Assembly: GCA_947628005.1 (NCBI GenBank)
Contig: CANQYI010000007.1
Coordinates: forward strand, 1 to 49,343
Length of the DNA: 49,343 nucleotides
Origin: an uncultured Clostridia bacterium
GTDB lineage: Bacteria > Bacillota > Clostridia > TANB77 > CAG-465
Reading direction: 5' to 3'
In this document: piece after piece, positions 1 through 49,343 of the stretch
How the letters are laid out: each line of letters starts with the position of its first letter
How positions within the stretch are numbered: the stretch's first letter is position 1
The notes under the pieces: model-generated
The model's input: the letters and a program-made list of their open reading frames with translations, nothing else
Databases searched by the model: none
What the model was told of the DNA's origin: nothing
Position numbers and translations under genes: made by a program

Positions 1-26
1 AAACATTTTTAATGGAGGTGAGTTAG

Positions 27-1202
27 TTGAAAAGACTTTTACAAATTAGTTTAGATACTTTATTAATTTCTATATTGCCAATAATTATGTGGATAATCTT
101 AGGATTTACTATAACTAAAGAAATATCAAATGTCTTTTCTCTTACTTATCCATTACAATTTTTTTATACGATATTTGTTAGTTTATTTGCAATAGGTCCT
201 AATATTACTTCAAAGAAAACTAACAATCAAGATGTTGTTTATTCTAATATGGTATTTGGATTATTGGTCGTTGGATTATTAACTTTAATATTAGCTATTA
301 ATTCTAATATATATATTCAAATAATGAATATGGATGTTAATACATATCATAATTTTTGTATTTATTCAATCATTTGGATGTATTTAAGTTTCATTATGCA
401 AATGATTATGCAAAAACTTTATTATGATAATAAAAATAATGAATCTAATAAGATAAATATAATATTTAATTTAACCAATTTTTTTTCAATAATTATATTT
501 ACAAGTATTTTAAAAGATGTAATTGGAATTATAATAACTTTACTAATAGATTTTTTAATAGTATGTATTGTATTTATAAAGTATTATAAGAAAACTAAAT
601 TTTGTTTGCAAATTAAACAAAATATCAAATATACATCATTTAATATTTTAAGAAATTTAGGTATGTTTTTAATTTATGGAATAGGCTTTGGTAATAGTTT
701 TTCATTTGGAGAAAAATATGCAACTGCAATAAATTTTGAAAGCCTAACAACTGATACACAATGGGATATGTTATATTCAGTTGATACGGCTTCAAAAATA
801 GATTTAGCGGAAAATAAATTTAATTATAAAGAATCACTAAAAAATGCGTATAAATTATTATCAATACTCATTTTTACAATATTAATCATGAATTTAACAC
901 TTTATTGGTATTTTAAACCAGATTTAACTTTTTTATTAATAATACTAGCAGTCCAATTAATAGATATGTTGATAGATCCATTGAAGACTTTAAAAATGAG
1001 CTATATACAGATAAATGATAATAATAAAAAGCATAATGTATTCTATTTATTATCAAGAATAATTCGTCTAATGTGTTCATTTATACCTAGTGCATTATGT
1101 ACATATATAGGACAAATTGTATCAGCAATCTACTTATATATTTATTCTTTGATAGCATGTAGAAACGTAAAATTATTTAAATTAAGAAATAATAATAAAT
1201 AG
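27..1202 (+). CDS. MOP/MATE-like multipass membrane transporter
   Basis: Integral membrane protein of 391 residues with about ten hydrophobic segments and almost no soluble domain. The stretch around residues 248-275 (QWDMLYSVDTASKIDLAEN followed by a further helix) resembles the loop joining the two halves of MATE-type transporters, so it probably moves a small molecule or lipid across the membrane. It is shorter than usual MATE proteins (about 440-460), so one or two helices may be missing. The start is TTG at 27, placed six bases after a GGAGGTG ribosome binding site. The next gene follows after about 135 bases, so co-transcription is not certain. Substrate cannot be told; a polysaccharide-flippase relative is the main alternative. 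Confidence 0.55.
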   Translation: MKRLLQISLDTLLISILPIIMWIILGFTITKEISNVFSLTYPLQFFYTIFVSLFAIGPNITSKKTNNQDVVYSNMVFGLLVVGLLTLILAINSNIYIQIMNMDVNTYHNFCIYSIIWMYLSFIMQMIMQKLYYDNKNNESNKINIIFNLTNFFSIIIFTSILKDVIGIIITLLIDFLIVCIVFIKYYKKTKFCLQIKQNIKYTSFNILRNLGMFLIYGIGFGNSFSFGEKYATAINFESLTTDTQWDMLYSVDTASKIDLAENKFNYKESLKNAYKLLSILIFTILIMNLTLYWYFKPDLTFLLIILAVQLIDMLIDPLKTLKMSYIQINDNNKKHNVFYLLSRIIRLMCSFIPSALCTYIGQIVSAIYLYIYSLIACRNVKLFKLRNNNK

Positions 1203-1337
1203 TAAATTGCAATTAATTAGTAAATATGATACACTCATTTTAGCAAATTGTTGCAAGAAATGTTTGCAAATATAAATAATATTTTGATGCAAATATTTTT
1301 TATTTAAAACATTTTAATATTTCTAGAGAGGTGAAAT

Positions 1338-2792
1338 ATGCGTATTGGTGTTGATATTGATAATGTTTTATCAAATTTTAACGAAGTATTATTAAATGAT
1401 TATATTAGGCATGATAAAGAATTGGGAAACAGCGGTATAATCAAAGATGATGTTTATATAAGAGATATGTTTAACTGGTCAAAAGATGAAGAACAAAAAT
1501 ACTATCATGATAATATTGAAAGACTAGCAAATTTATTTGAGCCAATTAAAGATTGTTCTAAATACATAAAAGAGTTAAGAGATAATGGCCATTATATATG
1601 TATAATTAGCGGTAGAGATAATGGAGAATACTCTGATCCTTACAATATGACTACTAAGTGGTTGGAAAAATATGGTATTCAATATGATAAAATTATTTTA
1701 ACTAACGCATATAATCATCAAGAAAAAGCAGACATTTGTATAGAAAATAATATTGATATTATGATTGATGATTCAACTAATGTATGCGAAAAATGCTCTG
1801 AAAACAATATTAAACCTCTGTTATTTGGTACTGATTATAATAAGCATGAAACAAGATATAAAAGAGTAAATAATTGGAAAGAAATATTTGACTATGTAAA
1901 TAATTATAAAAAAGAAAAAATAAATGTTATTTTAGATACAGATACATATAATGAGTGCGATGATCAATTTGCACTTGCGTATATGATTAAAAGTCAAGAT
2001 ATATTTAATATAAACGCAATAACTGTCGCTCCTTATTCACATACAAAAAGAAATGAAACTGTAATTAGTGGTCAAGAAAAAAGTTATAATGAAATATTGA
2101 AAATATGTAATTGGTTAAATTTTGATACAGAAAATAAAGTTTTTAAAGGTTCACAAGACTATATTTGCAATGGCTACAAAGAAGATAATGATGCGGTAAA
2201 TAAGATAATTGAGATAGCATTACAGAATGAAAAAACTTACATTATGGCCATTGGTGCAATTACTAATATTGCATTAGCAATAAAAAAAGAGCCTAAAATA
2301 GTAGAAAAAATTGAAGTAATTTGGTTAGGTGGTAATAAATTAGGTTATAAAGATAACTTAGAATATAATTTTAAACAAGATATTGAAGCAGTTAAAATCG
2401 TGTTTAATTCTAAAGTAAATTTAACAGTATTTCCATGCCAAAATGTTGTTTCAAAATTAAAAATTGATATAAATACTTTAAAAGAAAATTTAACTAATAA
2501 ATCCAAATTATGTAATTATTTAATAGATAGATTTTATAATGATGGATATCATGGTGTACAAAAAGAGAGAGTTATTTGGGATATATCAGTAATTGCTTAT
2601 ATGATAAATAGTAATTGGTTTTTATTTAAACAAGTAAGTTGCCCTGATATTGGGGATGATACTTCCTACAAATCAACTAAAGATCAACACAAAGTAAAAT
2701 TTATAACTGATATAAATAGAAATGATGTATATAATGATTTATTTAAGAAATTAAATGATAGTAATGAAAGGATGCTGATAACTACAAACTAA
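1338..2792 (+). CDS. Fusion of HAD 5'-nucleotidase and inosine-uridine nucleoside hydrolase
   Basis: A 484-residue two-domain cytosolic enzyme. Residues 1-190 form a HAD phosphatase of the 5'(3')-deoxyribonucleotidase kind: DxD nucleophile motif at 6-8 (GVDIDNVLSNF), ISGRD near 90 and the acidic IDD motif near 143-145. Residues 194-484 are a nucleoside hydrolase: the metal-binding motif DTDTYNECDD (D200, D202, D208, D209), the MAIGAITNIALA strand, WLGGN, the FPCQNV segment and IWDISVIAYM near the end. Together they would take a nucleoside monophosphate to nucleoside and then to base plus ribose. ATG start with AGAGAGGTG upstream. A good hairpin terminator overlaps the stop codon. The domain calls are sure; which nucleotide is used is not. 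Confidence 0.85.
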   Translation: MRIGVDIDNVLSNFNEVLLNDYIRHDKELGNSGIIKDDVYIRDMFNWSKDEEQKYYHDNIERLANLFEPIKDCSKYIKELRDNGHYICIISGRDNGEYSDPYNMTTKWLEKYGIQYDKIILTNAYNHQEKADICIENNIDIMIDDSTNVCEKCSENNIKPLLFGTDYNKHETRYKRVNNWKEIFDYVNNYKKEKINVILDTDTYNECDDQFALAYMIKSQDIFNINAITVAPYSHTKRNETVISGQEKSYNEILKICNWLNFDTENKVFKGSQDYICNGYKEDNDAVNKIIEIALQNEKTYIMAIGAITNIALAIKKEPKIVEKIEVIWLGGNKLGYKDNLEYNFKQDIEAVKIVFNSKVNLTVFPCQNVVSKLKIDINTLKENLTNKSKLCNYLIDRFYNDGYHGVQKERVIWDISVIAYMINSNWFLFKQVSCPDIGDDTSYKSTKDQHKVKFITDINRNDVYNDLFKKLNDSNERMLITTN

Positions 2793-2818
2793 CATATTAA
2801 GTGTTGGTTTGTTTTTTT
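2785..2818 (+). terminator. Rho-independent terminator after the nucleotidase-hydrolase gene
   Basis: Ten-base stem CAAACTAACA (2785-2794) pairs with TGTTGGTTTG (2802-2811, one G-T pair), seven-base loop, then seven T. The left arm covers the stop codon of the gene. Confidence 0.8.
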
Positions 2819-3037
2819 ATATTTAAAAAATAAAAAAGTTGTAGCAGTATAAGAAAAAGTGGACTTTTTCAATGCTTTTACAGGTAAAAATTTACAACAA
2901 TTATAGTCTAAAAAAGTTTCCTATATTGTTGAATTTTTTGCACTGATATGTTATAAGTAAATTGTAGTATTTTGTTGAAAAATGGAAATAAAAACATTTA
3001 ATATATAAATTATCTCTTAGTAAGAGAGGAGTATAAA

Positions 3038-4177
3038 ATGTGCGATACAATTGGAATTATTAATGAAGATAGAGCCTTATTTGGAAAAAACAGCGATAGA
3101 AGTCCAAATGAGCCACAAGTAATAGAATTTATCAAAAGACATAAAACGAAATCAGATAAAGTTAAACTTACATATATAGAAATAGACGAAGTTGAAGAGG
3201 TGTATTCTATTCTTATTTCTAGGCCATCATGGATATGGGGAGCAGAAATGGGAGTAAATGAATATGGAGTTTGCATAGGAAATGAAGCAATATTTACCAC
3301 TAAAGTTTGCAAAAATAAAAACTTAATAGGTATGGATTTAGTCAGATTAGGATTAGAGAGAAGTAAAACAGCAAAAGAGGCCGTAGATGTCATTAAAGAT
3401 TTAATTGTTAAATATGGACAAGGTGGAAATTGTGGGTTTGATCATCAATTCTTGTATAATAATTCATTTTTAGTTATGGACAAAAAAGAATTATATATCG
3501 TTGAAACAGAAATGAATCATTTCAAAATTATAAAGAAAGATAAGGCTACAATATCAAATTGCTTAAGTGAACGGGACAATATTATAAAAGAGAATAAAAT
3601 TGTAACATATTTTTCAAAAGCGAAAAAAAGGCAACAACAAACATATTCAAAAATTGATGTATCAAAAGACGTAAAAGATATATTTAAAATATTGAGGACA
3701 CATGACATACAGGATAATAAAGTGTTTTGTAAAGGCTCTGTTTCAAGTCCGTGTATGCATGCGGGCGGAATTGTTGGGGATCATACCACTTCATCATTTG
3801 TGGTTGAGCTAATAAATGATGATATAAATGTATGGTTTACAGGGACATCTTGCCCTTGCCTTAGTGTTTTCAAATATTGGAAATTTGGGCAAGAAATAGA
3901 GTATCCTATATGTGACGATATGATAGATGACAAATATTGGAAGGAAAAAGAAAAAATATTTAGAGGGTTAATAGGATTTGAAATTCCAAATGATTTTTAT
4001 GAATATAGAAATAAATTAGAAGATGATATATATAAAAATAAAGATAAAATGACTATAAAAGAAATGTTAAAAAAGGAAACTGAAATGTTTGATTTTTTGA
4101 AAAGTATGAAATTGCGTAAAAGACATACATCATTGTATTATGATTATTATTGGAAGAGTAAATCAAAAAAATTGTAA
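3038..4177 (+). CDS. Secernin/C69-family Ntn amide hydrolase
   Basis: A 379-residue hydrolase of the secernin / peptidase C69 family. The chain begins Met-Cys-Asp, so Met removal exposes Cys2 as the N-terminal nucleophile. Family signatures follow in order: FGKNSDRSPNEPQ (about 17-29), WIWGAEMGVNEYGVCIGNEA (about 67-86), MDLVRLGLERS, KYGQGGNCG, SNCLSE, and CMHAGGIVGDHTTSS (about 243-257). Members of this fold cut amide bonds at dipeptide or acyl-amide substrates; the secernin branch has no well-fixed substrate. It is the first gene of the lipid-type operon, 16 bases before the CarS-like gene, so a lipid amide or amino-acid amide substrate is possible but only inferred. RBS GAGAGGAG; a short TCTCT/AGAGA hairpin lies right at the RBS. 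Confidence 0.85.
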   Translation: MCDTIGIINEDRALFGKNSDRSPNEPQVIEFIKRHKTKSDKVKLTYIEIDEVEEVYSILISRPSWIWGAEMGVNEYGVCIGNEAIFTTKVCKNKNLIGMDLVRLGLERSKTAKEAVDVIKDLIVKYGQGGNCGFDHQFLYNNSFLVMDKKELYIVETEMNHFKIIKKDKATISNCLSERDNIIKENKIVTYFSKAKKRQQQTYSKIDVSKDVKDIFKILRTHDIQDNKVFCKGSVSSPCMHAGGIVGDHTTSSFVVELINDDINVWFTGTSCPCLSVFKYWKFGQEIEYPICDDMIDDKYWKEKEKIFRGLIGFEIPNDFYEYRNKLEDDIYKNKDKMTIKEMLKKETEMFDFLKSMKLRKRHTSLYYDYYWKSKSKKL

Positions 4178-4193
4178 AGAATAGAGGTAAAAA

Positions 4194-4784
4194 ATGATAG
4201 ATAATATCTTGAGTATGTATATAACTTTAATGTCTCCAATTTTGGCAGGTATATTAAATATGGTGTGGTGCAAATCCCGAATTTTAAAAAGCTTAGCAAT
4301 ACCAATAGATGGAAATAAAAAATTTATAGATGGAAAAAGAATATTTGGAGATAATAAGACTTGGAAAGGGTTAATAGGTTATATTATTTTAAATATATTT
4401 ACAGCATGTTTATGGGGCTTAATATGTAGTGTATCAAAAATAGAGCAGTATAATTTTTTATATGTAAATCATGGTAATACAATTACATATAACATTGTGC
4501 TTGGTATTCTTTTAGGACTAGCTTATGCTCTTTGTGAATTACCTAATAGTTTTATAAAGAGAAGATTAAATATAGCACCAGGAAAAACGACTAAAGGTGC
4601 AAAAAAAATATTATTCGTAATTTTAGATCAAGCTGATTCAGTTATCGGTTGTGTCTTAGTTGTACATTGTTTTTATAAAATGACACTATCATTTATTTTG
4701 GCTTATATTGCACTTGGAACAATAACACATATATTAATGAATATGATCTTGTATTTTATGAAATTGAGAAAAAATATGTTTTAG
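4194..4784 (+). CDS. CDP-archaeol synthase-like (CarS/DUF46) CTP cytidylyltransferase
   Basis: A 196-residue membrane protein with about five hydrophobic helices. It carries the family motifs of CDP-archaeol synthase: FGDNKTWKG (about 50-58), SFIKRRLNIAPGKTTKGA (about 121-138) and ILDQADSVIG (about 144-153), where the acidic and lysine residues bind CTP and metal in the CdsA superfamily. In archaea CarS transfers CMP to the phosphate of a digeranylgeranyl glycerol ether. Here it would activate a phosphorylated lipid alcohol for the PssA-like enzyme further down the operon. AGAGGT ribosome binding site; lies between the secernin-like and first PEP-synthase-like genes. The family is clear; that the substrate is archaeal-type is not shown. 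Confidence 0.8.
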   Translation: MIDNILSMYITLMSPILAGILNMVWCKSRILKSLAIPIDGNKKFIDGKRIFGDNKTWKGLIGYIILNIFTACLWGLICSVSKIEQYNFLYVNHGNTITYNIVLGILLGLAYALCELPNSFIKRRLNIAPGKTTKGAKKILFVILDQADSVIGCVLVVHCFYKMTLSFILAYIALGTITHILMNMILYFMKLRKNMF

Positions 4785-4802
4785 GTAAATGGGGGATAAA
4801 AT

Positions 4803-7313
4803 ATGTTAATAAAATTTAATGAGAAAGATAATGGTAAAATTGGAAATAAAGCAAAATTTTTGATAGAAATGAAATCAAACGGTTTTAACATACCAAATGG
4901 TATTGTATTAGATAGTGATACATATACACAAATAATAAAATCAAATAAAATAGATAATAGTATTGAAAATCTTATAAAGGAATTAAATAAAGATAATGTA
5001 AAAGAAATAAGTAAAAAGATATTGAAATTATTTGATAATGTAAAAATTGAAGATTCAATAAAAAATGAGATAAATGCGAATATTGATTCATGCAAAAACT
5101 ACGCTGTTAGAAGTAGTGGAACAAAGGAAGATTTAGAGAATTTTTCTTTTGCTGGTCAATATGAGACATTTTTAAATATAAGCGGAATAGATAATATAGA
5201 AAAATCAATAATTGCATGCTATAAATCAATGTTTTCAGAAGTACTATTAGGATATTTAATAAACAATAATATAGAATTAGATAACTTAAAAATGTCTGTA
5301 ATAATACAAGAAATGGTTAATTCAGACTATAGTGGAATATGTTTTACAGTTAATCCAGTAACTGGAGAAGATAAGACAATGCTTATTGAGGTCGCAAAAG
5401 GATTAGGAGAGAATATTGTAAGTGGAAAAGTTGCACCAGAACAATATTATTATAATTGGTATGAAGAAAAAGGTACAATAGGCGAAAATAATAAAATATT
5501 AACTTCTCAAAAGTTAGAGCAAATGGCAAAAGAATTTTTGAAAATACAAATTTATTTTGGATACCCATGCGATATAGAATTTGCAATACAAAATGATGAA
5601 TTATATATACTTCAAGCAAGAAAAATTACAAGCATTAAGTATTTGGGAATAAAAGATATGTGGTCAACAGCTGATTTTAAAGATGGTGGAGTATCAGCTT
5701 CAATATGTACCCCATACATGTGGAGTTTATACGAGTATATTTGGGAGTTTACATTAAGAAAATTTATACTAGATTCAAAAATTTTAAAAGAAAAAGATGT
5801 AAATAAAAAGCTAGGGGATATGTTTTATGCAAGATGTTATTGGAATATGTCTGTTGTAAAACATGGAATGAGTCAAGTTGTAGGATATAAAGAAAGAGAA
5901 TTTGATAGCGAATATGGTGTAAAAATTAATTATGAAGGCGATGGAGAGACAACAAAAGCTAGCTTAAAAACAATTATACATATATTACAAATGGCTTTAG
6001 CCCAAAAGAAAATATTAAATGAAAGAAATAAAAATGCAGAAAATTATAAACAAGATTTATTGAACAAATACAATAATTATAAAGATAAATATGACAAAAA
6101 AGAAATAACAGATATAAGAAAAACATGGTATGAATTAACAAAAAAAATATATTTACAGAGTGAATCAACATATTTTTGGCAAATATTTATAAATACAATA
6201 CATCAATCATTGTATAAAGATAATTTATTAAAATATGTATCAGAATCAGATTATTTATCACTACTTGGAAGTATAGAAAATATATCTCATTTATTACCAT
6301 TTTATGATATGTGGGATGTTACAAGAAAAATAAGAAATGATAAAGAATCTTATAAATATTGGAAAGAAAAAAGTGTAGAGGAGCTAATTAAAAATATAAA
6401 TTCTACAGAAAATAAAATGTTAGATGTAAAAGAAATAATTGATAAATACGGATATCATTCAGATAAAGAATTAGATGTCACATATCCATGTTATTATGAA
6501 GATATCAAACCAATAATTATAAATATAAAAGATATGATAAATTTAGAAGATAATTTTAGTCCTGTAGAAGATAAGAAGAGAGGAAAAGAAATATATGAAA
6601 AAATACTAGAGTCTATATCAAAACAAGTAAGCCCAAGTAAAATGAAAAAAATAAAGACGAAAGTAGAAAATATGCGAAAAATGTTATGGTGGAGAGAAGA
6701 ATTTAGAGATATTTCTACAAGATTTTATTATATTATAAGAATTTATACAATTGAACTTGCTAAACAGTTTAAAAAAGAAGAAATTATTGAAAATATAGAA
6801 GATATATGGTTTTTAAAAGTAGGACAGATTTGGGATTTTATAGATGGAAAATTAGAAAAAGAGGCATTAAAGGAAATAATTAACAAGAATAAGGAATATT
6901 ATAATTCATTTAGAAATTATTTAAGTGAAAATGAAATTGGAAGTATATTTAGCATTGGAAATGATAGCAAAGATGATAATACATCTGAGAAAACTCAAAT
7001 AAAAGGTTTAGGAGCAAATAATGGAATTGTAACAGGAACAGCAAGAGTTATAGAAGATTTTAGTCAAATAGATAGATTACAAGAACATGATATACTGGTA
7101 ACAAAATTTACAGATACTGGATGGACTCCTAAGTTTGCTATTTTATCAGGAATTGTAACTGAATATGGAGGTATTCTTTGTCATGCAGCAATAGTTTCAA
7201 GAGAATACGGAATACCAGCTATTGTAAGTTGCCATTCTGTAATGAATAAAATAAAAGATGGAATGAAAATAACAATTGATGGTACAACAGGAATAGTAAA
7301 AATTGAAGAATAG
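4803..7313 (+). CDS. PEP-synthase-like phosphotransferase 1 (rifampin-phosphotransferase architecture)
   Basis: An 836-residue cytosolic enzyme. The N-terminal ATP-grasp half (about 1-280) has the PPDK_N signatures GNKAKFLIEMKSNGFNIPNG, YAVRSSGTKEDLENFSFAGQ, QEMVNSDYSGICFTVNP, AKGLGENIVSG and DIEFAIQNDELYILQARKI. A helical middle part (about 290-720) follows, then the swivelling phosphohistidine domain with GGILCHAAIVSREYGIPA; His794 is the phospho-carrier. The C-terminal PEP-binding barrel of true PEP synthase is absent, as in rifampin phosphotransferase (about 865 residues). By family logic it would split ATP and pass a phosphate through His794 to a small-molecule hydroxyl. The neighbours suggest a lipid alcohol rather than an antibiotic. 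RBS GGGGGA before the ATG. Confidence 0.8.
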   Translation: MLIKFNEKDNGKIGNKAKFLIEMKSNGFNIPNGIVLDSDTYTQIIKSNKIDNSIENLIKELNKDNVKEISKKILKLFDNVKIEDSIKNEINANIDSCKNYAVRSSGTKEDLENFSFAGQYETFLNISGIDNIEKSIIACYKSMFSEVLLGYLINNNIELDNLKMSVIIQEMVNSDYSGICFTVNPVTGEDKTMLIEVAKGLGENIVSGKVAPEQYYYNWYEEKGTIGENNKILTSQKLEQMAKEFLKIQIYFGYPCDIEFAIQNDELYILQARKITSIKYLGIKDMWSTADFKDGGVSASICTPYMWSLYEYIWEFTLRKFILDSKILKEKDVNKKLGDMFYARCYWNMSVVKHGMSQVVGYKEREFDSEYGVKINYEGDGETTKASLKTIIHILQMALAQKKILNERNKNAENYKQDLLNKYNNYKDKYDKKEITDIRKTWYELTKKIYLQSESTYFWQIFINTIHQSLYKDNLLKYVSESDYLSLLGSIENISHLLPFYDMWDVTRKIRNDKESYKYWKEKSVEELIKNINSTENKMLDVKEIIDKYGYHSDKELDVTYPCYYEDIKPIIINIKDMINLEDNFSPVEDKKRGKEIYEKILESISKQVSPSKMKKIKTKVENMRKMLWWREEFRDISTRFYYIIRIYTIELAKQFKKEEIIENIEDIWFLKVGQIWDFIDGKLEKEALKEIINKNKEYYNSFRNYLSENEIGSIFSIGNDSKDDNTSEKTQIKGLGANNGIVTGTARVIEDFSQIDRLQEHDILVTKFTDTGWTPKFAILSGIVTEYGGILCHAAIVSREYGIPAIVSCHSVMNKIKDGMKITIDGTTGIVKIEE

Positions 7314-7323
7314 AGGTAAAGAA

Positions 7324-8223
7324 ATGTTAAAAAGGTTGCATATTTATTTTAAAGAAATGTATCCTATAATACCAAGATTCGTATTAGGATTAATAGTGTT
7401 TTTTGAAATATATTTTATAATACTTTTAAATAATGGCATTACAGCATTTAATATTGGAATCCAAGAAATTGTAGGAAGTTACACAATATTTGCGTTTTTG
7501 ATGTGGCTTAGAATAGCAGATGATTTTAAAGATTATGAAACAGATAAAAAATTATTTGCAACAAGACCTCTTCCAAGCGGTAAAGTGAAGAAAAAAGACT
7601 TATTAATAATATGTTCGATAGTACAAGCTGTAGCATTAATATTAAATGTAATATTTATGAATAACATATATTTCTTTGCATTCTTATATTTATATGGATT
7701 TTTAATGAGTAAATGGTTTTTTCAAAAAAGTAAAATACAACCAAGTTTACCATTAGCATTAGTAACACATAATCCTGTACAAATGATAGTAAATCTATAT
7801 GTTGTCTCATTTACCTGCATAAAATATGAATTACAGGCGGTTACACTAACTAATTTTCTAGTATTATGGACATTATATTTCCCAGCACTAATTTGGGAAA
7901 TTTCAAGAAAAATAAAAGCACCTAAAGATGAAAATGATTATACAACGTATTCAAAATTATTCGGATACAAAAAGGCAACAAGATTTGTATTTGTATTAAC
8001 ATGGGTAGATATATTAACAAATATTTTATTAGTTGTAAACTTAAATAAAATAACAGTAGTTTTATTGTTGCTCAATGTGTTATGGATGTCAATTAAATTT
8101 ATAAAATTTATCAAAGATCCAACACAATATAAAATTGTTGATAAAGTAGAAAGATATACATATATCCAAGAATCACTTATGCTGATTACCGTAGCAGTGT
8201 ATTTAATAGTAGGTAAAATATAA
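7324..8223 (+). CDS. UbiA-family membrane prenyltransferase
   Basis: About 299 residues with eight or so membrane helices. The first Asp-rich motif DDFKDYETD (about 66-74) matches the NDxxDxxxD prenyl-diphosphate/Mg site of UbiA enzymes and is followed by RPLPSG, also typical. The second site, in RKIKAPKDENDYTTYSKLFG, is a weaker DxxxD-like motif. UbiA enzymes move an isoprenoid chain onto an aromatic ring, haem or glycerol phosphate; the archaeal DGGGP synthase is one. A TTG-initiated reading from 7303 is possible, but the ATG at 7324 has an AGAGGT site at proper distance and is preferred. Its stop overlaps the next ATG (TAATG), so translation is coupled to the second phosphotransferase. Acceptor and chain unknown. 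Confidence 0.75.
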   Translation: MLKRLHIYFKEMYPIIPRFVLGLIVFFEIYFIILLNNGITAFNIGIQEIVGSYTIFAFLMWLRIADDFKDYETDKKLFATRPLPSGKVKKKDLLIICSIVQAVALILNVIFMNNIYFFAFLYLYGFLMSKWFFQKSKIQPSLPLALVTHNPVQMIVNLYVVSFTCIKYELQAVTLTNFLVLWTLYFPALIWEISRKIKAPKDENDYTTYSKLFGYKKATRFVFVLTWVDILTNILLVVNLNKITVVLLLLNVLWMSIKFIKFIKDPTQYKIVDKVERYTYIQESLMLITVAVYLIVGKI

Positions 8224-10595
8224 TGTATGGAAATAAAATTGATAATTTAATTATTTTAAAAGAAAATAATATACGTGTACCCGATTTCATTATTATAAAA
8301 TATGAAGATGTAATAAAAAATAATTCGGAATTTGAAGAATTATTAAATAATAGTGAATATGTAAGTTTACATGATTTAAGTGTGAAACTAAAAAAATTGT
8401 TTGATGAAAAAATAAATATAAAATTAAATCTTAAATTAGAAGATGATCTGTATTCTGTAAGATCATCTTCTAATATAGAAGATGGAGTAAAAAATAGTTT
8501 TGCAGGTCAATTTGATACTTTTCTAAATGTAAAAAAAGAAGATATAAATGAAAAAATAAAATTATGCTTTAAGTCTTTATATAATGAAAATGTACTAGAG
8601 TATATCAAAAAAAATAATATAAAAGTTACTGAACTAAAAATAAATGTATTAGTTCAAAAAATGATAGATTCACAACTATCAGGCGTAATTTTTACTGCTA
8701 ATCCAAAAGGTATTCTCAATGAGACCGTAATAACAGTTGGAGAAGGCGTTGGAGAAAACATTGTACAAGATAAAGTTGATACAACAAGTTATTATTATAA
8801 TTTGACAGATAAGATATATTATTATGAAGGAAAAAAAGATTATCTAAGTAAAAGTACAATTGAAGAATTAATAAATAAATCTGCAGAAATAAAAAAATAT
8901 TTAGGAGAATATTTAGATATAGAATTTGCCATAAAAGATAATAATATATATTTTTTGCAAGCAAGGTCAATTACAACAATAGATGATTCAAATCCTTTAA
9001 TTTTAGATAATAGTAACATTGTAGAAAGCTATCCTGGAATAAGCTTGCCTTTAACATGTTCATTTGTAAATGTAATATATACAGGGGTATTTAGAGGAAT
9101 AAGTTATAGAATATTGAAAGATAAAAAAGCTATAAAAAGATATGAAGATGTTTTTTCAAACATGGTTGGAAATGCTAATGGAAGGCTATATTATAAGATA
9201 AGTAACTGGTATACAATATTAAAATTTTTGCCTCTAAATAGTAAAATAATACCAATATGGCAAGAAATGTTAGGGGTAAAAAATAAAACTTATAATAGGC
9301 AAAAAGTGAAATTATCATTAAAAACAAGGATTATGACATATTTTAATTTCATATATGAATTCTTAAATGTTCAAAAAAATATGGAGATATTAAATAAAGA
9401 ATTTATTGAAGTAAACAAATATTTTTATGATAATTTTTCAAAAGAAAAGACAGAAAAAGAAATTATAGAATTGTACTATGAAGTAAAAAATAGATTATTA
9501 AACTTTTGGGATATTACATTAATAAATGATATGTATTCATTTGTGTATACAGGACTGTTAAAAAATAGATTAAAAAAACAGACTAAAGATTATGAAAAAA
9601 TTGCGAATGGATATATAAGTGGAATATCAAATATTGAAAGTATGAAACCAATAGAAGAATTAATAAAAATAGCTTATGAAAAAGATAAAATTTCTAAAGA
9701 AGAATACGATAGTAGAATAGATGAATATATAAAAGTATATGGAGATAGAAATTTAGAAGAATTAAAACTTGAAAGTAGTACATTTAGAACAGACAGAAGT
9801 TTATTAGAAAATAGAATAAACGAATATAGTTTAGATAAGGAAAAATTAAAAGCATTATATGAGAATGTAAACAAACAATATGAAAAAAAGCTTGATATAA
9901 CAGATAAGAAAGTAGAAAAGTTAGTAAATAAGTGTAAAATAGGAATAAAAAATAGGGAAATATCAAGATTAAATAGAAGTAGAATTTTTGGAATGGTTAG
10001 AGAAATATTTCTAACATTAGGAGAGAAGTTTGAGAGTAAAAACATAATTGCAAGTAAAAAAGATATATATTATTTAACTGTAGAAGAAATATTTGAATTA
10101 GTAGAAAATAATAAAAATATGCAAGAAGTAGTAGAAAAAAGAAAAAAAGATTATGAAATGTATAAATTATTACCAACATATTCAAGACTTATATTTGAAA
10201 AAAAAGAATTTAATAAATCACATATAAGTGTAAATTCCAATAAAGTCTATAAAGATGATAATACATTAAGAGGAATTCCATGCTCAAATGGAATAGTTAA
10301 GGGAGAAGCACTAATTGTAGAAAATATTAATAATATATCAAATTGTAAAGACAAAATTTTAATCACAAAAATGACAGATCCAGGATGGGTTTTTTTGTTA
10401 GCAACTGCAAAAGGAGTTGTTTCAGAAAAAGGCTCATTATTATCACATACAGCAATAATTTCTAGGGAATTAAAGGTTCCATTTATTGTTGGGGTAGAAA
10501 ATTTATTAGATACAGTGAAAACAGGAGATATAATAAAAATGAATGGTTTTTCAGGCGAGATTGAAATACTAGAAAGGAAAGAAAATGAAATATAG
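8223..10595 (+). CDS. PEP-synthase-like phosphotransferase 2
   Basis: A 790-residue paralogue of the gene at 4803, with the same layout. ATP-grasp signatures: YSVRSSSNIEDGVKNSFAGQ, QKMIDSQLSGVIFTANP, GEGVGENIVQDKV and DIEFAIKDNNIYFLQARSI. The helical centre is longer in charged residues. The final phosphohistidine domain has GSLLSHTAIISRELKVPF with His742 as carrier. No PEP-binding barrel. The two paralogues share the end domains but differ strongly in the centre (about 270-680), where acceptor choice should lie, so they probably phosphorylate different compounds or act in two steps around the UbiA reaction. The start ATG overlaps the UbiA stop by one base; the end overlaps the GNAT gene by 11 bases. 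Confidence 0.8.
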   Translation: MYGNKIDNLIILKENNIRVPDFIIIKYEDVIKNNSEFEELLNNSEYVSLHDLSVKLKKLFDEKINIKLNLKLEDDLYSVRSSSNIEDGVKNSFAGQFDTFLNVKKEDINEKIKLCFKSLYNENVLEYIKKNNIKVTELKINVLVQKMIDSQLSGVIFTANPKGILNETVITVGEGVGENIVQDKVDTTSYYYNLTDKIYYYEGKKDYLSKSTIEELINKSAEIKKYLGEYLDIEFAIKDNNIYFLQARSITTIDDSNPLILDNSNIVESYPGISLPLTCSFVNVIYTGVFRGISYRILKDKKAIKRYEDVFSNMVGNANGRLYYKISNWYTILKFLPLNSKIIPIWQEMLGVKNKTYNRQKVKLSLKTRIMTYFNFIYEFLNVQKNMEILNKEFIEVNKYFYDNFSKEKTEKEIIELYYEVKNRLLNFWDITLINDMYSFVYTGLLKNRLKKQTKDYEKIANGYISGISNIESMKPIEELIKIAYEKDKISKEEYDSRIDEYIKVYGDRNLEELKLESSTFRTDRSLLENRINEYSLDKEKLKALYENVNKQYEKKLDITDKKVEKLVNKCKIGIKNREISRLNRSRIFGMVREIFLTLGEKFESKNIIASKKDIYYLTVEEIFELVENNKNMQEVVEKRKKDYEMYKLLPTYSRLIFEKKEFNKSHISVNSNKVYKDDNTLRGIPCSNGIVKGEALIVENINNISNCKDKILITKMTDPGWVFLLATAKGVVSEKGSLLSHTAIISRELKVPFIVGVENLLDTVKTGDIIKMNGFSGEIEILERKENEI

Positions 10596-11652
10596 AAAAT
10601 TTGAATATGAAAGTGATGCTATAAAAGAATTCATCAATTTACCAAAAAAACTTTACAATAAAAATACAAATATGGAAGATGCTAAGCAAATGAAAGAATT
10701 ATTATTAAATAAACATACGTTAAGTAAATACTTCCATTTAGATAAATTTCTAATTTATAACGAAAATAAAGTTGTAGGTAGATTTTGCATTACCACATAT
10801 CCAAATGATGAAGTCGCATACATTGGTTATTTTGAATGTATTGAAGATAGTAATGTAGCAAAATTTTTGTTCCAAACAGCTTATGATTTTGCTAAAGAAA
10901 ATGGATATAAAAAAATAGTTGGACCTGTAGATTCTTCATTTTGGATAAAGTATAGATTAAAAATAAATATGTTTAAATACGAGCCATATACAGATGAACC
11001 ATATAATAAAGAATATTATTATAAATTATTTCTTGAAAATAATTATAAGGTTATAGAACACTACACTTCTAGAAGATTTCCAGTAATAGAAGATACATAT
11101 TCTAATGGAAAATTTGAAAACAGATATGAAGAATTTACAAAAAAAGGTTATAGTATAGTTAGTCCAGATATTAAAGATTACGAAAAAATGGTTGACGAAC
11201 TTTATTATTTAATAACAGACTTATATAGTGATTTCCCTATTTTTAAAAATCTATCTATAGAAGATTTTAAAAAAATATTTGGTGGTTATAAAAAAGTAAT
11301 ACGAACTGAAATGATAAAAATGGCATATTTTGATAATAAAGCAGTAGGATTTTATATAAGTATTCCAAATTATTATAATAAAGTATATCACTTAAATATA
11401 TTGAATTTATTTAGTATTCTAAAATTAAAGAAAAATCCAAAAGAATATGTTATGTTATATATGGGAGTAGATAGAAATCATACTGGTCTTGGAAAAGCAT
11501 TAGTTGGAGCAATAGAAGAAGAACTTAAAAAGAATAAATTACCAAGTATTGGAGCATTAGCAAGAGATGGAAAGATAACTCAAAAATACGGTGAAGAGTT
11601 GGTTAAAGAACAATATGAATATGTTTTAATGGAGTGTAATATTTATGATTAA
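10585..11652 (+). CDS. Two-lobed GNAT acyltransferase (YghO-like)
   Basis: A 355-residue soluble protein. The N-terminal half has IGYFECIED and KIVGPVDSSFWIKYRL, a GP-x-D/N-x-S pattern found in the YghO-like GNAT group. The C-terminal half carries a normal GNAT acyl-CoA loop, VDRNHTGLGKALV (about 293-305), after the strand MLYMG. As I recall, bacterial ceramide synthases were placed near YghO-type GNAT proteins, so an N-acyl transfer from acyl-CoA to an amino lipid is a reasonable idea, but that link is inference. It overlaps its upstream neighbour by 11 bases and the acyl-CoA ligase by 8, which fits a ligase-transferase pair sharing one acyl-CoA pool. Confidence 0.7.
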   Translation: MKYRKFEYESDAIKEFINLPKKLYNKNTNMEDAKQMKELLLNKHTLSKYFHLDKFLIYNENKVVGRFCITTYPNDEVAYIGYFECIEDSNVAKFLFQTAYDFAKENGYKKIVGPVDSSFWIKYRLKINMFKYEPYTDEPYNKEYYYKLFLENNYKVIEHYTSRRFPVIEDTYSNGKFENRYEEFTKKGYSIVSPDIKDYEKMVDELYYLITDLYSDFPIFKNLSIEDFKKIFGGYKKVIRTEMIKMAYFDNKAVGFYISIPNYYNKVYHLNILNLFSILKLKKNPKEYVMLYMGVDRNHTGLGKALVGAIEEELKKNKLPSIGALARDGKITQKYGEELVKEQYEYVLMECNIYD

Positions 11653-13105
11653 AATAGAAGAAGTACTAAAAAATGATTATCAAAAATGGAAAAATAATGA
11701 TTATATATTTGAAAAAGAAAATGGCGTTTATAAGAGTATAACCTTTGGTAAATTTATTGAAAAGTCTGTTTATTTAGCAGAATACTTATTAAGTAAAAAT
11801 TTAAAAGGCAAAAGAATAATGATATTTTCAGAAAATTCTATAAATTGGATGATAACAGATATTGCAGTTATGAGTTATGTTGGAGAAAGTGTTACAATTT
11901 CAAAGGAATGGAAATATGATGATGTAGATTATGCCATTAATTTATTAAATATAGATTGCATTATATATAGTACCTCAAAAAAAGAAATTGTAAATCAAAT
12001 TAAAAACAAATATAAAGACATACTCTATATTTGCATGGAAGAAGAATATAATGAAATTCTAAAGATTGGGAAAGAATTAAATAATAAAAAGAGTGAAATG
12101 TTTGATTTTGAAAGTAAAAGTAATGACGAATGTGTAAAAATAATATTTACAAGTGGGACAAGTTCTATGCCAAAAGCAGTTAAACTGTCATTAAAAAACA
12201 TTTTTTCAGGAGCAAAGCCATTGAGTTTAAGAACAAAACTTAGTGAAAGTGATATTTGTTATTTATTCTTGCCTTTAACACACACATATGGAAATATATA
12301 TAATTTTGTCTATTCATTATTATTTGGATTTAAAATATATTTAGCAAGCTCAACACAAGAGATACCTAAAGAATTATTAGAAGTTAATCCAACAATTTTT
12401 TGCTCTGTTCCTTTAATTTATATTAATATGTATAATATGGCAAAAGATAATTTGACAAAGGTGTTTGGCAATAAAATTAGATATTTATTTTGTGGAGGAG
12501 CAAATTGGGACAAGAATATAAGAAAATTTTATAAAGATAGTGGATTAAATCTACTTGAAGCATACGCTTTATCTGAAACAGCATCATCTTTTGCTATCGA
12601 GTATCCAAATAAAGATGATTTTGAAAGTGTTGGAACGATATTTGAAGATATAGATGTAAAAATAATTGATAAAGGTGAAGATGGGTATGGAGAAGTTGTT
12701 GTAAAAGGAGATAATGTTTTTTTAGGATATGCTAACAATGAAGAAGAAACTAAAAAAGCATTTACAGATGATGGATATTTTAAAACTGGAGATATTGGAT
12801 TTATTGATGATAAAAATAGATTATATATTGTAGGTAGAAAAAAGAAAGTATTATTAGGTAATAATGGAGAAAACATTAGTATAAATAGAATTAGTGATAA
12901 AATAAAAGAAACAAATGACAATATATCAAGCGTAAAATTATTTATTAAAAATGGGAAATTAAATTGTTCAATTTATTTAAAGAAAGAAGATTCTACAAAT
13001 TGGGAGAAAATAATTAGCGATTACAATAAGAATTGCCCAAAATATGAAAGAATTCAAGAATATCAGATTATAATTGATTCAGTATATACTAGATTAAAAC
13101 AATAA
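11645..13105 (+). CDS. AMP-forming acyl-CoA synthetase / ligase (ANL family)
   Basis: A 486-residue adenylating enzyme. ANL core motifs are present: the P-loop IIFTSGTSSMPKAVKLS (about 168-184), the A5 region YALSETASS, and A7/A8 YFKTGDIGFIDDKNRLYIVGR. After the hinge the C-terminal lobe is short and the usual catalytic lysine motif near the end is reduced to a TRLKQ tail. It should convert a carboxylic acid (probably fatty) plus ATP to an acyl-AMP and then a thioester. Overlap of 8 bases with the GNAT gene upstream suggests that it supplies that enzyme. Smaller than the 570-residue ligase at 26365 and only distantly like it. An aryl or amino acid substrate cannot be ruled out. Confidence 0.8.
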   Translation: MIKIEEVLKNDYQKWKNNDYIFEKENGVYKSITFGKFIEKSVYLAEYLLSKNLKGKRIMIFSENSINWMITDIAVMSYVGESVTISKEWKYDDVDYAINLLNIDCIIYSTSKKEIVNQIKNKYKDILYICMEEEYNEILKIGKELNNKKSEMFDFESKSNDECVKIIFTSGTSSMPKAVKLSLKNIFSGAKPLSLRTKLSESDICYLFLPLTHTYGNIYNFVYSLLFGFKIYLASSTQEIPKELLEVNPTIFCSVPLIYINMYNMAKDNLTKVFGNKIRYLFCGGANWDKNIRKFYKDSGLNLLEAYALSETASSFAIEYPNKDDFESVGTIFEDIDVKIIDKGEDGYGEVVVKGDNVFLGYANNEEETKKAFTDDGYFKTGDIGFIDDKNRLYIVGRKKKVLLGNNGENISINRISDKIKETNDNISSVKLFIKNGKLNCSIYLKKEDSTNWEKIISDYNKNCPKYERIQEYQIIIDSVYTRLKQ

Positions 13106-13117
13106 GTGGAGGGAAGT

Positions 13118-13726
13118 ATGTTCATAGGAAAATATAATAAATCAGTAATATTAACTTATATAGGCCTGTTAAGTTCAATTATTGGAATTTATTTTGTATT
13201 TTATGAGATGCTCTCATATTCAATGATATGTTTAATTATTTCAGGAATATGTGATTTATTTGATGGAAAATTTGCAAGAATGTGCAAAAGAAATGATGAA
13301 GAAAAAGAGTTTGGAATTCAAATAGACTCTTTAGTTGATGTTATATCTTTTTTGGCATTGCCATGTTGTATAGGTCTAAAAGTATTAGTAAATTTACCAA
13401 AAGTATTAAATTTGGTTTTGGTATTTTATATTTTAGCTGGAATAATAAGATTAGCTTGGTTTAATATGAATTCTAATAAAGATGAGGCCGTAAAATATTA
13501 TATAGGACTACCGGTAACATATTCAGCTTTAATAATACCTTTAGTTTATGCTATAAATTTAATATATGCAAAGTTACCAATTTCTTATATCTATTTTTGT
13601 ATTTATTTGGTTATTGGACTAGCTTTTATATTAAATATAAAAATTGTGAAACCTAAGGGAATATGGTATGTCGTATTTGCAATATTAGCGATTGCTGTAA
13701 TTAATTTAATTATTATGATGGGATAG
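13118..13726 (+). CDS. pssA: CDP-alcohol phosphatidyltransferase, phosphatidylserine synthase type
   Basis: About 202 residues, six membrane helices. The CDP-alcohol phosphotransferase signature is intact: DLFDGKFAR, then GIQIDSLVD, giving the four metal-binding Asp residues. The space between AR and G is eleven residues instead of the textbook eight, a length I associate with clostridial PssA proteins. RLAWFN and YYIGLPVTYSA also match PssA. It would join serine to a CDP-activated lipid, with the CarS-like protein a likely supplier of that lipid and the adjacent Psd the consumer. A GTG reading from 13106 is in frame, but GGAGGG then ATG at 13118 is the better start. Confidence 0.85.
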   Translation: MFIGKYNKSVILTYIGLLSSIIGIYFVFYEMLSYSMICLIISGICDLFDGKFARMCKRNDEEKEFGIQIDSLVDVISFLALPCCIGLKVLVNLPKVLNLVLVFYILAGIIRLAWFNMNSNKDEAVKYYIGLPVTYSALIIPLVYAINLIYAKLPISYIYFCIYLVIGLAFILNIKIVKPKGIWYVVFAILAIAVINLIIMMG

Positions 13727-13735
13727 TAAAGAAAA

Positions 13736-14605
13736 ATGAAAATATGGGATAAAGAAAATAATCAATTTATAGAAGAAAAAGAGTATGGAAAAGAAAAGTT
13801 AAATTTTTTATATAATACAAGTATAGGTAGAATTTTATTAAAAGCAGTGTTTGCAAGTAGATGGTTTTCAAAACTAAACGGTATCTTTCAGAAAAGTGCA
13901 TTTTCAAAAAAGAAAATAGCCAAATTTGTAAAGGAATACAACATAAATATGACACCTTACCAAGATGTGCAATTATATAAATCTTTTGAAGATTTTTTTA
14001 GAAGAAAGAGAAATATTGAAGAAGGAATTAATCATGAAGCATATCAAAGTGATAGTTTTATTTCTATAGCTGATGCTAAACTTAAAGTGATTAATTTAAG
14101 TAAAAATAGTACATTTAAAATAAAACAAAGCATATATGATTTAAAGGACTTGATATTGGATGAAAAGTTAAGTAAAGAATATGAAAATGGTATATGTTTA
14201 ATATATAGGCTAACAGTAGATGATTATCATAGATATGTTTTTTTAGATGATGGAAATATAGAAAAAGAATACTATATAAAAGGCAAACTTCACACAGTTC
14301 AGGCTATTTCTGATAAATATAAAGCATATATTAGAAATTCAAGAAATGTTAGTATCTTAAATACTAACAATTTTGGAAAGGTATTGCAAATAGAGGTAGG
14401 AGCTATGTTAGTTGGAAAAATTAATAATCATAATATCAAAGAATTTTCAAAATTTGAAGAAAAAGGTTTCTTTGATTATGGTGGCTCAACTATAGTTCAA
14501 ATAATAAAAAAAGATAATGTAAAAATAGATAAAAACATAATAAATATGAGCGCTGATGACGTAGAAACAAAAGTAAAAATTGGTATGATAATTGGGAAAA
14601 AATAA
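13736..14605 (+). CDS. psd: Phosphatidylserine decarboxylase proenzyme
   Basis: A 289-residue proenzyme of the clostridial Psd type. The self-cleavage site is GGST near residues 249-252 (in DYGGSTIVQII); Ser251 becomes the pyruvoyl group. Other family features are FEDFFRRKRN, the catalytic stretch LTVDDYHRYVFLDDG, HTVQAISDKYKAYIRNSRN and IEVGAMLVGKI. It removes CO2 from the serine head group to give an ethanolamine lipid at the inner membrane face. Ten bases downstream of pssA, so the two form the usual PE branch; in archaea the same pair of families makes archaetidylethanolamine. The ribosome binding site is weak, fitting coupling with pssA. Confidence 0.9.
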   Translation: MKIWDKENNQFIEEKEYGKEKLNFLYNTSIGRILLKAVFASRWFSKLNGIFQKSAFSKKKIAKFVKEYNINMTPYQDVQLYKSFEDFFRRKRNIEEGINHEAYQSDSFISIADAKLKVINLSKNSTFKIKQSIYDLKDLILDEKLSKEYENGICLIYRLTVDDYHRYVFLDDGNIEKEYYIKGKLHTVQAISDKYKAYIRNSRNVSILNTNNFGKVLQIEVGAMLVGKINNHNIKEFSKFEEKGFFDYGGSTIVQIIKKDNVKIDKNIINMSADDVETKVKIGMIIGKK

Positions 14606-14650
14606 TAGAAAAGGAATTAGGAAAACTAAAATTATGATTAAGGAGAATAT

Positions 14651-15259
14651 ATGAAATTAACAAGTAAAGAAGCATTAAAAATTATAGAAACTTATAGAGG
14701 AAAAAACGAAAGTGATAGATGGATAGGGCACTCAATATGTGTTGGCGATACTGCTGAAAAAATAGCAAAATCATTAGTTGAAAAGGGCATTAATGTAGAT
14801 ATTGATAAAACAGTAGCCCTTGGATATATACACGATATTGGTAAATATAATGGACAATCTCATGGTCATGTTATGAGAGGTTATAATTATTTAAAAGATA
14901 AAGGGTATGATGAGGAATATTGTAATATATGTTTAACTCATTCATATTTAAATAATGATATTATTTGTACAGCAGGTGCTGTTCCTGATCCTAATGATAA
15001 CCTATTTCTAACTAATTTTATAAAAAATCACGAATATTCTATTGAAGAAAAAATTATAAATTTATGTGATTTAATGTGCCCACAAGGTAATATGGTATAT
15101 ACAATTGATAAACGCCTAATTGACATTATTATTAGAAGGGGCGCTTATTCAAATACACAATATCATGTTAAAGAAACATATAAATTAAAAGAATATTTTG
15201 ATAATTTACTGGGCTATAATCTTTATGATTTATTTCCAGAAATAAAAGAAAATTTATAA
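14651..15259 (+). CDS. HD-domain metal-dependent phosphohydrolase
   Basis: A 202-residue soluble HD protein. Metal ligands: His27 (WIGHSICV), His61-Asp62 (GYIHDIGK), further His residues in SHGHVMRG and LTHSYL, and a late Asp in NLCDLM. The length and motif spacing match the small HDIG-type hydrolases that act on nucleotides or phosphomonoesters. AAGGAG site then ATG. It is 45 bases after psd on the same strand and before a strong two-way terminator, so it may be the last gene of the lipid operon or simply a passenger. No specific substrate is suggested by the sequence. Confidence 0.75.
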   Translation: MKLTSKEALKIIETYRGKNESDRWIGHSICVGDTAEKIAKSLVEKGINVDIDKTVALGYIHDIGKYNGQSHGHVMRGYNYLKDKGYDEEYCNICLTHSYLNNDIICTAGAVPDPNDNLFLTNFIKNHEYSIEEKIINLCDLMCPQGNMVYTIDKRLIDIIIRRGAYSNTQYHVKETYKLKEYFDNLLGYNLYDLFPEIKENL

Positions 15260-15265
15260 TATAAT

Positions 15266-15303
15266 AAAAAACGCTATCACCTTAAAGTGATAGCATTTTT
15301 ATT
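15266..15303. terminator. Two-way terminator between the HD gene and virD4-like gene
   Basis: Perfect eight-base stem GCTATCAC (15273-15280) / GTGATAGC (15287-15294) with a six-base loop, an A run before and a T run after, so it can end transcription from both sides of this convergent pair. Confidence 0.85.
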
Positions 15304-15310
15304 ATTCTAA

Positions 15311-17821
15311 TTAATTCTTTTTATTTTCTTTAATTGAAGGAGTTTCATATGTTTCTGTTATAGCTCCTCCATCAAGTGAAGCATCCTCTAATTTAGGATC
15401 TTCTTCATCAAATACAATTTCAAAATCATCATCTATGTCACTACCATTAGAAGATGGTAAATCAGTTTTATTAGCATAAATTGTATCATTAGCAAATGGT
15501 ACAATAGGCTCATCTGCCATTATTTTCATTCTTTCTTCTAATTTTGAAGTAGTGTCAACATTGAATAGATTGTCATCTTTCTTAGAATCTTCATCATTTA
15601 TAGTAATAGTAGGAGTATCTGGCTTAGTCATCATGTATTTTTCAAAATTGTACATATCAGTATAGAATGGCTCAGAATACTTTGAATCTAAGAAAGCTGT
15701 TTTACCTTGACCATAAATTGTTTTACCAGCAGCATTTTTTGTCTTGAAATATACAGCACCAAATGCTTGATCTTGTATCTTATAAGCTTCAGCTCTTTCT
15801 TTCTTCTTAATATCAATTATAGTAGTCTTATTAATTTCACCAGTAGACAAATTATAAGAAGAAGACTGGTCTGGCTTTTTCTCTTTACCAAAAGCTTTCT
15901 CCCAATATGCACTATCTTCAGGTACAGTATCACCAAATACAATTTGAGTCTTTGTATTAGCAAGAACTGTTTGTCTATAATAGTCTTTACCACTCTTTTC
16001 TAATTGTGATAAGTTCTGTAATGCAATAGTTACACCACATCTGTATTTTCTAAATAGTGTAAACATAACTTCCATATCTTTAGTAATGTACTCTGGAAAT
16101 TCATCTATGTATAAGAAATGAGGTGTACGAGAATCTTCATTTCCTTTTCTTCTTAATACAGCATCTTGGAATTGTAGAATAAAGAACATACCAAATGCTT
16201 TAGCCTGAATCATACCAAGATCACCTTTTCTAGAACAAGCAGTAATAATACTTCCATCTTCTAAGGCTTTATCAAAGTTTAATATATTTTTCTTACCACA
16301 TAAAGCAGCTTTAAGACCAGGGTTTCTGATTAAATTATTAAGTTGAGTTATAGCACCATATAAGAATTTTTCAGTATCTTTTCTACCACTTCCACGAGTT
16401 CCAGGAATTTCATAACCATTTATATTAAGAGAAGGTTTGTAGAAATTCTTTTCAAAGTAAGCAATAAGTAATTTATATTTTTGCTCTAATTCTGGTATTT
16501 TTTTCATCTCTTCTGTCATTTCTTCAACTTTATCAAAATTATAAAGTAAGTGTAACATATCTTCTAAGCTTGCAACTTCACCATTATTAAGTATAGGATG
16601 CATTTCTTTCAAAAGTATTGATAAGTTTTGGAAAGCATCTATTGTTACTTGAGTAAAGAATGGATCAGACTTAGAACTTCCGCCACCACCAGAATTTTCA
16701 TACATTGCATTTAGAACATCTGCCACTATTGAAGCAACTTTTGCAGGATCTTCTATAGCAAATGGATTAATGCTTAAAGTTGTTTCCGGAGAAGAAGGGT
16801 CAATTGATAATACATCAATATTAAAGTTCTTAGCAACAGCAATAAAATTAGATATGTAATTACCATCATTTTCTACTACAGTTATACCTAAATTTCTATA
16901 TACTATTTCTCCAGATGAGTTATCAACATATTGAACAAGTGGCTTTACGCAGTTCATAAATTCTTCTTCCATACCACGTTTTGGTTTCAAATATTTTAAT
17001 GAAAAGTTTCTATTAATATATTCATTATTAAAAGGCCCATTTATATAAGCAATTCCTCTCTTTAACATAGAATATCCAATTTTTTTAGAATATTCTCTAA
17101 AGAAAAACTTTTTCTCAAGGTCTAGAGCACTCATTGGTAAAAGAACGGTAGCTGTTTTACCAGTACCAGTAGCACCTTGAACAAGAGTTGCCTCATAACG
17201 TTTTTTCTCAGGAACTACTACTGGAATAGAAGTACCTTTAGCTGTACATATTACAGTCTCACAAGAAAAAGCACCTGTATCTTTATCAGTAGCAGTTGCA
17301 CTTATTCCTGTAAATCCAGAAATAGCTTTAGTTAAATCCTCATCTCTATATATTAGCAAGAAATAATCAATAATTTTAAATATTGCAATAAAAGGAAAAA
17401 CCATACATAAAGATTTGATTGCTGGAGGAAATAGCTCAGGGTACATTTCTAAAACTTGATCATACTTTGGTAATTTTTGAAGTATGTACCAAGCACCTGA
17501 ATCAATCCAAGTAAGTAACATTCCACCAACTATTATAGCTAAAATAGAACATGTTACAATATACATTTTTATTTTTATACTATCGTTTTTAGCAAGTCCA
17601 GAATTAACAAAATAAGAATATGCAAAAACTGGTATAAAGAAAAATATACTATAAAGATAAGGAGATATATTATTTAAAATTTTAGCATCTCCTATAATAG
17701 CACTAAGCATACGAGATATAGATAGTAAAACTAGTACCGCAGATATTATATAAAGTAAAAAACATATAATTTTGTTTGGATTTGTCTTTATATGTAATTT
17801 TTTAAATAAGTTTTCAATCAA
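15311..17821 (-). CDS. virD4: VirD4/TraG-family type IV secretion coupling ATPase
   Basis: Membrane-anchored ATPase, about 836 residues from the TTG at 17821 (or 842 from a TTG at 17839; the GGTG site fits the former). N-terminal helices lie between about 20 and 170. In the 842-residue numbering, Walker A is GATGTGKT (222-229) and Walker B LYIDEF with D579/E580, followed by the IALQNLSQLEKSG sensor stretch typical of TraG. The last 100 residues are an acidic linker ending in patches such as DDDFEIVFDEED. Coupling proteins pick substrates and pass them to the secretion channel. It stands alone, convergent with the HD gene, about 20 kb from the VirB genes at 37-49 kb, which lack their own VirD4; the two loci very probably work together. 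Confidence 0.85.
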   Translation of the reverse strand: MIENLFKKLHIKTNPNKIICFLLYIISAVLVLLSISRMLSAIIGDAKILNNISPYLYSIFFFIPVFAYSYFVNSGLAKNDSIKIKMYIVTCSILAIIVGGMLLTWIDSGAWYILQKLPKYDQVLEMYPELFPPAIKSLCMVFPFIAIFKIIDYFLLIYRDEDLTKAISGFTGISATATDKDTGAFSCETVICTAKGTSIPVVVPEKKRYEATLVQGATGTGKTATVLLPMSALDLEKKFFFREYSKKIGYSMLKRGIAYINGPFNNEYINRNFSLKYLKPKRGMEEEFMNCVKPLVQYVDNSSGEIVYRNLGITVVENDGNYISNFIAVAKNFNIDVLSIDPSSPETTLSINPFAIEDPAKVASIVADVLNAMYENSGGGGSSKSDPFFTQVTIDAFQNLSILLKEMHPILNNGEVASLEDMLHLLYNFDKVEEMTEEMKKIPELEQKYKLLIAYFEKNFYKPSLNINGYEIPGTRGSGRKDTEKFLYGAITQLNNLIRNPGLKAALCGKKNILNFDKALEDGSIITACSRKGDLGMIQAKAFGMFFILQFQDAVLRRKGNEDSRTPHFLYIDEFPEYITKDMEVMFTLFRKYRCGVTIALQNLSQLEKSGKDYYRQTVLANTKTQIVFGDTVPEDSAYWEKAFGKEKKPDQSSSYNLSTGEINKTTIIDIKKKERAEAYKIQDQAFGAVYFKTKNAAGKTIYGQGKTAFLDSKYSEPFYTDMYNFEKYMMTKPDTPTITINDEDSKKDDNLFNVDTTSKLEERMKIMADEPIVPFANDTIYANKTDLPSSNGSDIDDDFEIVFDEEDPKLEDASLDGGAITETYETPSIKENKKN

Positions 17822-17846
17822 AAATATCACCACTTTCAAAGTAAGT

Positions 17847-17875
17847 TTGACATGTTTCTAAAATTCATATATAAT
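17847..17875 (+). promoter_or_regulatory. Vegetative promoter of pth
   Basis: TTGACA (17847-17852), 17-base spacer, TATAAT (17870-17875): an exact sigma-A match about 75 bases before the pth start. Confidence 0.75.
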
Positions 17876-17902
17876 AATACTATAAAATATATAAAATTTC
17901 AA
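17874..17902 (-). promoter_or_regulatory. Probable promoter of the virD4-like gene
   Basis: On the minus strand TTGAAA (17902-17897), 17 bases, TATTAT (17879-17874). It lies back to back with, and overlaps, the pth promoter. Confidence 0.45.
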
Positions 17903-17951
17903 TAGTTTTGTAGAAAAACCATTAAAAATAAAAGAAAGGAAATTTTAAGAT

Positions 17952-18482
17952 ATGAAAATAGTTGTAGGACTTGGCAATCCTGGAAAAGAATACAGTAATA
18001 CTAAGCATAATATAGGATTTTTATTTATAGAATATTTAGAAAAAAAATATAAGTTTGACGTAAAGAAAAAAGCCTTTGACAGTTTAATTTGTGAGACTAC
18101 TTTTGAAGATGAAAAAGTTGTTTTTGCAAAGCCACAAACATATATGAATCTTAGCGGTATTGCTGTACAAAAATTAAAAAACTGGTATAAAGTAGATAAT
18201 AAAGATATACTTATAATATATGATGACATTGATATTCCTTTTGAGACTATAAGATACAAAGTAAATAGTAGTGCAGGTTCACACAATGGTATGAAGAATA
18301 TAATTGAATGTTTATCAAGCCAAGATATACCAAGAATAAGAGTTGGAATTGGTGGGTTAAAGCATGAAAATGATGATTTAAAAGATTTTGTATTAAGTAG
18401 ATTTTCAAAAGAACAATTAGAAAAATTAGATGAAATTTTTAGTCAAGTAGAAGATAGACTAAGAGAATTTTTAAAATCATAA
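17952..18482 (+). CDS. pth: Peptidyl-tRNA hydrolase
   Basis: A 176-residue cytosolic enzyme that frees tRNA from prematurely released peptidyl-tRNA. Starts with the family signature VVGLGNPGKEYSNTKHNIGF; His19 is the catalytic histidine and Asn9 the substrate-binding Asn. The conserved KPQTYMNLSG, YDDIDIPFETIR and SAGSHNGMKNI blocks follow. Length is normal. AGAAAGGAA ribosome binding site. Alone between its own promoter and a two-way terminator shared with the convergent dut gene. Confidence 0.97.
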   Translation: MKIVVGLGNPGKEYSNTKHNIGFLFIEYLEKKYKFDVKKKAFDSLICETTFEDEKVVFAKPQTYMNLSGIAVQKLKNWYKVDNKDILIIYDDIDIPFETIRYKVNSSAGSHNGMKNIIECLSSQDIPRIRVGIGGLKHENDDLKDFVLSRFSKEQLEKLDEIFSQVEDRLREFLKS

Positions 18483-18510
18483 TTTTAAATTAATATAAAA
18501 GATATAAAAA

Positions 18511-18537
18511 AATAAGGCTTGTATTGCAAGCCTTATT
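18511..18537. terminator. Two-way terminator between pth and dut
   Basis: Perfect eleven-base stem AATAAGGCTTG (18511-18521) / CAAGCCTTATT (18527-18537), five-base loop, with A-rich and T-rich flanks. It overlaps the last codons of dut. Confidence 0.85.
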
Positions 18538-18970
18538 TTCCTGTAGAACCAAATCCTTTGTCACCTCTTAGTGTTTCATCTAAACTATCAGTTTCTTCAA
18601 ATTCAATAGGCATATATGGTAAAATAACAAGTTGAGCAATTCTTTCTTTATTTTTTATTATTCTTATCTCATTTGAATCATTGTGCAAAGGTATAAAATA
18701 TTCGCCCCTATAATCAGAGTCAATAACTCCAGTACAATTTGCTGGCCTTAAATTTTGTTTAGAAGCAATTCCACTTCTCGCAAATATTGCAGAAAAATAG
18801 CCTTCTGGAATTTGTAAAGAAATACCAGTTCCTATAAGTTTATTAGTATTGGGCTCAATTACTATTTCATCTTTATCTAAGCATGCATATAAATCATATC
18901 CTGCTGAACTTGCACTTTCTCTAGTAGGAATTATTGCATTATCTTTTAATTTTTTTATTTTTACTTTCAT
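18533..18970 (-). CDS. dut: dUTP diphosphatase (trimeric dUTPase)
   Basis: About 145 residues. Splits dUTP to dUMP and diphosphate, keeping uracil out of DNA and feeding dTMP synthesis. Conserved trimeric dUTPase motifs are present in order: SAGYDLYA, FARSGIASKQN, NCTGVIDSDYRGE, ERIAQLVILPY and the C-terminal P-loop-like RGDKGFGSTGK that closes over the active site. A GTG at 18979 is in frame but belongs to the AAAAGGTG ribosome binding site; the ATG at 18970 is the likely start. Monocistronic. Confidence 0.96.
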   Translation of the reverse strand: MKVKIKKLKDNAIIPTRESASSAGYDLYACLDKDEIVIEPNTNKLIGTGISLQIPEGYFSAIFARSGIASKQNLRPANCTGVIDSDYRGEYFIPLHNDSNEIRIIKNKERIAQLVILPYMPIEFEETDSLDETLRGDKGFGSTGK

Positions 18971-18986
18971 TTTTTTCACCTTTTAA

Positions 18987-19015
18987 AATATATCACAATA
19001 AATTATTTTTGTAAA
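18987..19015 (-). promoter_or_regulatory. Promoter of dut
   Basis: Minus-strand TTTACA (19015-19010), 17 bases, TATATT (18992-18987) preceded by TGA (extended -10). Confidence 0.55.
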
Positions 19016-19076
19016 TCTTGGCCCTATAAAATTTTATAAAATTTATCGTATTTAGGGTAAATTAAACATTTCCCTA

Positions 19077-19105
19077 TTGACATTTAATATTAAAAATGTT
19101 ACAAT
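19077..19105 (+). promoter_or_regulatory. Promoter of rplU-rpmA
   Basis: TTGACA (19077-19082), 17-base spacer, TACAAT (19100-19105). Transcription should begin near 19112, at the start of the structured leader. Confidence 0.8.
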
Positions 19106-19111
19106 AATTAG

Positions 19112-19185
19112 GTATTCCGCACAAAACAGGTAAAAAGTACTATTTATAGTCACCTTAATGGCGAGAACAAGTTAGAATAAGGAGG
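19112..19185 (+). promoter_or_regulatory. Probable L21 ribosomal-protein leader
   Basis: Eighty-base untranslated leader before rplU. It contains GGTATTCCGCACAAAACAGG, a hairpin in which AGGT (19128 region) and ACTA pair with TAGT and ACCT, and TGGCGAGAACAAG just before the AAGGAGG site. This arrangement matches my memory of the Firmicutes L21 leader RNA, through which L21 would repress its own operon. Identity not checked against a covariance model. Confidence 0.55.
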
Positions 19186-19191
19186 AATAAA

Positions 19192-19572
19192 ATGTACGCA
19201 ATAGTTGAAATTAGTGGAAAACAGTACAAAGTACAAGAAGGAGATATCGTTTTTGTTGATAGACTAGAAACTGCTGAAGAAGGTAGTGAAGTAACTTTTG
19301 ATAAAGTATTATTTATTAACAAAGATGGTAAAATATCTATAGGTGAAGATACTGTTAAAGGAGCAAAAGTAAAAGCTACAGTCGTTGGACATGGTAAAGC
19401 TAAAAAAGTTGTTGTATACAAGTACAAAGCAAAAAAGAATGAGAGAAAAATTAGAGGACATAGACAACCTTATACAAAAATTCAAATTCAAAAAATAACA
19501 ACTACAGCAACAAGAGCTAAAAAGACTGAAGAAACTGAAAGCAAAGAAGTTTCAGAAGAATCTAAAAAATAA
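19192..19572 (+). CDS. rplU: 50S ribosomal protein L21
   Basis: A 126-residue ribosomal protein of the large subunit, binding 23S rRNA with L20. Begins [18 protein letters not shown] and has [13 protein letters not shown] and the RNA-binding [18 protein letters not shown] block. After about residue 105 it has an extra polar tail of some 20 residues rich in Glu, Lys and Ser, longer than the standard L21 (about 103). First gene of the rplU-rpmA operon; the usual Prp protease gene is not between the two. Confidence 0.97.
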
Positions 19573-19604
19573 TTGAAATTAAACTAAAAAAAGGAGTGAG
19601 TTAA

Positions 19605-19865
19605 ATGGCACATAAAAAGGGCGGCGGTTCTACAAAAAATGGTAGAGATAGTGAAAGCAAGAGACTTGGAGCTAAAAGAGCAGATGGACAATTTGTTTTA
19701 GCTGGAAATATACTATACAGACAAAGAGGAACTAAAATACATCCAGGAACTAATGTTGGTATAGGTAAAGATGATACTTTATTTGCATTAGTTGATGGAG
19801 TAGTAAAATTTGAAAGAAAAGGTAGAGACGACAAAAAAGTTAGTGTCTATCCAGAAGCTAAATAA
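19605..19865 (+). CDS. rpmA: 50S ribosomal protein L27 without N-terminal extension
   Basis: An 86-residue large-subunit protein whose N-terminus reaches the peptidyl-transferase centre. Starts directly [18 protein letters not shown], then [17 protein letters not shown] and [21 protein letters not shown]. In most Firmicutes L27 is made with a short extra N-terminal peptide that the protease Prp cuts off; here neither the peptide nor a prp gene between rplU and rpmA exists. 32 bases after rplU, RBS AAGGAGTGAG. Confidence 0.97.
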
Positions 19866-19916
19866 TAATAATAAAGAAAAATAAAAAAATAAAAAAATAA
19901 GAAAAATAATAAAAAT

Positions 19917-19949
19917 AAGAAATGGGTGAAATATTTTCACCCATTTCTT
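19917..19949. terminator. Two-way terminator between rpmA and the beta-CASP gene
   Basis: Perfect fifteen-base stem AAGAAATGGGTGAAA (19917-19931) / TTTCACCCATTTCTT (19935-19949), three-base loop, between two convergent genes. A purely A/T-rich stretch of some 50 bases precedes it. Confidence 0.85.
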
Positions 19950-19955
19950 TATGAT

Positions 19956-21380
19956 TTAGTTTGTTTGGAAAAATGTTTTTACTATACCATATGGACCTAT
20001 TCTAAATATTAGATTGCGCTCCATTATAGAGACTGACTTGGCATTTGTCTCTTCTTCAGCTTTTGATTTAAAAGAGGCTTGAGCCGCTTTAGGACCGTGA
20101 TTGATTAACAGAGCTTGGATCTTAGAAAAATTATTATCAAATTCAATTAATTCGTCTGCTTTGGCATGTGATGAAAATTCGGAAGTCTGCTTTACTATAC
20201 ACTTCTTTGTTATTTTCTTGCCGTCACAAAGAGTAATTTCATCTCCTAATTTAGCATCTATTAATTTTTTACCAAGGGAACATTCAGAAACGTAGCCTGG
20301 GAACTGAATTAGGCAATTTTTCTTCTGCGCAAAGTAGGGAAGATATAATTTAGCAGGACCCCATCCGCCCATACCAGAAGTAGTGAGCAATATCTTCTTT
20401 TCGTGCATATTCATAAGCGAAAGTCTCATTTCTTGTGAGGTAACGAACTTGAAATTCTCAGGGAAAAATTCTCTTGCATTTTTATAGAACATGAACTTTA
20501 ATTTTTGGTATATACCAGTATATTTTATTGCAAGTTCACCATCTAAATATATAGGAATTTTTTTATCAAGTAACATGGAATTTTGAAGTTCTTTTAATTT
20601 TAACATAACAAGTTGAGCTCGCTCAAATGCAAATACTGGAATTACGATTGAATATCCTTTATTTGCTGCAGAACAAATGCTACTATCAAAAGTTTTTTCA
20701 ACTTCAAGTGTTTGTGTAGAACCATAAGTGGATTCTTGAATAATTGTTACATTGGAGTTTAACAAACTTTTTGGAAGTTTTCTTGTAGTAAAAAAGGTAT
20801 TCTTTTTAGAATAATCGCCTGTAAATATTAATCGTATTGGTTCACACTTGGGATAATGTATATTCAACTCGATTATGGCTGCTCCAAGAATATGAGGATT
20901 TTTATAAAACACACATCTTATATTCTTGTGTATACTAAAAGTTTCATAGAATTTTACTGGGTGAATCATAGAGAGTGTGTTTTCCAAATCTTCGGAATCA
21001 AATAGAGGTGCTACCTTTGGCTTTTGAGAATTAAGTGTATCTTGATTAAATATTTGTAAAGTATTTTCTAAAGCAGGTCTTACTAAAATGTCAGCAACTT
21101 CAGACATATAGATATTACCTTTAAAGCCGTTTTTTACTAGCATTGGGAGTCTTCCAACGTGGTCAATGTGTGTATGTGTGATCAGTGCAAAGTCAATTTC
21201 GCTGGGATTAATTTCTAAAGCTTGGTTTAAACTGGAATATTGTTCCTCTTGGAAGAGTCCCGCATCAACGATAAATTTTATATTTTGTTGATTAGGTAGC
21301 CGGACAGAGCAAGATATAAGCGATCCAGTAACTTCCGGATGCAGTGCCTTGATGTCAACGAAAAAGTTTTGGTTTGTCAT
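19956..21380 (-). CDS. Metallo-beta-lactamase fold beta-CASP ribonuclease-like protein
   Basis: A 474-residue soluble protein. The metallo-beta-lactamase motif HTHIDH (69-74, in LITHTHIDHVGRLP) binds two zinc ions; later motifs include FTGDYSKKNT, PVFAFERAQLVMLKL, LTTSGMGGWGPAKLYLP, FPGYVSECSLG, SSHAKADELIEF and LINHGPKAA, which together mark the beta-CASP group of RNA/DNA nucleases (YSH1-like, not RNase J). It probably trims or degrades RNA. Codon use looks less AT-biased than most neighbours. Single gene with its own consensus promoter and a shared terminator. RBS AAAGGAG. Confidence 0.85.
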   Translation of the reverse strand: MTNQNFFVDIKALHPEVTGSLISCSVRLPNQQNIKFIVDAGLFQEEQYSSLNQALEINPSEIDFALITHTHIDHVGRLPMLVKNGFKGNIYMSEVADILVRPALENTLQIFNQDTLNSQKPKVAPLFDSEDLENTLSMIHPVKFYETFSIHKNIRCVFYKNPHILGAAIIELNIHYPKCEPIRLIFTGDYSKKNTFFTTRKLPKSLLNSNVTIIQESTYGSTQTLEVEKTFDSSICSAANKGYSIVIPVFAFERAQLVMLKLKELQNSMLLDKKIPIYLDGELAIKYTGIYQKLKFMFYKNAREFFPENFKFVTSQEMRLSLMNMHEKKILLTTSGMGGWGPAKLYLPYFAQKKNCLIQFPGYVSECSLGKKLIDAKLGDEITLCDGKKITKKCIVKQTSEFSSHAKADELIEFDNNFSKIQALLINHGPKAAQASFKSKAEEETNAKSVSIMERNLIFRIGPYGIVKTFFQTN

Positions 21381-21444
21381 AAATAGTCTCCTTTTTGTAA
21401 TATTGTCTACTTAATATAATAGACATTAACATAAATTTAGATGA

Positions 21445-21473
21445 ATTATATCATAGCAATTATTATAAGTCAA
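21445..21473 (-). promoter_or_regulatory. Promoter of the beta-CASP gene
   Basis: Minus strand TTGACT (21473-21468), 17 bases, TATAAT (21450-21445). The leader of about 60 bases contains GTCTA...TAGAC, a small hairpin. Confidence 0.65.
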
Positions 21474-21607
21474 ATATATAACATTAATTTAAGATAAATT
21501 AATAAATAAAAATAAGTAAAGAGTATTTTAAATAAATAGTAAAAATACACTAGATTTTTACATACAATTAATGTATAATAAATATATAACATTTAGAAGG
21601 TGAAATG

Positions 21608-23912
<2,305 letters not shown>

Positions 23913-23930
23913 AATATATAAGTTAACGAA

Positions 23931-23960
23931 AGAGGGATTAAAAATTAATCCTTCTTTTTT
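23931..23960 (+). terminator. Terminator after obg
   Basis: Ten-base stem AGAGGGATTA (23931-23940) / TAATCCTTCT (23946-23955, one G-T pair), loop AAAAT, then six T. Confidence 0.8.
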
Positions 23961-24043
23961 GTATATATTTTTAATATTTTGTCAAAAATATTAAAAAAGT
24001 TATAGTTTAAATATTAAATCAAATAATAATTTTAGGTGGTAAA

Positions 24044-24754
24044 ATGTGGTATTTTATTATTGCAATTTTTGCTTTAATATTGCTTGTCTTAATTTTTCCA
24101 ATAAGAATACAATTAAGATACAGTAAAAGACATAGGCCTAAAAATGAAAGAAATAATGTCTTAGATGATATTATATCTGTTAATGATTCGTATCCAAATC
24201 AAAATTATTTAGTAATATATATTTTTTACTTTATACCAATATGTAAATTAAAATTAGATAAAACTAAAAGTAAAAAAGGTAAAAAGAAAAAACAAAAGAA
24301 GTATGAAAAACTTAGAAAAAAAATTATAGCAAGTGATATTTTAAATACTGTAAGTAATTTTTTTATTTCATTGATTGATTATGATAAAACAAATAAATTT
24401 TATTTTAATTCAAAAGATATCAAAAATATAAACAAACATTTAAAATATAAAAAATTAGATTTAAATTTAGGCATAAATTTTTTTGAACCAATAATTAATG
24501 CTTATGCAATTGCCTTTATTAATGCAATTATTAATATATACATTGCAAAAAATGTTAAACAATTTAATCTTAGTAAAACAACTTATAATACTTATATAAG
24601 TCAGGAAATTTACAATTTAAGATTAGATTTACAGATGTCAGTTAGTTTAATTTTTATATCTCCACAGATATTAAAATTTTTAGTGAAGAATAAAAAAGCG
24701 AAGAAATCCGTATATATAGCACAAAATAATATTTACAATAAACATAAAATATGA
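24044..24754 (+). CDS. DUF2953-like (YtfI-type) membrane-anchored protein
   Basis: 236 residues: one N-terminal helix (about 2-20), a lysine-rich loop (about 75-95, GKKKKQKK), and a C-terminal region where LDLNLGINFFEPIINAYAIA followed by a helix recalls DUF2953 proteins. Placement supports this: in Bacillus the DUF2953 gene ytfI sits next to ytfJ, and here a ytfJ homologue lies one gene further on. Probably sporulation-related, role unknown. GGTGG site then ATG. Confidence 0.55.
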   Translation: MWYFIIAIFALILLVLIFPIRIQLRYSKRHRPKNERNNVLDDIISVNDSYPNQNYLVIYIFYFIPICKLKLDKTKSKKGKKKKQKKYEKLRKKIIASDILNTVSNFFISLIDYDKTNKFYFNSKDIKNINKHLKYKKLDLNLGINFFEPIINAYAIAFINAIINIYIAKNVKQFNLSKTTYNTYISQEIYNLRLDLQMSVSLIFISPQILKFLVKNKKAKKSVYIAQNNIYNKHKI

Positions 24755-24760
24755 TATAAT
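24732..24760 (+). promoter_or_regulatory. Promoter inside the end of the DUF2953-like gene
   Basis: TTTACA (24732-24737), 17 bases, TGA-TATAAT (24755-24760; extended -10). It would drive the 115-residue gene at 24803. Confidence 0.6.
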
Positions 24761-24802
24761 CAAAAAAAAATTTAACTATACTTTAATAAGGAGTTGTTAT
24801 GA

Positions 24803-25150
24803 ATGGATAAAGGAAAATTTGTTGTTGAGTATCTAAGAATTGTTGGTAAATTCAGAATTTATTTAAACTCATATCAAAAGTTTGTAAAAACAAATTATAG
24901 AAGAAGAAAGATGTATCGGGATTTAACAAATAGAATACAAATGTTAGATAAGCACTTAAGTAAAGTTGATATCTGTATAGCATATAATAATGACAAAAAT
25001 TTCAATTATACTGTTATAAAATGGTTAGCTGATCTTAATTTTTTAACAGCTGCATGTCTAAAGTATGAAGAATGTATAGCATTTTTATATAGATATGTAG
25101 ATGAATTAAACGAACTCGTATGTCAATATTTTAATCAAGAAGCAGGGTAA
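24803..25150 (+). CDS. Conserved-looking hypothetical protein, 115 residues
   Basis: Not recognised. A small, mostly helical, soluble and basic N-terminal protein (GKFRIYLNSYQKFVKTNYRRRK) with two Cys in the second half. AAGGAG site nine bases before the ATG, its own promoter, and a hairpin terminator over its stop codon show that it is a real gene. It sits between the YtfI-like and YtfJ genes, so a link to sporulation is possible but unproven. Confidence 0.7.
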   Translation: MDKGKFVVEYLRIVGKFRIYLNSYQKFVKTNYRRRKMYRDLTNRIQMLDKHLSKVDICIAYNNDKNFNYTVIKWLADLNFLTAACLKYEECIAFLYRYVDELNELVCQYFNQEAG

Positions 25151-25169
25151 AAAATTTACCTTGCTTTTT
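25141..25169 (+). terminator. Terminator after the 115-residue gene
   Basis: Eleven-base stem AGCAGGGTAAA (25141-25151) / TTTACCTTGCT (25155-25165, one G-T pair) then a T run; overlaps the stop codon. Confidence 0.8.
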
Positions 25170-25235
25170 GTATATTAAGTTAAAATAAGTTAATAATATT
25201 AATGTATTAATAAATTAGAAAGGTGGAATAAAAAT

Positions 25236-25673
25236 ATGGCAGAAGCACATCCAATAGAAAGTTTGATGATGACATCAATGAGTTCTTTAGAAAGTATGGT
25301 AGACGTAAATACAATAGTAGGAGATATGTTAACAACTCAGGATGGAACAGTAATAATTCCAGTATCAAAAGTATGTTTTGGCTTTGCTGCAGGAGGAAGC
25401 GAATTTAACACAAATAAATTGAATAAATATTCAGAAAACGCTAAATTACCATTTGGTGGAGGAAGTGGAGCAGGTGTTCATATTACACCAATGGCTTTTT
25501 TAGTTGTTAATGGTGCAAATGTAAAATTGTTGACACTTGATGGCTCAACACCAGTTGATAAATTAATAGAATTAATTCCTGACGTTATTAATAAGGCTAC
25601 AAATATTGCTCAACAAGCAGTAAATAAGCCAGAAAAAACAGTTAAAGTAGATATAGAAAAAGAGGAAGAATAA
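25236..25673 (+). CDS. ytfJ: Spore protein YtfJ/GerW family
   Basis: 145 residues, matching the YtfJ (GerW) family: HPIESLMMTSMSSLESMVDV, TIVGDMLTTQDGTVIIPVSKV, CFGFAAGGSEF, then the glycine-rich LPFGGGSGAGVHITPMAFLV. In Bacillus this forespore protein is needed for lysozyme response and normal germination. Its presence argues for a spore-forming lineage. AAAGGTGG site. Followed by a stem-loop shared with the convergent small membrane gene. Confidence 0.92.
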   Translation: MAEAHPIESLMMTSMSSLESMVDVNTIVGDMLTTQDGTVIIPVSKVCFGFAAGGSEFNTNKLNKYSENAKLPFGGGSGAGVHITPMAFLVVNGANVKLLTLDGSTPVDKLIELIPDVINKATNIAQQAVNKPEKTVKVDIEKEEE

Positions 25674-25677
25674 AAGA

Positions 25678-25703
25678 GAGGGCAGTTTTGTTAAACCGCC
25701 CTC
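25678..25703. terminator. Stem-loop between ytfJ and the minus-strand small membrane gene
   Basis: GAGGGCAGTTT (25678-25688) pairs with AAACCGCCCTC (25693-25703), with one mismatch and a four-base loop. A T-rich tract follows only in the minus direction, so it mainly ends the minus-strand gene. Confidence 0.65.
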
Positions 25704-25708
25704 GTAAA

Positions 25709-26137
25709 TTAAAGTAAGAATTTGGCTATGTCAACCCTAACGGGTGACTTTGCACTTATAATTTCTGCTTGCTGCTCATCTTCTTCCTTCTCATAGCGCA
25801 GTTTTCTGCGCTCTTTTTTTGCTTTTTCCCTTACTTTCTCTTTCTTTATCTTTTCAATTAAGATAAAGATTGAGTAAACGGTAACGGTGTAAACCGTTAA
25901 TCGTAAAACAAATGGTAAGGAAGCGAGCCAATGTTCACTCTTAACTTCAGCCTTTTCAGACTGAAGTTCATAGTACGTTTCAACGTACTCTTCGTGAGCC
26001 GGTCCATAGTTAAGCCGCTCATTCTGAGCAATCTCACTATTTAAAAGGAAAAGCCGAAAGGCCACTGGAGCCTCAATAAAAACAAGCAACATCACCAAAA
26101 TTACTAAGCAAAATCTTAATCTGTTAATCTTTTTCAT
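25709..26137 (-). CDS. Hypothetical two-helix membrane protein, 142 residues
   Basis: Not recognised. Hydrophobic segments at about 9-29 and 75-92 enclose an outer loop of some 45 residues rich in Glu and Tyr (GPAHEEYVETYYELQSEKAE); the C-terminal 45 residues are strongly charged and coiled-coil-like (EKIKKEKVREKAKKERRK). GC content looks clearly higher than in neighbours (codons such as GCC, CGC, CTG are used), hinting at a different origin. A consensus promoter and GGGGAC before the ATG support a real gene. Confidence 0.65.
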   Translation of the reverse strand: MKKINRLRFCLVILVMLLVFIEAPVAFRLFLLNSEIAQNERLNYGPAHEEYVETYYELQSEKAEVKSEHWLASLPFVLRLTVYTVTVYSIFILIEKIKKEKVREKAKKERRKLRYEKEEDEQQAEIISAKSPVRVDIAKFLL

Positions 26138-26194
26138 TAGATTTCGTCCCCTTTTTTAAAATTTTAAAAAATGTTTTTTTTATCTCTGTATTAT

Positions 26195-26223
26195 ATTATA
26201 CCACATTTTATGTATTAAGTCAA
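26195..26223 (-). promoter_or_regulatory. Promoter of the small membrane protein gene
   Basis: Minus strand TTGACT (26223-26218), 17 bases, TGG-TATAAT (26200-26195; extended -10). Confidence 0.7.
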
Positions 26224-26312
26224 GTTATATGAGTTTTAGAGTTAGTAATAATAAAAGTAAAAATTTACATAATCTTTTTATTTGATTTACTTTATTACCG
26301 TGTTTTATTTAT

Positions 26313-26341
26313 TTGACTTTTTTTAGCATAGAATATATAAT
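26313..26341 (+). promoter_or_regulatory. Promoter of the acyl-CoA synthetase gene
   Basis: TTGACT (26313-26318), 17 bases, TATAAT (26336-26341), about 23 bases before the start codon. Confidence 0.7.
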
Positions 26342-26364
26342 AGAAATGAATTTATGGAGGAGTT

Positions 26365-28077
26365 ATGAGTAATAATATAAAAAAAATGGATTCATTAAAA
26401 GATATTATTAACATCAAATGTGATTTATTTTCAGATAAAGTAGCTTTTTTAGATAAAGAGGGAACAAAGGAATATAAAAAAATCACATATAAAAAAGTAA
26501 AAGAAGATGTTAATGCTTTAGGAACTGCTATGATAAAAAAATTAAATCTTAGTGATCAAAAAGTTGCAGTTATAGGTGAAAATTCGTATAAATGGTATGC
26601 AACATATATGGCAGTTGTGTGCGGTGTAGGAGTAATAGTTCCTCTAGATAAGGAACTCCCAGCTAGTGAAATATTAAATTTATTAAAAAGATCTAAGGCA
26701 AAGGCTATTGTTTTTTCATCTAGAAGAAGTGAATTAATTTGCAGTATAATGAAAGATTTACCATCTGACATGGTATATATAGAAATGGGTAAAGATAAAT
26801 CAGATGATAAAGTATATGCTTTTGATGAATTAATAAAAGAAGGAAAGAAAATTGCAAAAAAAGATAATTTTTATGAAAATATTAAGATAGATGCAGAAAA
26901 ATTTTCAATTTTATTATTTACTTCTGGTACTACTGCAAGATCTAAGGGCGTTATGTTAAATCATAGAAATGTTACATCTAATATATATTCATCAAATTTA
27001 ATTGTGCCAAACTTTAGTAACTATACAAGTCTTTCAATTTTGCCTATGCATCATACTTACGAATTTACACTAGATTATTTGCTTATGACTAGTATGGGTG
27101 CTACAGTTGGAATATGTGAAGGCTTAAAATATATAACAAAGAATTTACAAGAGGTAAAGCCAGATTTTATTCTTGCAGTTCCTGCTTTAATTGAAAAAGT
27201 ATATCAAAAAATTGAAAAGGGAATAAAGGAAACAGGCAAGGAAAAATTAATAAAGTCACTTGGAACAATAGCACTTGGATTAAACAAAATAGGAATAGAC
27301 TTTAGAAGGGTATTATTTAAAAAGGTACATCAAAATTTAGGTGGAAATTTAAAATATATCTTTTGTGGTGCAGCACCACTTGATCCAGATTTAATATACA
27401 AAATGGAGAGCTTAGGATTTAATTTCTTACAGGGCTACGGACTTACAGAAACTTCACCACTTTCTGCTGGAACTACAATGAAATTTGATGCACATGGCAC
27501 TGTAGGAAAAGCTGTAGAGGGAACTGAAATAAGAATAGATTTAAGTGGAAATGAAGATGAAAATTCTAATGTAGGAGAAATAATTGTAAAAGGGCCTAAC
27601 GTAATGATGGGTTACTTTGAAGATGAAGAAGAGACAAAAAAGGCTTTAAGAAAAGGTTGGTTTTATACTGGAGATATTGGTTATTTTGACTTAAGAGGAA
27701 ATTTAGTAATCACAGGTAGAAGTAAAAATGTTATTGTAACTCAAAACGGTAAAAAGATATTTCCAGAAGAATTAGAAAATTTAGTAAATAAAATTCCACT
27801 AGTACAAGAATCAATGGTATATGGTAAAAAAGAAAATAAAGAAGAATTGTTAGTTACAGCAAGAGTTACTTTAAATGAAGAATATATAAAGGACACATTT
27901 AAAGAAAACAGACCAACAGATGAACAAATATATGAAATGATTTGGTCTGATATCAAAAAGATTAATAGAAATCTGTCACAATATAAAGTAATTAAAGCTT
28001 TAGAAATTAAATCTGAGGATTTTGTAAAAACAACTACTATGAAAATAAAGAGGTTCGAAGAAATTAAGAAAAAGTAA
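26365..28077 (+). CDS. Long-chain fatty acid-CoA ligase-like AMP-forming synthetase
   Basis: 570 residues with a complete ANL architecture: LLFTSGTTARSKGVMLNHRN (P-loop), LPMHHTYEF, FCGAAPLDPDL, YGLTETSPLSAG, GWFYTGDIGYFD, ITGRSKNVIVTQNGKKIFPE, and the C-terminal lysine region TTTMKIKRFEEIKKK. It should activate medium or long-chain fatty acids with ATP and CoA for lipid synthesis or turnover. GGAGGAG site. Followed after 13 bases by the DUF4153 membrane protein. Distinct from the shorter ligase in the lipid operon at 11645. Confidence 0.88.
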   Translation: MSNNIKKMDSLKDIINIKCDLFSDKVAFLDKEGTKEYKKITYKKVKEDVNALGTAMIKKLNLSDQKVAVIGENSYKWYATYMAVVCGVGVIVPLDKELPASEILNLLKRSKAKAIVFSSRRSELICSIMKDLPSDMVYIEMGKDKSDDKVYAFDELIKEGKKIAKKDNFYENIKIDAEKFSILLFTSGTTARSKGVMLNHRNVTSNIYSSNLIVPNFSNYTSLSILPMHHTYEFTLDYLLMTSMGATVGICEGLKYITKNLQEVKPDFILAVPALIEKVYQKIEKGIKETGKEKLIKSLGTIALGLNKIGIDFRRVLFKKVHQNLGGNLKYIFCGAAPLDPDLIYKMESLGFNFLQGYGLTETSPLSAGTTMKFDAHGTVGKAVEGTEIRIDLSGNEDENSNVGEIIVKGPNVMMGYFEDEEETKKALRKGWFYTGDIGYFDLRGNLVITGRSKNVIVTQNGKKIFPEELENLVNKIPLVQESMVYGKKENKEELLVTARVTLNEEYIKDTFKENRPTDEQIYEMIWSDIKKINRNLSQYKVIKALEIKSEDFVKTTTMKIKRFEEIKKK

Positions 28078-28090
28078 GGGGAAATAATAT

Positions 28091-29728
28091 ATGGTTAAAT
28101 TAAAAAGTATATTTGATAATGTTAAAATTGCCTTTAAAAATTTATTACAAAAATTACCAATAACTATTATGATTATTTTTGCTTTTACACTTTATTATAT
28201 GTGCATTTTTGATTTAAATGTTGACGGTAATATAATTCCAGGAATAAGTACATTCCTTATAATATTTGCAATAATAAGTTTGTTTATTGAAACTTTTAAT
28301 AATAAGAATAATAAGGTTAAAGTAATCATTTATTACATTATAAATTTTTTAATTTCTCTTATGTTTGCTTTAATATTTAACAATAATCTCGATTATATAT
28401 TATCTTTAAAGAAGGACGTAGTATTAGAGAATTTTAACTTAATATTGACTGCTACAGTAATTTTTTGTGTTTTATTATCAATATATAAGATGTATAAATC
28501 ATCAAATTTAAAGTTTCATGAGTATATCTATAACACATTTTATGGTATTGTAAAAATTGTAGTATTTGACTTTGTTATTAATATAGGAATTGTTACTTTA
28601 TTTTATCTATTTAAATTTTTAATATTTAATGCACTAGATGAAGATATATTATTAAGAATGGTAATTTTAATACACGGATTATTTTTTGCTCCAGCTATTT
28701 TACAGACAATGTATAATGATAATCCAAAAGAAAATAGTAAATTTTTTAAAGTATTATCAGTATACATATTGTTACCAATATATCTACTAGTAAATTTAAT
28801 ATTATACATTTATATAATAAAAGTACTTGTAAATAGAGAATTGCCTGTGGGATTTATTTATCCAGTTGTAGCAACTATATTTATATTAGGATTTTTAATA
28901 TATAATTTTATAAAGAATTTTGATGAAAATAAGGCAATAAAAATAGTAGTTAAATTAATTCCATATCTTTTAATTCCACTTGTAGCTTTGCAGATATATA
29001 CAGTTATTATAAGATTTATGGGTTATGGTATAACTCCTGCTAGATATATAACTTATATGTTTATAGTATTTGAAATAGCCTCTATTTTCTTGATGTTATT
29101 TAAAAAGTCAGCTAAATTAGAATATTCAATAATTATATTTGTAATACTTTCTATTATAACGACGGTAACTCCATTTAATTTGATTAATGTATCTAAATGG
29201 AATCAAAAATCAAGACTTGATAGTGTAGCAAATATAAATTTTGATGAAATGACACAAGACGAGTTAGAAAAATATAGCAGTTCATATAAATTCTTAAAAT
29301 TGCAAACAGACTATGAAAAATATATTAATGATGAACTTACTCAAAAAATGGAAAAAATAAGTGAAAAATTGAATGAATATAAAGAAGATAGCCATTTAGG
29401 GTATTATCAAAATGAAAATAATGTTATTGATATAAGAAATTATTCAACTTTAGAAAGTATTTCATATTATTACAGTACTAATTCAAATTTAAATTCAAAT
29501 GAAGATTTAAAGCAGTATGAGAATACTATATTTAATACTGTAAATGAAATTTTAAATTTAAATAAATCACAAAATTTTGATATATATGAGTATATGAAAG
29601 AAAAAAATAATTTAATTAATGTAGATAATAATGTAGACATATATGTAAAAAGTATGAATATATATTTTGATAAATATACAGATGAATTAGAAACAGTGTA
29701 TATTAATGGTTATTTATTAACAAAATAA
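28091..29728 (+). CDS. DUF4153-like polytopic membrane protein
   Basis: 545 residues. About ten to twelve helices fill residues 20-375, including the pattern IRFMGYGITPARYITYMFIV that is characteristic of DUF4153 proteins; the last 170 residues form a soluble, charged domain (from about SRLDSVANINFDEMTQDELE). Function of the family is not established. Co-transcribed with the acyl-CoA ligase 13 bases upstream, so some membrane or envelope role is likely. No signal peptide beyond the first helix. Confidence 0.65.
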   Translation: MVKLKSIFDNVKIAFKNLLQKLPITIMIIFAFTLYYMCIFDLNVDGNIIPGISTFLIIFAIISLFIETFNNKNNKVKVIIYYIINFLISLMFALIFNNNLDYILSLKKDVVLENFNLILTATVIFCVLLSIYKMYKSSNLKFHEYIYNTFYGIVKIVVFDFVINIGIVTLFYLFKFLIFNALDEDILLRMVILIHGLFFAPAILQTMYNDNPKENSKFFKVLSVYILLPIYLLVNLILYIYIIKVLVNRELPVGFIYPVVATIFILGFLIYNFIKNFDENKAIKIVVKLIPYLLIPLVALQIYTVIIRFMGYGITPARYITYMFIVFEIASIFLMLFKKSAKLEYSIIIFVILSIITTVTPFNLINVSKWNQKSRLDSVANINFDEMTQDELEKYSSSYKFLKLQTDYEKYINDELTQKMEKISEKLNEYKEDSHLGYYQNENNVIDIRNYSTLESISYYYSTNSNLNSNEDLKQYENTIFNTVNEILNLNKSQNFDIYEYMKEKNNLINVDNNVDIYVKSMNIYFDKYTDELETVYINGYLLTK

Positions 29729-29760
29729 CTTTTGATGATGTACAAAAATTTTAAAAATGC

Positions 29761-29789
29761 TTGACATATCTTTACTACAATAGTATAAT
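29761..29789 (+). promoter_or_regulatory. Perfect consensus promoter of tRNA-Lys
   Basis: TTGACA (29761-29766), 17 bases, TATAAT (29784-29789): no deviation from sigma-A consensus, as expected for a stable RNA. Confidence 0.9.
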
Positions 29790-29812
29790 ATTAAGGTAGT
29801 AAAGATATTTTT

Positions 29813-29888
29813 GTACCATTAGCTCAGTTGGTAGAGCAGTGGACTCTTAATCCATTGGTCCAGGGTTCGAGCCCCTGATGGTGCACCA
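29813..29888 (+). tRNA. tRNA-Lys (anticodon CTT)
   Basis: 76 bases with encoded CCA. Acceptor GTACCAT pairs with ATGGTGC (one T-G pair), D arm GCTC...GAGC, anticodon arm GTGGA-CTCTTAA-TCCAT with CTT at 29846-29848, T arm CAGGG-TTCGAGC-CCCTG. Reads AAG lysine codons. Stands alone between a consensus promoter and a terminator. Confidence 0.96.
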
Positions 29889-29891
29889 AAA

Positions 29892-29921
29892 AAAACGAGA
29901 AATTGTATTTCTCGTTTTTTT
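29892..29921. terminator. Terminator after tRNA-Lys
   Basis: Stem CGAGAAA (29896-29902) / TTTCTCG (29908-29914), lengthened by an A run against seven T; the symmetry lets it also end the minus-strand gene at 29927. Confidence 0.85.
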
Positions 29922-29926
29922 AGTTC

Positions 29927-30253
29927 TTAGCTTAGCTTATCGAGTACATCCAAATAAACTTTAGTAGAAAGAAAAATTCTTTCTGAATCTAGATTTGCTC
30001 TTCCAATTTGGGCTATAATCAAGTTTTTGAAAAAAATATTTACGTATACGTTAGCATCCGAACTGGGAATCACGGTATATTTGGGGTCAAATTCTATTTG
30101 TCCATAATTTCCTTTTATATTTATTCCGTATCGCATTAGTAATTCTCTTATGGCAATAATGTCGGTATCATCAGTGCCAGTATTTATTTGGTAATGCCGA
30201 TCAAAAATAATAACCTCCTCAACTTTAAAAATTTTTGTTGAATTATTTGACAT
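29927..30253 (-). CDS. Hypothetical protein, 108 residues
   Basis: Not recognised. A small soluble protein with mixed strands and helices: KIFKVEEVIIFDRHYQI, a short acidic TGTDDTD patch, YGINIKGNYGQIEFDPKYTV, and FFKNLIIAQIGRANLDSERI. No membrane segment or known motif seen. A strong promoter, AAAGGAGG-like site and terminator show it is expressed. Like the other lone minus-strand genes here its codon use looks less AT-rich than the neighbours. Confidence 0.6.
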   Translation of the reverse strand: MSNNSTKIFKVEEVIIFDRHYQINTGTDDTDIIAIRELLMRYGINIKGNYGQIEFDPKYTVIPSSDANVYVNIFFKNLIIAQIGRANLDSERIFLSTKVYLDVLDKLS

Positions 30254-30286
30254 ATTAATGCCTCCTTTTCTAAAATAATCGATTAC

Positions 30287-30315
30287 ATTATATAATATTT
30301 TACATAAAAAGTCAA
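30287..30315 (-). promoter_or_regulatory. Promoter of the 108-residue gene
   Basis: Minus strand TTGACT (30315-30310), 17 bases, TATAAT (30292-30287). Confidence 0.7.
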
Positions 30316-30373
30316 GAATGATTATATTTACTCTTGTAATTATTTAAAAAGAGTAAAAAAATATTAATTTTTA

Positions 30374-30402
30374 TTGACTTTTGCAAACAAATGTTCTATA
30401 AT
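30374..30402 (+). promoter_or_regulatory. dinD promoter
   Basis: TTGACT (30374-30379), 17-base spacer, TATAAT (30397-30402). The spacer holds a LexA-like operator. Confidence 0.75.
30385..30396 (+). promoter_or_regulatory. LexA (SOS) box in the dinD promoter
   Basis: AAACAAATGTTC matches the Gram-positive LexA half-sites GAAC-N4-GTTC at seven of eight fixed positions, with flanks C and T. It fills the space up to the -10 element, so bound LexA would block RNA polymerase. Confidence 0.65.
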
Positions 30403-30445
30403 ATTATCTGTATAATAAAAATATTAGAAAGGGAGATGATATTTT

Positions 30446-31267
30446 ATGAAGGAAATCGATATAAGCAATAAAACTTTTGAAGACATTAAGCATACTGATG
30501 AAAATGGTGTTGAATTTTGGTATGCAAGAGAACTAATGAAAATTTTAGAATATAATAAATGGGAAAATTTTGAAAAAGTAATCAATAAAGCAAAAAATGC
30601 GTGCGAAAACAGTGGTATTAGTGCATTTGACCATTTTCCTGACGTCAGGAAAATGGTTCAAATAGGATCTGATGCGGAAAGAGAACAAAAGGATTATCAA
30701 TTGACTAGATATGCTTGTTATCTAATAGCACAAAATGGAGATAGCAGAAAGAAAGTCATCGCTCTTGCTCAAACATATTTTGCAGTTCAAACTAGAAAAC
30801 AAGAGATTAATGAAAAAGAGTATACTTCTTTGACGGAAGAAGAAAAGAGATTTTATCAAAGAGATTTAACTAAGAAAGGTAATTACTCACTTAATAAAAC
30901 AGCTAAAGAGGCAGGAGTGAAAAATTTTGATAAATTTCACAACGCTGGGTATAAAGGTTTATATAATGGAGAAACAGCTGATGATATTGCAAAAAGAAAA
31001 GGATTACGATACAGAGAAGATATTTTAGACAATATGGGAAGTGATGAGCTTATAGCAAATTTATTTAGAATTTCGCAGACAGAGCAAAAATTGAGAAAAG
31101 ATAATATTCAAGGCGAAAAGGAGGCCAATAAAACACATTATAAAATTGGAAAAAATATTAGAGAAGTAATTGCTAAAAATGGTGGAACTATGCCAGAAGA
31201 TTTACCGACACCTGAAAAAAGTTTAAAGCAACTTGAAAAAGAAAATAATACAATTATAAAAAAGTAG
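30446..31267 (+). CDS. dinD: DNA-damage-inducible protein DinD
   Basis: 273 residues. The N-terminal BRO/KilA-like part has FWYARELMKILEYNKWENFEKV, and SGISAFDHFPDVRKMVQIGS, YQLTRYACYLIAQNGD and AQTYFAVQTRKQEI are hallmark DinD blocks. The C-terminal half is helical and charged (about 150-273). In E. coli DinD is LexA-regulated and blocks RecA strand exchange on filaments. The SOS-type box within the promoter agrees. Single gene, GGGAGATGAT site, ended by a long hairpin. Confidence 0.9.
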   Translation: MKEIDISNKTFEDIKHTDENGVEFWYARELMKILEYNKWENFEKVINKAKNACENSGISAFDHFPDVRKMVQIGSDAEREQKDYQLTRYACYLIAQNGDSRKKVIALAQTYFAVQTRKQEINEKEYTSLTEEEKRFYQRDLTKKGNYSLNKTAKEAGVKNFDKFHNAGYKGLYNGETADDIAKRKGLRYREDILDNMGSDELIANLFRISQTEQKLRKDNIQGEKEANKTHYKIGKNIREVIAKNGGTMPEDLPTPEKSLKQLEKENNTIIKK

Positions 31268-31306
31268 ATGAAAATTAAAAATTATAGCTTCATCTCAATT
31301 ATAAAC

Positions 31307-31355
31307 AATAAATCTCTGTAATCTAGTTATATAAACTATTACAGGGATTTATTTT
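31307..31355 (+). terminator. Long stem-loop after dinD
   Basis: Sixteen-base stem 31307-31322 against 31338-31353 (one T-G pair), A-rich before and short T run after; also near-symmetric. Confidence 0.7.
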
Positions 31356-31381
31356 GCCTACTAAAATTTATAAAAAATAGC

Positions 31382-31410
31382 TTGATAAAAAATATATTAA
31401 ATGTTAAAAT
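31382..31410 (+). promoter_or_regulatory. Promoter of the nucleotidyltransferase gene
   Basis: TTGATA (31382-31387), 17 bases, TGT-TAAAAT (31405-31410; extended -10). Confidence 0.5.
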
Positions 31411-31432
31411 TAAATTGTGATAAGGTGATAAT

Positions 31433-31987
31433 ATGAAACCATTTAAAAACGGAGTTATTTTAGGAAGATTTCAACATATACATGTAGGACATGAAAAGTT
31501 AATAAATATTGGGCTTAAAACTTGTGATAGACTTTTAATTTTAGTTGGCTCATCAGACCAATTTAATACAAAAAGGAATCCATTTAGTAGTGATTTAAGA
31601 ATAAGTTTAATAGAAAAAATATATGAAAATGAGATTAAAACCGGAAAAATATTAGTAGGGAAAATAAATGATTTATCAAATGAAAACGATTTAACTCCAG
31701 AATGGGGAAGATATGTAATAAAGACTGCTGAAGATTATCTGGGTGAAAAACTAGAATGTATAATATATGGAAAAGACAAAAATATTTTTAAGTGCTTTGA
31801 CAAAGAAGATGTAAAAAATATAAGTGAAATTTTAGTGGACAGAAAGTCACTTAATATTTCTGCTACAGATATGAGAAATTATATTTTAAAAGATGATTAT
31901 GAAAATTGGAAAAAATATACAAATAGTAGTATTTATGAAAGATATAATGATTTGAGGAATATATTGATTAATATAAAGAATAATTAG
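31433..31987 (+). CDS. NMN adenylyltransferase-like (NadM-type) nucleotidyltransferase
   Basis: 184 residues of the HIGH-type nucleotidyltransferase fold. GRFQHIHVGHEKLI carries the ATP-binding xHxGH motif (HVGH), and ISATDMRNYI is the late IS-x-T-x-x-R motif. SSDQFNTKRNPFSSDLRISLI is close to NadM/NadR-type NMN adenylyltransferases, so it probably makes NAD from NMN and ATP in the cytosol. A related cytidylyltransferase is possible. AAGGTGAT site; glyA follows after about 60 bases with its own promoter. Confidence 0.8.
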   Translation: MKPFKNGVILGRFQHIHVGHEKLINIGLKTCDRLLILVGSSDQFNTKRNPFSSDLRISLIEKIYENEIKTGKILVGKINDLSNENDLTPEWGRYVIKTAEDYLGEKLECIIYGKDKNIFKCFDKEDVKNISEILVDRKSLNISATDMRNYILKDDYENWKKYTNSSIYERYNDLRNILINIKNN

Positions 31988-31989
31988 TA

Positions 31990-32019
31990 TTGACAATGCA
32001 AAAAAAGTTGTGATATACT
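31990..32019 (+). promoter_or_regulatory. Promoter of glyA-pgi
   Basis: TTGACA (31990-31995), 18 bases, TGA-TATACT (32014-32019; extended -10). Confidence 0.6.
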
Positions 32020-32046
32020 CAAATTGCGTAAGGAGTGAGATAAAAT

Positions 32047-33297
32047 ATGAGTGGAAGTCTAGAAAAAGTTGATGAAGAATTGTATGCATACATAAAGGAT
32101 GAAGAGAATAGACAAAATGATAATATAGAGCTTATTGCATCAGAAAATTTTGTATCAGATGCAGTAATGGAAGCAGTTGGCTCAGTACTCACTAATAAGT
32201 ACTCAGAAGGGTATCCAGAAAAAAGATATTATGGTGGATGTGTAAATGTTGATAATGTTGAAAAACTTGCCATAAAAAGAGCAAAATTACTATTTTGTGC
32301 TGAGCATGCTAATGTACAACCACATAGTGGAAGTCAAGCAAATATGGCTGTTTATATGTCAGTATTAAATCCAGGAGATACAGTTCTTGGAATGGATTTA
32401 TCAAATGGTGGACATTTAACTCATGGAAGTAAGGTTAACTTTTCTGGAAAATTATTTAATTTCGTATCTTACGGAATTAATGATGAAGGTTTTATAGATT
32501 ATGATGATGTAGAGAAAAAAGCGTTAGAATATAAACCAAAAATGATTGTTGCAGGTGCTAGTGCATATCCAAGAGCAATTGATTTTGCAAAATTTAGAAA
32601 AATAGCAGATAAAGTTCAAGCTTATTTAATGGTAGATATGGCACATATAGCAGGACTTGTATGTACTGGAAATCATATGTCACCAGTAGATTTTGCAGAT
32701 TTTGTTACAACTACTACGCACAAAACTTTAAGAGGGCCTAGAGGAGGACTAATTCTTTGTAAGGAAAAGTATGCAAAGGCTATAGATAAAACAATATTTC
32801 CTGGAATACAGGGCGGACCTTTAGAACATGTTATTGCGGGAAAAGCAGTTTGCTTCAAAGAAGCTTTACAACCAGAATTTAAAGAGTATATTGATCAAGT
32901 ACTTTTAAATTGTAAAACTTTAGCTGCAGAAATGATAAAAAGAGGTTATAATTTAGTATCTGGTGGAACAGATAATCACTTAATGTTAATAGATTTATCT
33001 AGTAAGAAAATGACAGGAAAAGAAGCAGAAAGTATACTAGAGGAAATTAATATTACTGTCAATAAAAATGCAGTACCAAATGATAAAGAATCACCAATGG
33101 TAACTAGTGGAATAAGAGTTGGAACTGCTGCTTGTACAACTAAAGGCTTAAAAGAAGATGATATGAAAGTCTTAGCAGAAGCAATGGATTTAGTTCTATG
33201 TAAGAATATAGAGGAACTAGATGAACAACAACTAGAACAAAATAAGAAAAAAGCTAGAAATTTAGTTAAGCAATTAACTAAAAAATATATTAAATAA
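32047..33297 (+). CDS. glyA: Serine hydroxymethyltransferase
   Basis: 416 residues, PLP enzyme converting serine and tetrahydrofolate to glycine and methylene-THF. Signatures: [59 protein letters not shown], and the cofactor lysine in [14 protein letters not shown]. Normal length. AAGGAGTG site. pgi begins 11 bases after its stop, so one transcript. Confidence 0.97.
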
Positions 33298-33308
33298 GGG
33301 GTGATATT

Positions 33309-34625
33309 ATGCAAGGTATATCTCTAGATTTTAGTGGTATGAAACCATTTGTAAAAGAAGATGAATTAGAACTTATACAAGAAAAAGTATTAGCAGCACA
33401 TGACATGCTTAATAATAAAACAGGACTTGGTAGAAATATGTTAGGCTGGATGGATCTACCAAACAGAATATCTGAAGAAGAAATTAAGCAAATTAAAGAT
33501 GCTGCAAGCAAAATTCAAAAACAAGCCGATGTATTTATTGTAATAGGTATAGGGGGCTCTTATCTTGGAGCAAAGGCTATAATAGATCTATTTGATAGTA
33601 CTTTTAGTAATATGCAGACTTTATCAGATAGAAAGCATCCAGAAATAATATTTGCTGGAAATAATTTAAGCGGTAAATATTTAAGAAATTTAATTGAATA
33701 CATACAAGAAAAAGATGTAGCAATAAATGTTATATCAAAATCAGGTACAACTTTAGAGCCAGCTATTGCATTTAGAATACTAAGATTATTCTTAGAAGAA
33801 AAATATGGTATTTCTGGTGCTGCTGAAAGAATATATGTTACAACAGATGCTCAAAGTGGAGTGCTAAAATCAATTGCTGATACTCAAGATTATAAGACAT
33901 TTGTAATACCAAAAGATGTAGGAGGCAGGTATTCTGTATTAACTCCTGTAGGACTTTTACCAATGGCAGTAGCTAATATAGATTTTGAAGATATTTTGGA
34001 TGGTGCTATGTTTGCATCTCATGTATTTAATGAGAGAAGTATAGAACATAATGATTGTTATAAATATGCTGCATATAGAAATATCTTGAATATGAAGGGT
34101 AAAGAAATAGAATTATTAACAAGTTATGAACCATCATTTAAATATTTTATAGAATGGTTTAAACAATTATTTGGCGAAAGCGAAGGAAAAGATTCTAAAG
34201 GAATTTTCCCAGCAGGAGATATATTTACTACAGACTTACATTCAATGGGACAATGGATACAAGATGGAAAGAGAAATATCTTTGAAACAGTAATAAATAT
34301 AAATCTTAATAGAAGTTTTATAAAATTACCAAAATCTGTAGATAATCAAGATGGACTAAATTATCTTGCAGAAAAAGAAATTGATTATATAAACAAGCAA
34401 GCATTTCTTGGAACATTAAAAGCTCATATTGAGGGAGGAGTTCCAACAACAGTAATAAATATAGATGATTTAAATGAATATAATGTAGGACAATTAATAT
34501 TTTTCTTTGAAAAAGCTTGTGCTATAAGTGGTTACGTTTTAGGAGTAAATCCTTTTGATCAACCAGGGGTAGAAGCATATAAAAAGAATATGATGGCACT
34601 ACTAAAGAAAGATGAAGAAAATTAA
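33309..34625 (+). CDS. pgi: Glucose-6-phosphate isomerase
   Basis: 438 residues, the short form of Pgi common in Firmicutes. Interconverts glucose-6-phosphate and fructose-6-phosphate. Conserved VIGIGGSYLGAKAIIDLF, the SKSGTTLEPAIAFR phosphate-binding SIS motif, VGGRYSVLTPVGLLP and the late GVNPFDQPGVEAYKKN block are complete. GGGGTGAT site. Followed by a terminator. Confidence 0.97.
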   Translation: MQGISLDFSGMKPFVKEDELELIQEKVLAAHDMLNNKTGLGRNMLGWMDLPNRISEEEIKQIKDAASKIQKQADVFIVIGIGGSYLGAKAIIDLFDSTFSNMQTLSDRKHPEIIFAGNNLSGKYLRNLIEYIQEKDVAINVISKSGTTLEPAIAFRILRLFLEEKYGISGAAERIYVTTDAQSGVLKSIADTQDYKTFVIPKDVGGRYSVLTPVGLLPMAVANIDFEDILDGAMFASHVFNERSIEHNDCYKYAAYRNILNMKGKEIELLTSYEPSFKYFIEWFKQLFGESEGKDSKGIFPAGDIFTTDLHSMGQWIQDGKRNIFETVININLNRSFIKLPKSVDNQDGLNYLAEKEIDYINKQAFLGTLKAHIEGGVPTTVINIDDLNEYNVGQLIFFFEKACAISGYVLGVNPFDQPGVEAYKKNMMALLKKDEEN

Positions 34626-34636
34626 AAGATAATTTT

Positions 34637-34675
34637 TAAGGAAACTGATAAAATTTATTAAGTTTCCTTATTTTT
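34637..34675 (+). terminator. Terminator after pgi
   Basis: Stem TAAGGAAACT (34637-34646) / AGTTTCCTTA (34661-34670), fourteen-base loop, then TTTTT. Confidence 0.7.
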
Positions 34676-34682
34676 ATTGATA

Positions 34683-34711
34683 TTTACATTTTATATAAAT
34701 AATGTTAAAAT
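34683..34711 (+). promoter_or_regulatory. Promoter of the TraX-like gene
   Basis: TTTACA (34683-34688), 17 bases, TGT-TAAAAT (34706-34711; extended -10). Confidence 0.5.
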
Positions 34712-34738
34712 TATTTATATAAAATTTTAGGAGTAAGT

Positions 34739-35497
34739 ATGAAAGGTTTTACTACAAATAATTTAAAAATAATAGCAATAATAGCTATGATAATTGATCA
34801 TATAGGCTTTTATTTCTATGACAAAATTCCATACCAATTATATATAAATTGTAGAATTATTGGAAGAATTGCAATGCCAATATTTGCATTTCTAATTTTA
34901 CAGGGAATAAAGCATACGAAAAGTAAGAAAAAATATATTTTAAGGTTATTTATATTGGCAATAATTACTCAAATAGCAATATATTTAATGTATAAAATAA
35001 ATATCTCATATTATAAAAATTATAGTATTAATATAATTAATTATTTAAATATTGTATTTTCATTTGCATTATCGGTTTTAATCATACAAATTATAGAGCT
35101 AAAGATTAAAGATAGTAATATATTAATATTTAAGATTTTGATAAATGTATTAAAAATACTTTTAATAATTTTGATATTATCAATATATTTTGTGATAAAT
35201 ATAGATTACTCATTCTATGTGCCTCTAATGATTATTATAATGTATTTTATTGATAAAATTTTAAGTAAATATAATAAAGATATATTAGAAAAAGTTCTTA
35301 TATGCATAACTATAGTAGTAATAGGAATTATAAATCAAAAATTTATAGGACTTTATACCATTCTATCATTCCCATTTATATTATTCTATAATGGTAAACT
35401 TGGTAAAAAGGCGAATATATTGAAGTATTCTTTTTATGCATTTTTTCCACTTCATCATATGATACTTTATTTTATCTCAATGTTAGCATCAAAATAG
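34739..35497 (+). CDS. TraX-family membrane acyltransferase-like protein
   Basis: 252 residues with about eight helices. The N-terminus LKIIAIIAMIIDHIGFYFYD, then RIIGRIAMPIFAFLILQGIKHTKSKKKYILRLF and the late FPLHHMILYF, fit the TraX family. F-plasmid TraX acetylates the N-terminus of the pilin; chromosomal TraX relatives in Firmicutes have no fixed role. Here it lies about 1.6 kb before a pilin-rich secretion locus, which makes a pilin-modifying role imaginable but unproven. GGAGTAAGT site. Confidence 0.8.
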   Translation: MKGFTTNNLKIIAIIAMIIDHIGFYFYDKIPYQLYINCRIIGRIAMPIFAFLILQGIKHTKSKKKYILRLFILAIITQIAIYLMYKINISYYKNYSINIINYLNIVFSFALSVLIIQIIELKIKDSNILIFKILINVLKILLIILILSIYFVINIDYSFYVPLMIIIMYFIDKILSKYNKDILEKVLICITIVVIGIINQKFIGLYTILSFPFILFYNGKLGKKANILKYSFYAFFPLHHMILYFISMLASK

Positions 35498-35574
35498 TGT
35501 TACAAAATTGTTACAAAGAAAGCATACATACCAATTAATATAATGAAAGTATACAAAAATGTTTACATAAACAC

Positions 35575-35603
35575 TTTACAAAATAAAATTATTATGGTAT
35601 AAT
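35575..35603 (+). promoter_or_regulatory. Promoter of the SSB-like gene
   Basis: TTTACA (35575-35580), 17 bases, TGG-TATAAT (35598-35603; extended -10). Upstream, GTTACAAAATTGTTACAAA is a short direct repeat. Confidence 0.65.
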
Positions 35604-35681
35604 ACAAATACCGTAGTAATTTTTTTATACTTTAATACATAAGAATAATAATATATAAGTTCCAAAGGAGGAAATATATTT

Positions 35682-36341
35682 ATGGAAAACGTTAGTGATA
35701 ATAATATAGTAATTATTGGTGGAAAAATAGTATCAGTTCCAGAATTTAGTCATGAAATCTTTGATGAAAAGTTTTATAAATTTAATATAGAAACCAAAAG
35801 ATTGAGTAATTCAAGTGATATTTTACCAATAATCGTATCTGAAAGATTAGTAGAATTAGATACATTACAACTTGATAAAATAGTAGAAATAGAAGGACAA
35901 TTTAGATCATATAATCAACAGACAGAAGGTAAATCAAAATTAGTTCTTTCTATATTTGCAAAAGATATAATAGAAAAAGAATCTAGCGATGATATATTAA
36001 CAAAAAATGATGCAACTTTTGTAGGCTATATTTGTAAGCCACCAATATATAGAAAGACACCACTTGGTAGAGAAATTGCAGATATATTATTAGCAGTAAA
36101 TAGAACATATAAAAAATCTGATTATATACCATGTATTTTGTGGGGAAGAAATGCAAAGTTTTGTGAAAAATTACCAGTTGGAACAATGGTAAAATTATCA
36201 GGTAGAATTCAATCAAGAAAATATGAGAAAAAATATGAGGACGGCACAGTAAAAGAAATGGTAGCATATGAAATCTCAGTAGCAAAATTTTCATTAAATA
36301 AGACAGAGACAGTTGTAGAAAAAGAAGAACAAAATGTGTAA
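35682..36341 (+). CDS. Single-stranded DNA-binding-like protein with two OB folds
   Basis: 219 residues. The second half (about 105-205) is a clear SSB-type OB fold: FVGYICKPPIYRKTP, REIADILLAVNRTYKKSDYI, PCILWGRNAKFCEKLPVGTM and VKLSGRIQSRKYEKKYEDG. The first half (about 8-95) looks like a weaker second OB fold (VIIGGKIVSVPEFSH, KIVEIEGQFRSYNQ). The acidic DDIPF-like tail of housekeeping SSB is missing; it ends in EKEEQNV. A chromosomal duplicated SSB-like protein is common in Clostridia. AAAGGAGG site; single gene. Confidence 0.75.
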   Translation: MENVSDNNIVIIGGKIVSVPEFSHEIFDEKFYKFNIETKRLSNSSDILPIIVSERLVELDTLQLDKIVEIEGQFRSYNQQTEGKSKLVLSIFAKDIIEKESSDDILTKNDATFVGYICKPPIYRKTPLGREIADILLAVNRTYKKSDYIPCILWGRNAKFCEKLPVGTMVKLSGRIQSRKYEKKYEDGTVKEMVAYEISVAKFSLNKTETVVEKEEQNV

Positions 36342-36346
36342 ATATT

Positions 36347-36380
36347 AAAAAGTAATAATTTTTATAAGTTATTACTTTTT
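36347..36380. terminator. Two-way terminator between the SSB-like and M23 genes
   Basis: Twelve-base stem AAAAAGTAATAA (36347-36358) / TTATTACTTTTT (36369-36380), ten-base loop, flanked by A and T runs. Confidence 0.8.
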
Positions 36381-36883
36381 TTATATTCAAAATTTAGGGG
36401 ATCTATTAAGTTTCCTGAAGAATCGTATATGGAAAAATGTAAATGTGGTCCTGTTGTATAGCCATTTAATCTGCCATCAGATAAGTATTTTGGACCAACG
36501 TATGCAATAACTTGACCAGCATTTATGTACTCACCAGTTTGAACTCGGTAACCTTCTGAAAGATGACCATATAAAGATTTAAGACCATTATCATGCTGTA
36601 TTGTAATACAAATTCCATATCCATTTGTAAATCCAGAAAAAGTCACAATTCCTGATAAAGTAGAATAAACTTTTGAATTTTGTACTATGGGAAAATCAAC
36701 ACCATCATGAAAATTTGATGAACCAAAAAGTGTGCGGTATCCAAAATATGATGAAATATTATCTATATTAGTATCTGTTGGTAAAATCATATCATCTGAA
36801 TTTTTATTAGTAGTATAATTTGAAAATAAATTGCAAAGAATAAAAAGAAAACAAATAAATGTTAGAAAAAATTTCTTAATCAA
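36362..36883 (-). CDS. Secreted M23 (LytM-type) peptidoglycan endopeptidase
   Basis: About 173 residues. A signal peptide (KKFFLTFICFLFILCNLFS) is followed by a short linker and an M23 zinc peptidase domain: SSYFGYRTLFGSSNFHDGVDFP supplies His and Asp ligands, HDNGLKSLYGHL and GPHLHFSIYD the remaining histidines. It cuts peptide cross-bridges in the cell wall. An ATG at 36895 is in frame, but the predicted -10 box ends only five bases before it, so the TTG at 36883 with GGTG ahead is more likely. It neighbours the secretion locus, where a wall-opening enzyme would be useful. Confidence 0.85.
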   Translation of the reverse strand: MIKKFFLTFICFLFILCNLFSNYTTNKNSDDMILPTDTNIDNISSYFGYRTLFGSSNFHDGVDFPIVQNSKVYSTLSGIVTFSGFTNGYGICITIQHDNGLKSLYGHLSEGYRVQTGEYINAGQVIAYVGPKYLSDGRLNGYTTGPHLHFSIYDSSGNLIDPLNFEYKKSNNL

Positions 36884-36899
36884 TAAAAACACCATATAA

Positions 36900-36927
36900 A
36901 TTATACTACGATTTTTAGTAATGTAAA
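36900..36927 (-). promoter_or_regulatory. Promoter of the M23 gene
   Basis: Minus strand TTTACA (36927-36922), 16 bases, TATAAT (36905-36900). The resulting 5' leader would be very short. Confidence 0.55.
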
Positions 36928-37032
36928 GAAAAATCGATTGACAAAAAAGTTTTGTATTGTGCTAAAATCAAATAATTTTGGGGTAAAACAAAAGAATTAA
37001 GAAAAAAATAACAAAAAAATTGACAAAAACTA

Positions 37033-37060
37033 TTGATTTTTTAAAAATTATTGATATAAT
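37033..37060 (+). promoter_or_regulatory. Promoter of pilin-like gene 1
   Basis: TTGATT (37033-37038), 16 bases, TATAAT (37055-37060), start about 35 bases before the coding ATG. Further TTGACA boxes at 36938 and 37020 may give added upstream starts. Confidence 0.6.
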
Positions 37061-37094
37061 GAAATTGTTAAATATAACAATGGGAGGAATATTT

Positions 37095-37451
37095 ATGAAA
37101 AAATCAAAGAAAATAATGCTAAGATTAGTACCAGTTTTATTACTTGTAGTAGTAGTTTTGGCTGGAAATGTATTTGCAACAGGTGTTTCAACTGAATGGC
37201 CAGATTCTAATGGTAGCATAGGTACAATTGATAATGCAGCAGGAAAAATTTGGGGAACTTTACTTACAATATTTCAAATTTTAGCAATAGCTGCTATCGT
37301 AGTTGCTGGTATTAGATATATGTTTGCTTCTGCAGATCAAAAAGCAGATATCAAAAAAAGTTTAGTTGTATTAGTAATTGGTGCAATTCTTGTATTCGGT
37401 GCATCAACAGTTGCTAAGATCATAATGGATGCTACTAACGACGTACTTTAA
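37095..37451 (+). CDS. VirB2/TrbC-like pilin 1 (single domain)
   Basis: 118 residues. Signal peptide (KKIMLRLVPVLLLVVVVLAGNVFA, cut likely after A-T-G region), short outer segment, then two membrane helices with a polar turn: WGTLLTIFQILAIAAIVVAGIRYMFAS, DQKADIKKS, LVVLVIGAILVFGASTVAKII. This hairpin is the standard VirB2/TrbC pilin shape. The reading from 37020 is only the promoter region; GGGAGGA then ATG at 37095 is the true start. Own promoter and own terminator would give it high, separate expression as fits a main pilus subunit. Confidence 0.85.
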   Translation: MKKSKKIMLRLVPVLLLVVVVLAGNVFATGVSTEWPDSNGSIGTIDNAAGKIWGTLLTIFQILAIAAIVVAGIRYMFASADQKADIKKSLVVLVIGAILVFGASTVAKIIMDATNDVL

Positions 37452-37483
37452 TAAATATAGTTAATTATTAACGTTAATTGTTC

Positions 37484-37520
37484 AATAAATGCTAACAGTG
37501 TATGTTGGCATTTATTTTTT
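37484..37520 (+). terminator. Terminator after pilin-like gene 1
   Basis: Fourteen-base stem AATAAATGCTAACA (37484-37497) / TGTTGGCATTTATT (37503-37516, one T-G pair), five-base loop and T run. Confidence 0.85.
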
Positions 37521-37548
37521 ATATTTTTTATAAAAGCGATTTTTAGTA

Positions 37549-37577
37549 TTGATTTATTTTTTTTTTTCCTATATAAT
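37549..37577 (+). promoter_or_regulatory. Promoter of pilin-like gene 2
   Basis: TTGATT (37549-37554), 17 bases, TATAAT (37572-37577), about 28 bases before the ATG at 37606. Confidence 0.65.
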
Positions 37578-37605
37578 GAAAATAATTACGACGAAAGGTG
37601 ATTAT

Positions 37606-37740
37606 ATGAAGAAAATAAATGTATTTAAAATTGTAACAAAAATTACTCTTGCTGTACTTTTTGTGGTATTAATGGCTAATGTGCCTTGTTATGCTGAAAC
37701 CTACGAAGAATGTGTGTCCAGATGTATTACGGCACGGTAA
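37606..37740 (+). pseudogene. Signal-peptide end of pilin-like gene 2, out of frame with the body
   Basis: From ATG 37606 (AAAGGTGAT site) comes a 44-residue piece, MKKINVFKIVTKITLAVLFV then VLMANVPCYAETYEECVSRC, ending at TAA 37738-37740. It is a complete signal peptide plus the first outer residues. The rest of the protein continues in the next frame (body at 37679-38671), so one extra base or two lost bases separate them. A TGTGTGT run at 37711-37717 lies inside the overlap; adding one TG unit there would join the two parts into one frame. Confidence 0.65.
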
Positions 37741-38671
37741 TGGTAATGCTACTGCAGCAAGCGCATGCCAATCGGATCAGTGTAATGGATTAGAAAAAGA
37801 AGCAGATAAAGTTACAGTTCCTGAATCTAACGCAGGAAATGGATTTGATCCATCACAATTGCCAGGTACAACAGATACAGAAAGAAGTGATGACTATAAA
37901 ACTGTAAAATCTGTATCATCTAGAATAGCAAATACAGTATTTACTATATTACAAATAGCTGCATTTGTTGGAATTGTGCTTATTGGATTAAAATATATGT
38001 ATACTTCTTCAGATCAAAGAGCTGATATTAAAAAGAATATGATTATGCTATTTGTGGGTATGATACTGGTATTTGCATCTACTACGGTAGTTAAGTTTGT
38101 TACTCAATCATTTAATGATAGTAAGACTATAACTGGTATAAATGGGGCTAGTTATCAAGTAGTAGAGTACAAAACTGACGCTTTATGTTTAAACGAAAAT
38201 ATAAATAAAAAAGTAACTGATAAAGCGGGAAATGTAACTTATTGTACAGCTTCTGGATATTGTTGTGCAAAAGAAAGTGATGGCAAATATAGTTATCGAA
38301 GCGAAAATTCGTACTTGACAGATAGTTTTATAAATAATAAAGAAAAAGAAAAAACAAAAGAAATAACAATAACTATTCCTACTCCTACAAAATATGAACA
38401 AAGATCACAGGGGTATGAAAAATGCCAGTATTTTCAATTTGTTGGAGATAGCAACGATAAAGAAACGTTGAAAGTAAAAGTAAATATATTCCCAGATAAT
38501 ACAGGAGAAGTTTTTTTCACAAAATCTCAAGGACTTTATTATTTAAAAGATGGAGCTATTTATAGAAATAATAATCCAAATGGATGCTCATTTAATAGCA
38601 CAGGTGCTACGGTACCAGGAGCAGAACAAGTTTACAAATCAGATGATTTATTATATAAAAATGCAAAATAA
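37679..38671 (+). CDS. VirB2/TrbC-like pilin 2 with Cys-rich outer domain (body, frameshifted start)
   Basis: 330 codons open in this frame; the first 20 or so are probably not the natural N-terminus. After a Cys-containing linker (ACQSDQCNGLEKEADK) comes the pilin hairpin NTVFTILQIAAFVGIVLIGL, KYMYTSSDQRADIKKNMIML and FVGMILVFASTTVVKFV, nearly matching pilin 1. Unlike pilin 1 it continues into a 180-residue outer domain with Cys at ALCLNE, TYCTAS, YCCAK, YEKCQ and NGCSF, likely disulphide-linked. The signal peptide lies upstream in another frame. The gene has its own promoter and terminator. It could be a broken gene, an assembly slip, or a switchable tip or adhesin-type subunit. Confidence 0.75.
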   Translation: MCLVMLKPTKNVCPDVLRHGNGNATAASACQSDQCNGLEKEADKVTVPESNAGNGFDPSQLPGTTDTERSDDYKTVKSVSSRIANTVFTILQIAAFVGIVLIGLKYMYTSSDQRADIKKNMIMLFVGMILVFASTTVVKFVTQSFNDSKTITGINGASYQVVEYKTDALCLNENINKKVTDKAGNVTYCTASGYCCAKESDGKYSYRSENSYLTDSFINNKEKEKTKEITITIPTPTKYEQRSQGYEKCQYFQFVGDSNDKETLKVKVNIFPDNTGEVFFTKSQGLYYLKDGAIYRNNNPNGCSFNSTGATVPGAEQVYKSDDLLYKNAK

Positions 38672-38761
38672 AAACTACACTAGAATAGTTGAATTTAGTA
38701 ATACTATCACAGTAAATATTTCAAAAATATTTCAATTTTGTATCAAATAAAATACAAAGAA

Positions 38762-38802
38762 AAAAATCTATAAAATTTATTTAAGTTTTATAGATTTTTT
38801 TT
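38762..38802 (+). terminator. Terminator after pilin-like gene 2
   Basis: Thirteen-base stem AAAATCTATAAAA (38762-38774) / TTTTATAGATTTT (38785-38797), then further T. Confidence 0.75.
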
Positions 38803-38809
38803 TGCTTAT

Positions 38810-38818
38810 TTGCTATAA
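38810..38818 (+). promoter_or_regulatory. Extended -10 promoter before the tandem pilin gene
   Basis: TGC-TATAAT (38810-38818); the -35 region is poor (TAGATT). It may start the long secretion operon that runs to the window end. Confidence 0.4.
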
Positions 38819-38849
38819 TAAAATCGGTATTTAATGAAAAGGTGATATG

Positions 38850-39482
38850 ATGAAAAAGAAAATGTTACTAGTTTTTTTTATTTTTTTGAGCTTTTTTGCT
38901 TGTATGAATTTTAGTTATGTAAATGGAACAGATTTCTGGGGACAGGCTTCAAGTTGGTTTGGAAAAGTATCTGATAATGCACAATCTGGCGTTGACCAAA
39001 TTGAAGGCGTTCAAAGTGTATTAAATCAGTTCTTAAATATGCTTAATCTATTGGGAACTACTGTAATTGTTTCAGTTACAATTATTTTAGGAATAAAATT
39101 TATGTTTGGAAGTGTAGAGGGAAAAGCAAGTGCAAAACAAGGACTTATTACTCTTTTGGTTGCTTGTGTGTTCTTCTTTGGATGGACTAGTTTAAAGAAT
39201 CTACTATATCCGGGCAATAGTTTTATATTAATAAGTTCGAATGATAAAAGCATAGAAGCTCCGTTAGGAAGAGTATTTGCTTACGTTAAACTATTTGGTA
39301 ATTTGTTAGCGTTTATTGCTATTGTTTATGTAGGTATAAGATATATTTTTGCAAGTGCATCAGGCAAAGCTGATCTTAAAGGTCAGTCAGCATATTTCAT
39401 CATAGGTATTATAATGACATTTGCAACAGTAAACTTTTTATCATTTGTATCAGATGCAATAAATCAAACACTCGCCAAGTGA
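38850..39482 (+). CDS. Tandem double VirB2/TrbC-like pilin-type protein
   Basis: About 210 residues. After a signal peptide (LLVFFIFLSFFACMNFSYVNG) and an amphipathic outer part, the pilin hairpin occurs twice: first TVIVSVTIILGIKFMFGSVE, GKASAKQ and LITLLVACVFFFGWTSL; then LLAFIAIVYVGIRYIFASAS, GKADLKGQ and FIIGIIMTFATVNFLSFV. Each repeat has the same I-K/R-F/Y-x-F-x-S-x-x-G-K-A turn seen in pilins 1 and 2. A fused pair would have four or five membrane helices and could not pack as a normal subunit, so it may be a pilus base or platform part. Two ATGs lie together (38847, 38850); the second is better spaced to AAAAGGTG. First gene of the main operon. Confidence 0.8.
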   Translation: MKKKMLLVFFIFLSFFACMNFSYVNGTDFWGQASSWFGKVSDNAQSGVDQIEGVQSVLNQFLNMLNLLGTTVIVSVTIILGIKFMFGSVEGKASAKQGLITLLVACVFFFGWTSLKNLLYPGNSFILISSNDKSIEAPLGRVFAYVKLFGNLLAFIAIVYVGIRYIFASASGKADLKGQSAYFIIGIIMTFATVNFLSFVSDAINQTLAK

Positions 39483-39520
39483 TAAAGTAAAACTAAAGAT
39501 GGAAGAGAGGTAAAAGATAT

Positions 39521-39871
39521 ATGGGAAAGTCATATTTTGTTCCACGTAGTGCAAAGGGAGAAACAAGAATATTGTATATTTTTACAATAAAATCTTTTGT
39601 TACTACTGTAGCAATTGGATTAATTGGAGCATTAATCTGGTTTATTTGTGATAAATTGTTTCAAATTTCTTTAGTAATGGGATTAATTATTACGGCAATA
39701 TTTGCTGCTATAGGTTATGTAATTGGTGCTGCTAAAATTCCAGATTCTCCATTTATGGGAAAATTTAGAAAAGCAGGCGGAGAAACATTATTAGAAATAT
39801 TAATTAGATTTATAACTTTTAAAAAGAGAAGAAAAATATATATTTATAATTTAAACAGAGGAGGAAAATAA
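39521..39871 (+). CDS. PrgI/VirB3-like inner-membrane T4SS protein
   Basis: 116 residues. Short N-terminal tail beginning YFVPRSAKGETRIL, two close membrane helices (about 28-48 and 52-72, FVTTVAIGLIGALIWFICD and VMGLIITAIFAAIGYVIG), then the IPDSPFMGKFRKAGGETLLE segment and a basic tail (FKKRRKIYIYNLNR). This is the PrgI family, the Gram-positive counterpart of VirB3, normally encoded just before VirB4. GAGAGGT site. The next gene starts two bases after the stop, so the two are coupled. Confidence 0.8.
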   Translation: MGKSYFVPRSAKGETRILYIFTIKSFVTTVAIGLIGALIWFICDKLFQISLVMGLIITAIFAAIGYVIGAAKIPDSPFMGKFRKAGGETLLEILIRFITFKKRRKIYIYNLNRGGK

Positions 39872-39872
39872 A

Positions 39873-41456
39873 ATGGGAAGTGATATAATAATTCCAGTAG
39901 TTTTATTAGTTTTATTAATGATATTTGGTATATTCTTTTTAGTTAATATAAACAAACAAAATAAAAAAGGTGCTAGTAAAAGTAGTAGCACTTCAACAAG
40001 TGAAAAAAAGAGTACAACAAGTAATCAAACAAAAGATAGCGATATTCCAAAAAAAGATGTTTTTTCTTTCATGGAATTTGATAGAATCTTAGATGGCATG
40101 ATTGTACAAAATAATGGTCAAAAATATACAATGATTGTTAAATGTAAAGGTATAAATTATGATTTGATGTCAGAGGCTGAACAACTTGCAATCGAAGAAG
40201 GATTTATTACATTTTTAAATACTTTAAGATTTCCTATACAGTTATATGTACAAGCTCAAAATGTTGACTTAAAGAAAACAATATCAAAATATAATGAAAA
40301 TTTAAAAGGAATTGCATCTGAGTTTGAACAAGCAAATCAAGAGTACAATCAAGCAATTAATTCACTAGATTCAACAAAAGAAGAAATTAGAAATGCAGAA
40401 TACAACAAAAAAAGTGTTCAAAATGTACTTGAATATGCTACTGATATTGTTAAATATGTTGAAAGATTATCAACAAATAAGAGCTTGTTAAAGAGAAGCT
40501 TTTATGTTGTACTTTCATACTACACATCTGAAATTACTTCATTATCAAATTTTTCAAAGGATGAAATAGTTAATATATGTTACAACGAATTATATACTAG
40601 ATGTGCATCAATTATAAGTGCATTATCTTCTTGTTCAGTTTCAGGAACTGTACTTAATTCAAATCAACTTGCTGAATTATTATATACTTCATATAATCGT
40701 GATGATTCAAAATATATAGATATAGAAAGAGCCTTAGAATCTGGTTATTATAGATTATATTCTACTTCTGATGATGCTTTCACAAAGAGAGAAGCATTAT
40801 TAAAAGAACAAATTGATAACGAAGCACAATTAAAAGCATATGAAGCAATTAAGAAGGCTATTGAAGATGGAGAATATCAAACACCTGAAATGCAACAGAT
40901 ATCTATTAATGAGGAAATATCTAAGAATGCTATTGATATCGTTAGAAATGAAGATATAGATGACAACATAAAAGAAAAAGCAAAAGATATAATAGTTGAA
41001 GATTATAAGAAAACAAAACAAGAAATTATAAAGAAAGCTTCTAAAAAATCAGATAAAAAAGAAAGCGAACCAAAAGAGGAAAAAGTGGAAGAAAAAGTAG
41101 CTGAGCCAGTTGCTGAAGAGAAAAAAGTAACTGAAGAGCCAATTAAAGAGCCAATTGTAGAACCAATTATTGATAAAAAAGATGATGTAGTTGAAACAGA
41201 TAATGTAATTGTCGATACAAAAGACACTAAAAATACTGAAGAAGATATTACTCAAAGTATTGCAGAAGAATCATTAGTAGAGCCTCAAGAAGCTAAAAAA
41301 GAAGATAAAAAAGAAGAAAAAGTGGTTGAGCCAGTTGAAGAAGAAAAAAAGGTAGAAGAACAGGTTGAGCCAGAACAAGAAAATGATAAGAAAGAAGATA
41401 ATAATACTTCTAGTAGTGATGACTTCGATGATGATTTCTTTGATAGCATTATTTAA
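39873..41456 (+). CDS. TraC-like stand-alone VirB4 N-domain protein with acidic tail
   Basis: 527 residues. One N-terminal helix (about 5-24), a Ser/Thr-rich linker, then residues 62-310 with FSFMEFDRILDGMIVQNNGQ, YTMIVKCKGINYDLMSEAEQ and FLNTLRFPIQLYVQAQ, which match the N-terminal domain that precedes the ATPase in TraC/VirB4 proteins. A coiled coil lies near 135-180. No Walker motif. Residues about 385-510 are a repetitive Glu/Lys/Val/Pro tail ending in DDFDDDFFDSII. It sits between VirB3-like and VirB4 genes, so it probably works as a membrane-anchored partner of the ATPase. GGAGGA site. Confidence 0.7.
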   Translation: MGSDIIIPVVLLVLLMIFGIFFLVNINKQNKKGASKSSSTSTSEKKSTTSNQTKDSDIPKKDVFSFMEFDRILDGMIVQNNGQKYTMIVKCKGINYDLMSEAEQLAIEEGFITFLNTLRFPIQLYVQAQNVDLKKTISKYNENLKGIASEFEQANQEYNQAINSLDSTKEEIRNAEYNKKSVQNVLEYATDIVKYVERLSTNKSLLKRSFYVVLSYYTSEITSLSNFSKDEIVNICYNELYTRCASIISALSSCSVSGTVLNSNQLAELLYTSYNRDDSKYIDIERALESGYYRLYSTSDDAFTKREALLKEQIDNEAQLKAYEAIKKAIEDGEYQTPEMQQISINEEISKNAIDIVRNEDIDDNIKEKAKDIIVEDYKKTKQEIIKKASKKSDKKESEPKEEKVEEKVAEPVAEEKKVTEEPIKEPIVEPIIDKKDDVVETDNVIVDTKDTKNTEEDITQSIAEESLVEPQEAKKEDKKEEKVVEPVEEEKKVEEQVEPEQENDKKEDNNTSSSDDFDDDFFDSII

Positions 41457-41479
41457 TGTTAATAAGGAGAGTATGATAT

Positions 41480-43426
41480 ATGAGTAAGAAAGATAAAAAT
41501 AAAGTTGAACAACCAAAAGAAGAAATTGTAAAAGCAGAGGACATGGATGTCTCTAATCTAGAAATTAATAAATCAACATTAAAAGATTTATTAGCTCCTT
41601 CTGGAATTGATGCAAGCCATTATGATTATCTAGAAATATTTTCTAAAATTTCTAGATATGCACGTACTTTTTATATAACAACACTACCAAGACAAGCTAC
41701 ATTTCCATATTTCTTGTCTGGAATTTATGAATTTGGAGATGTAAGTACATCTGTATATATTACACCTATATCTGAGACTACATCACAAAATGATTTGAAT
41801 AAGCAAATTGTTGAATTGCAGTCTGAAAGATATGTAGCACATGATAGAGGAGATATAAACAGAGAATCTGTACTTGCAACAAAACAAGCAGAAGCAGAAG
41901 CTCTAAGAGATGAAATTGCTGCAGGTTATAATAAGTTATTTGATGCTACAATTATATGTACATTATTTGCTTATTCTAAAGATGAATTAGATAAATTTTC
42001 TGAATTACTTGCAATGGAAGCTTCAAAAAATCTTATAAGTTTAAAAACTGCTTGGGCACTTCAAGAAGAAGGATTTAAATCAAATTTACCATTAAATTCT
42101 AATAAGATTACTAGAAAACATACTTTTGATAGAGGATCAATGGCTACTGTATTCCCATTTGTAAATGCTGAAGCTGGTCATGAAATAGGTGTTCCAATAG
42201 GAATAAATAAACAAACTGGTCTACCACTTATATTTGATAATTTCAGTAGTTCTCTTACAAATTATAATATGATTATATTTGGTAAATCTGGTGCTGGTAA
42301 ATCTGTTACAATTAAAACTATAATGGCAAGATCTGCATTATTAATGGGTGTTGAAAATTTGGTACTAGATGCAGAAGGTGAGTATGTAGTAGTTGCAGAA
42401 GCCCTAAGAGGAATAAATATAAATATTAGCCCAAATAGTAATACAATTATAAATATATTCGATATAGAGCCTGAAATTGAAAGAGATGAAATAACAGGAA
42501 AAGACAGACAAGTAGTAAATGTAGAAAATAAAGTAGAGGATGCTACTCAATCACTTCTTACAATGGCTAGAGGATCTACAAAATCAGAAGAAGTAACAGA
42601 GCTTACTAAACAAATAATAAGTGAAATTGTTGCAGAAGAATATGCAGGACTTGGAATAACTTCAGATCCAGAATCTTTATACACAAACGATACAGGACTT
42701 GAAAGAAAGAAAAAAGAAATGCCAACAATTAGTTCTTGGTATGATAGATTGGAAAAGAAAGCAAAACAAAATGACAATCCAACTTATGAATTCCATTATA
42801 ACTACCTAGTTAAGGTTATGAAACAATATTGTAAAAAGTTTGATGGACAGATGGCATATTTTGATGGACAATCTACATTTGAATTACAAGATGGATCACT
42901 ATTCATAAATATAAATATATCTCAGCTAGAAGAAAGATTTGCAAGACCACTTGCACAACAAATACTTTTAACATGGATATGGGAAAAATATGTTAAAAAG
43001 AATAGTGAAGATAAAACAAGAGCAAGAATGAAAAGAGTTCTTGTGGATGAAGCTTGGATGCTTTTAGCGTATCCAGAAGCCGTTGACTTCTTAAATACAA
43101 TGGCAAGACGTGCTAGAAAAAGAAATGTATCACTTACAGTTGTATCACAAAAATTCCAAGACTTCTATGAAAATAAGGCATGTCAAGCAGTTTTAACATC
43201 TGCTGAAACAAAACTTTTCTTAGCACAAGATAAATCTGAAATAGACTACCTAAAAGAAGTATTTAAATTAAGTGAAGGTGAATCACAATTCTTGCTTACT
43301 TGTGTTAGAGGAGAGGGACTAATAAAAATTGGTTATGAATCTGCAGTTATTGCGATTAAACCAACTCAAAAAGAATTTGAATTTGTTGAAACAAATCTAT
43401 CTAAGTTAATACAAAATTCAAAATAA
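41480..43426 (+). CDS. virB4: VirB4/TrbE-family T4SS ATPase
   Basis: 648 residues. Drives pilus assembly and transfer from the cytosolic side of the membrane. N-terminal domain (about 30-215, YARTFYITTLPRQATFPYFL); Walker A GKSGAGKS (268-275); Walker B RVLVDEAW (D523, E524); then TMARRARKRNVSLTVVSQKF and the late GEGLIKIGYESAVIAI. All catalytic motifs are intact, so the machine should be active. AAGGAGA site. VirB6-like genes follow 14 bases later. Confidence 0.93.
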   Translation: MSKKDKNKVEQPKEEIVKAEDMDVSNLEINKSTLKDLLAPSGIDASHYDYLEIFSKISRYARTFYITTLPRQATFPYFLSGIYEFGDVSTSVYITPISETTSQNDLNKQIVELQSERYVAHDRGDINRESVLATKQAEAEALRDEIAAGYNKLFDATIICTLFAYSKDELDKFSELLAMEASKNLISLKTAWALQEEGFKSNLPLNSNKITRKHTFDRGSMATVFPFVNAEAGHEIGVPIGINKQTGLPLIFDNFSSSLTNYNMIIFGKSGAGKSVTIKTIMARSALLMGVENLVLDAEGEYVVVAEALRGININISPNSNTIINIFDIEPEIERDEITGKDRQVVNVENKVEDATQSLLTMARGSTKSEEVTELTKQIISEIVAEEYAGLGITSDPESLYTNDTGLERKKKEMPTISSWYDRLEKKAKQNDNPTYEFHYNYLVKVMKQYCKKFDGQMAYFDGQSTFELQDGSLFININISQLEERFARPLAQQILLTWIWEKYVKKNSEDKTRARMKRVLVDEAWMLLAYPEAVDFLNTMARRARKRNVSLTVVSQKFQDFYENKACQAVLTSAETKLFLAQDKSEIDYLKEVFKLSEGESQFLLTCVRGEGLIKIGYESAVIAIKPTQKEFEFVETNLSKLIQNSK

Positions 43427-43440
43427 AAAGGAAGATGTAT

Positions 43441-45888
43441 ATGAAAAAAGAAAGGAAAAAACAAGTATCAAAATTCATAGTTATATTTTTAATAATGATA
43501 GTTGTTATTCCAGTTTTCAACAATATATTTGGAGAGATAAATGAAAATTATAAAGGTAGTGAAGTTATTACTTCCAGTGGAGTTGGTGGAGATGAAACTC
43601 CTAATCCATTGAGCAGACCTATATTTTGGTTAATAAATACCTGCGCTGAAATTGGCGAATATCTACTTTCTTCATTTGCAAGTTTGATGGCTTCAGGAGA
43701 AAGTGGTAGAGGAATTATGCCATGGGCTGATGCAATAATATATAATGGTGTTCCTGCGTTAGATGTAAACTTTATTAATCCAGATACTAATTCGTTTTCT
43801 AATGTATTATCAGGAACAATTGCAAAACTATATTATACTATATTTTCAATAACAATAACATTTTTTACAGTTGCTGTTCTAATAATGGCAATAAAACTTG
43901 CTACAACTGCAATTGCTGCTGAAAAAGCCAGATATAAAGAAATGGTTGGAAATTTTATTATATCTTTAATACTGATCTTTTCAATTCACTATTTCATAAG
44001 TTTTTGCTTTTATTTAAATGAAAGTTTAGTAAAAGTCGCGTTTGCAGTTGGACAGGTGCAATTGGAAGGTGAAAGTGTAAGAATAGATTCAAATGCTAAA
44101 GGTCGTTTTGATGGACTAGTAAATTCATATAGTGAAGATCTTTATGTTAGAAACCTTGATGTGGATGAATATGCAAGATTACATGAAAACCTACTTAAAC
44201 ATATTAGAGAAGATATGTTTGATGGAGGAAAAAAAGAACAAGTCTTTAGTTATTTGTCACCCACTATAACACAATTTTTAAATACTAATGATGGAGATCT
44301 TACAAGAAATGCATGTCAAACAGAAAAATCAGTTATTGTATTTTGTATGGTGCATTTAGTAAATGATAATTACGTAAATAGAGATGTTATATTTACAAAT
44401 AATCAAAAGTATTCTAAGAACGAAAATGAATTATACAATGAATTAAAAAAATATTATGATAAATTTTTTTATGATATAATTGATAAAGACACACTTATGA
44501 CAGAATTTGGTATTGAAAGTACGAGTAGACCATTTGAAGATGTATACAAAGACTGTTTTGATGTAGATAATATCGGATCTACTAGAGAATATATGAGTTC
44601 AGAAAAAGATGTTATTGATGGTATTAATGAAGCAGTACTTAGAATGAGATCAACTTATGGTTATGAGAATTCATCATTAAAAGAATATGGAAATTCTGTT
44701 GTATCTCAATTGTCAGTATATTTTAAGCTAAATAGATATGATGCGGAGGGAGAAATAAATCTAATAGGAGTTATTGTTTATACAATATTTGTTTTCCAAT
44801 CAGTAATGTATTTCTTTGCTTATTTAAAAAGATTTTTCTATATTGTAATATTATCTTTCTTTGGACCATTTCTTGTATTGTTTGATTTCTTATCAAAGGC
44901 AGTTGGGCAGAATAGTAATACATTATCAAAATGGATAAGGGAATTTTGCTCATTAGTATTTATACAAACCTTACAAGCATTTTTGCTTACCATGATTGCG
45001 ACGCTCATTGTTAAAATAAATGGAAAGGTAGCTGACCTTGAATTTAATCAAGCACAGGGATTGGCAGTAATTAATATAATTGCACTCGCATCTATGGCAA
45101 AACTAGAACAACTTGTATCTGATATGATTGGAATTAAGTCTTCTGTTACAGATGTTGGACTAAAAGGTGGAGCAAAAATGGCACTTCATGGACTTGCTGG
45201 TGGTGTCGCAACAATGGCAGCTTTAAGAAGACTTGGCGATAATGGTAAGAAGATGCTTGGTGGAGTTAGAGGAATTGCAGCTGGAAGAAGAGAACAAAAG
45301 AATGCTTTAGCAGAGAAAAATAGAAAGATGAATCAATATGCCGAATTGCTAGCCCAAGGCGGTGGGGCAGGAGGCTCTGCAGGTGAAGGAGAAGCAGGAG
45401 AAGGTGCTCCAGGTGGCCTAGGTGGTGGCGCAGGCAATGGAGGCAGTTCAACTGGGACAGCAGGTGGCAGACCATTAAATATAAGAGATAAACATAAATA
45501 TCAAGATATGTTGGCAAATTGTGATGCAAAAATTATGGAAGCAAGAAATAAAAAGAAAGCAGCAATATATCAAATCACAAGTGGTGTGTTTGAAACAGCT
45601 GGTTCTGTTGCAGGATTTACAACTGGAGCCGCATTAGCAGGAACTATGCATGCAGCAGCAGGAGATTTTTCTTTAGGAGACGTATTATCTGATGCAGTAA
45701 AAGGTGCTGGCGTAGGTGACGTTTTAGGAGAAGCTGCACTAAGTATACCGACTGGTGTGGCATCATTTGGAAAAGATGTAAAAGCTGGTTCAGGTAAAAA
45801 TACATTAATTAGAGAGATAAAACAAAAACAAGAAATAATAAAAAATGCGTATAGAAAAGCGGGATTTGACGTATCTGATTTAGAATAA
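43441..45888 (+). CDS. VirB6/TrbL-like polytopic channel protein, copy A
   Basis: About 815 residues. Order: N-terminal helix; an outer segment with MPWADAIIYNGVPALDVNFI; helices around 130-200; a soluble central domain (about 206-418) with few Cys; helices about 440-560 (GVIVYTIFVFQSVMYFFAYL onward); then a cytosolic C-terminal part with GGAKMALHGLAGG, a Gly/Ala/Glu linker (about 641-679) and a helical end FDVSDLE. VirB6/TrbL forms the inner-membrane channel. The copy downstream shares the helices and both ends almost exactly but not the centre. ATG at 43435 is also possible; the one at 43441 has proper spacing to AAGGAAG. Confidence 0.85.
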   Translation: MKKERKKQVSKFIVIFLIMIVVIPVFNNIFGEINENYKGSEVITSSGVGGDETPNPLSRPIFWLINTCAEIGEYLLSSFASLMASGESGRGIMPWADAIIYNGVPALDVNFINPDTNSFSNVLSGTIAKLYYTIFSITITFFTVAVLIMAIKLATTAIAAEKARYKEMVGNFIISLILIFSIHYFISFCFYLNESLVKVAFAVGQVQLEGESVRIDSNAKGRFDGLVNSYSEDLYVRNLDVDEYARLHENLLKHIREDMFDGGKKEQVFSYLSPTITQFLNTNDGDLTRNACQTEKSVIVFCMVHLVNDNYVNRDVIFTNNQKYSKNENELYNELKKYYDKFFYDIIDKDTLMTEFGIESTSRPFEDVYKDCFDVDNIGSTREYMSSEKDVIDGINEAVLRMRSTYGYENSSLKEYGNSVVSQLSVYFKLNRYDAEGEINLIGVIVYTIFVFQSVMYFFAYLKRFFYIVILSFFGPFLVLFDFLSKAVGQNSNTLSKWIREFCSLVFIQTLQAFLLTMIATLIVKINGKVADLEFNQAQGLAVINIIALASMAKLEQLVSDMIGIKSSVTDVGLKGGAKMALHGLAGGVATMAALRRLGDNGKKMLGGVRGIAAGRREQKNALAEKNRKMNQYAELLAQGGGAGGSAGEGEAGEGAPGGLGGGAGNGGSSTGTAGGRPLNIRDKHKYQDMLANCDAKIMEARNKKKAAIYQITSGVFETAGSVAGFTTGAALAGTMHAAAGDFSLGDVLSDAVKGAGVGDVLGEAALSIPTGVASFGKDVKAGSGKNTLIREIKQKQEIIKNAYRKAGFDVSDLE
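45355..45471 (+). repeat. Gly/Ala/Glu-rich linker-coding segment, copy A
   Basis: GC-rich low-complexity stretch coding GGGAGGSAGEGEAGEGAPGG and onwards. The first 65 or so bases recur almost identically at 47824-47890 in copy B, in a genome that is otherwise AT-rich. Confidence 0.75.
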
Positions 45889-45951
45889 TTTTACTATATT
45901 CATGTATTTATTTAATACTTAGAATATTCAAAATGATATAGGAGATTTAGT

Positions 45952-48366
45952 ATGAAGAAAATCAAAATTATTCAAATGTTAAAAAGAGTTATTATCATTG
46001 CAGTTATAATTGGAATTATAATTGTACCTCATTTTAATTATATATTTGCTGCTATAAATGAAAATTATAGTGGTACAGAGGTTATAACTTCAATGAATGT
46101 TACAGGTGATGAAGATTCTAATATACTTACTAAAGCCATTTTTTGGCTCATAAATACATGTGCGTCTATAGGAGAATCATTACTTACATCATTTGCTAAA
46201 GTTTTAGCTTCAGTTGGTGATGGGGATACTGGCGCAGCTCTTATGCCATGGGCCGATGCAATAATATATAATGGAGTTCCAGCATTAGATGTAAACTTCA
46301 TTAATCCTTCTGCTGGCTCATTTTCAAGTATAATATCTGATGTAATTGCAAAACTTTATTACACTATATTTTCAATATCAATAACTTTTTTTACAGTTGC
46401 AGTATTAATAATGGCAATAAAACTTGCAACAACAGCTATTGCTGCTGAAAAAGCCAGATATAAAGAAGCAGTTGCCGATTTTATAATATCTTTAATTTTA
46501 ATATTCTCTATTCATTATTTTATAAGTTTTTGTTTTTATTTAAATGAAAGCTTAGTAAAAGTAGCTTTTGGAATTGTGGATAATCAATTAAGTGGATCAT
46601 TTACTTTTGCTGGCGCTGGTGAACAACAAAGAAATTTAATAGAGAGAGTTAAAGATGGAGACGGTTCAAATTGGTTTGATGGTAATGATGATCCAAAGTT
46701 TGAAAAGTTATCCGATTATATAGCGGAGGCTTTGACTGATGGTGGAGAGTATGAATTAGCAGCTAAATATTTAGCTAGCGGTTATGGAAGCTTCATAGTT
46801 GATAGTGATGGTAATGGTGCAAGAAAAACTGATGATGTGGATAGAGCGATTTTCTTATATTGTATGGCTAAGGCAACTTATGATAGTAGGGGGAATGGCA
46901 CAGTATTTGGAAATTATGCAAGTTCTTATTCATCTGATTGGAAAAATAGTAATTTATTATATGTGAAATTAAAAGAAGCTTTTGATGCAAATTTAAAAGA
47001 TGATTGTAATATAAAAAGAGACTTTGAAGATATATATTTGGATTGTGTAGATAAATTAAGTAATGATACATATGGAAAATATGAAAAAACAATGATGAAT
47101 GCAATGAATACAGCAGCAGCTATGTTAAATTCTACTGGTGACGTAACTCCTGGAGAAGTTGCAGTTTCAGATTTAGGAAATTCAGTAGTATCACAATTAT
47201 CAGTATATTTTAAAATAAATAGATATGATGAAAATGGTGAGATAAGTTTAGTAGGGGTTATTGTTTATACAATATTTGTTTTCCAATCAATAATGTACTT
47301 CTTTGCTTACTTAAAAAGATTTTTCTATATAATAATATTATCTTTCTTTGGACCATTTCTTGTATTATATGATTTTATGGCCAAAGCTATGGGACAGAAA
47401 AGTAGTACTTTGTCAAAGTGGATTAAGGAATTTTGTGCTATAGTATTTATACAATCTTTACAAGCGTTTTTACTTACTATGGTATCGTCCTTTATAGTTC
47501 AAATAAATGATAATGTAAGTCAAGCACAGGGATTAGCAGTAATTAATATAATTGCGCTTGCATCTATGGCAAAATTAGAACAACTTGTATCTGATATGAT
47601 TGGACTTAAGTCTTCTGTTTCAGATGTTGGATTAAAAGGTGGAGCAAAAATGGGAGCTCACGGACTTGCTGGTGGTATTGCAACAATGGCAGCTTTAAGA
47701 AGACTTGGCGATAATGGTAAGAAGATGATTGGCGGAGTTAGAGGAATTGCAGCTGGTAGAAGAGAGCAAAAGAATGCTTTAGCAGAGAAAAATAGAAAAA
47801 TGAATCAATATGCCGAATTGTTAGCCCAAGGCGGTGGAGCAGGAGGCTCTGCAGGTGAAGGAGAAGCAGGAGAAGGTGCTCCAGGTGGCCTAGGTGGTAG
47901 CACTGGTGCAGGCAACGGAGAAGGTGCAACTGGGACAGCAGGTGGCAGACCAATAAATATAAGAGATAAACATAAATATCAAGATATGTTGGCAAATTGT
48001 GATGCTAAAATTATGGAAGCAAGAAATAAAAAGAAATCAGCAATATACCAAATTGCAAGTGGTGTACTTGAAACATCAGGCTCTGTTGCAGGATTTGCGG
48101 CTGGAGGCGCATTAGCAGGAACTATGCACGCAGCGGCAGGAGATTTTTCTTTAGGAGATGTATTATCTGATGCAGTAAAAGGTGCTGGTGTAGGTGACGT
48201 TTTGGGAGAAGCTGCATTAAGTATACCAACTGGTGTGGCATCATTTGGAAAAGATGTAAAAGCTGGTTCAGGAAAAAAAGCATTAATTAACCAAATACAA
48301 CAAAAACAAAAAATGATAAAAGATGCTTATAGAAAAGCAGGATTCGATGTATCTGATTTGGAATAG
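45952..48366 (+). CDS. VirB6/TrbL-like polytopic channel protein, copy B
   Basis: 804 residues, a tandem paralogue of the gene at 43441. Identical or near-identical blocks: MPWADAIIYNGVPALDVNFI, LIMAIKLATTAIAAEKARYK, HYFISFCFYLNESLVKVAF, FFAYLKRFFYI, QAQGLAVINIIALASMAKLE and the whole C-terminal 230 residues. The central outer domain (about 208-408) is related only faintly: spacing of YCMAK and FEDIYLDC matches copy A, most else differs. Could replace copy A in the channel or form a mixed one. GGAGATTT site. Followed by the VirB8-shaped gene 16 bases after the stop. Confidence 0.85.
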   Translation: MKKIKIIQMLKRVIIIAVIIGIIIVPHFNYIFAAINENYSGTEVITSMNVTGDEDSNILTKAIFWLINTCASIGESLLTSFAKVLASVGDGDTGAALMPWADAIIYNGVPALDVNFINPSAGSFSSIISDVIAKLYYTIFSISITFFTVAVLIMAIKLATTAIAAEKARYKEAVADFIISLILIFSIHYFISFCFYLNESLVKVAFGIVDNQLSGSFTFAGAGEQQRNLIERVKDGDGSNWFDGNDDPKFEKLSDYIAEALTDGGEYELAAKYLASGYGSFIVDSDGNGARKTDDVDRAIFLYCMAKATYDSRGNGTVFGNYASSYSSDWKNSNLLYVKLKEAFDANLKDDCNIKRDFEDIYLDCVDKLSNDTYGKYEKTMMNAMNTAAAMLNSTGDVTPGEVAVSDLGNSVVSQLSVYFKINRYDENGEISLVGVIVYTIFVFQSIMYFFAYLKRFFYIIILSFFGPFLVLYDFMAKAMGQKSSTLSKWIKEFCAIVFIQSLQAFLLTMVSSFIVQINDNVSQAQGLAVINIIALASMAKLEQLVSDMIGLKSSVSDVGLKGGAKMGAHGLAGGIATMAALRRLGDNGKKMIGGVRGIAAGRREQKNALAEKNRKMNQYAELLAQGGGAGGSAGEGEAGEGAPGGLGGSTGAGNGEGATGTAGGRPINIRDKHKYQDMLANCDAKIMEARNKKKSAIYQIASGVLETSGSVAGFAAGGALAGTMHAAAGDFSLGDVLSDAVKGAGVGDVLGEAALSIPTGVASFGKDVKAGSGKKALINQIQQKQKMIKDAYRKAGFDVSDLE
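47824..47940 (+). repeat. Gly/Ala/Glu-rich linker-coding segment, copy B
   Basis: Same sequence as in copy A for the first part, then varied (GGSTGAGNGEGATGTAGG). Signals recent duplication or gene conversion of the 3' halves of the two VirB6-like genes. Confidence 0.75.
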
Positions 48367-48382
48367 TTAGGGAGAGTTGAAA

Positions 48383-48937
48383 ATGAATTTGCACAATATA
48401 AGTAAAAAACAATTAATTGTAGTCGGAATAACATTTTTAGTATTAATTTTTGTACTATATAATGTGATGAGAAATATTAATTCAAATACTGATAGTGTAA
48501 TTAATTATAGAAAAGATAATGGGCAAACTTTAATTGAAAGAGCAGCTATATCATATGATAGAAATGTGTACTACAATTGTGAAAATTTTATAAATCAGTA
48601 TATTAATTCCTTTAGTAATGATTCAGAAGGCTATTTGGAATACTATAAAAATAGCCTTACTGATTCTTATAAAAGAAAAATTTCAAAATTTAAATATAAA
48701 AAGATAGCAAAATCTTTTTATCAAAAAATTCTTGAATACAATACGGTTGATACTTCAGTAGGAGAAAGATTAAAATCAGAAAGCTCATTATATGATTCTG
48801 ATTGCTTAGGAAAAATATATTCTTTAGACTCAAATCATTATTTATGTGAGTTGAATTTAAAAGATGAAACTAAAGGATATATTGGAATTTATTTTAATAA
48901 TGATTTGAGCAAGGCATATATTTTTTATATTGAATAA
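48383..48937 (+). CDS. Single-pass protein with VirB8-like layout, 184 residues
   Basis: Short cytosolic N-terminus, one helix (LIVVGITFLVLIFVLYNVM, about 11-29), then some 150 outer residues with alternating helices and strands (FINQYINSFSNDSEGYLEYY, FYQKILEYNTVD, HYLCELNLKDETKGYIGIYF). This is the topology and size of VirB8/TcpC-type assembly factors (NTF2-like fold), but I see no decisive motif. Two Cys in the outer part. TTG at 48377 is in frame; the ATG at 48383 after GGGAGAG is preferred. 14 bases before the next gene of similar layout. Confidence 0.55.
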   Translation: MNLHNISKKQLIVVGITFLVLIFVLYNVMRNINSNTDSVINYRKDNGQTLIERAAISYDRNVYYNCENFINQYINSFSNDSEGYLEYYKNSLTDSYKRKISKFKYKKIAKSFYQKILEYNTVDTSVGERLKSESSLYDSDCLGKIYSLDSNHYLCELNLKDETKGYIGIYFNNDLSKAYIFYIE

Positions 48938-48951
48938 AAAAGGAGTATAGT

Positions 48952-49343
48952 ATGGAAGATTATTTTCAAGTGCTTAAAAAATATAGAATAATTATAGTTG
49001 TTTATATTGTATTTTTTATTGCTATTTTATATTTTATTTGGAGGCCACAATCACCAGAAGATACTTCTCTTTTTAATATTGAAAATGTGGAAGAAAAAAC
49101 AATGACTGATAGATTTTATAGTTATTATAAGAAAAAATTAGATGAAATTTTTATAGAAAAAAATTATGAAAAAATATATAATGACTATTTACTAGCAGAT
49201 TACAAAAAGAAAAATAATATTTCTTTGGAAAATGTCGAAGAGATAATAAAATATAGATGTGAGAGCTTTGCTTCTGCCACTGTAACTCAATATACTGCAA
49301 GTAAAAGTGGTACAAGCTATGTATATCATGTTATTTATACTGA
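48952..49343 (+). CDS. Second single-pass VirB8-like protein (partial, runs off the window)
   Basis: Begins MEDYFQVLKKYRIIIVVYIV after AGGAG; 130 codons are visible and the frame is open at the window end. One helix at about 12-30 (IIIVVYIVFFIAILYFIW), then a charged outer domain rich in Lys, Tyr and Glu (RFYSYYKKKLDEIFIEKNYE). Same layout as the previous gene, although the sequence is not clearly alike. Likely a further assembly factor of the secretion complex. Confidence 0.55.
   Translation, partial: MEDYFQVLKKYRIIIVVYIVFFIAILYFIWRPQSPEDTSLFNIENVEEKTMTDRFYSYYKKKLDEIFIEKNYEKIYNDYLLADYKKKNNISLENVEEIIKYRCESFASATVTQYTASKSGTSYVYHVIYT

Follow-up and report, generated by a model that had tools for sequence, protein, structure and literature searches.

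A conserved gene block and its candidate role in synthesis of a non-standard amine-headed phospholipid

The window, a stretch of 49,343 nucleotides from an uncultured Clostridia bacterium (contig CANQYI010000007.1), contains a conserved block of eight genes (CarS, PPDKa, UbiA, PPDKb, GNAT, ACS, PssA and Psd), which on balance we favour reading as a self-contained biosynthetic operon that has spread horizontally and yields a non-standard phospholipid with an amine head. A lipid alcohol other than ordinary diacylglycerol would be assembled by UbiA, PPDKb and GNAT, as a rule together with ACS. This alcohol would be phosphorylated by PPDKa, or elsewhere by a dedicated DgkA; CarS would convert the lipid phosphate to a CDP-lipid, PssA would replace CMP by serine, and Psd would decarboxylate the product to an ethanolamine head. 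In a sister cluster the phosphate module would be dispensable, as BtaA would attach homoserine to the alcohol itself. The scheme gives PPDKb no definite step within the assembly of the alcohol, and it does not call for the phytol-kinase-like protein that the sister cluster encodes. The computation provides the conservation of the block, the swaps of head-group and kinase genes, the family and fold assignments and the catalytic motifs; from these we infer substrates, reaction order, a single backbone for both cluster types and its isoprenoid chain.

The ten-gene unit and its conserved core

All ten open reading frames between 3038 and 15259 are intact and lie on the + strand. The first encodes a secernin/AAT-like Ntn hydrolase (3038-4177), with a weak match to the AAT/C45/C69 families. 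It is followed by a CarS-like CTP:lipid-phosphate cytidylyltransferase (4194-4784), the rifampin-phosphotransferase (RPH)-type dikinase PPDKa (4803-7313), a UbiA-family prenyltransferase (7324-8223), the second RPH-type dikinase PPDKb (8223-10595), a tandem-GNAT acyltransferase (10585-11652), the acyl-CoA/ACP ligase-like ACS (11645-13105), a PssA-like CDP-alcohol serine transferase (13106-13726), a Psd-like decarboxylase (13736-14605) and an HD-domain hydrolase (14651-15259). Pfam and NCBIfam calls agree with this order (PPDK_N and PEP-utilizers in two genes, GNAT, AMP-binding, CDP-OH_P_transf, PS_Dcarbxylase and HD). The observation of ten same-strand genes of these families, made earlier in a sequence-only reading, is thus confirmed, and so are its overlaps: the UbiA stop and the PPDKb start have base 8223 in common, PPDKb and GNAT overlap at 10585-10595, GNAT and ACS at 11645-11652. 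The UbiA frame runs on upstream to a TTG at 7303, but homologues conserve the ATG start at 7324, hence there is no overlap with PPDKa. Two predicted terminator-like hairpins appear to delimit the ten-gene unit, one ending the upstream unit (2784-2812, + strand, 12 pairs, 3 G-C, T-rich tail) and one closing the unit itself (15273-15294, + strand, also predicted on the - strand); both are consensus matches only, with four such hairpins found against 1.7 expected.

Among 398 genomes sampled across the phylum, a strong UbiA match occurs only in the window's own genome, for which reason the order and one carrier family were sampled instead. The 91 loci compared were chosen by possession of UbiA and PPDKb, so PPDKb is present in all of them; 85 are of the CarS type, and adjacency was scored in 84 of these. 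UbiA adjoins PPDKb in 82, PPDKb adjoins GNAT in 81 and CarS adjoins PPDKa in 74 of the 84 loci, counts that carry shared ancestry, as the loci are phylogenetically non-independent. The association of the genes is far beyond chance. GNAT is present in 88 of the 91 loci. Many gut and rumen bacteria carry seven or eight of these genes as one block; cultured carriers include Pseudobacteroides cellulosolvens DSM 2933, Butyrivibrio sp. XPD2006, Clostridium lacusfryxellense DSM 14205 and Vagococcus allomyrinae. No UbiA of this type was found in plasmids, and no publication on the cluster in the literature searched, which omits most subscription journals.

The ten families had been proposed to stay together as a polar-lipid operon. 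Eight of them do, and the order proposed for the head-group steps gains support; the secernin-like gene, taken earlier for a pathway member, lies beside CarS in this genome only, and the HD gene likewise adjoins the block only here. Both were rejected as members of the block, and in this genome they are probably co-transcribed with it.

CarS, its kinase and the exchangeable head-group genes

CarS belongs to its family by sequence (PF01864, 76 bits against a cut-off of 22, E=4e-21), and its best solved match in profile searches is archaeal CarS (5guf, E=1e-7), whereas it stays below the cut-off of the NCBIfam equivalog PRK04032 (88 against 148 bits). This genome also encodes an ordinary CdsA; a second cytidylyltransferase with a kinase of its own suggests a different lipid. 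However, CdsA can accept archaeal substrates (PMC7852524), hence CarS alone is no proof of an unusual lipid.

Beside CarS lies PPDKa in 75 loci and a DgkA-type lipid kinase in 10, the two never together. This kinase adjoins CarS in 84 of 84 scorable loci with no more than 58 bp between them, including loci in which other modules have been relocated. In the UbiA tree the DgkA-type operons occupy two distinct clades, and their DgkA domain (PF01219) is an extra, in-operon copy: four members of the order without PPDKa possess DgkA in the operon and a second DgkA match elsewhere (only a fragment in G038), while 16 other genomes tested carry one DgkA match or none. By gene position, PPDKa and the DgkA in its slot may phosphorylate the same lipid alcohol.

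PPDKa and PPDKb share the three-domain RPH-type architecture (ATP-grasp, substrate and His domains). The two had been described as His-relay phosphotransferases; the catalytic His is present in both (motif EKGSLLSHTA in PPDKb), and the assignment is now refined to the rifampin-phosphotransferase type, that enzyme being their best match among solved structures. The same match could point to a cluster for antibiotic inactivation or secondary metabolism centred on RPH-like enzymes, a reading that is very improbable: PPDKa and PPDKb score 317 and 210 bits against the RPH equivalog cut-off of 999, their partners are lipid enzymes, and the neighbourhood comparison found no transporter or regulator conserved alongside the block. 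Antibiotic resistance was rejected on these cut-offs and on gene context.

PssA reaches 76 bits as bacterial pssA and 75 bits as archaetidylserine synthase, both under the cut-off, and has the catalytic motif D..DG..AR...G...D...D. Psd (PF02666, E=8e-37) has the GGST self-cleavage motif and likewise stays below its equivalog cut-off. The operon Psd is the only one in this genome and in many other carriers. Two operons lack PssA and Psd, and their host genomes carry a Psd elsewhere; carrier G034 (89% complete) has neither the operon pair nor a Psd at another place.

The six remaining loci form the sister cluster. They are devoid of CarS, PssA and Psd and carry BtaA (DUF3419, 228 bits against a cut-off of 28) and a phytol-kinase-like protein without Pfam or NCBIfam match; the gene sets of the three cluster types (CarS with PPDKa, CarS with DgkA, BtaA with the phytol-kinase-like protein) are never mixed. 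Within the order, full-length DUF3419 occurs only in these six genomes, at the cluster, and Psd is absent from the four of them tested. No BtaB was seen by eye next to the sister cluster. The known substrate of BtaA is diacylglycerol (PMC10685587). The sequence-only reading had overlooked this cluster, as well as the likeness of UbiA to an archaeal lipid synthase.

The swapping of kinases and head groups supports the central idea of a path from lipid alcohol through phosphate and CDP-lipid to ethanolamine. The order kinase, CarS, PssA, Psd, as proposed earlier, is backed by the exchange of PPDKa and DgkA at CarS and by BtaA replacing the whole phosphate set. Should the genes simply form an ordinary phosphatidylethanolamine (PE) operon, PPDKa or DgkA would act on diacylglycerol (DAG), CarS would be a second CdsA, and UbiA, PPDKb and GNAT would belong to an unrelated neighbouring pathway. 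DgkA and CTP-transferases have well-known pathways in which they act on ordinary DAG and phosphatidate (PA), the family matches of PssA and Psd are generic, and the operon Psd is so often the sole copy. This explanation is nevertheless distinctly unlikely, because the head-group genes are found together with UbiA, PPDKb and GNAT in nearly all of the 85 loci, these three are found with BtaA as well, and a CdsA is already present in this genome.

UbiA, acylation and the isoprenoid supply

UbiA exceeds the NCBIfam PRK13592 cut-off (448 against 443 bits) and lies just under that of Pfam. Profile searches with UbiA and GNAT matched no solved structure by sequence. The UbiA model (pLDDT 86) has archaeal DGGGPS at Foldseek ranks 1-2, with 6m31 as top solved match (Z 17.7, 268 aligned residues, 3.8 A); the lead of DGGGPS (Z 17.7/17.6) over A. 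pernix UbiA (16.4) is modest, and closeness to DGGGPS means a shared fold, which does not imply function. The first Asp-rich motif (D66, D70, D74) is invariant. UbiA enzymes canonically possess a second Asp-rich motif for Mg-diphosphate; by comparison with this canonical form alone, it appears to be replaced here by a basic ExxRK motif (E192xxR195K196...D202E203). With UbiA closest to DGGGPS and CarS to archaeal CarS, the leading guess for the backbone is a glycerol type carrying one or more isoprenyl ether chains, or a hybrid.

The GNAT model (pLDDT 91.6; 5kf2, Z 20.3) shows the tandem-GNAT fold, with relatives among amine acyltransferases such as MshD. ACS (PF00501, E=3e-47) adjoins GNAT in 57 of 84 loci and is absent from all DgkA-type operons; it is a frequent but dispensable member. 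One sister PPDKb forms a fusion with a ligase and an acyl carrier domain. The GNAT fold, the frequent position of ACS next to GNAT and this fusion, together with the primary amine of both alternative heads, would suit N-acylation of the ethanolamine or homoserine head by GNAT and ACS, giving an N-acyl-PE-type or triacyl lipid on a backbone that may be ordinary or modified. This is quite possible, if short of probable, and compatible with the operon reading favoured above. Yet the fold matches are generic, O-acylation of the backbone fits equally, and GNAT is universal where ACS is not, which leaves room for acyl-ACP or another acyl donor.

GGGP synthase (PcrB/GGGPS) exceeds the cut-off in none of 19 carriers, and a complete archaeal lipid pathway was therefore rejected. 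This genome lacks prenyl-diphosphate synthases and UppS, and clean deletions match the loss; the species thus cannot make a prenyl donor by known enzymes, and any prenyl chain in its lipids would need to come from scavenging. PF00348 is absent from four carriers including this genome (G000, G028, G034 and G046), whereas prenyl-diphosphate synthesis is present in most carriers.

A scheme of prenol salvage would take PPDKa, DgkA and the phytol-kinase-like protein as interchangeable prenol kinases acting on scavenged prenyl groups (e.g. dietary phytol), PPDKb as the enzyme leading to the diphosphate, and UbiA as prenylating a phosphorylated acceptor (e.g. lysophosphatidate), the product then passing to CarS, PssA and Psd. 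Plant VTE5-VTE6-VTE2 is a parallel. The scheme explains one exchangeable kinase plus PPDKb in all three cluster types, and agrees with the carriers without PF00348 and with a motif of the phytol-kinase-like protein that may be that of CTP-type prenol kinases. Moreover, Gram-positive DgkA phosphorylates undecaprenol (PMC5723303), and some RPH-type dikinases may act as scavenging kinases (PMC12167813). We consider it unlikely all the same, since the kinase stays with CarS and not with UbiA/PPDKb when modules move, most carriers synthesise prenyl diphosphates, and PF00348 loss is frequent in the order whether or not the operon is present (56 of 114 genomes; 4 of 9 carriers). Compensation for lost isoprenoid synthesis was rejected as a general role of the operon on the same frequencies. 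Phosphorylation of a prenyl phosphate by an RPH-type enzyme would be unprecedented to our knowledge.

The fullest version of the favoured operon reading is put forward tentatively, as rather doubtful in its entirety: Clostridia and some Bacilli would make a new kind of mixed archaeal/bacterial membrane lipid, a prenyl-ether glycerolipid (perhaps an acyl/prenyl hybrid) headed by phosphoethanolamine or homoserine, with two RPH-type dikinases as lipid kinases and, in some hosts, scavenged prenols as the source.

Significance and comparison with known systems

If many rumen and gut anaerobes do share such a conserved lipid pathway, some of their membrane chemistry has yet to be described. An isoprenoid backbone, if true, would concern the divide between archaeal and bacterial lipids in living bacteria, some of them culturable. 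A role as lipid-alcohol kinase, with DgkA in the same slot in relatives, would give a new function to RPH-type proteins annotated as 'PEP synthase'.

Like the archaeal polar-lipid pathway (GGGPS, DGGGPS, CarS, archaetidylserine synthase and decarboxylase), the block unites a DGGGPS-like UbiA, CarS, a PssA that scores equally as archaetidylserine synthase, and Psd. It differs in lacking a PcrB-type GGGPS, in its additional RPH-type dikinases, GNAT and ACS, in the apparently changed second motif of UbiA, in the dedicated kinase beside CarS and in its bacterial hosts. Bacteria of the FCB group likewise have a DGGGPS-type UbiA, proposed there to make archaeal-like lipids, but in them GGGPS is paired with DGGGPS and Cloacimonetes lack CarS (PMC7852524), whereas here CarS is present and GGGPS absent. 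With bacterial PE synthesis (CdsA, PssA, Psd) and DgkA recycling the block shares the logic from alcohol over phosphate, CDP-lipid and serine to ethanolamine, with CarS in place of CdsA, an RPH-type kinase in most carriers and the fixed partners UbiA, PPDKb and GNAT. The sister cluster resembles BtaA/BtaB betaine lipid synthesis in its DUF3419/BtaA-type protein, but this is linked to UbiA, PPDKb, GNAT and ACS. Finally, rifampin phosphotransferase and the phenol-type dikinases (RPH, HpeHI, PpsAB) have the same ATP-grasp, substrate-binding and His-swivel domains and the His motif is kept, whereas PPDKa and PPDKb are distinct subfamilies with different substrate domains and a lipid-gene context.

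Gene content of the operon

The ten ORFs of 3038..15259 are located on the + strand and are all intact according to the window sequence and our family searches. The sequence-only reading had described this stretch as a ten-gene, same-strand candidate operon for an undescribed polar lipid; the searches bear out its family names, and the sequence confirms its overlaps at 8223, 10585 and 11645. For UbiA, the start kept among homologues is 7324, not 7303. Since terminator-like hairpins at 2784-2812 and 15273-15294 bracket the stretch, the ten genes are probably a single transcription unit in the genome (1.20 Mb, 98% complete) of which the window is one contig. Among the loci compared, the secernin-like and HD genes adjoin the block (CarS, PPDKa, UbiA, PPDKb, GNAT, ACS, PssA, Psd) in the window only, and neither is therefore counted as a member of it.

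By eye, a further 484-aa ORF (1338-2792) possesses fused HAD-like nucleotidase and inosine-uridine nucleoside hydrolase domains. A tandem pair of very similar large membrane proteins and VirB4-like and VirD4-like ATPases (43435-45888, 45952-48366, 41480-43426 and 15311-17839), likewise named by eye, would be type IV secretion/conjugation genes dispersed over the contig.

CarS matches archaeal CarS (5guf). Both PPDKa and PPDKb match rifampin phosphotransferase across its domains and retain the catalytic His. The UbiA model (pLDDT 86) has its best match in archaeal DGGGPS (6m31, Z 17.7, 268 aligned residues, 3.8 A; 7bpu, Z 17.6), with A. pernix UbiA lower (16.4). UbiA has an invariant first Asp-rich motif; in place of the second it reads ExxRK...DE, in CarS-type and sister clusters alike. 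GNAT is a tandem GNAT protein (model pLDDT 91.6), PssA gets equal scores as a bacterial and as an archaeal enzyme, and the Psd GGST motif occurs in 81 of 84 loci scored.

Distribution and probable transfer

A CarS-based scan, restricted to one genome per species, yielded 122 relatives, 80 of which were retained. Almost all are Clostridia, many from rumen or herbivore-gut assemblies; named isolates among the carriers include Pseudobacteroides cellulosolvens, Butyrivibrio sp. XPD2006, Clostridium lacusfryxellense and Vagococcus allomyrinae. The commonest gene order is CarS-PPDKa-PssA-Psd-UbiA-PPDKb-GNAT-ACS, unlike the window, where PssA-Psd are shifted to the end of the block. Flanking genes vary between loci, a pattern as expected for a self-contained mobile unit. 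The distribution is patchy: the operon is present in 9 of 114 genomes sampled in the order, in 13 of 348 of a Lachnospiraceae-type family, and in a phylum-wide sample (n=398) in the window's genome alone. Carriers of the window's genus occupy three separate positions in the UbiA tree, which suggests horizontal transfer.

Two contigs labelled Saccharibacteria (L032, L036) bear a Clostridia-type operon and are probably mis-binned or mis-labelled assemblies. An 8-kb contig contains a CarS (L003:1741-2223) 86% identical to that of the window over 161 residues only and lacks the remaining block genes, through decay or assembly error.

Exchangeable kinase and head-group genes

Four congeners possess the operon without PPDKa, with a 122-125-aa DgkA-type kinase (PF01219) immediately upstream of CarS; each has two DgkA matches (the second a fragment in G038), 16 other genomes one or none. 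In the Lachnospiraceae-type family, seven operons contain PPDKa without DgkA and six DgkA before CarS without PPDKa. The 91 UbiA+PPDKb loci fall without mixing into CarS+PPDKa (75), CarS+DgkA (10) and BtaA+phytol-kinase-like (6) classes, and the UbiA tree places DgkA-type operons in two separate clades. The kinase adjoins CarS in 84 of 84 scorable loci, even in two with PPDKb-GNAT relocated to the front. From replacement and position, the simplest reading is that PPDKa would phosphorylate a lipid alcohol and CarS take the resulting lipid phosphate. Alternatively, PPDKa, DgkA and the phytol-kinase-like protein may be prenol kinases, with PPDKb making the diphosphate and UbiA transferring a scavenged prenyl group; this better accounts for the phytol-kinase-like protein of the sister cluster, but the kinase-CarS adjacency favours a lipid-alcohol kinase, and we consider prenol salvage rather improbable.

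CarS, PssA and Psd are missing from the sister clusters (L092-L097), which contain DUF3419/BtaA, a 444-450-aa membrane protein, GNAT, ACS, UbiA and PPDKb. In one, PPDKb, an AMP-binding ligase and a phosphopantetheine (acyl carrier) domain form a single 1421-aa protein (L092:10465-14730). BtaA converts diacylglycerol and SAM to diacylglycerol-O-homoserine (PMC10685587); such head attachment would make a phosphate module unnecessary. Within the order, full-length DUF3419 is confined to the six sister-cluster genomes, and Psd is absent from all four tested. Two operons without PssA/Psd (L181, L183) belong to genomes carrying Psd elsewhere; G034 (89% complete) is the exception, with no Psd anywhere. 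This replacement, together with the Psd distribution, marks UbiA, PPDKb and GNAT as a common core and the head group as exchangeable, and both cluster types may share one backbone.

Isoprenoid supply and product

The window's genome lacks polyprenyl synthase, UppS and IspH-block genes; sequence searches found no ispH, ispA, uppS or dxr. Its radA-disA/carD interval is without the block present there in congeners, and frr-cdsA-rseP is without the uppS that other relatives have at that site. Relative to these, clean deletions are seen at contigs C1 (L117:1277-3938) and C6 (L105:12124-15226). Peptidoglycan genes (mraY, murC-G, ftsI/W) and UppP are retained. Any prenyl donor used by UbiA in this organism would therefore have to be scavenged. 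PF00348 polyprenyl synthase is missing from 56 of 114 genomes sampled in the order, many members of which thus seem to have lost isoprenoid chain synthesis; being frequent irrespective of the operon, this loss is no evidence for the operon's purpose. E. coli FabH, FabD, FabF and PlsX have no matches in the genome (L100-L165 and window), which probably imports fatty acids. A second acyl-CoA ligase is located at 26365-28077.

The sequence-only pathway (UbiA, phosphotransferase, CarS, PssA, Psd, with possible N-acylation by GNAT) thus stands in part, sharpened to the UbiA/PPDKb/GNAT core with swappable kinase and head-group modules. We lean slightly towards a non-standard amine-headed phospholipid as its product; an isoprenoid-containing backbone is the leading but unproven guess. 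A complete archaeal lipid pathway is ruled out, as GGGPS was not found in the 19 carriers searched. The literature searched holds no account of the pathway; its single families are already known.
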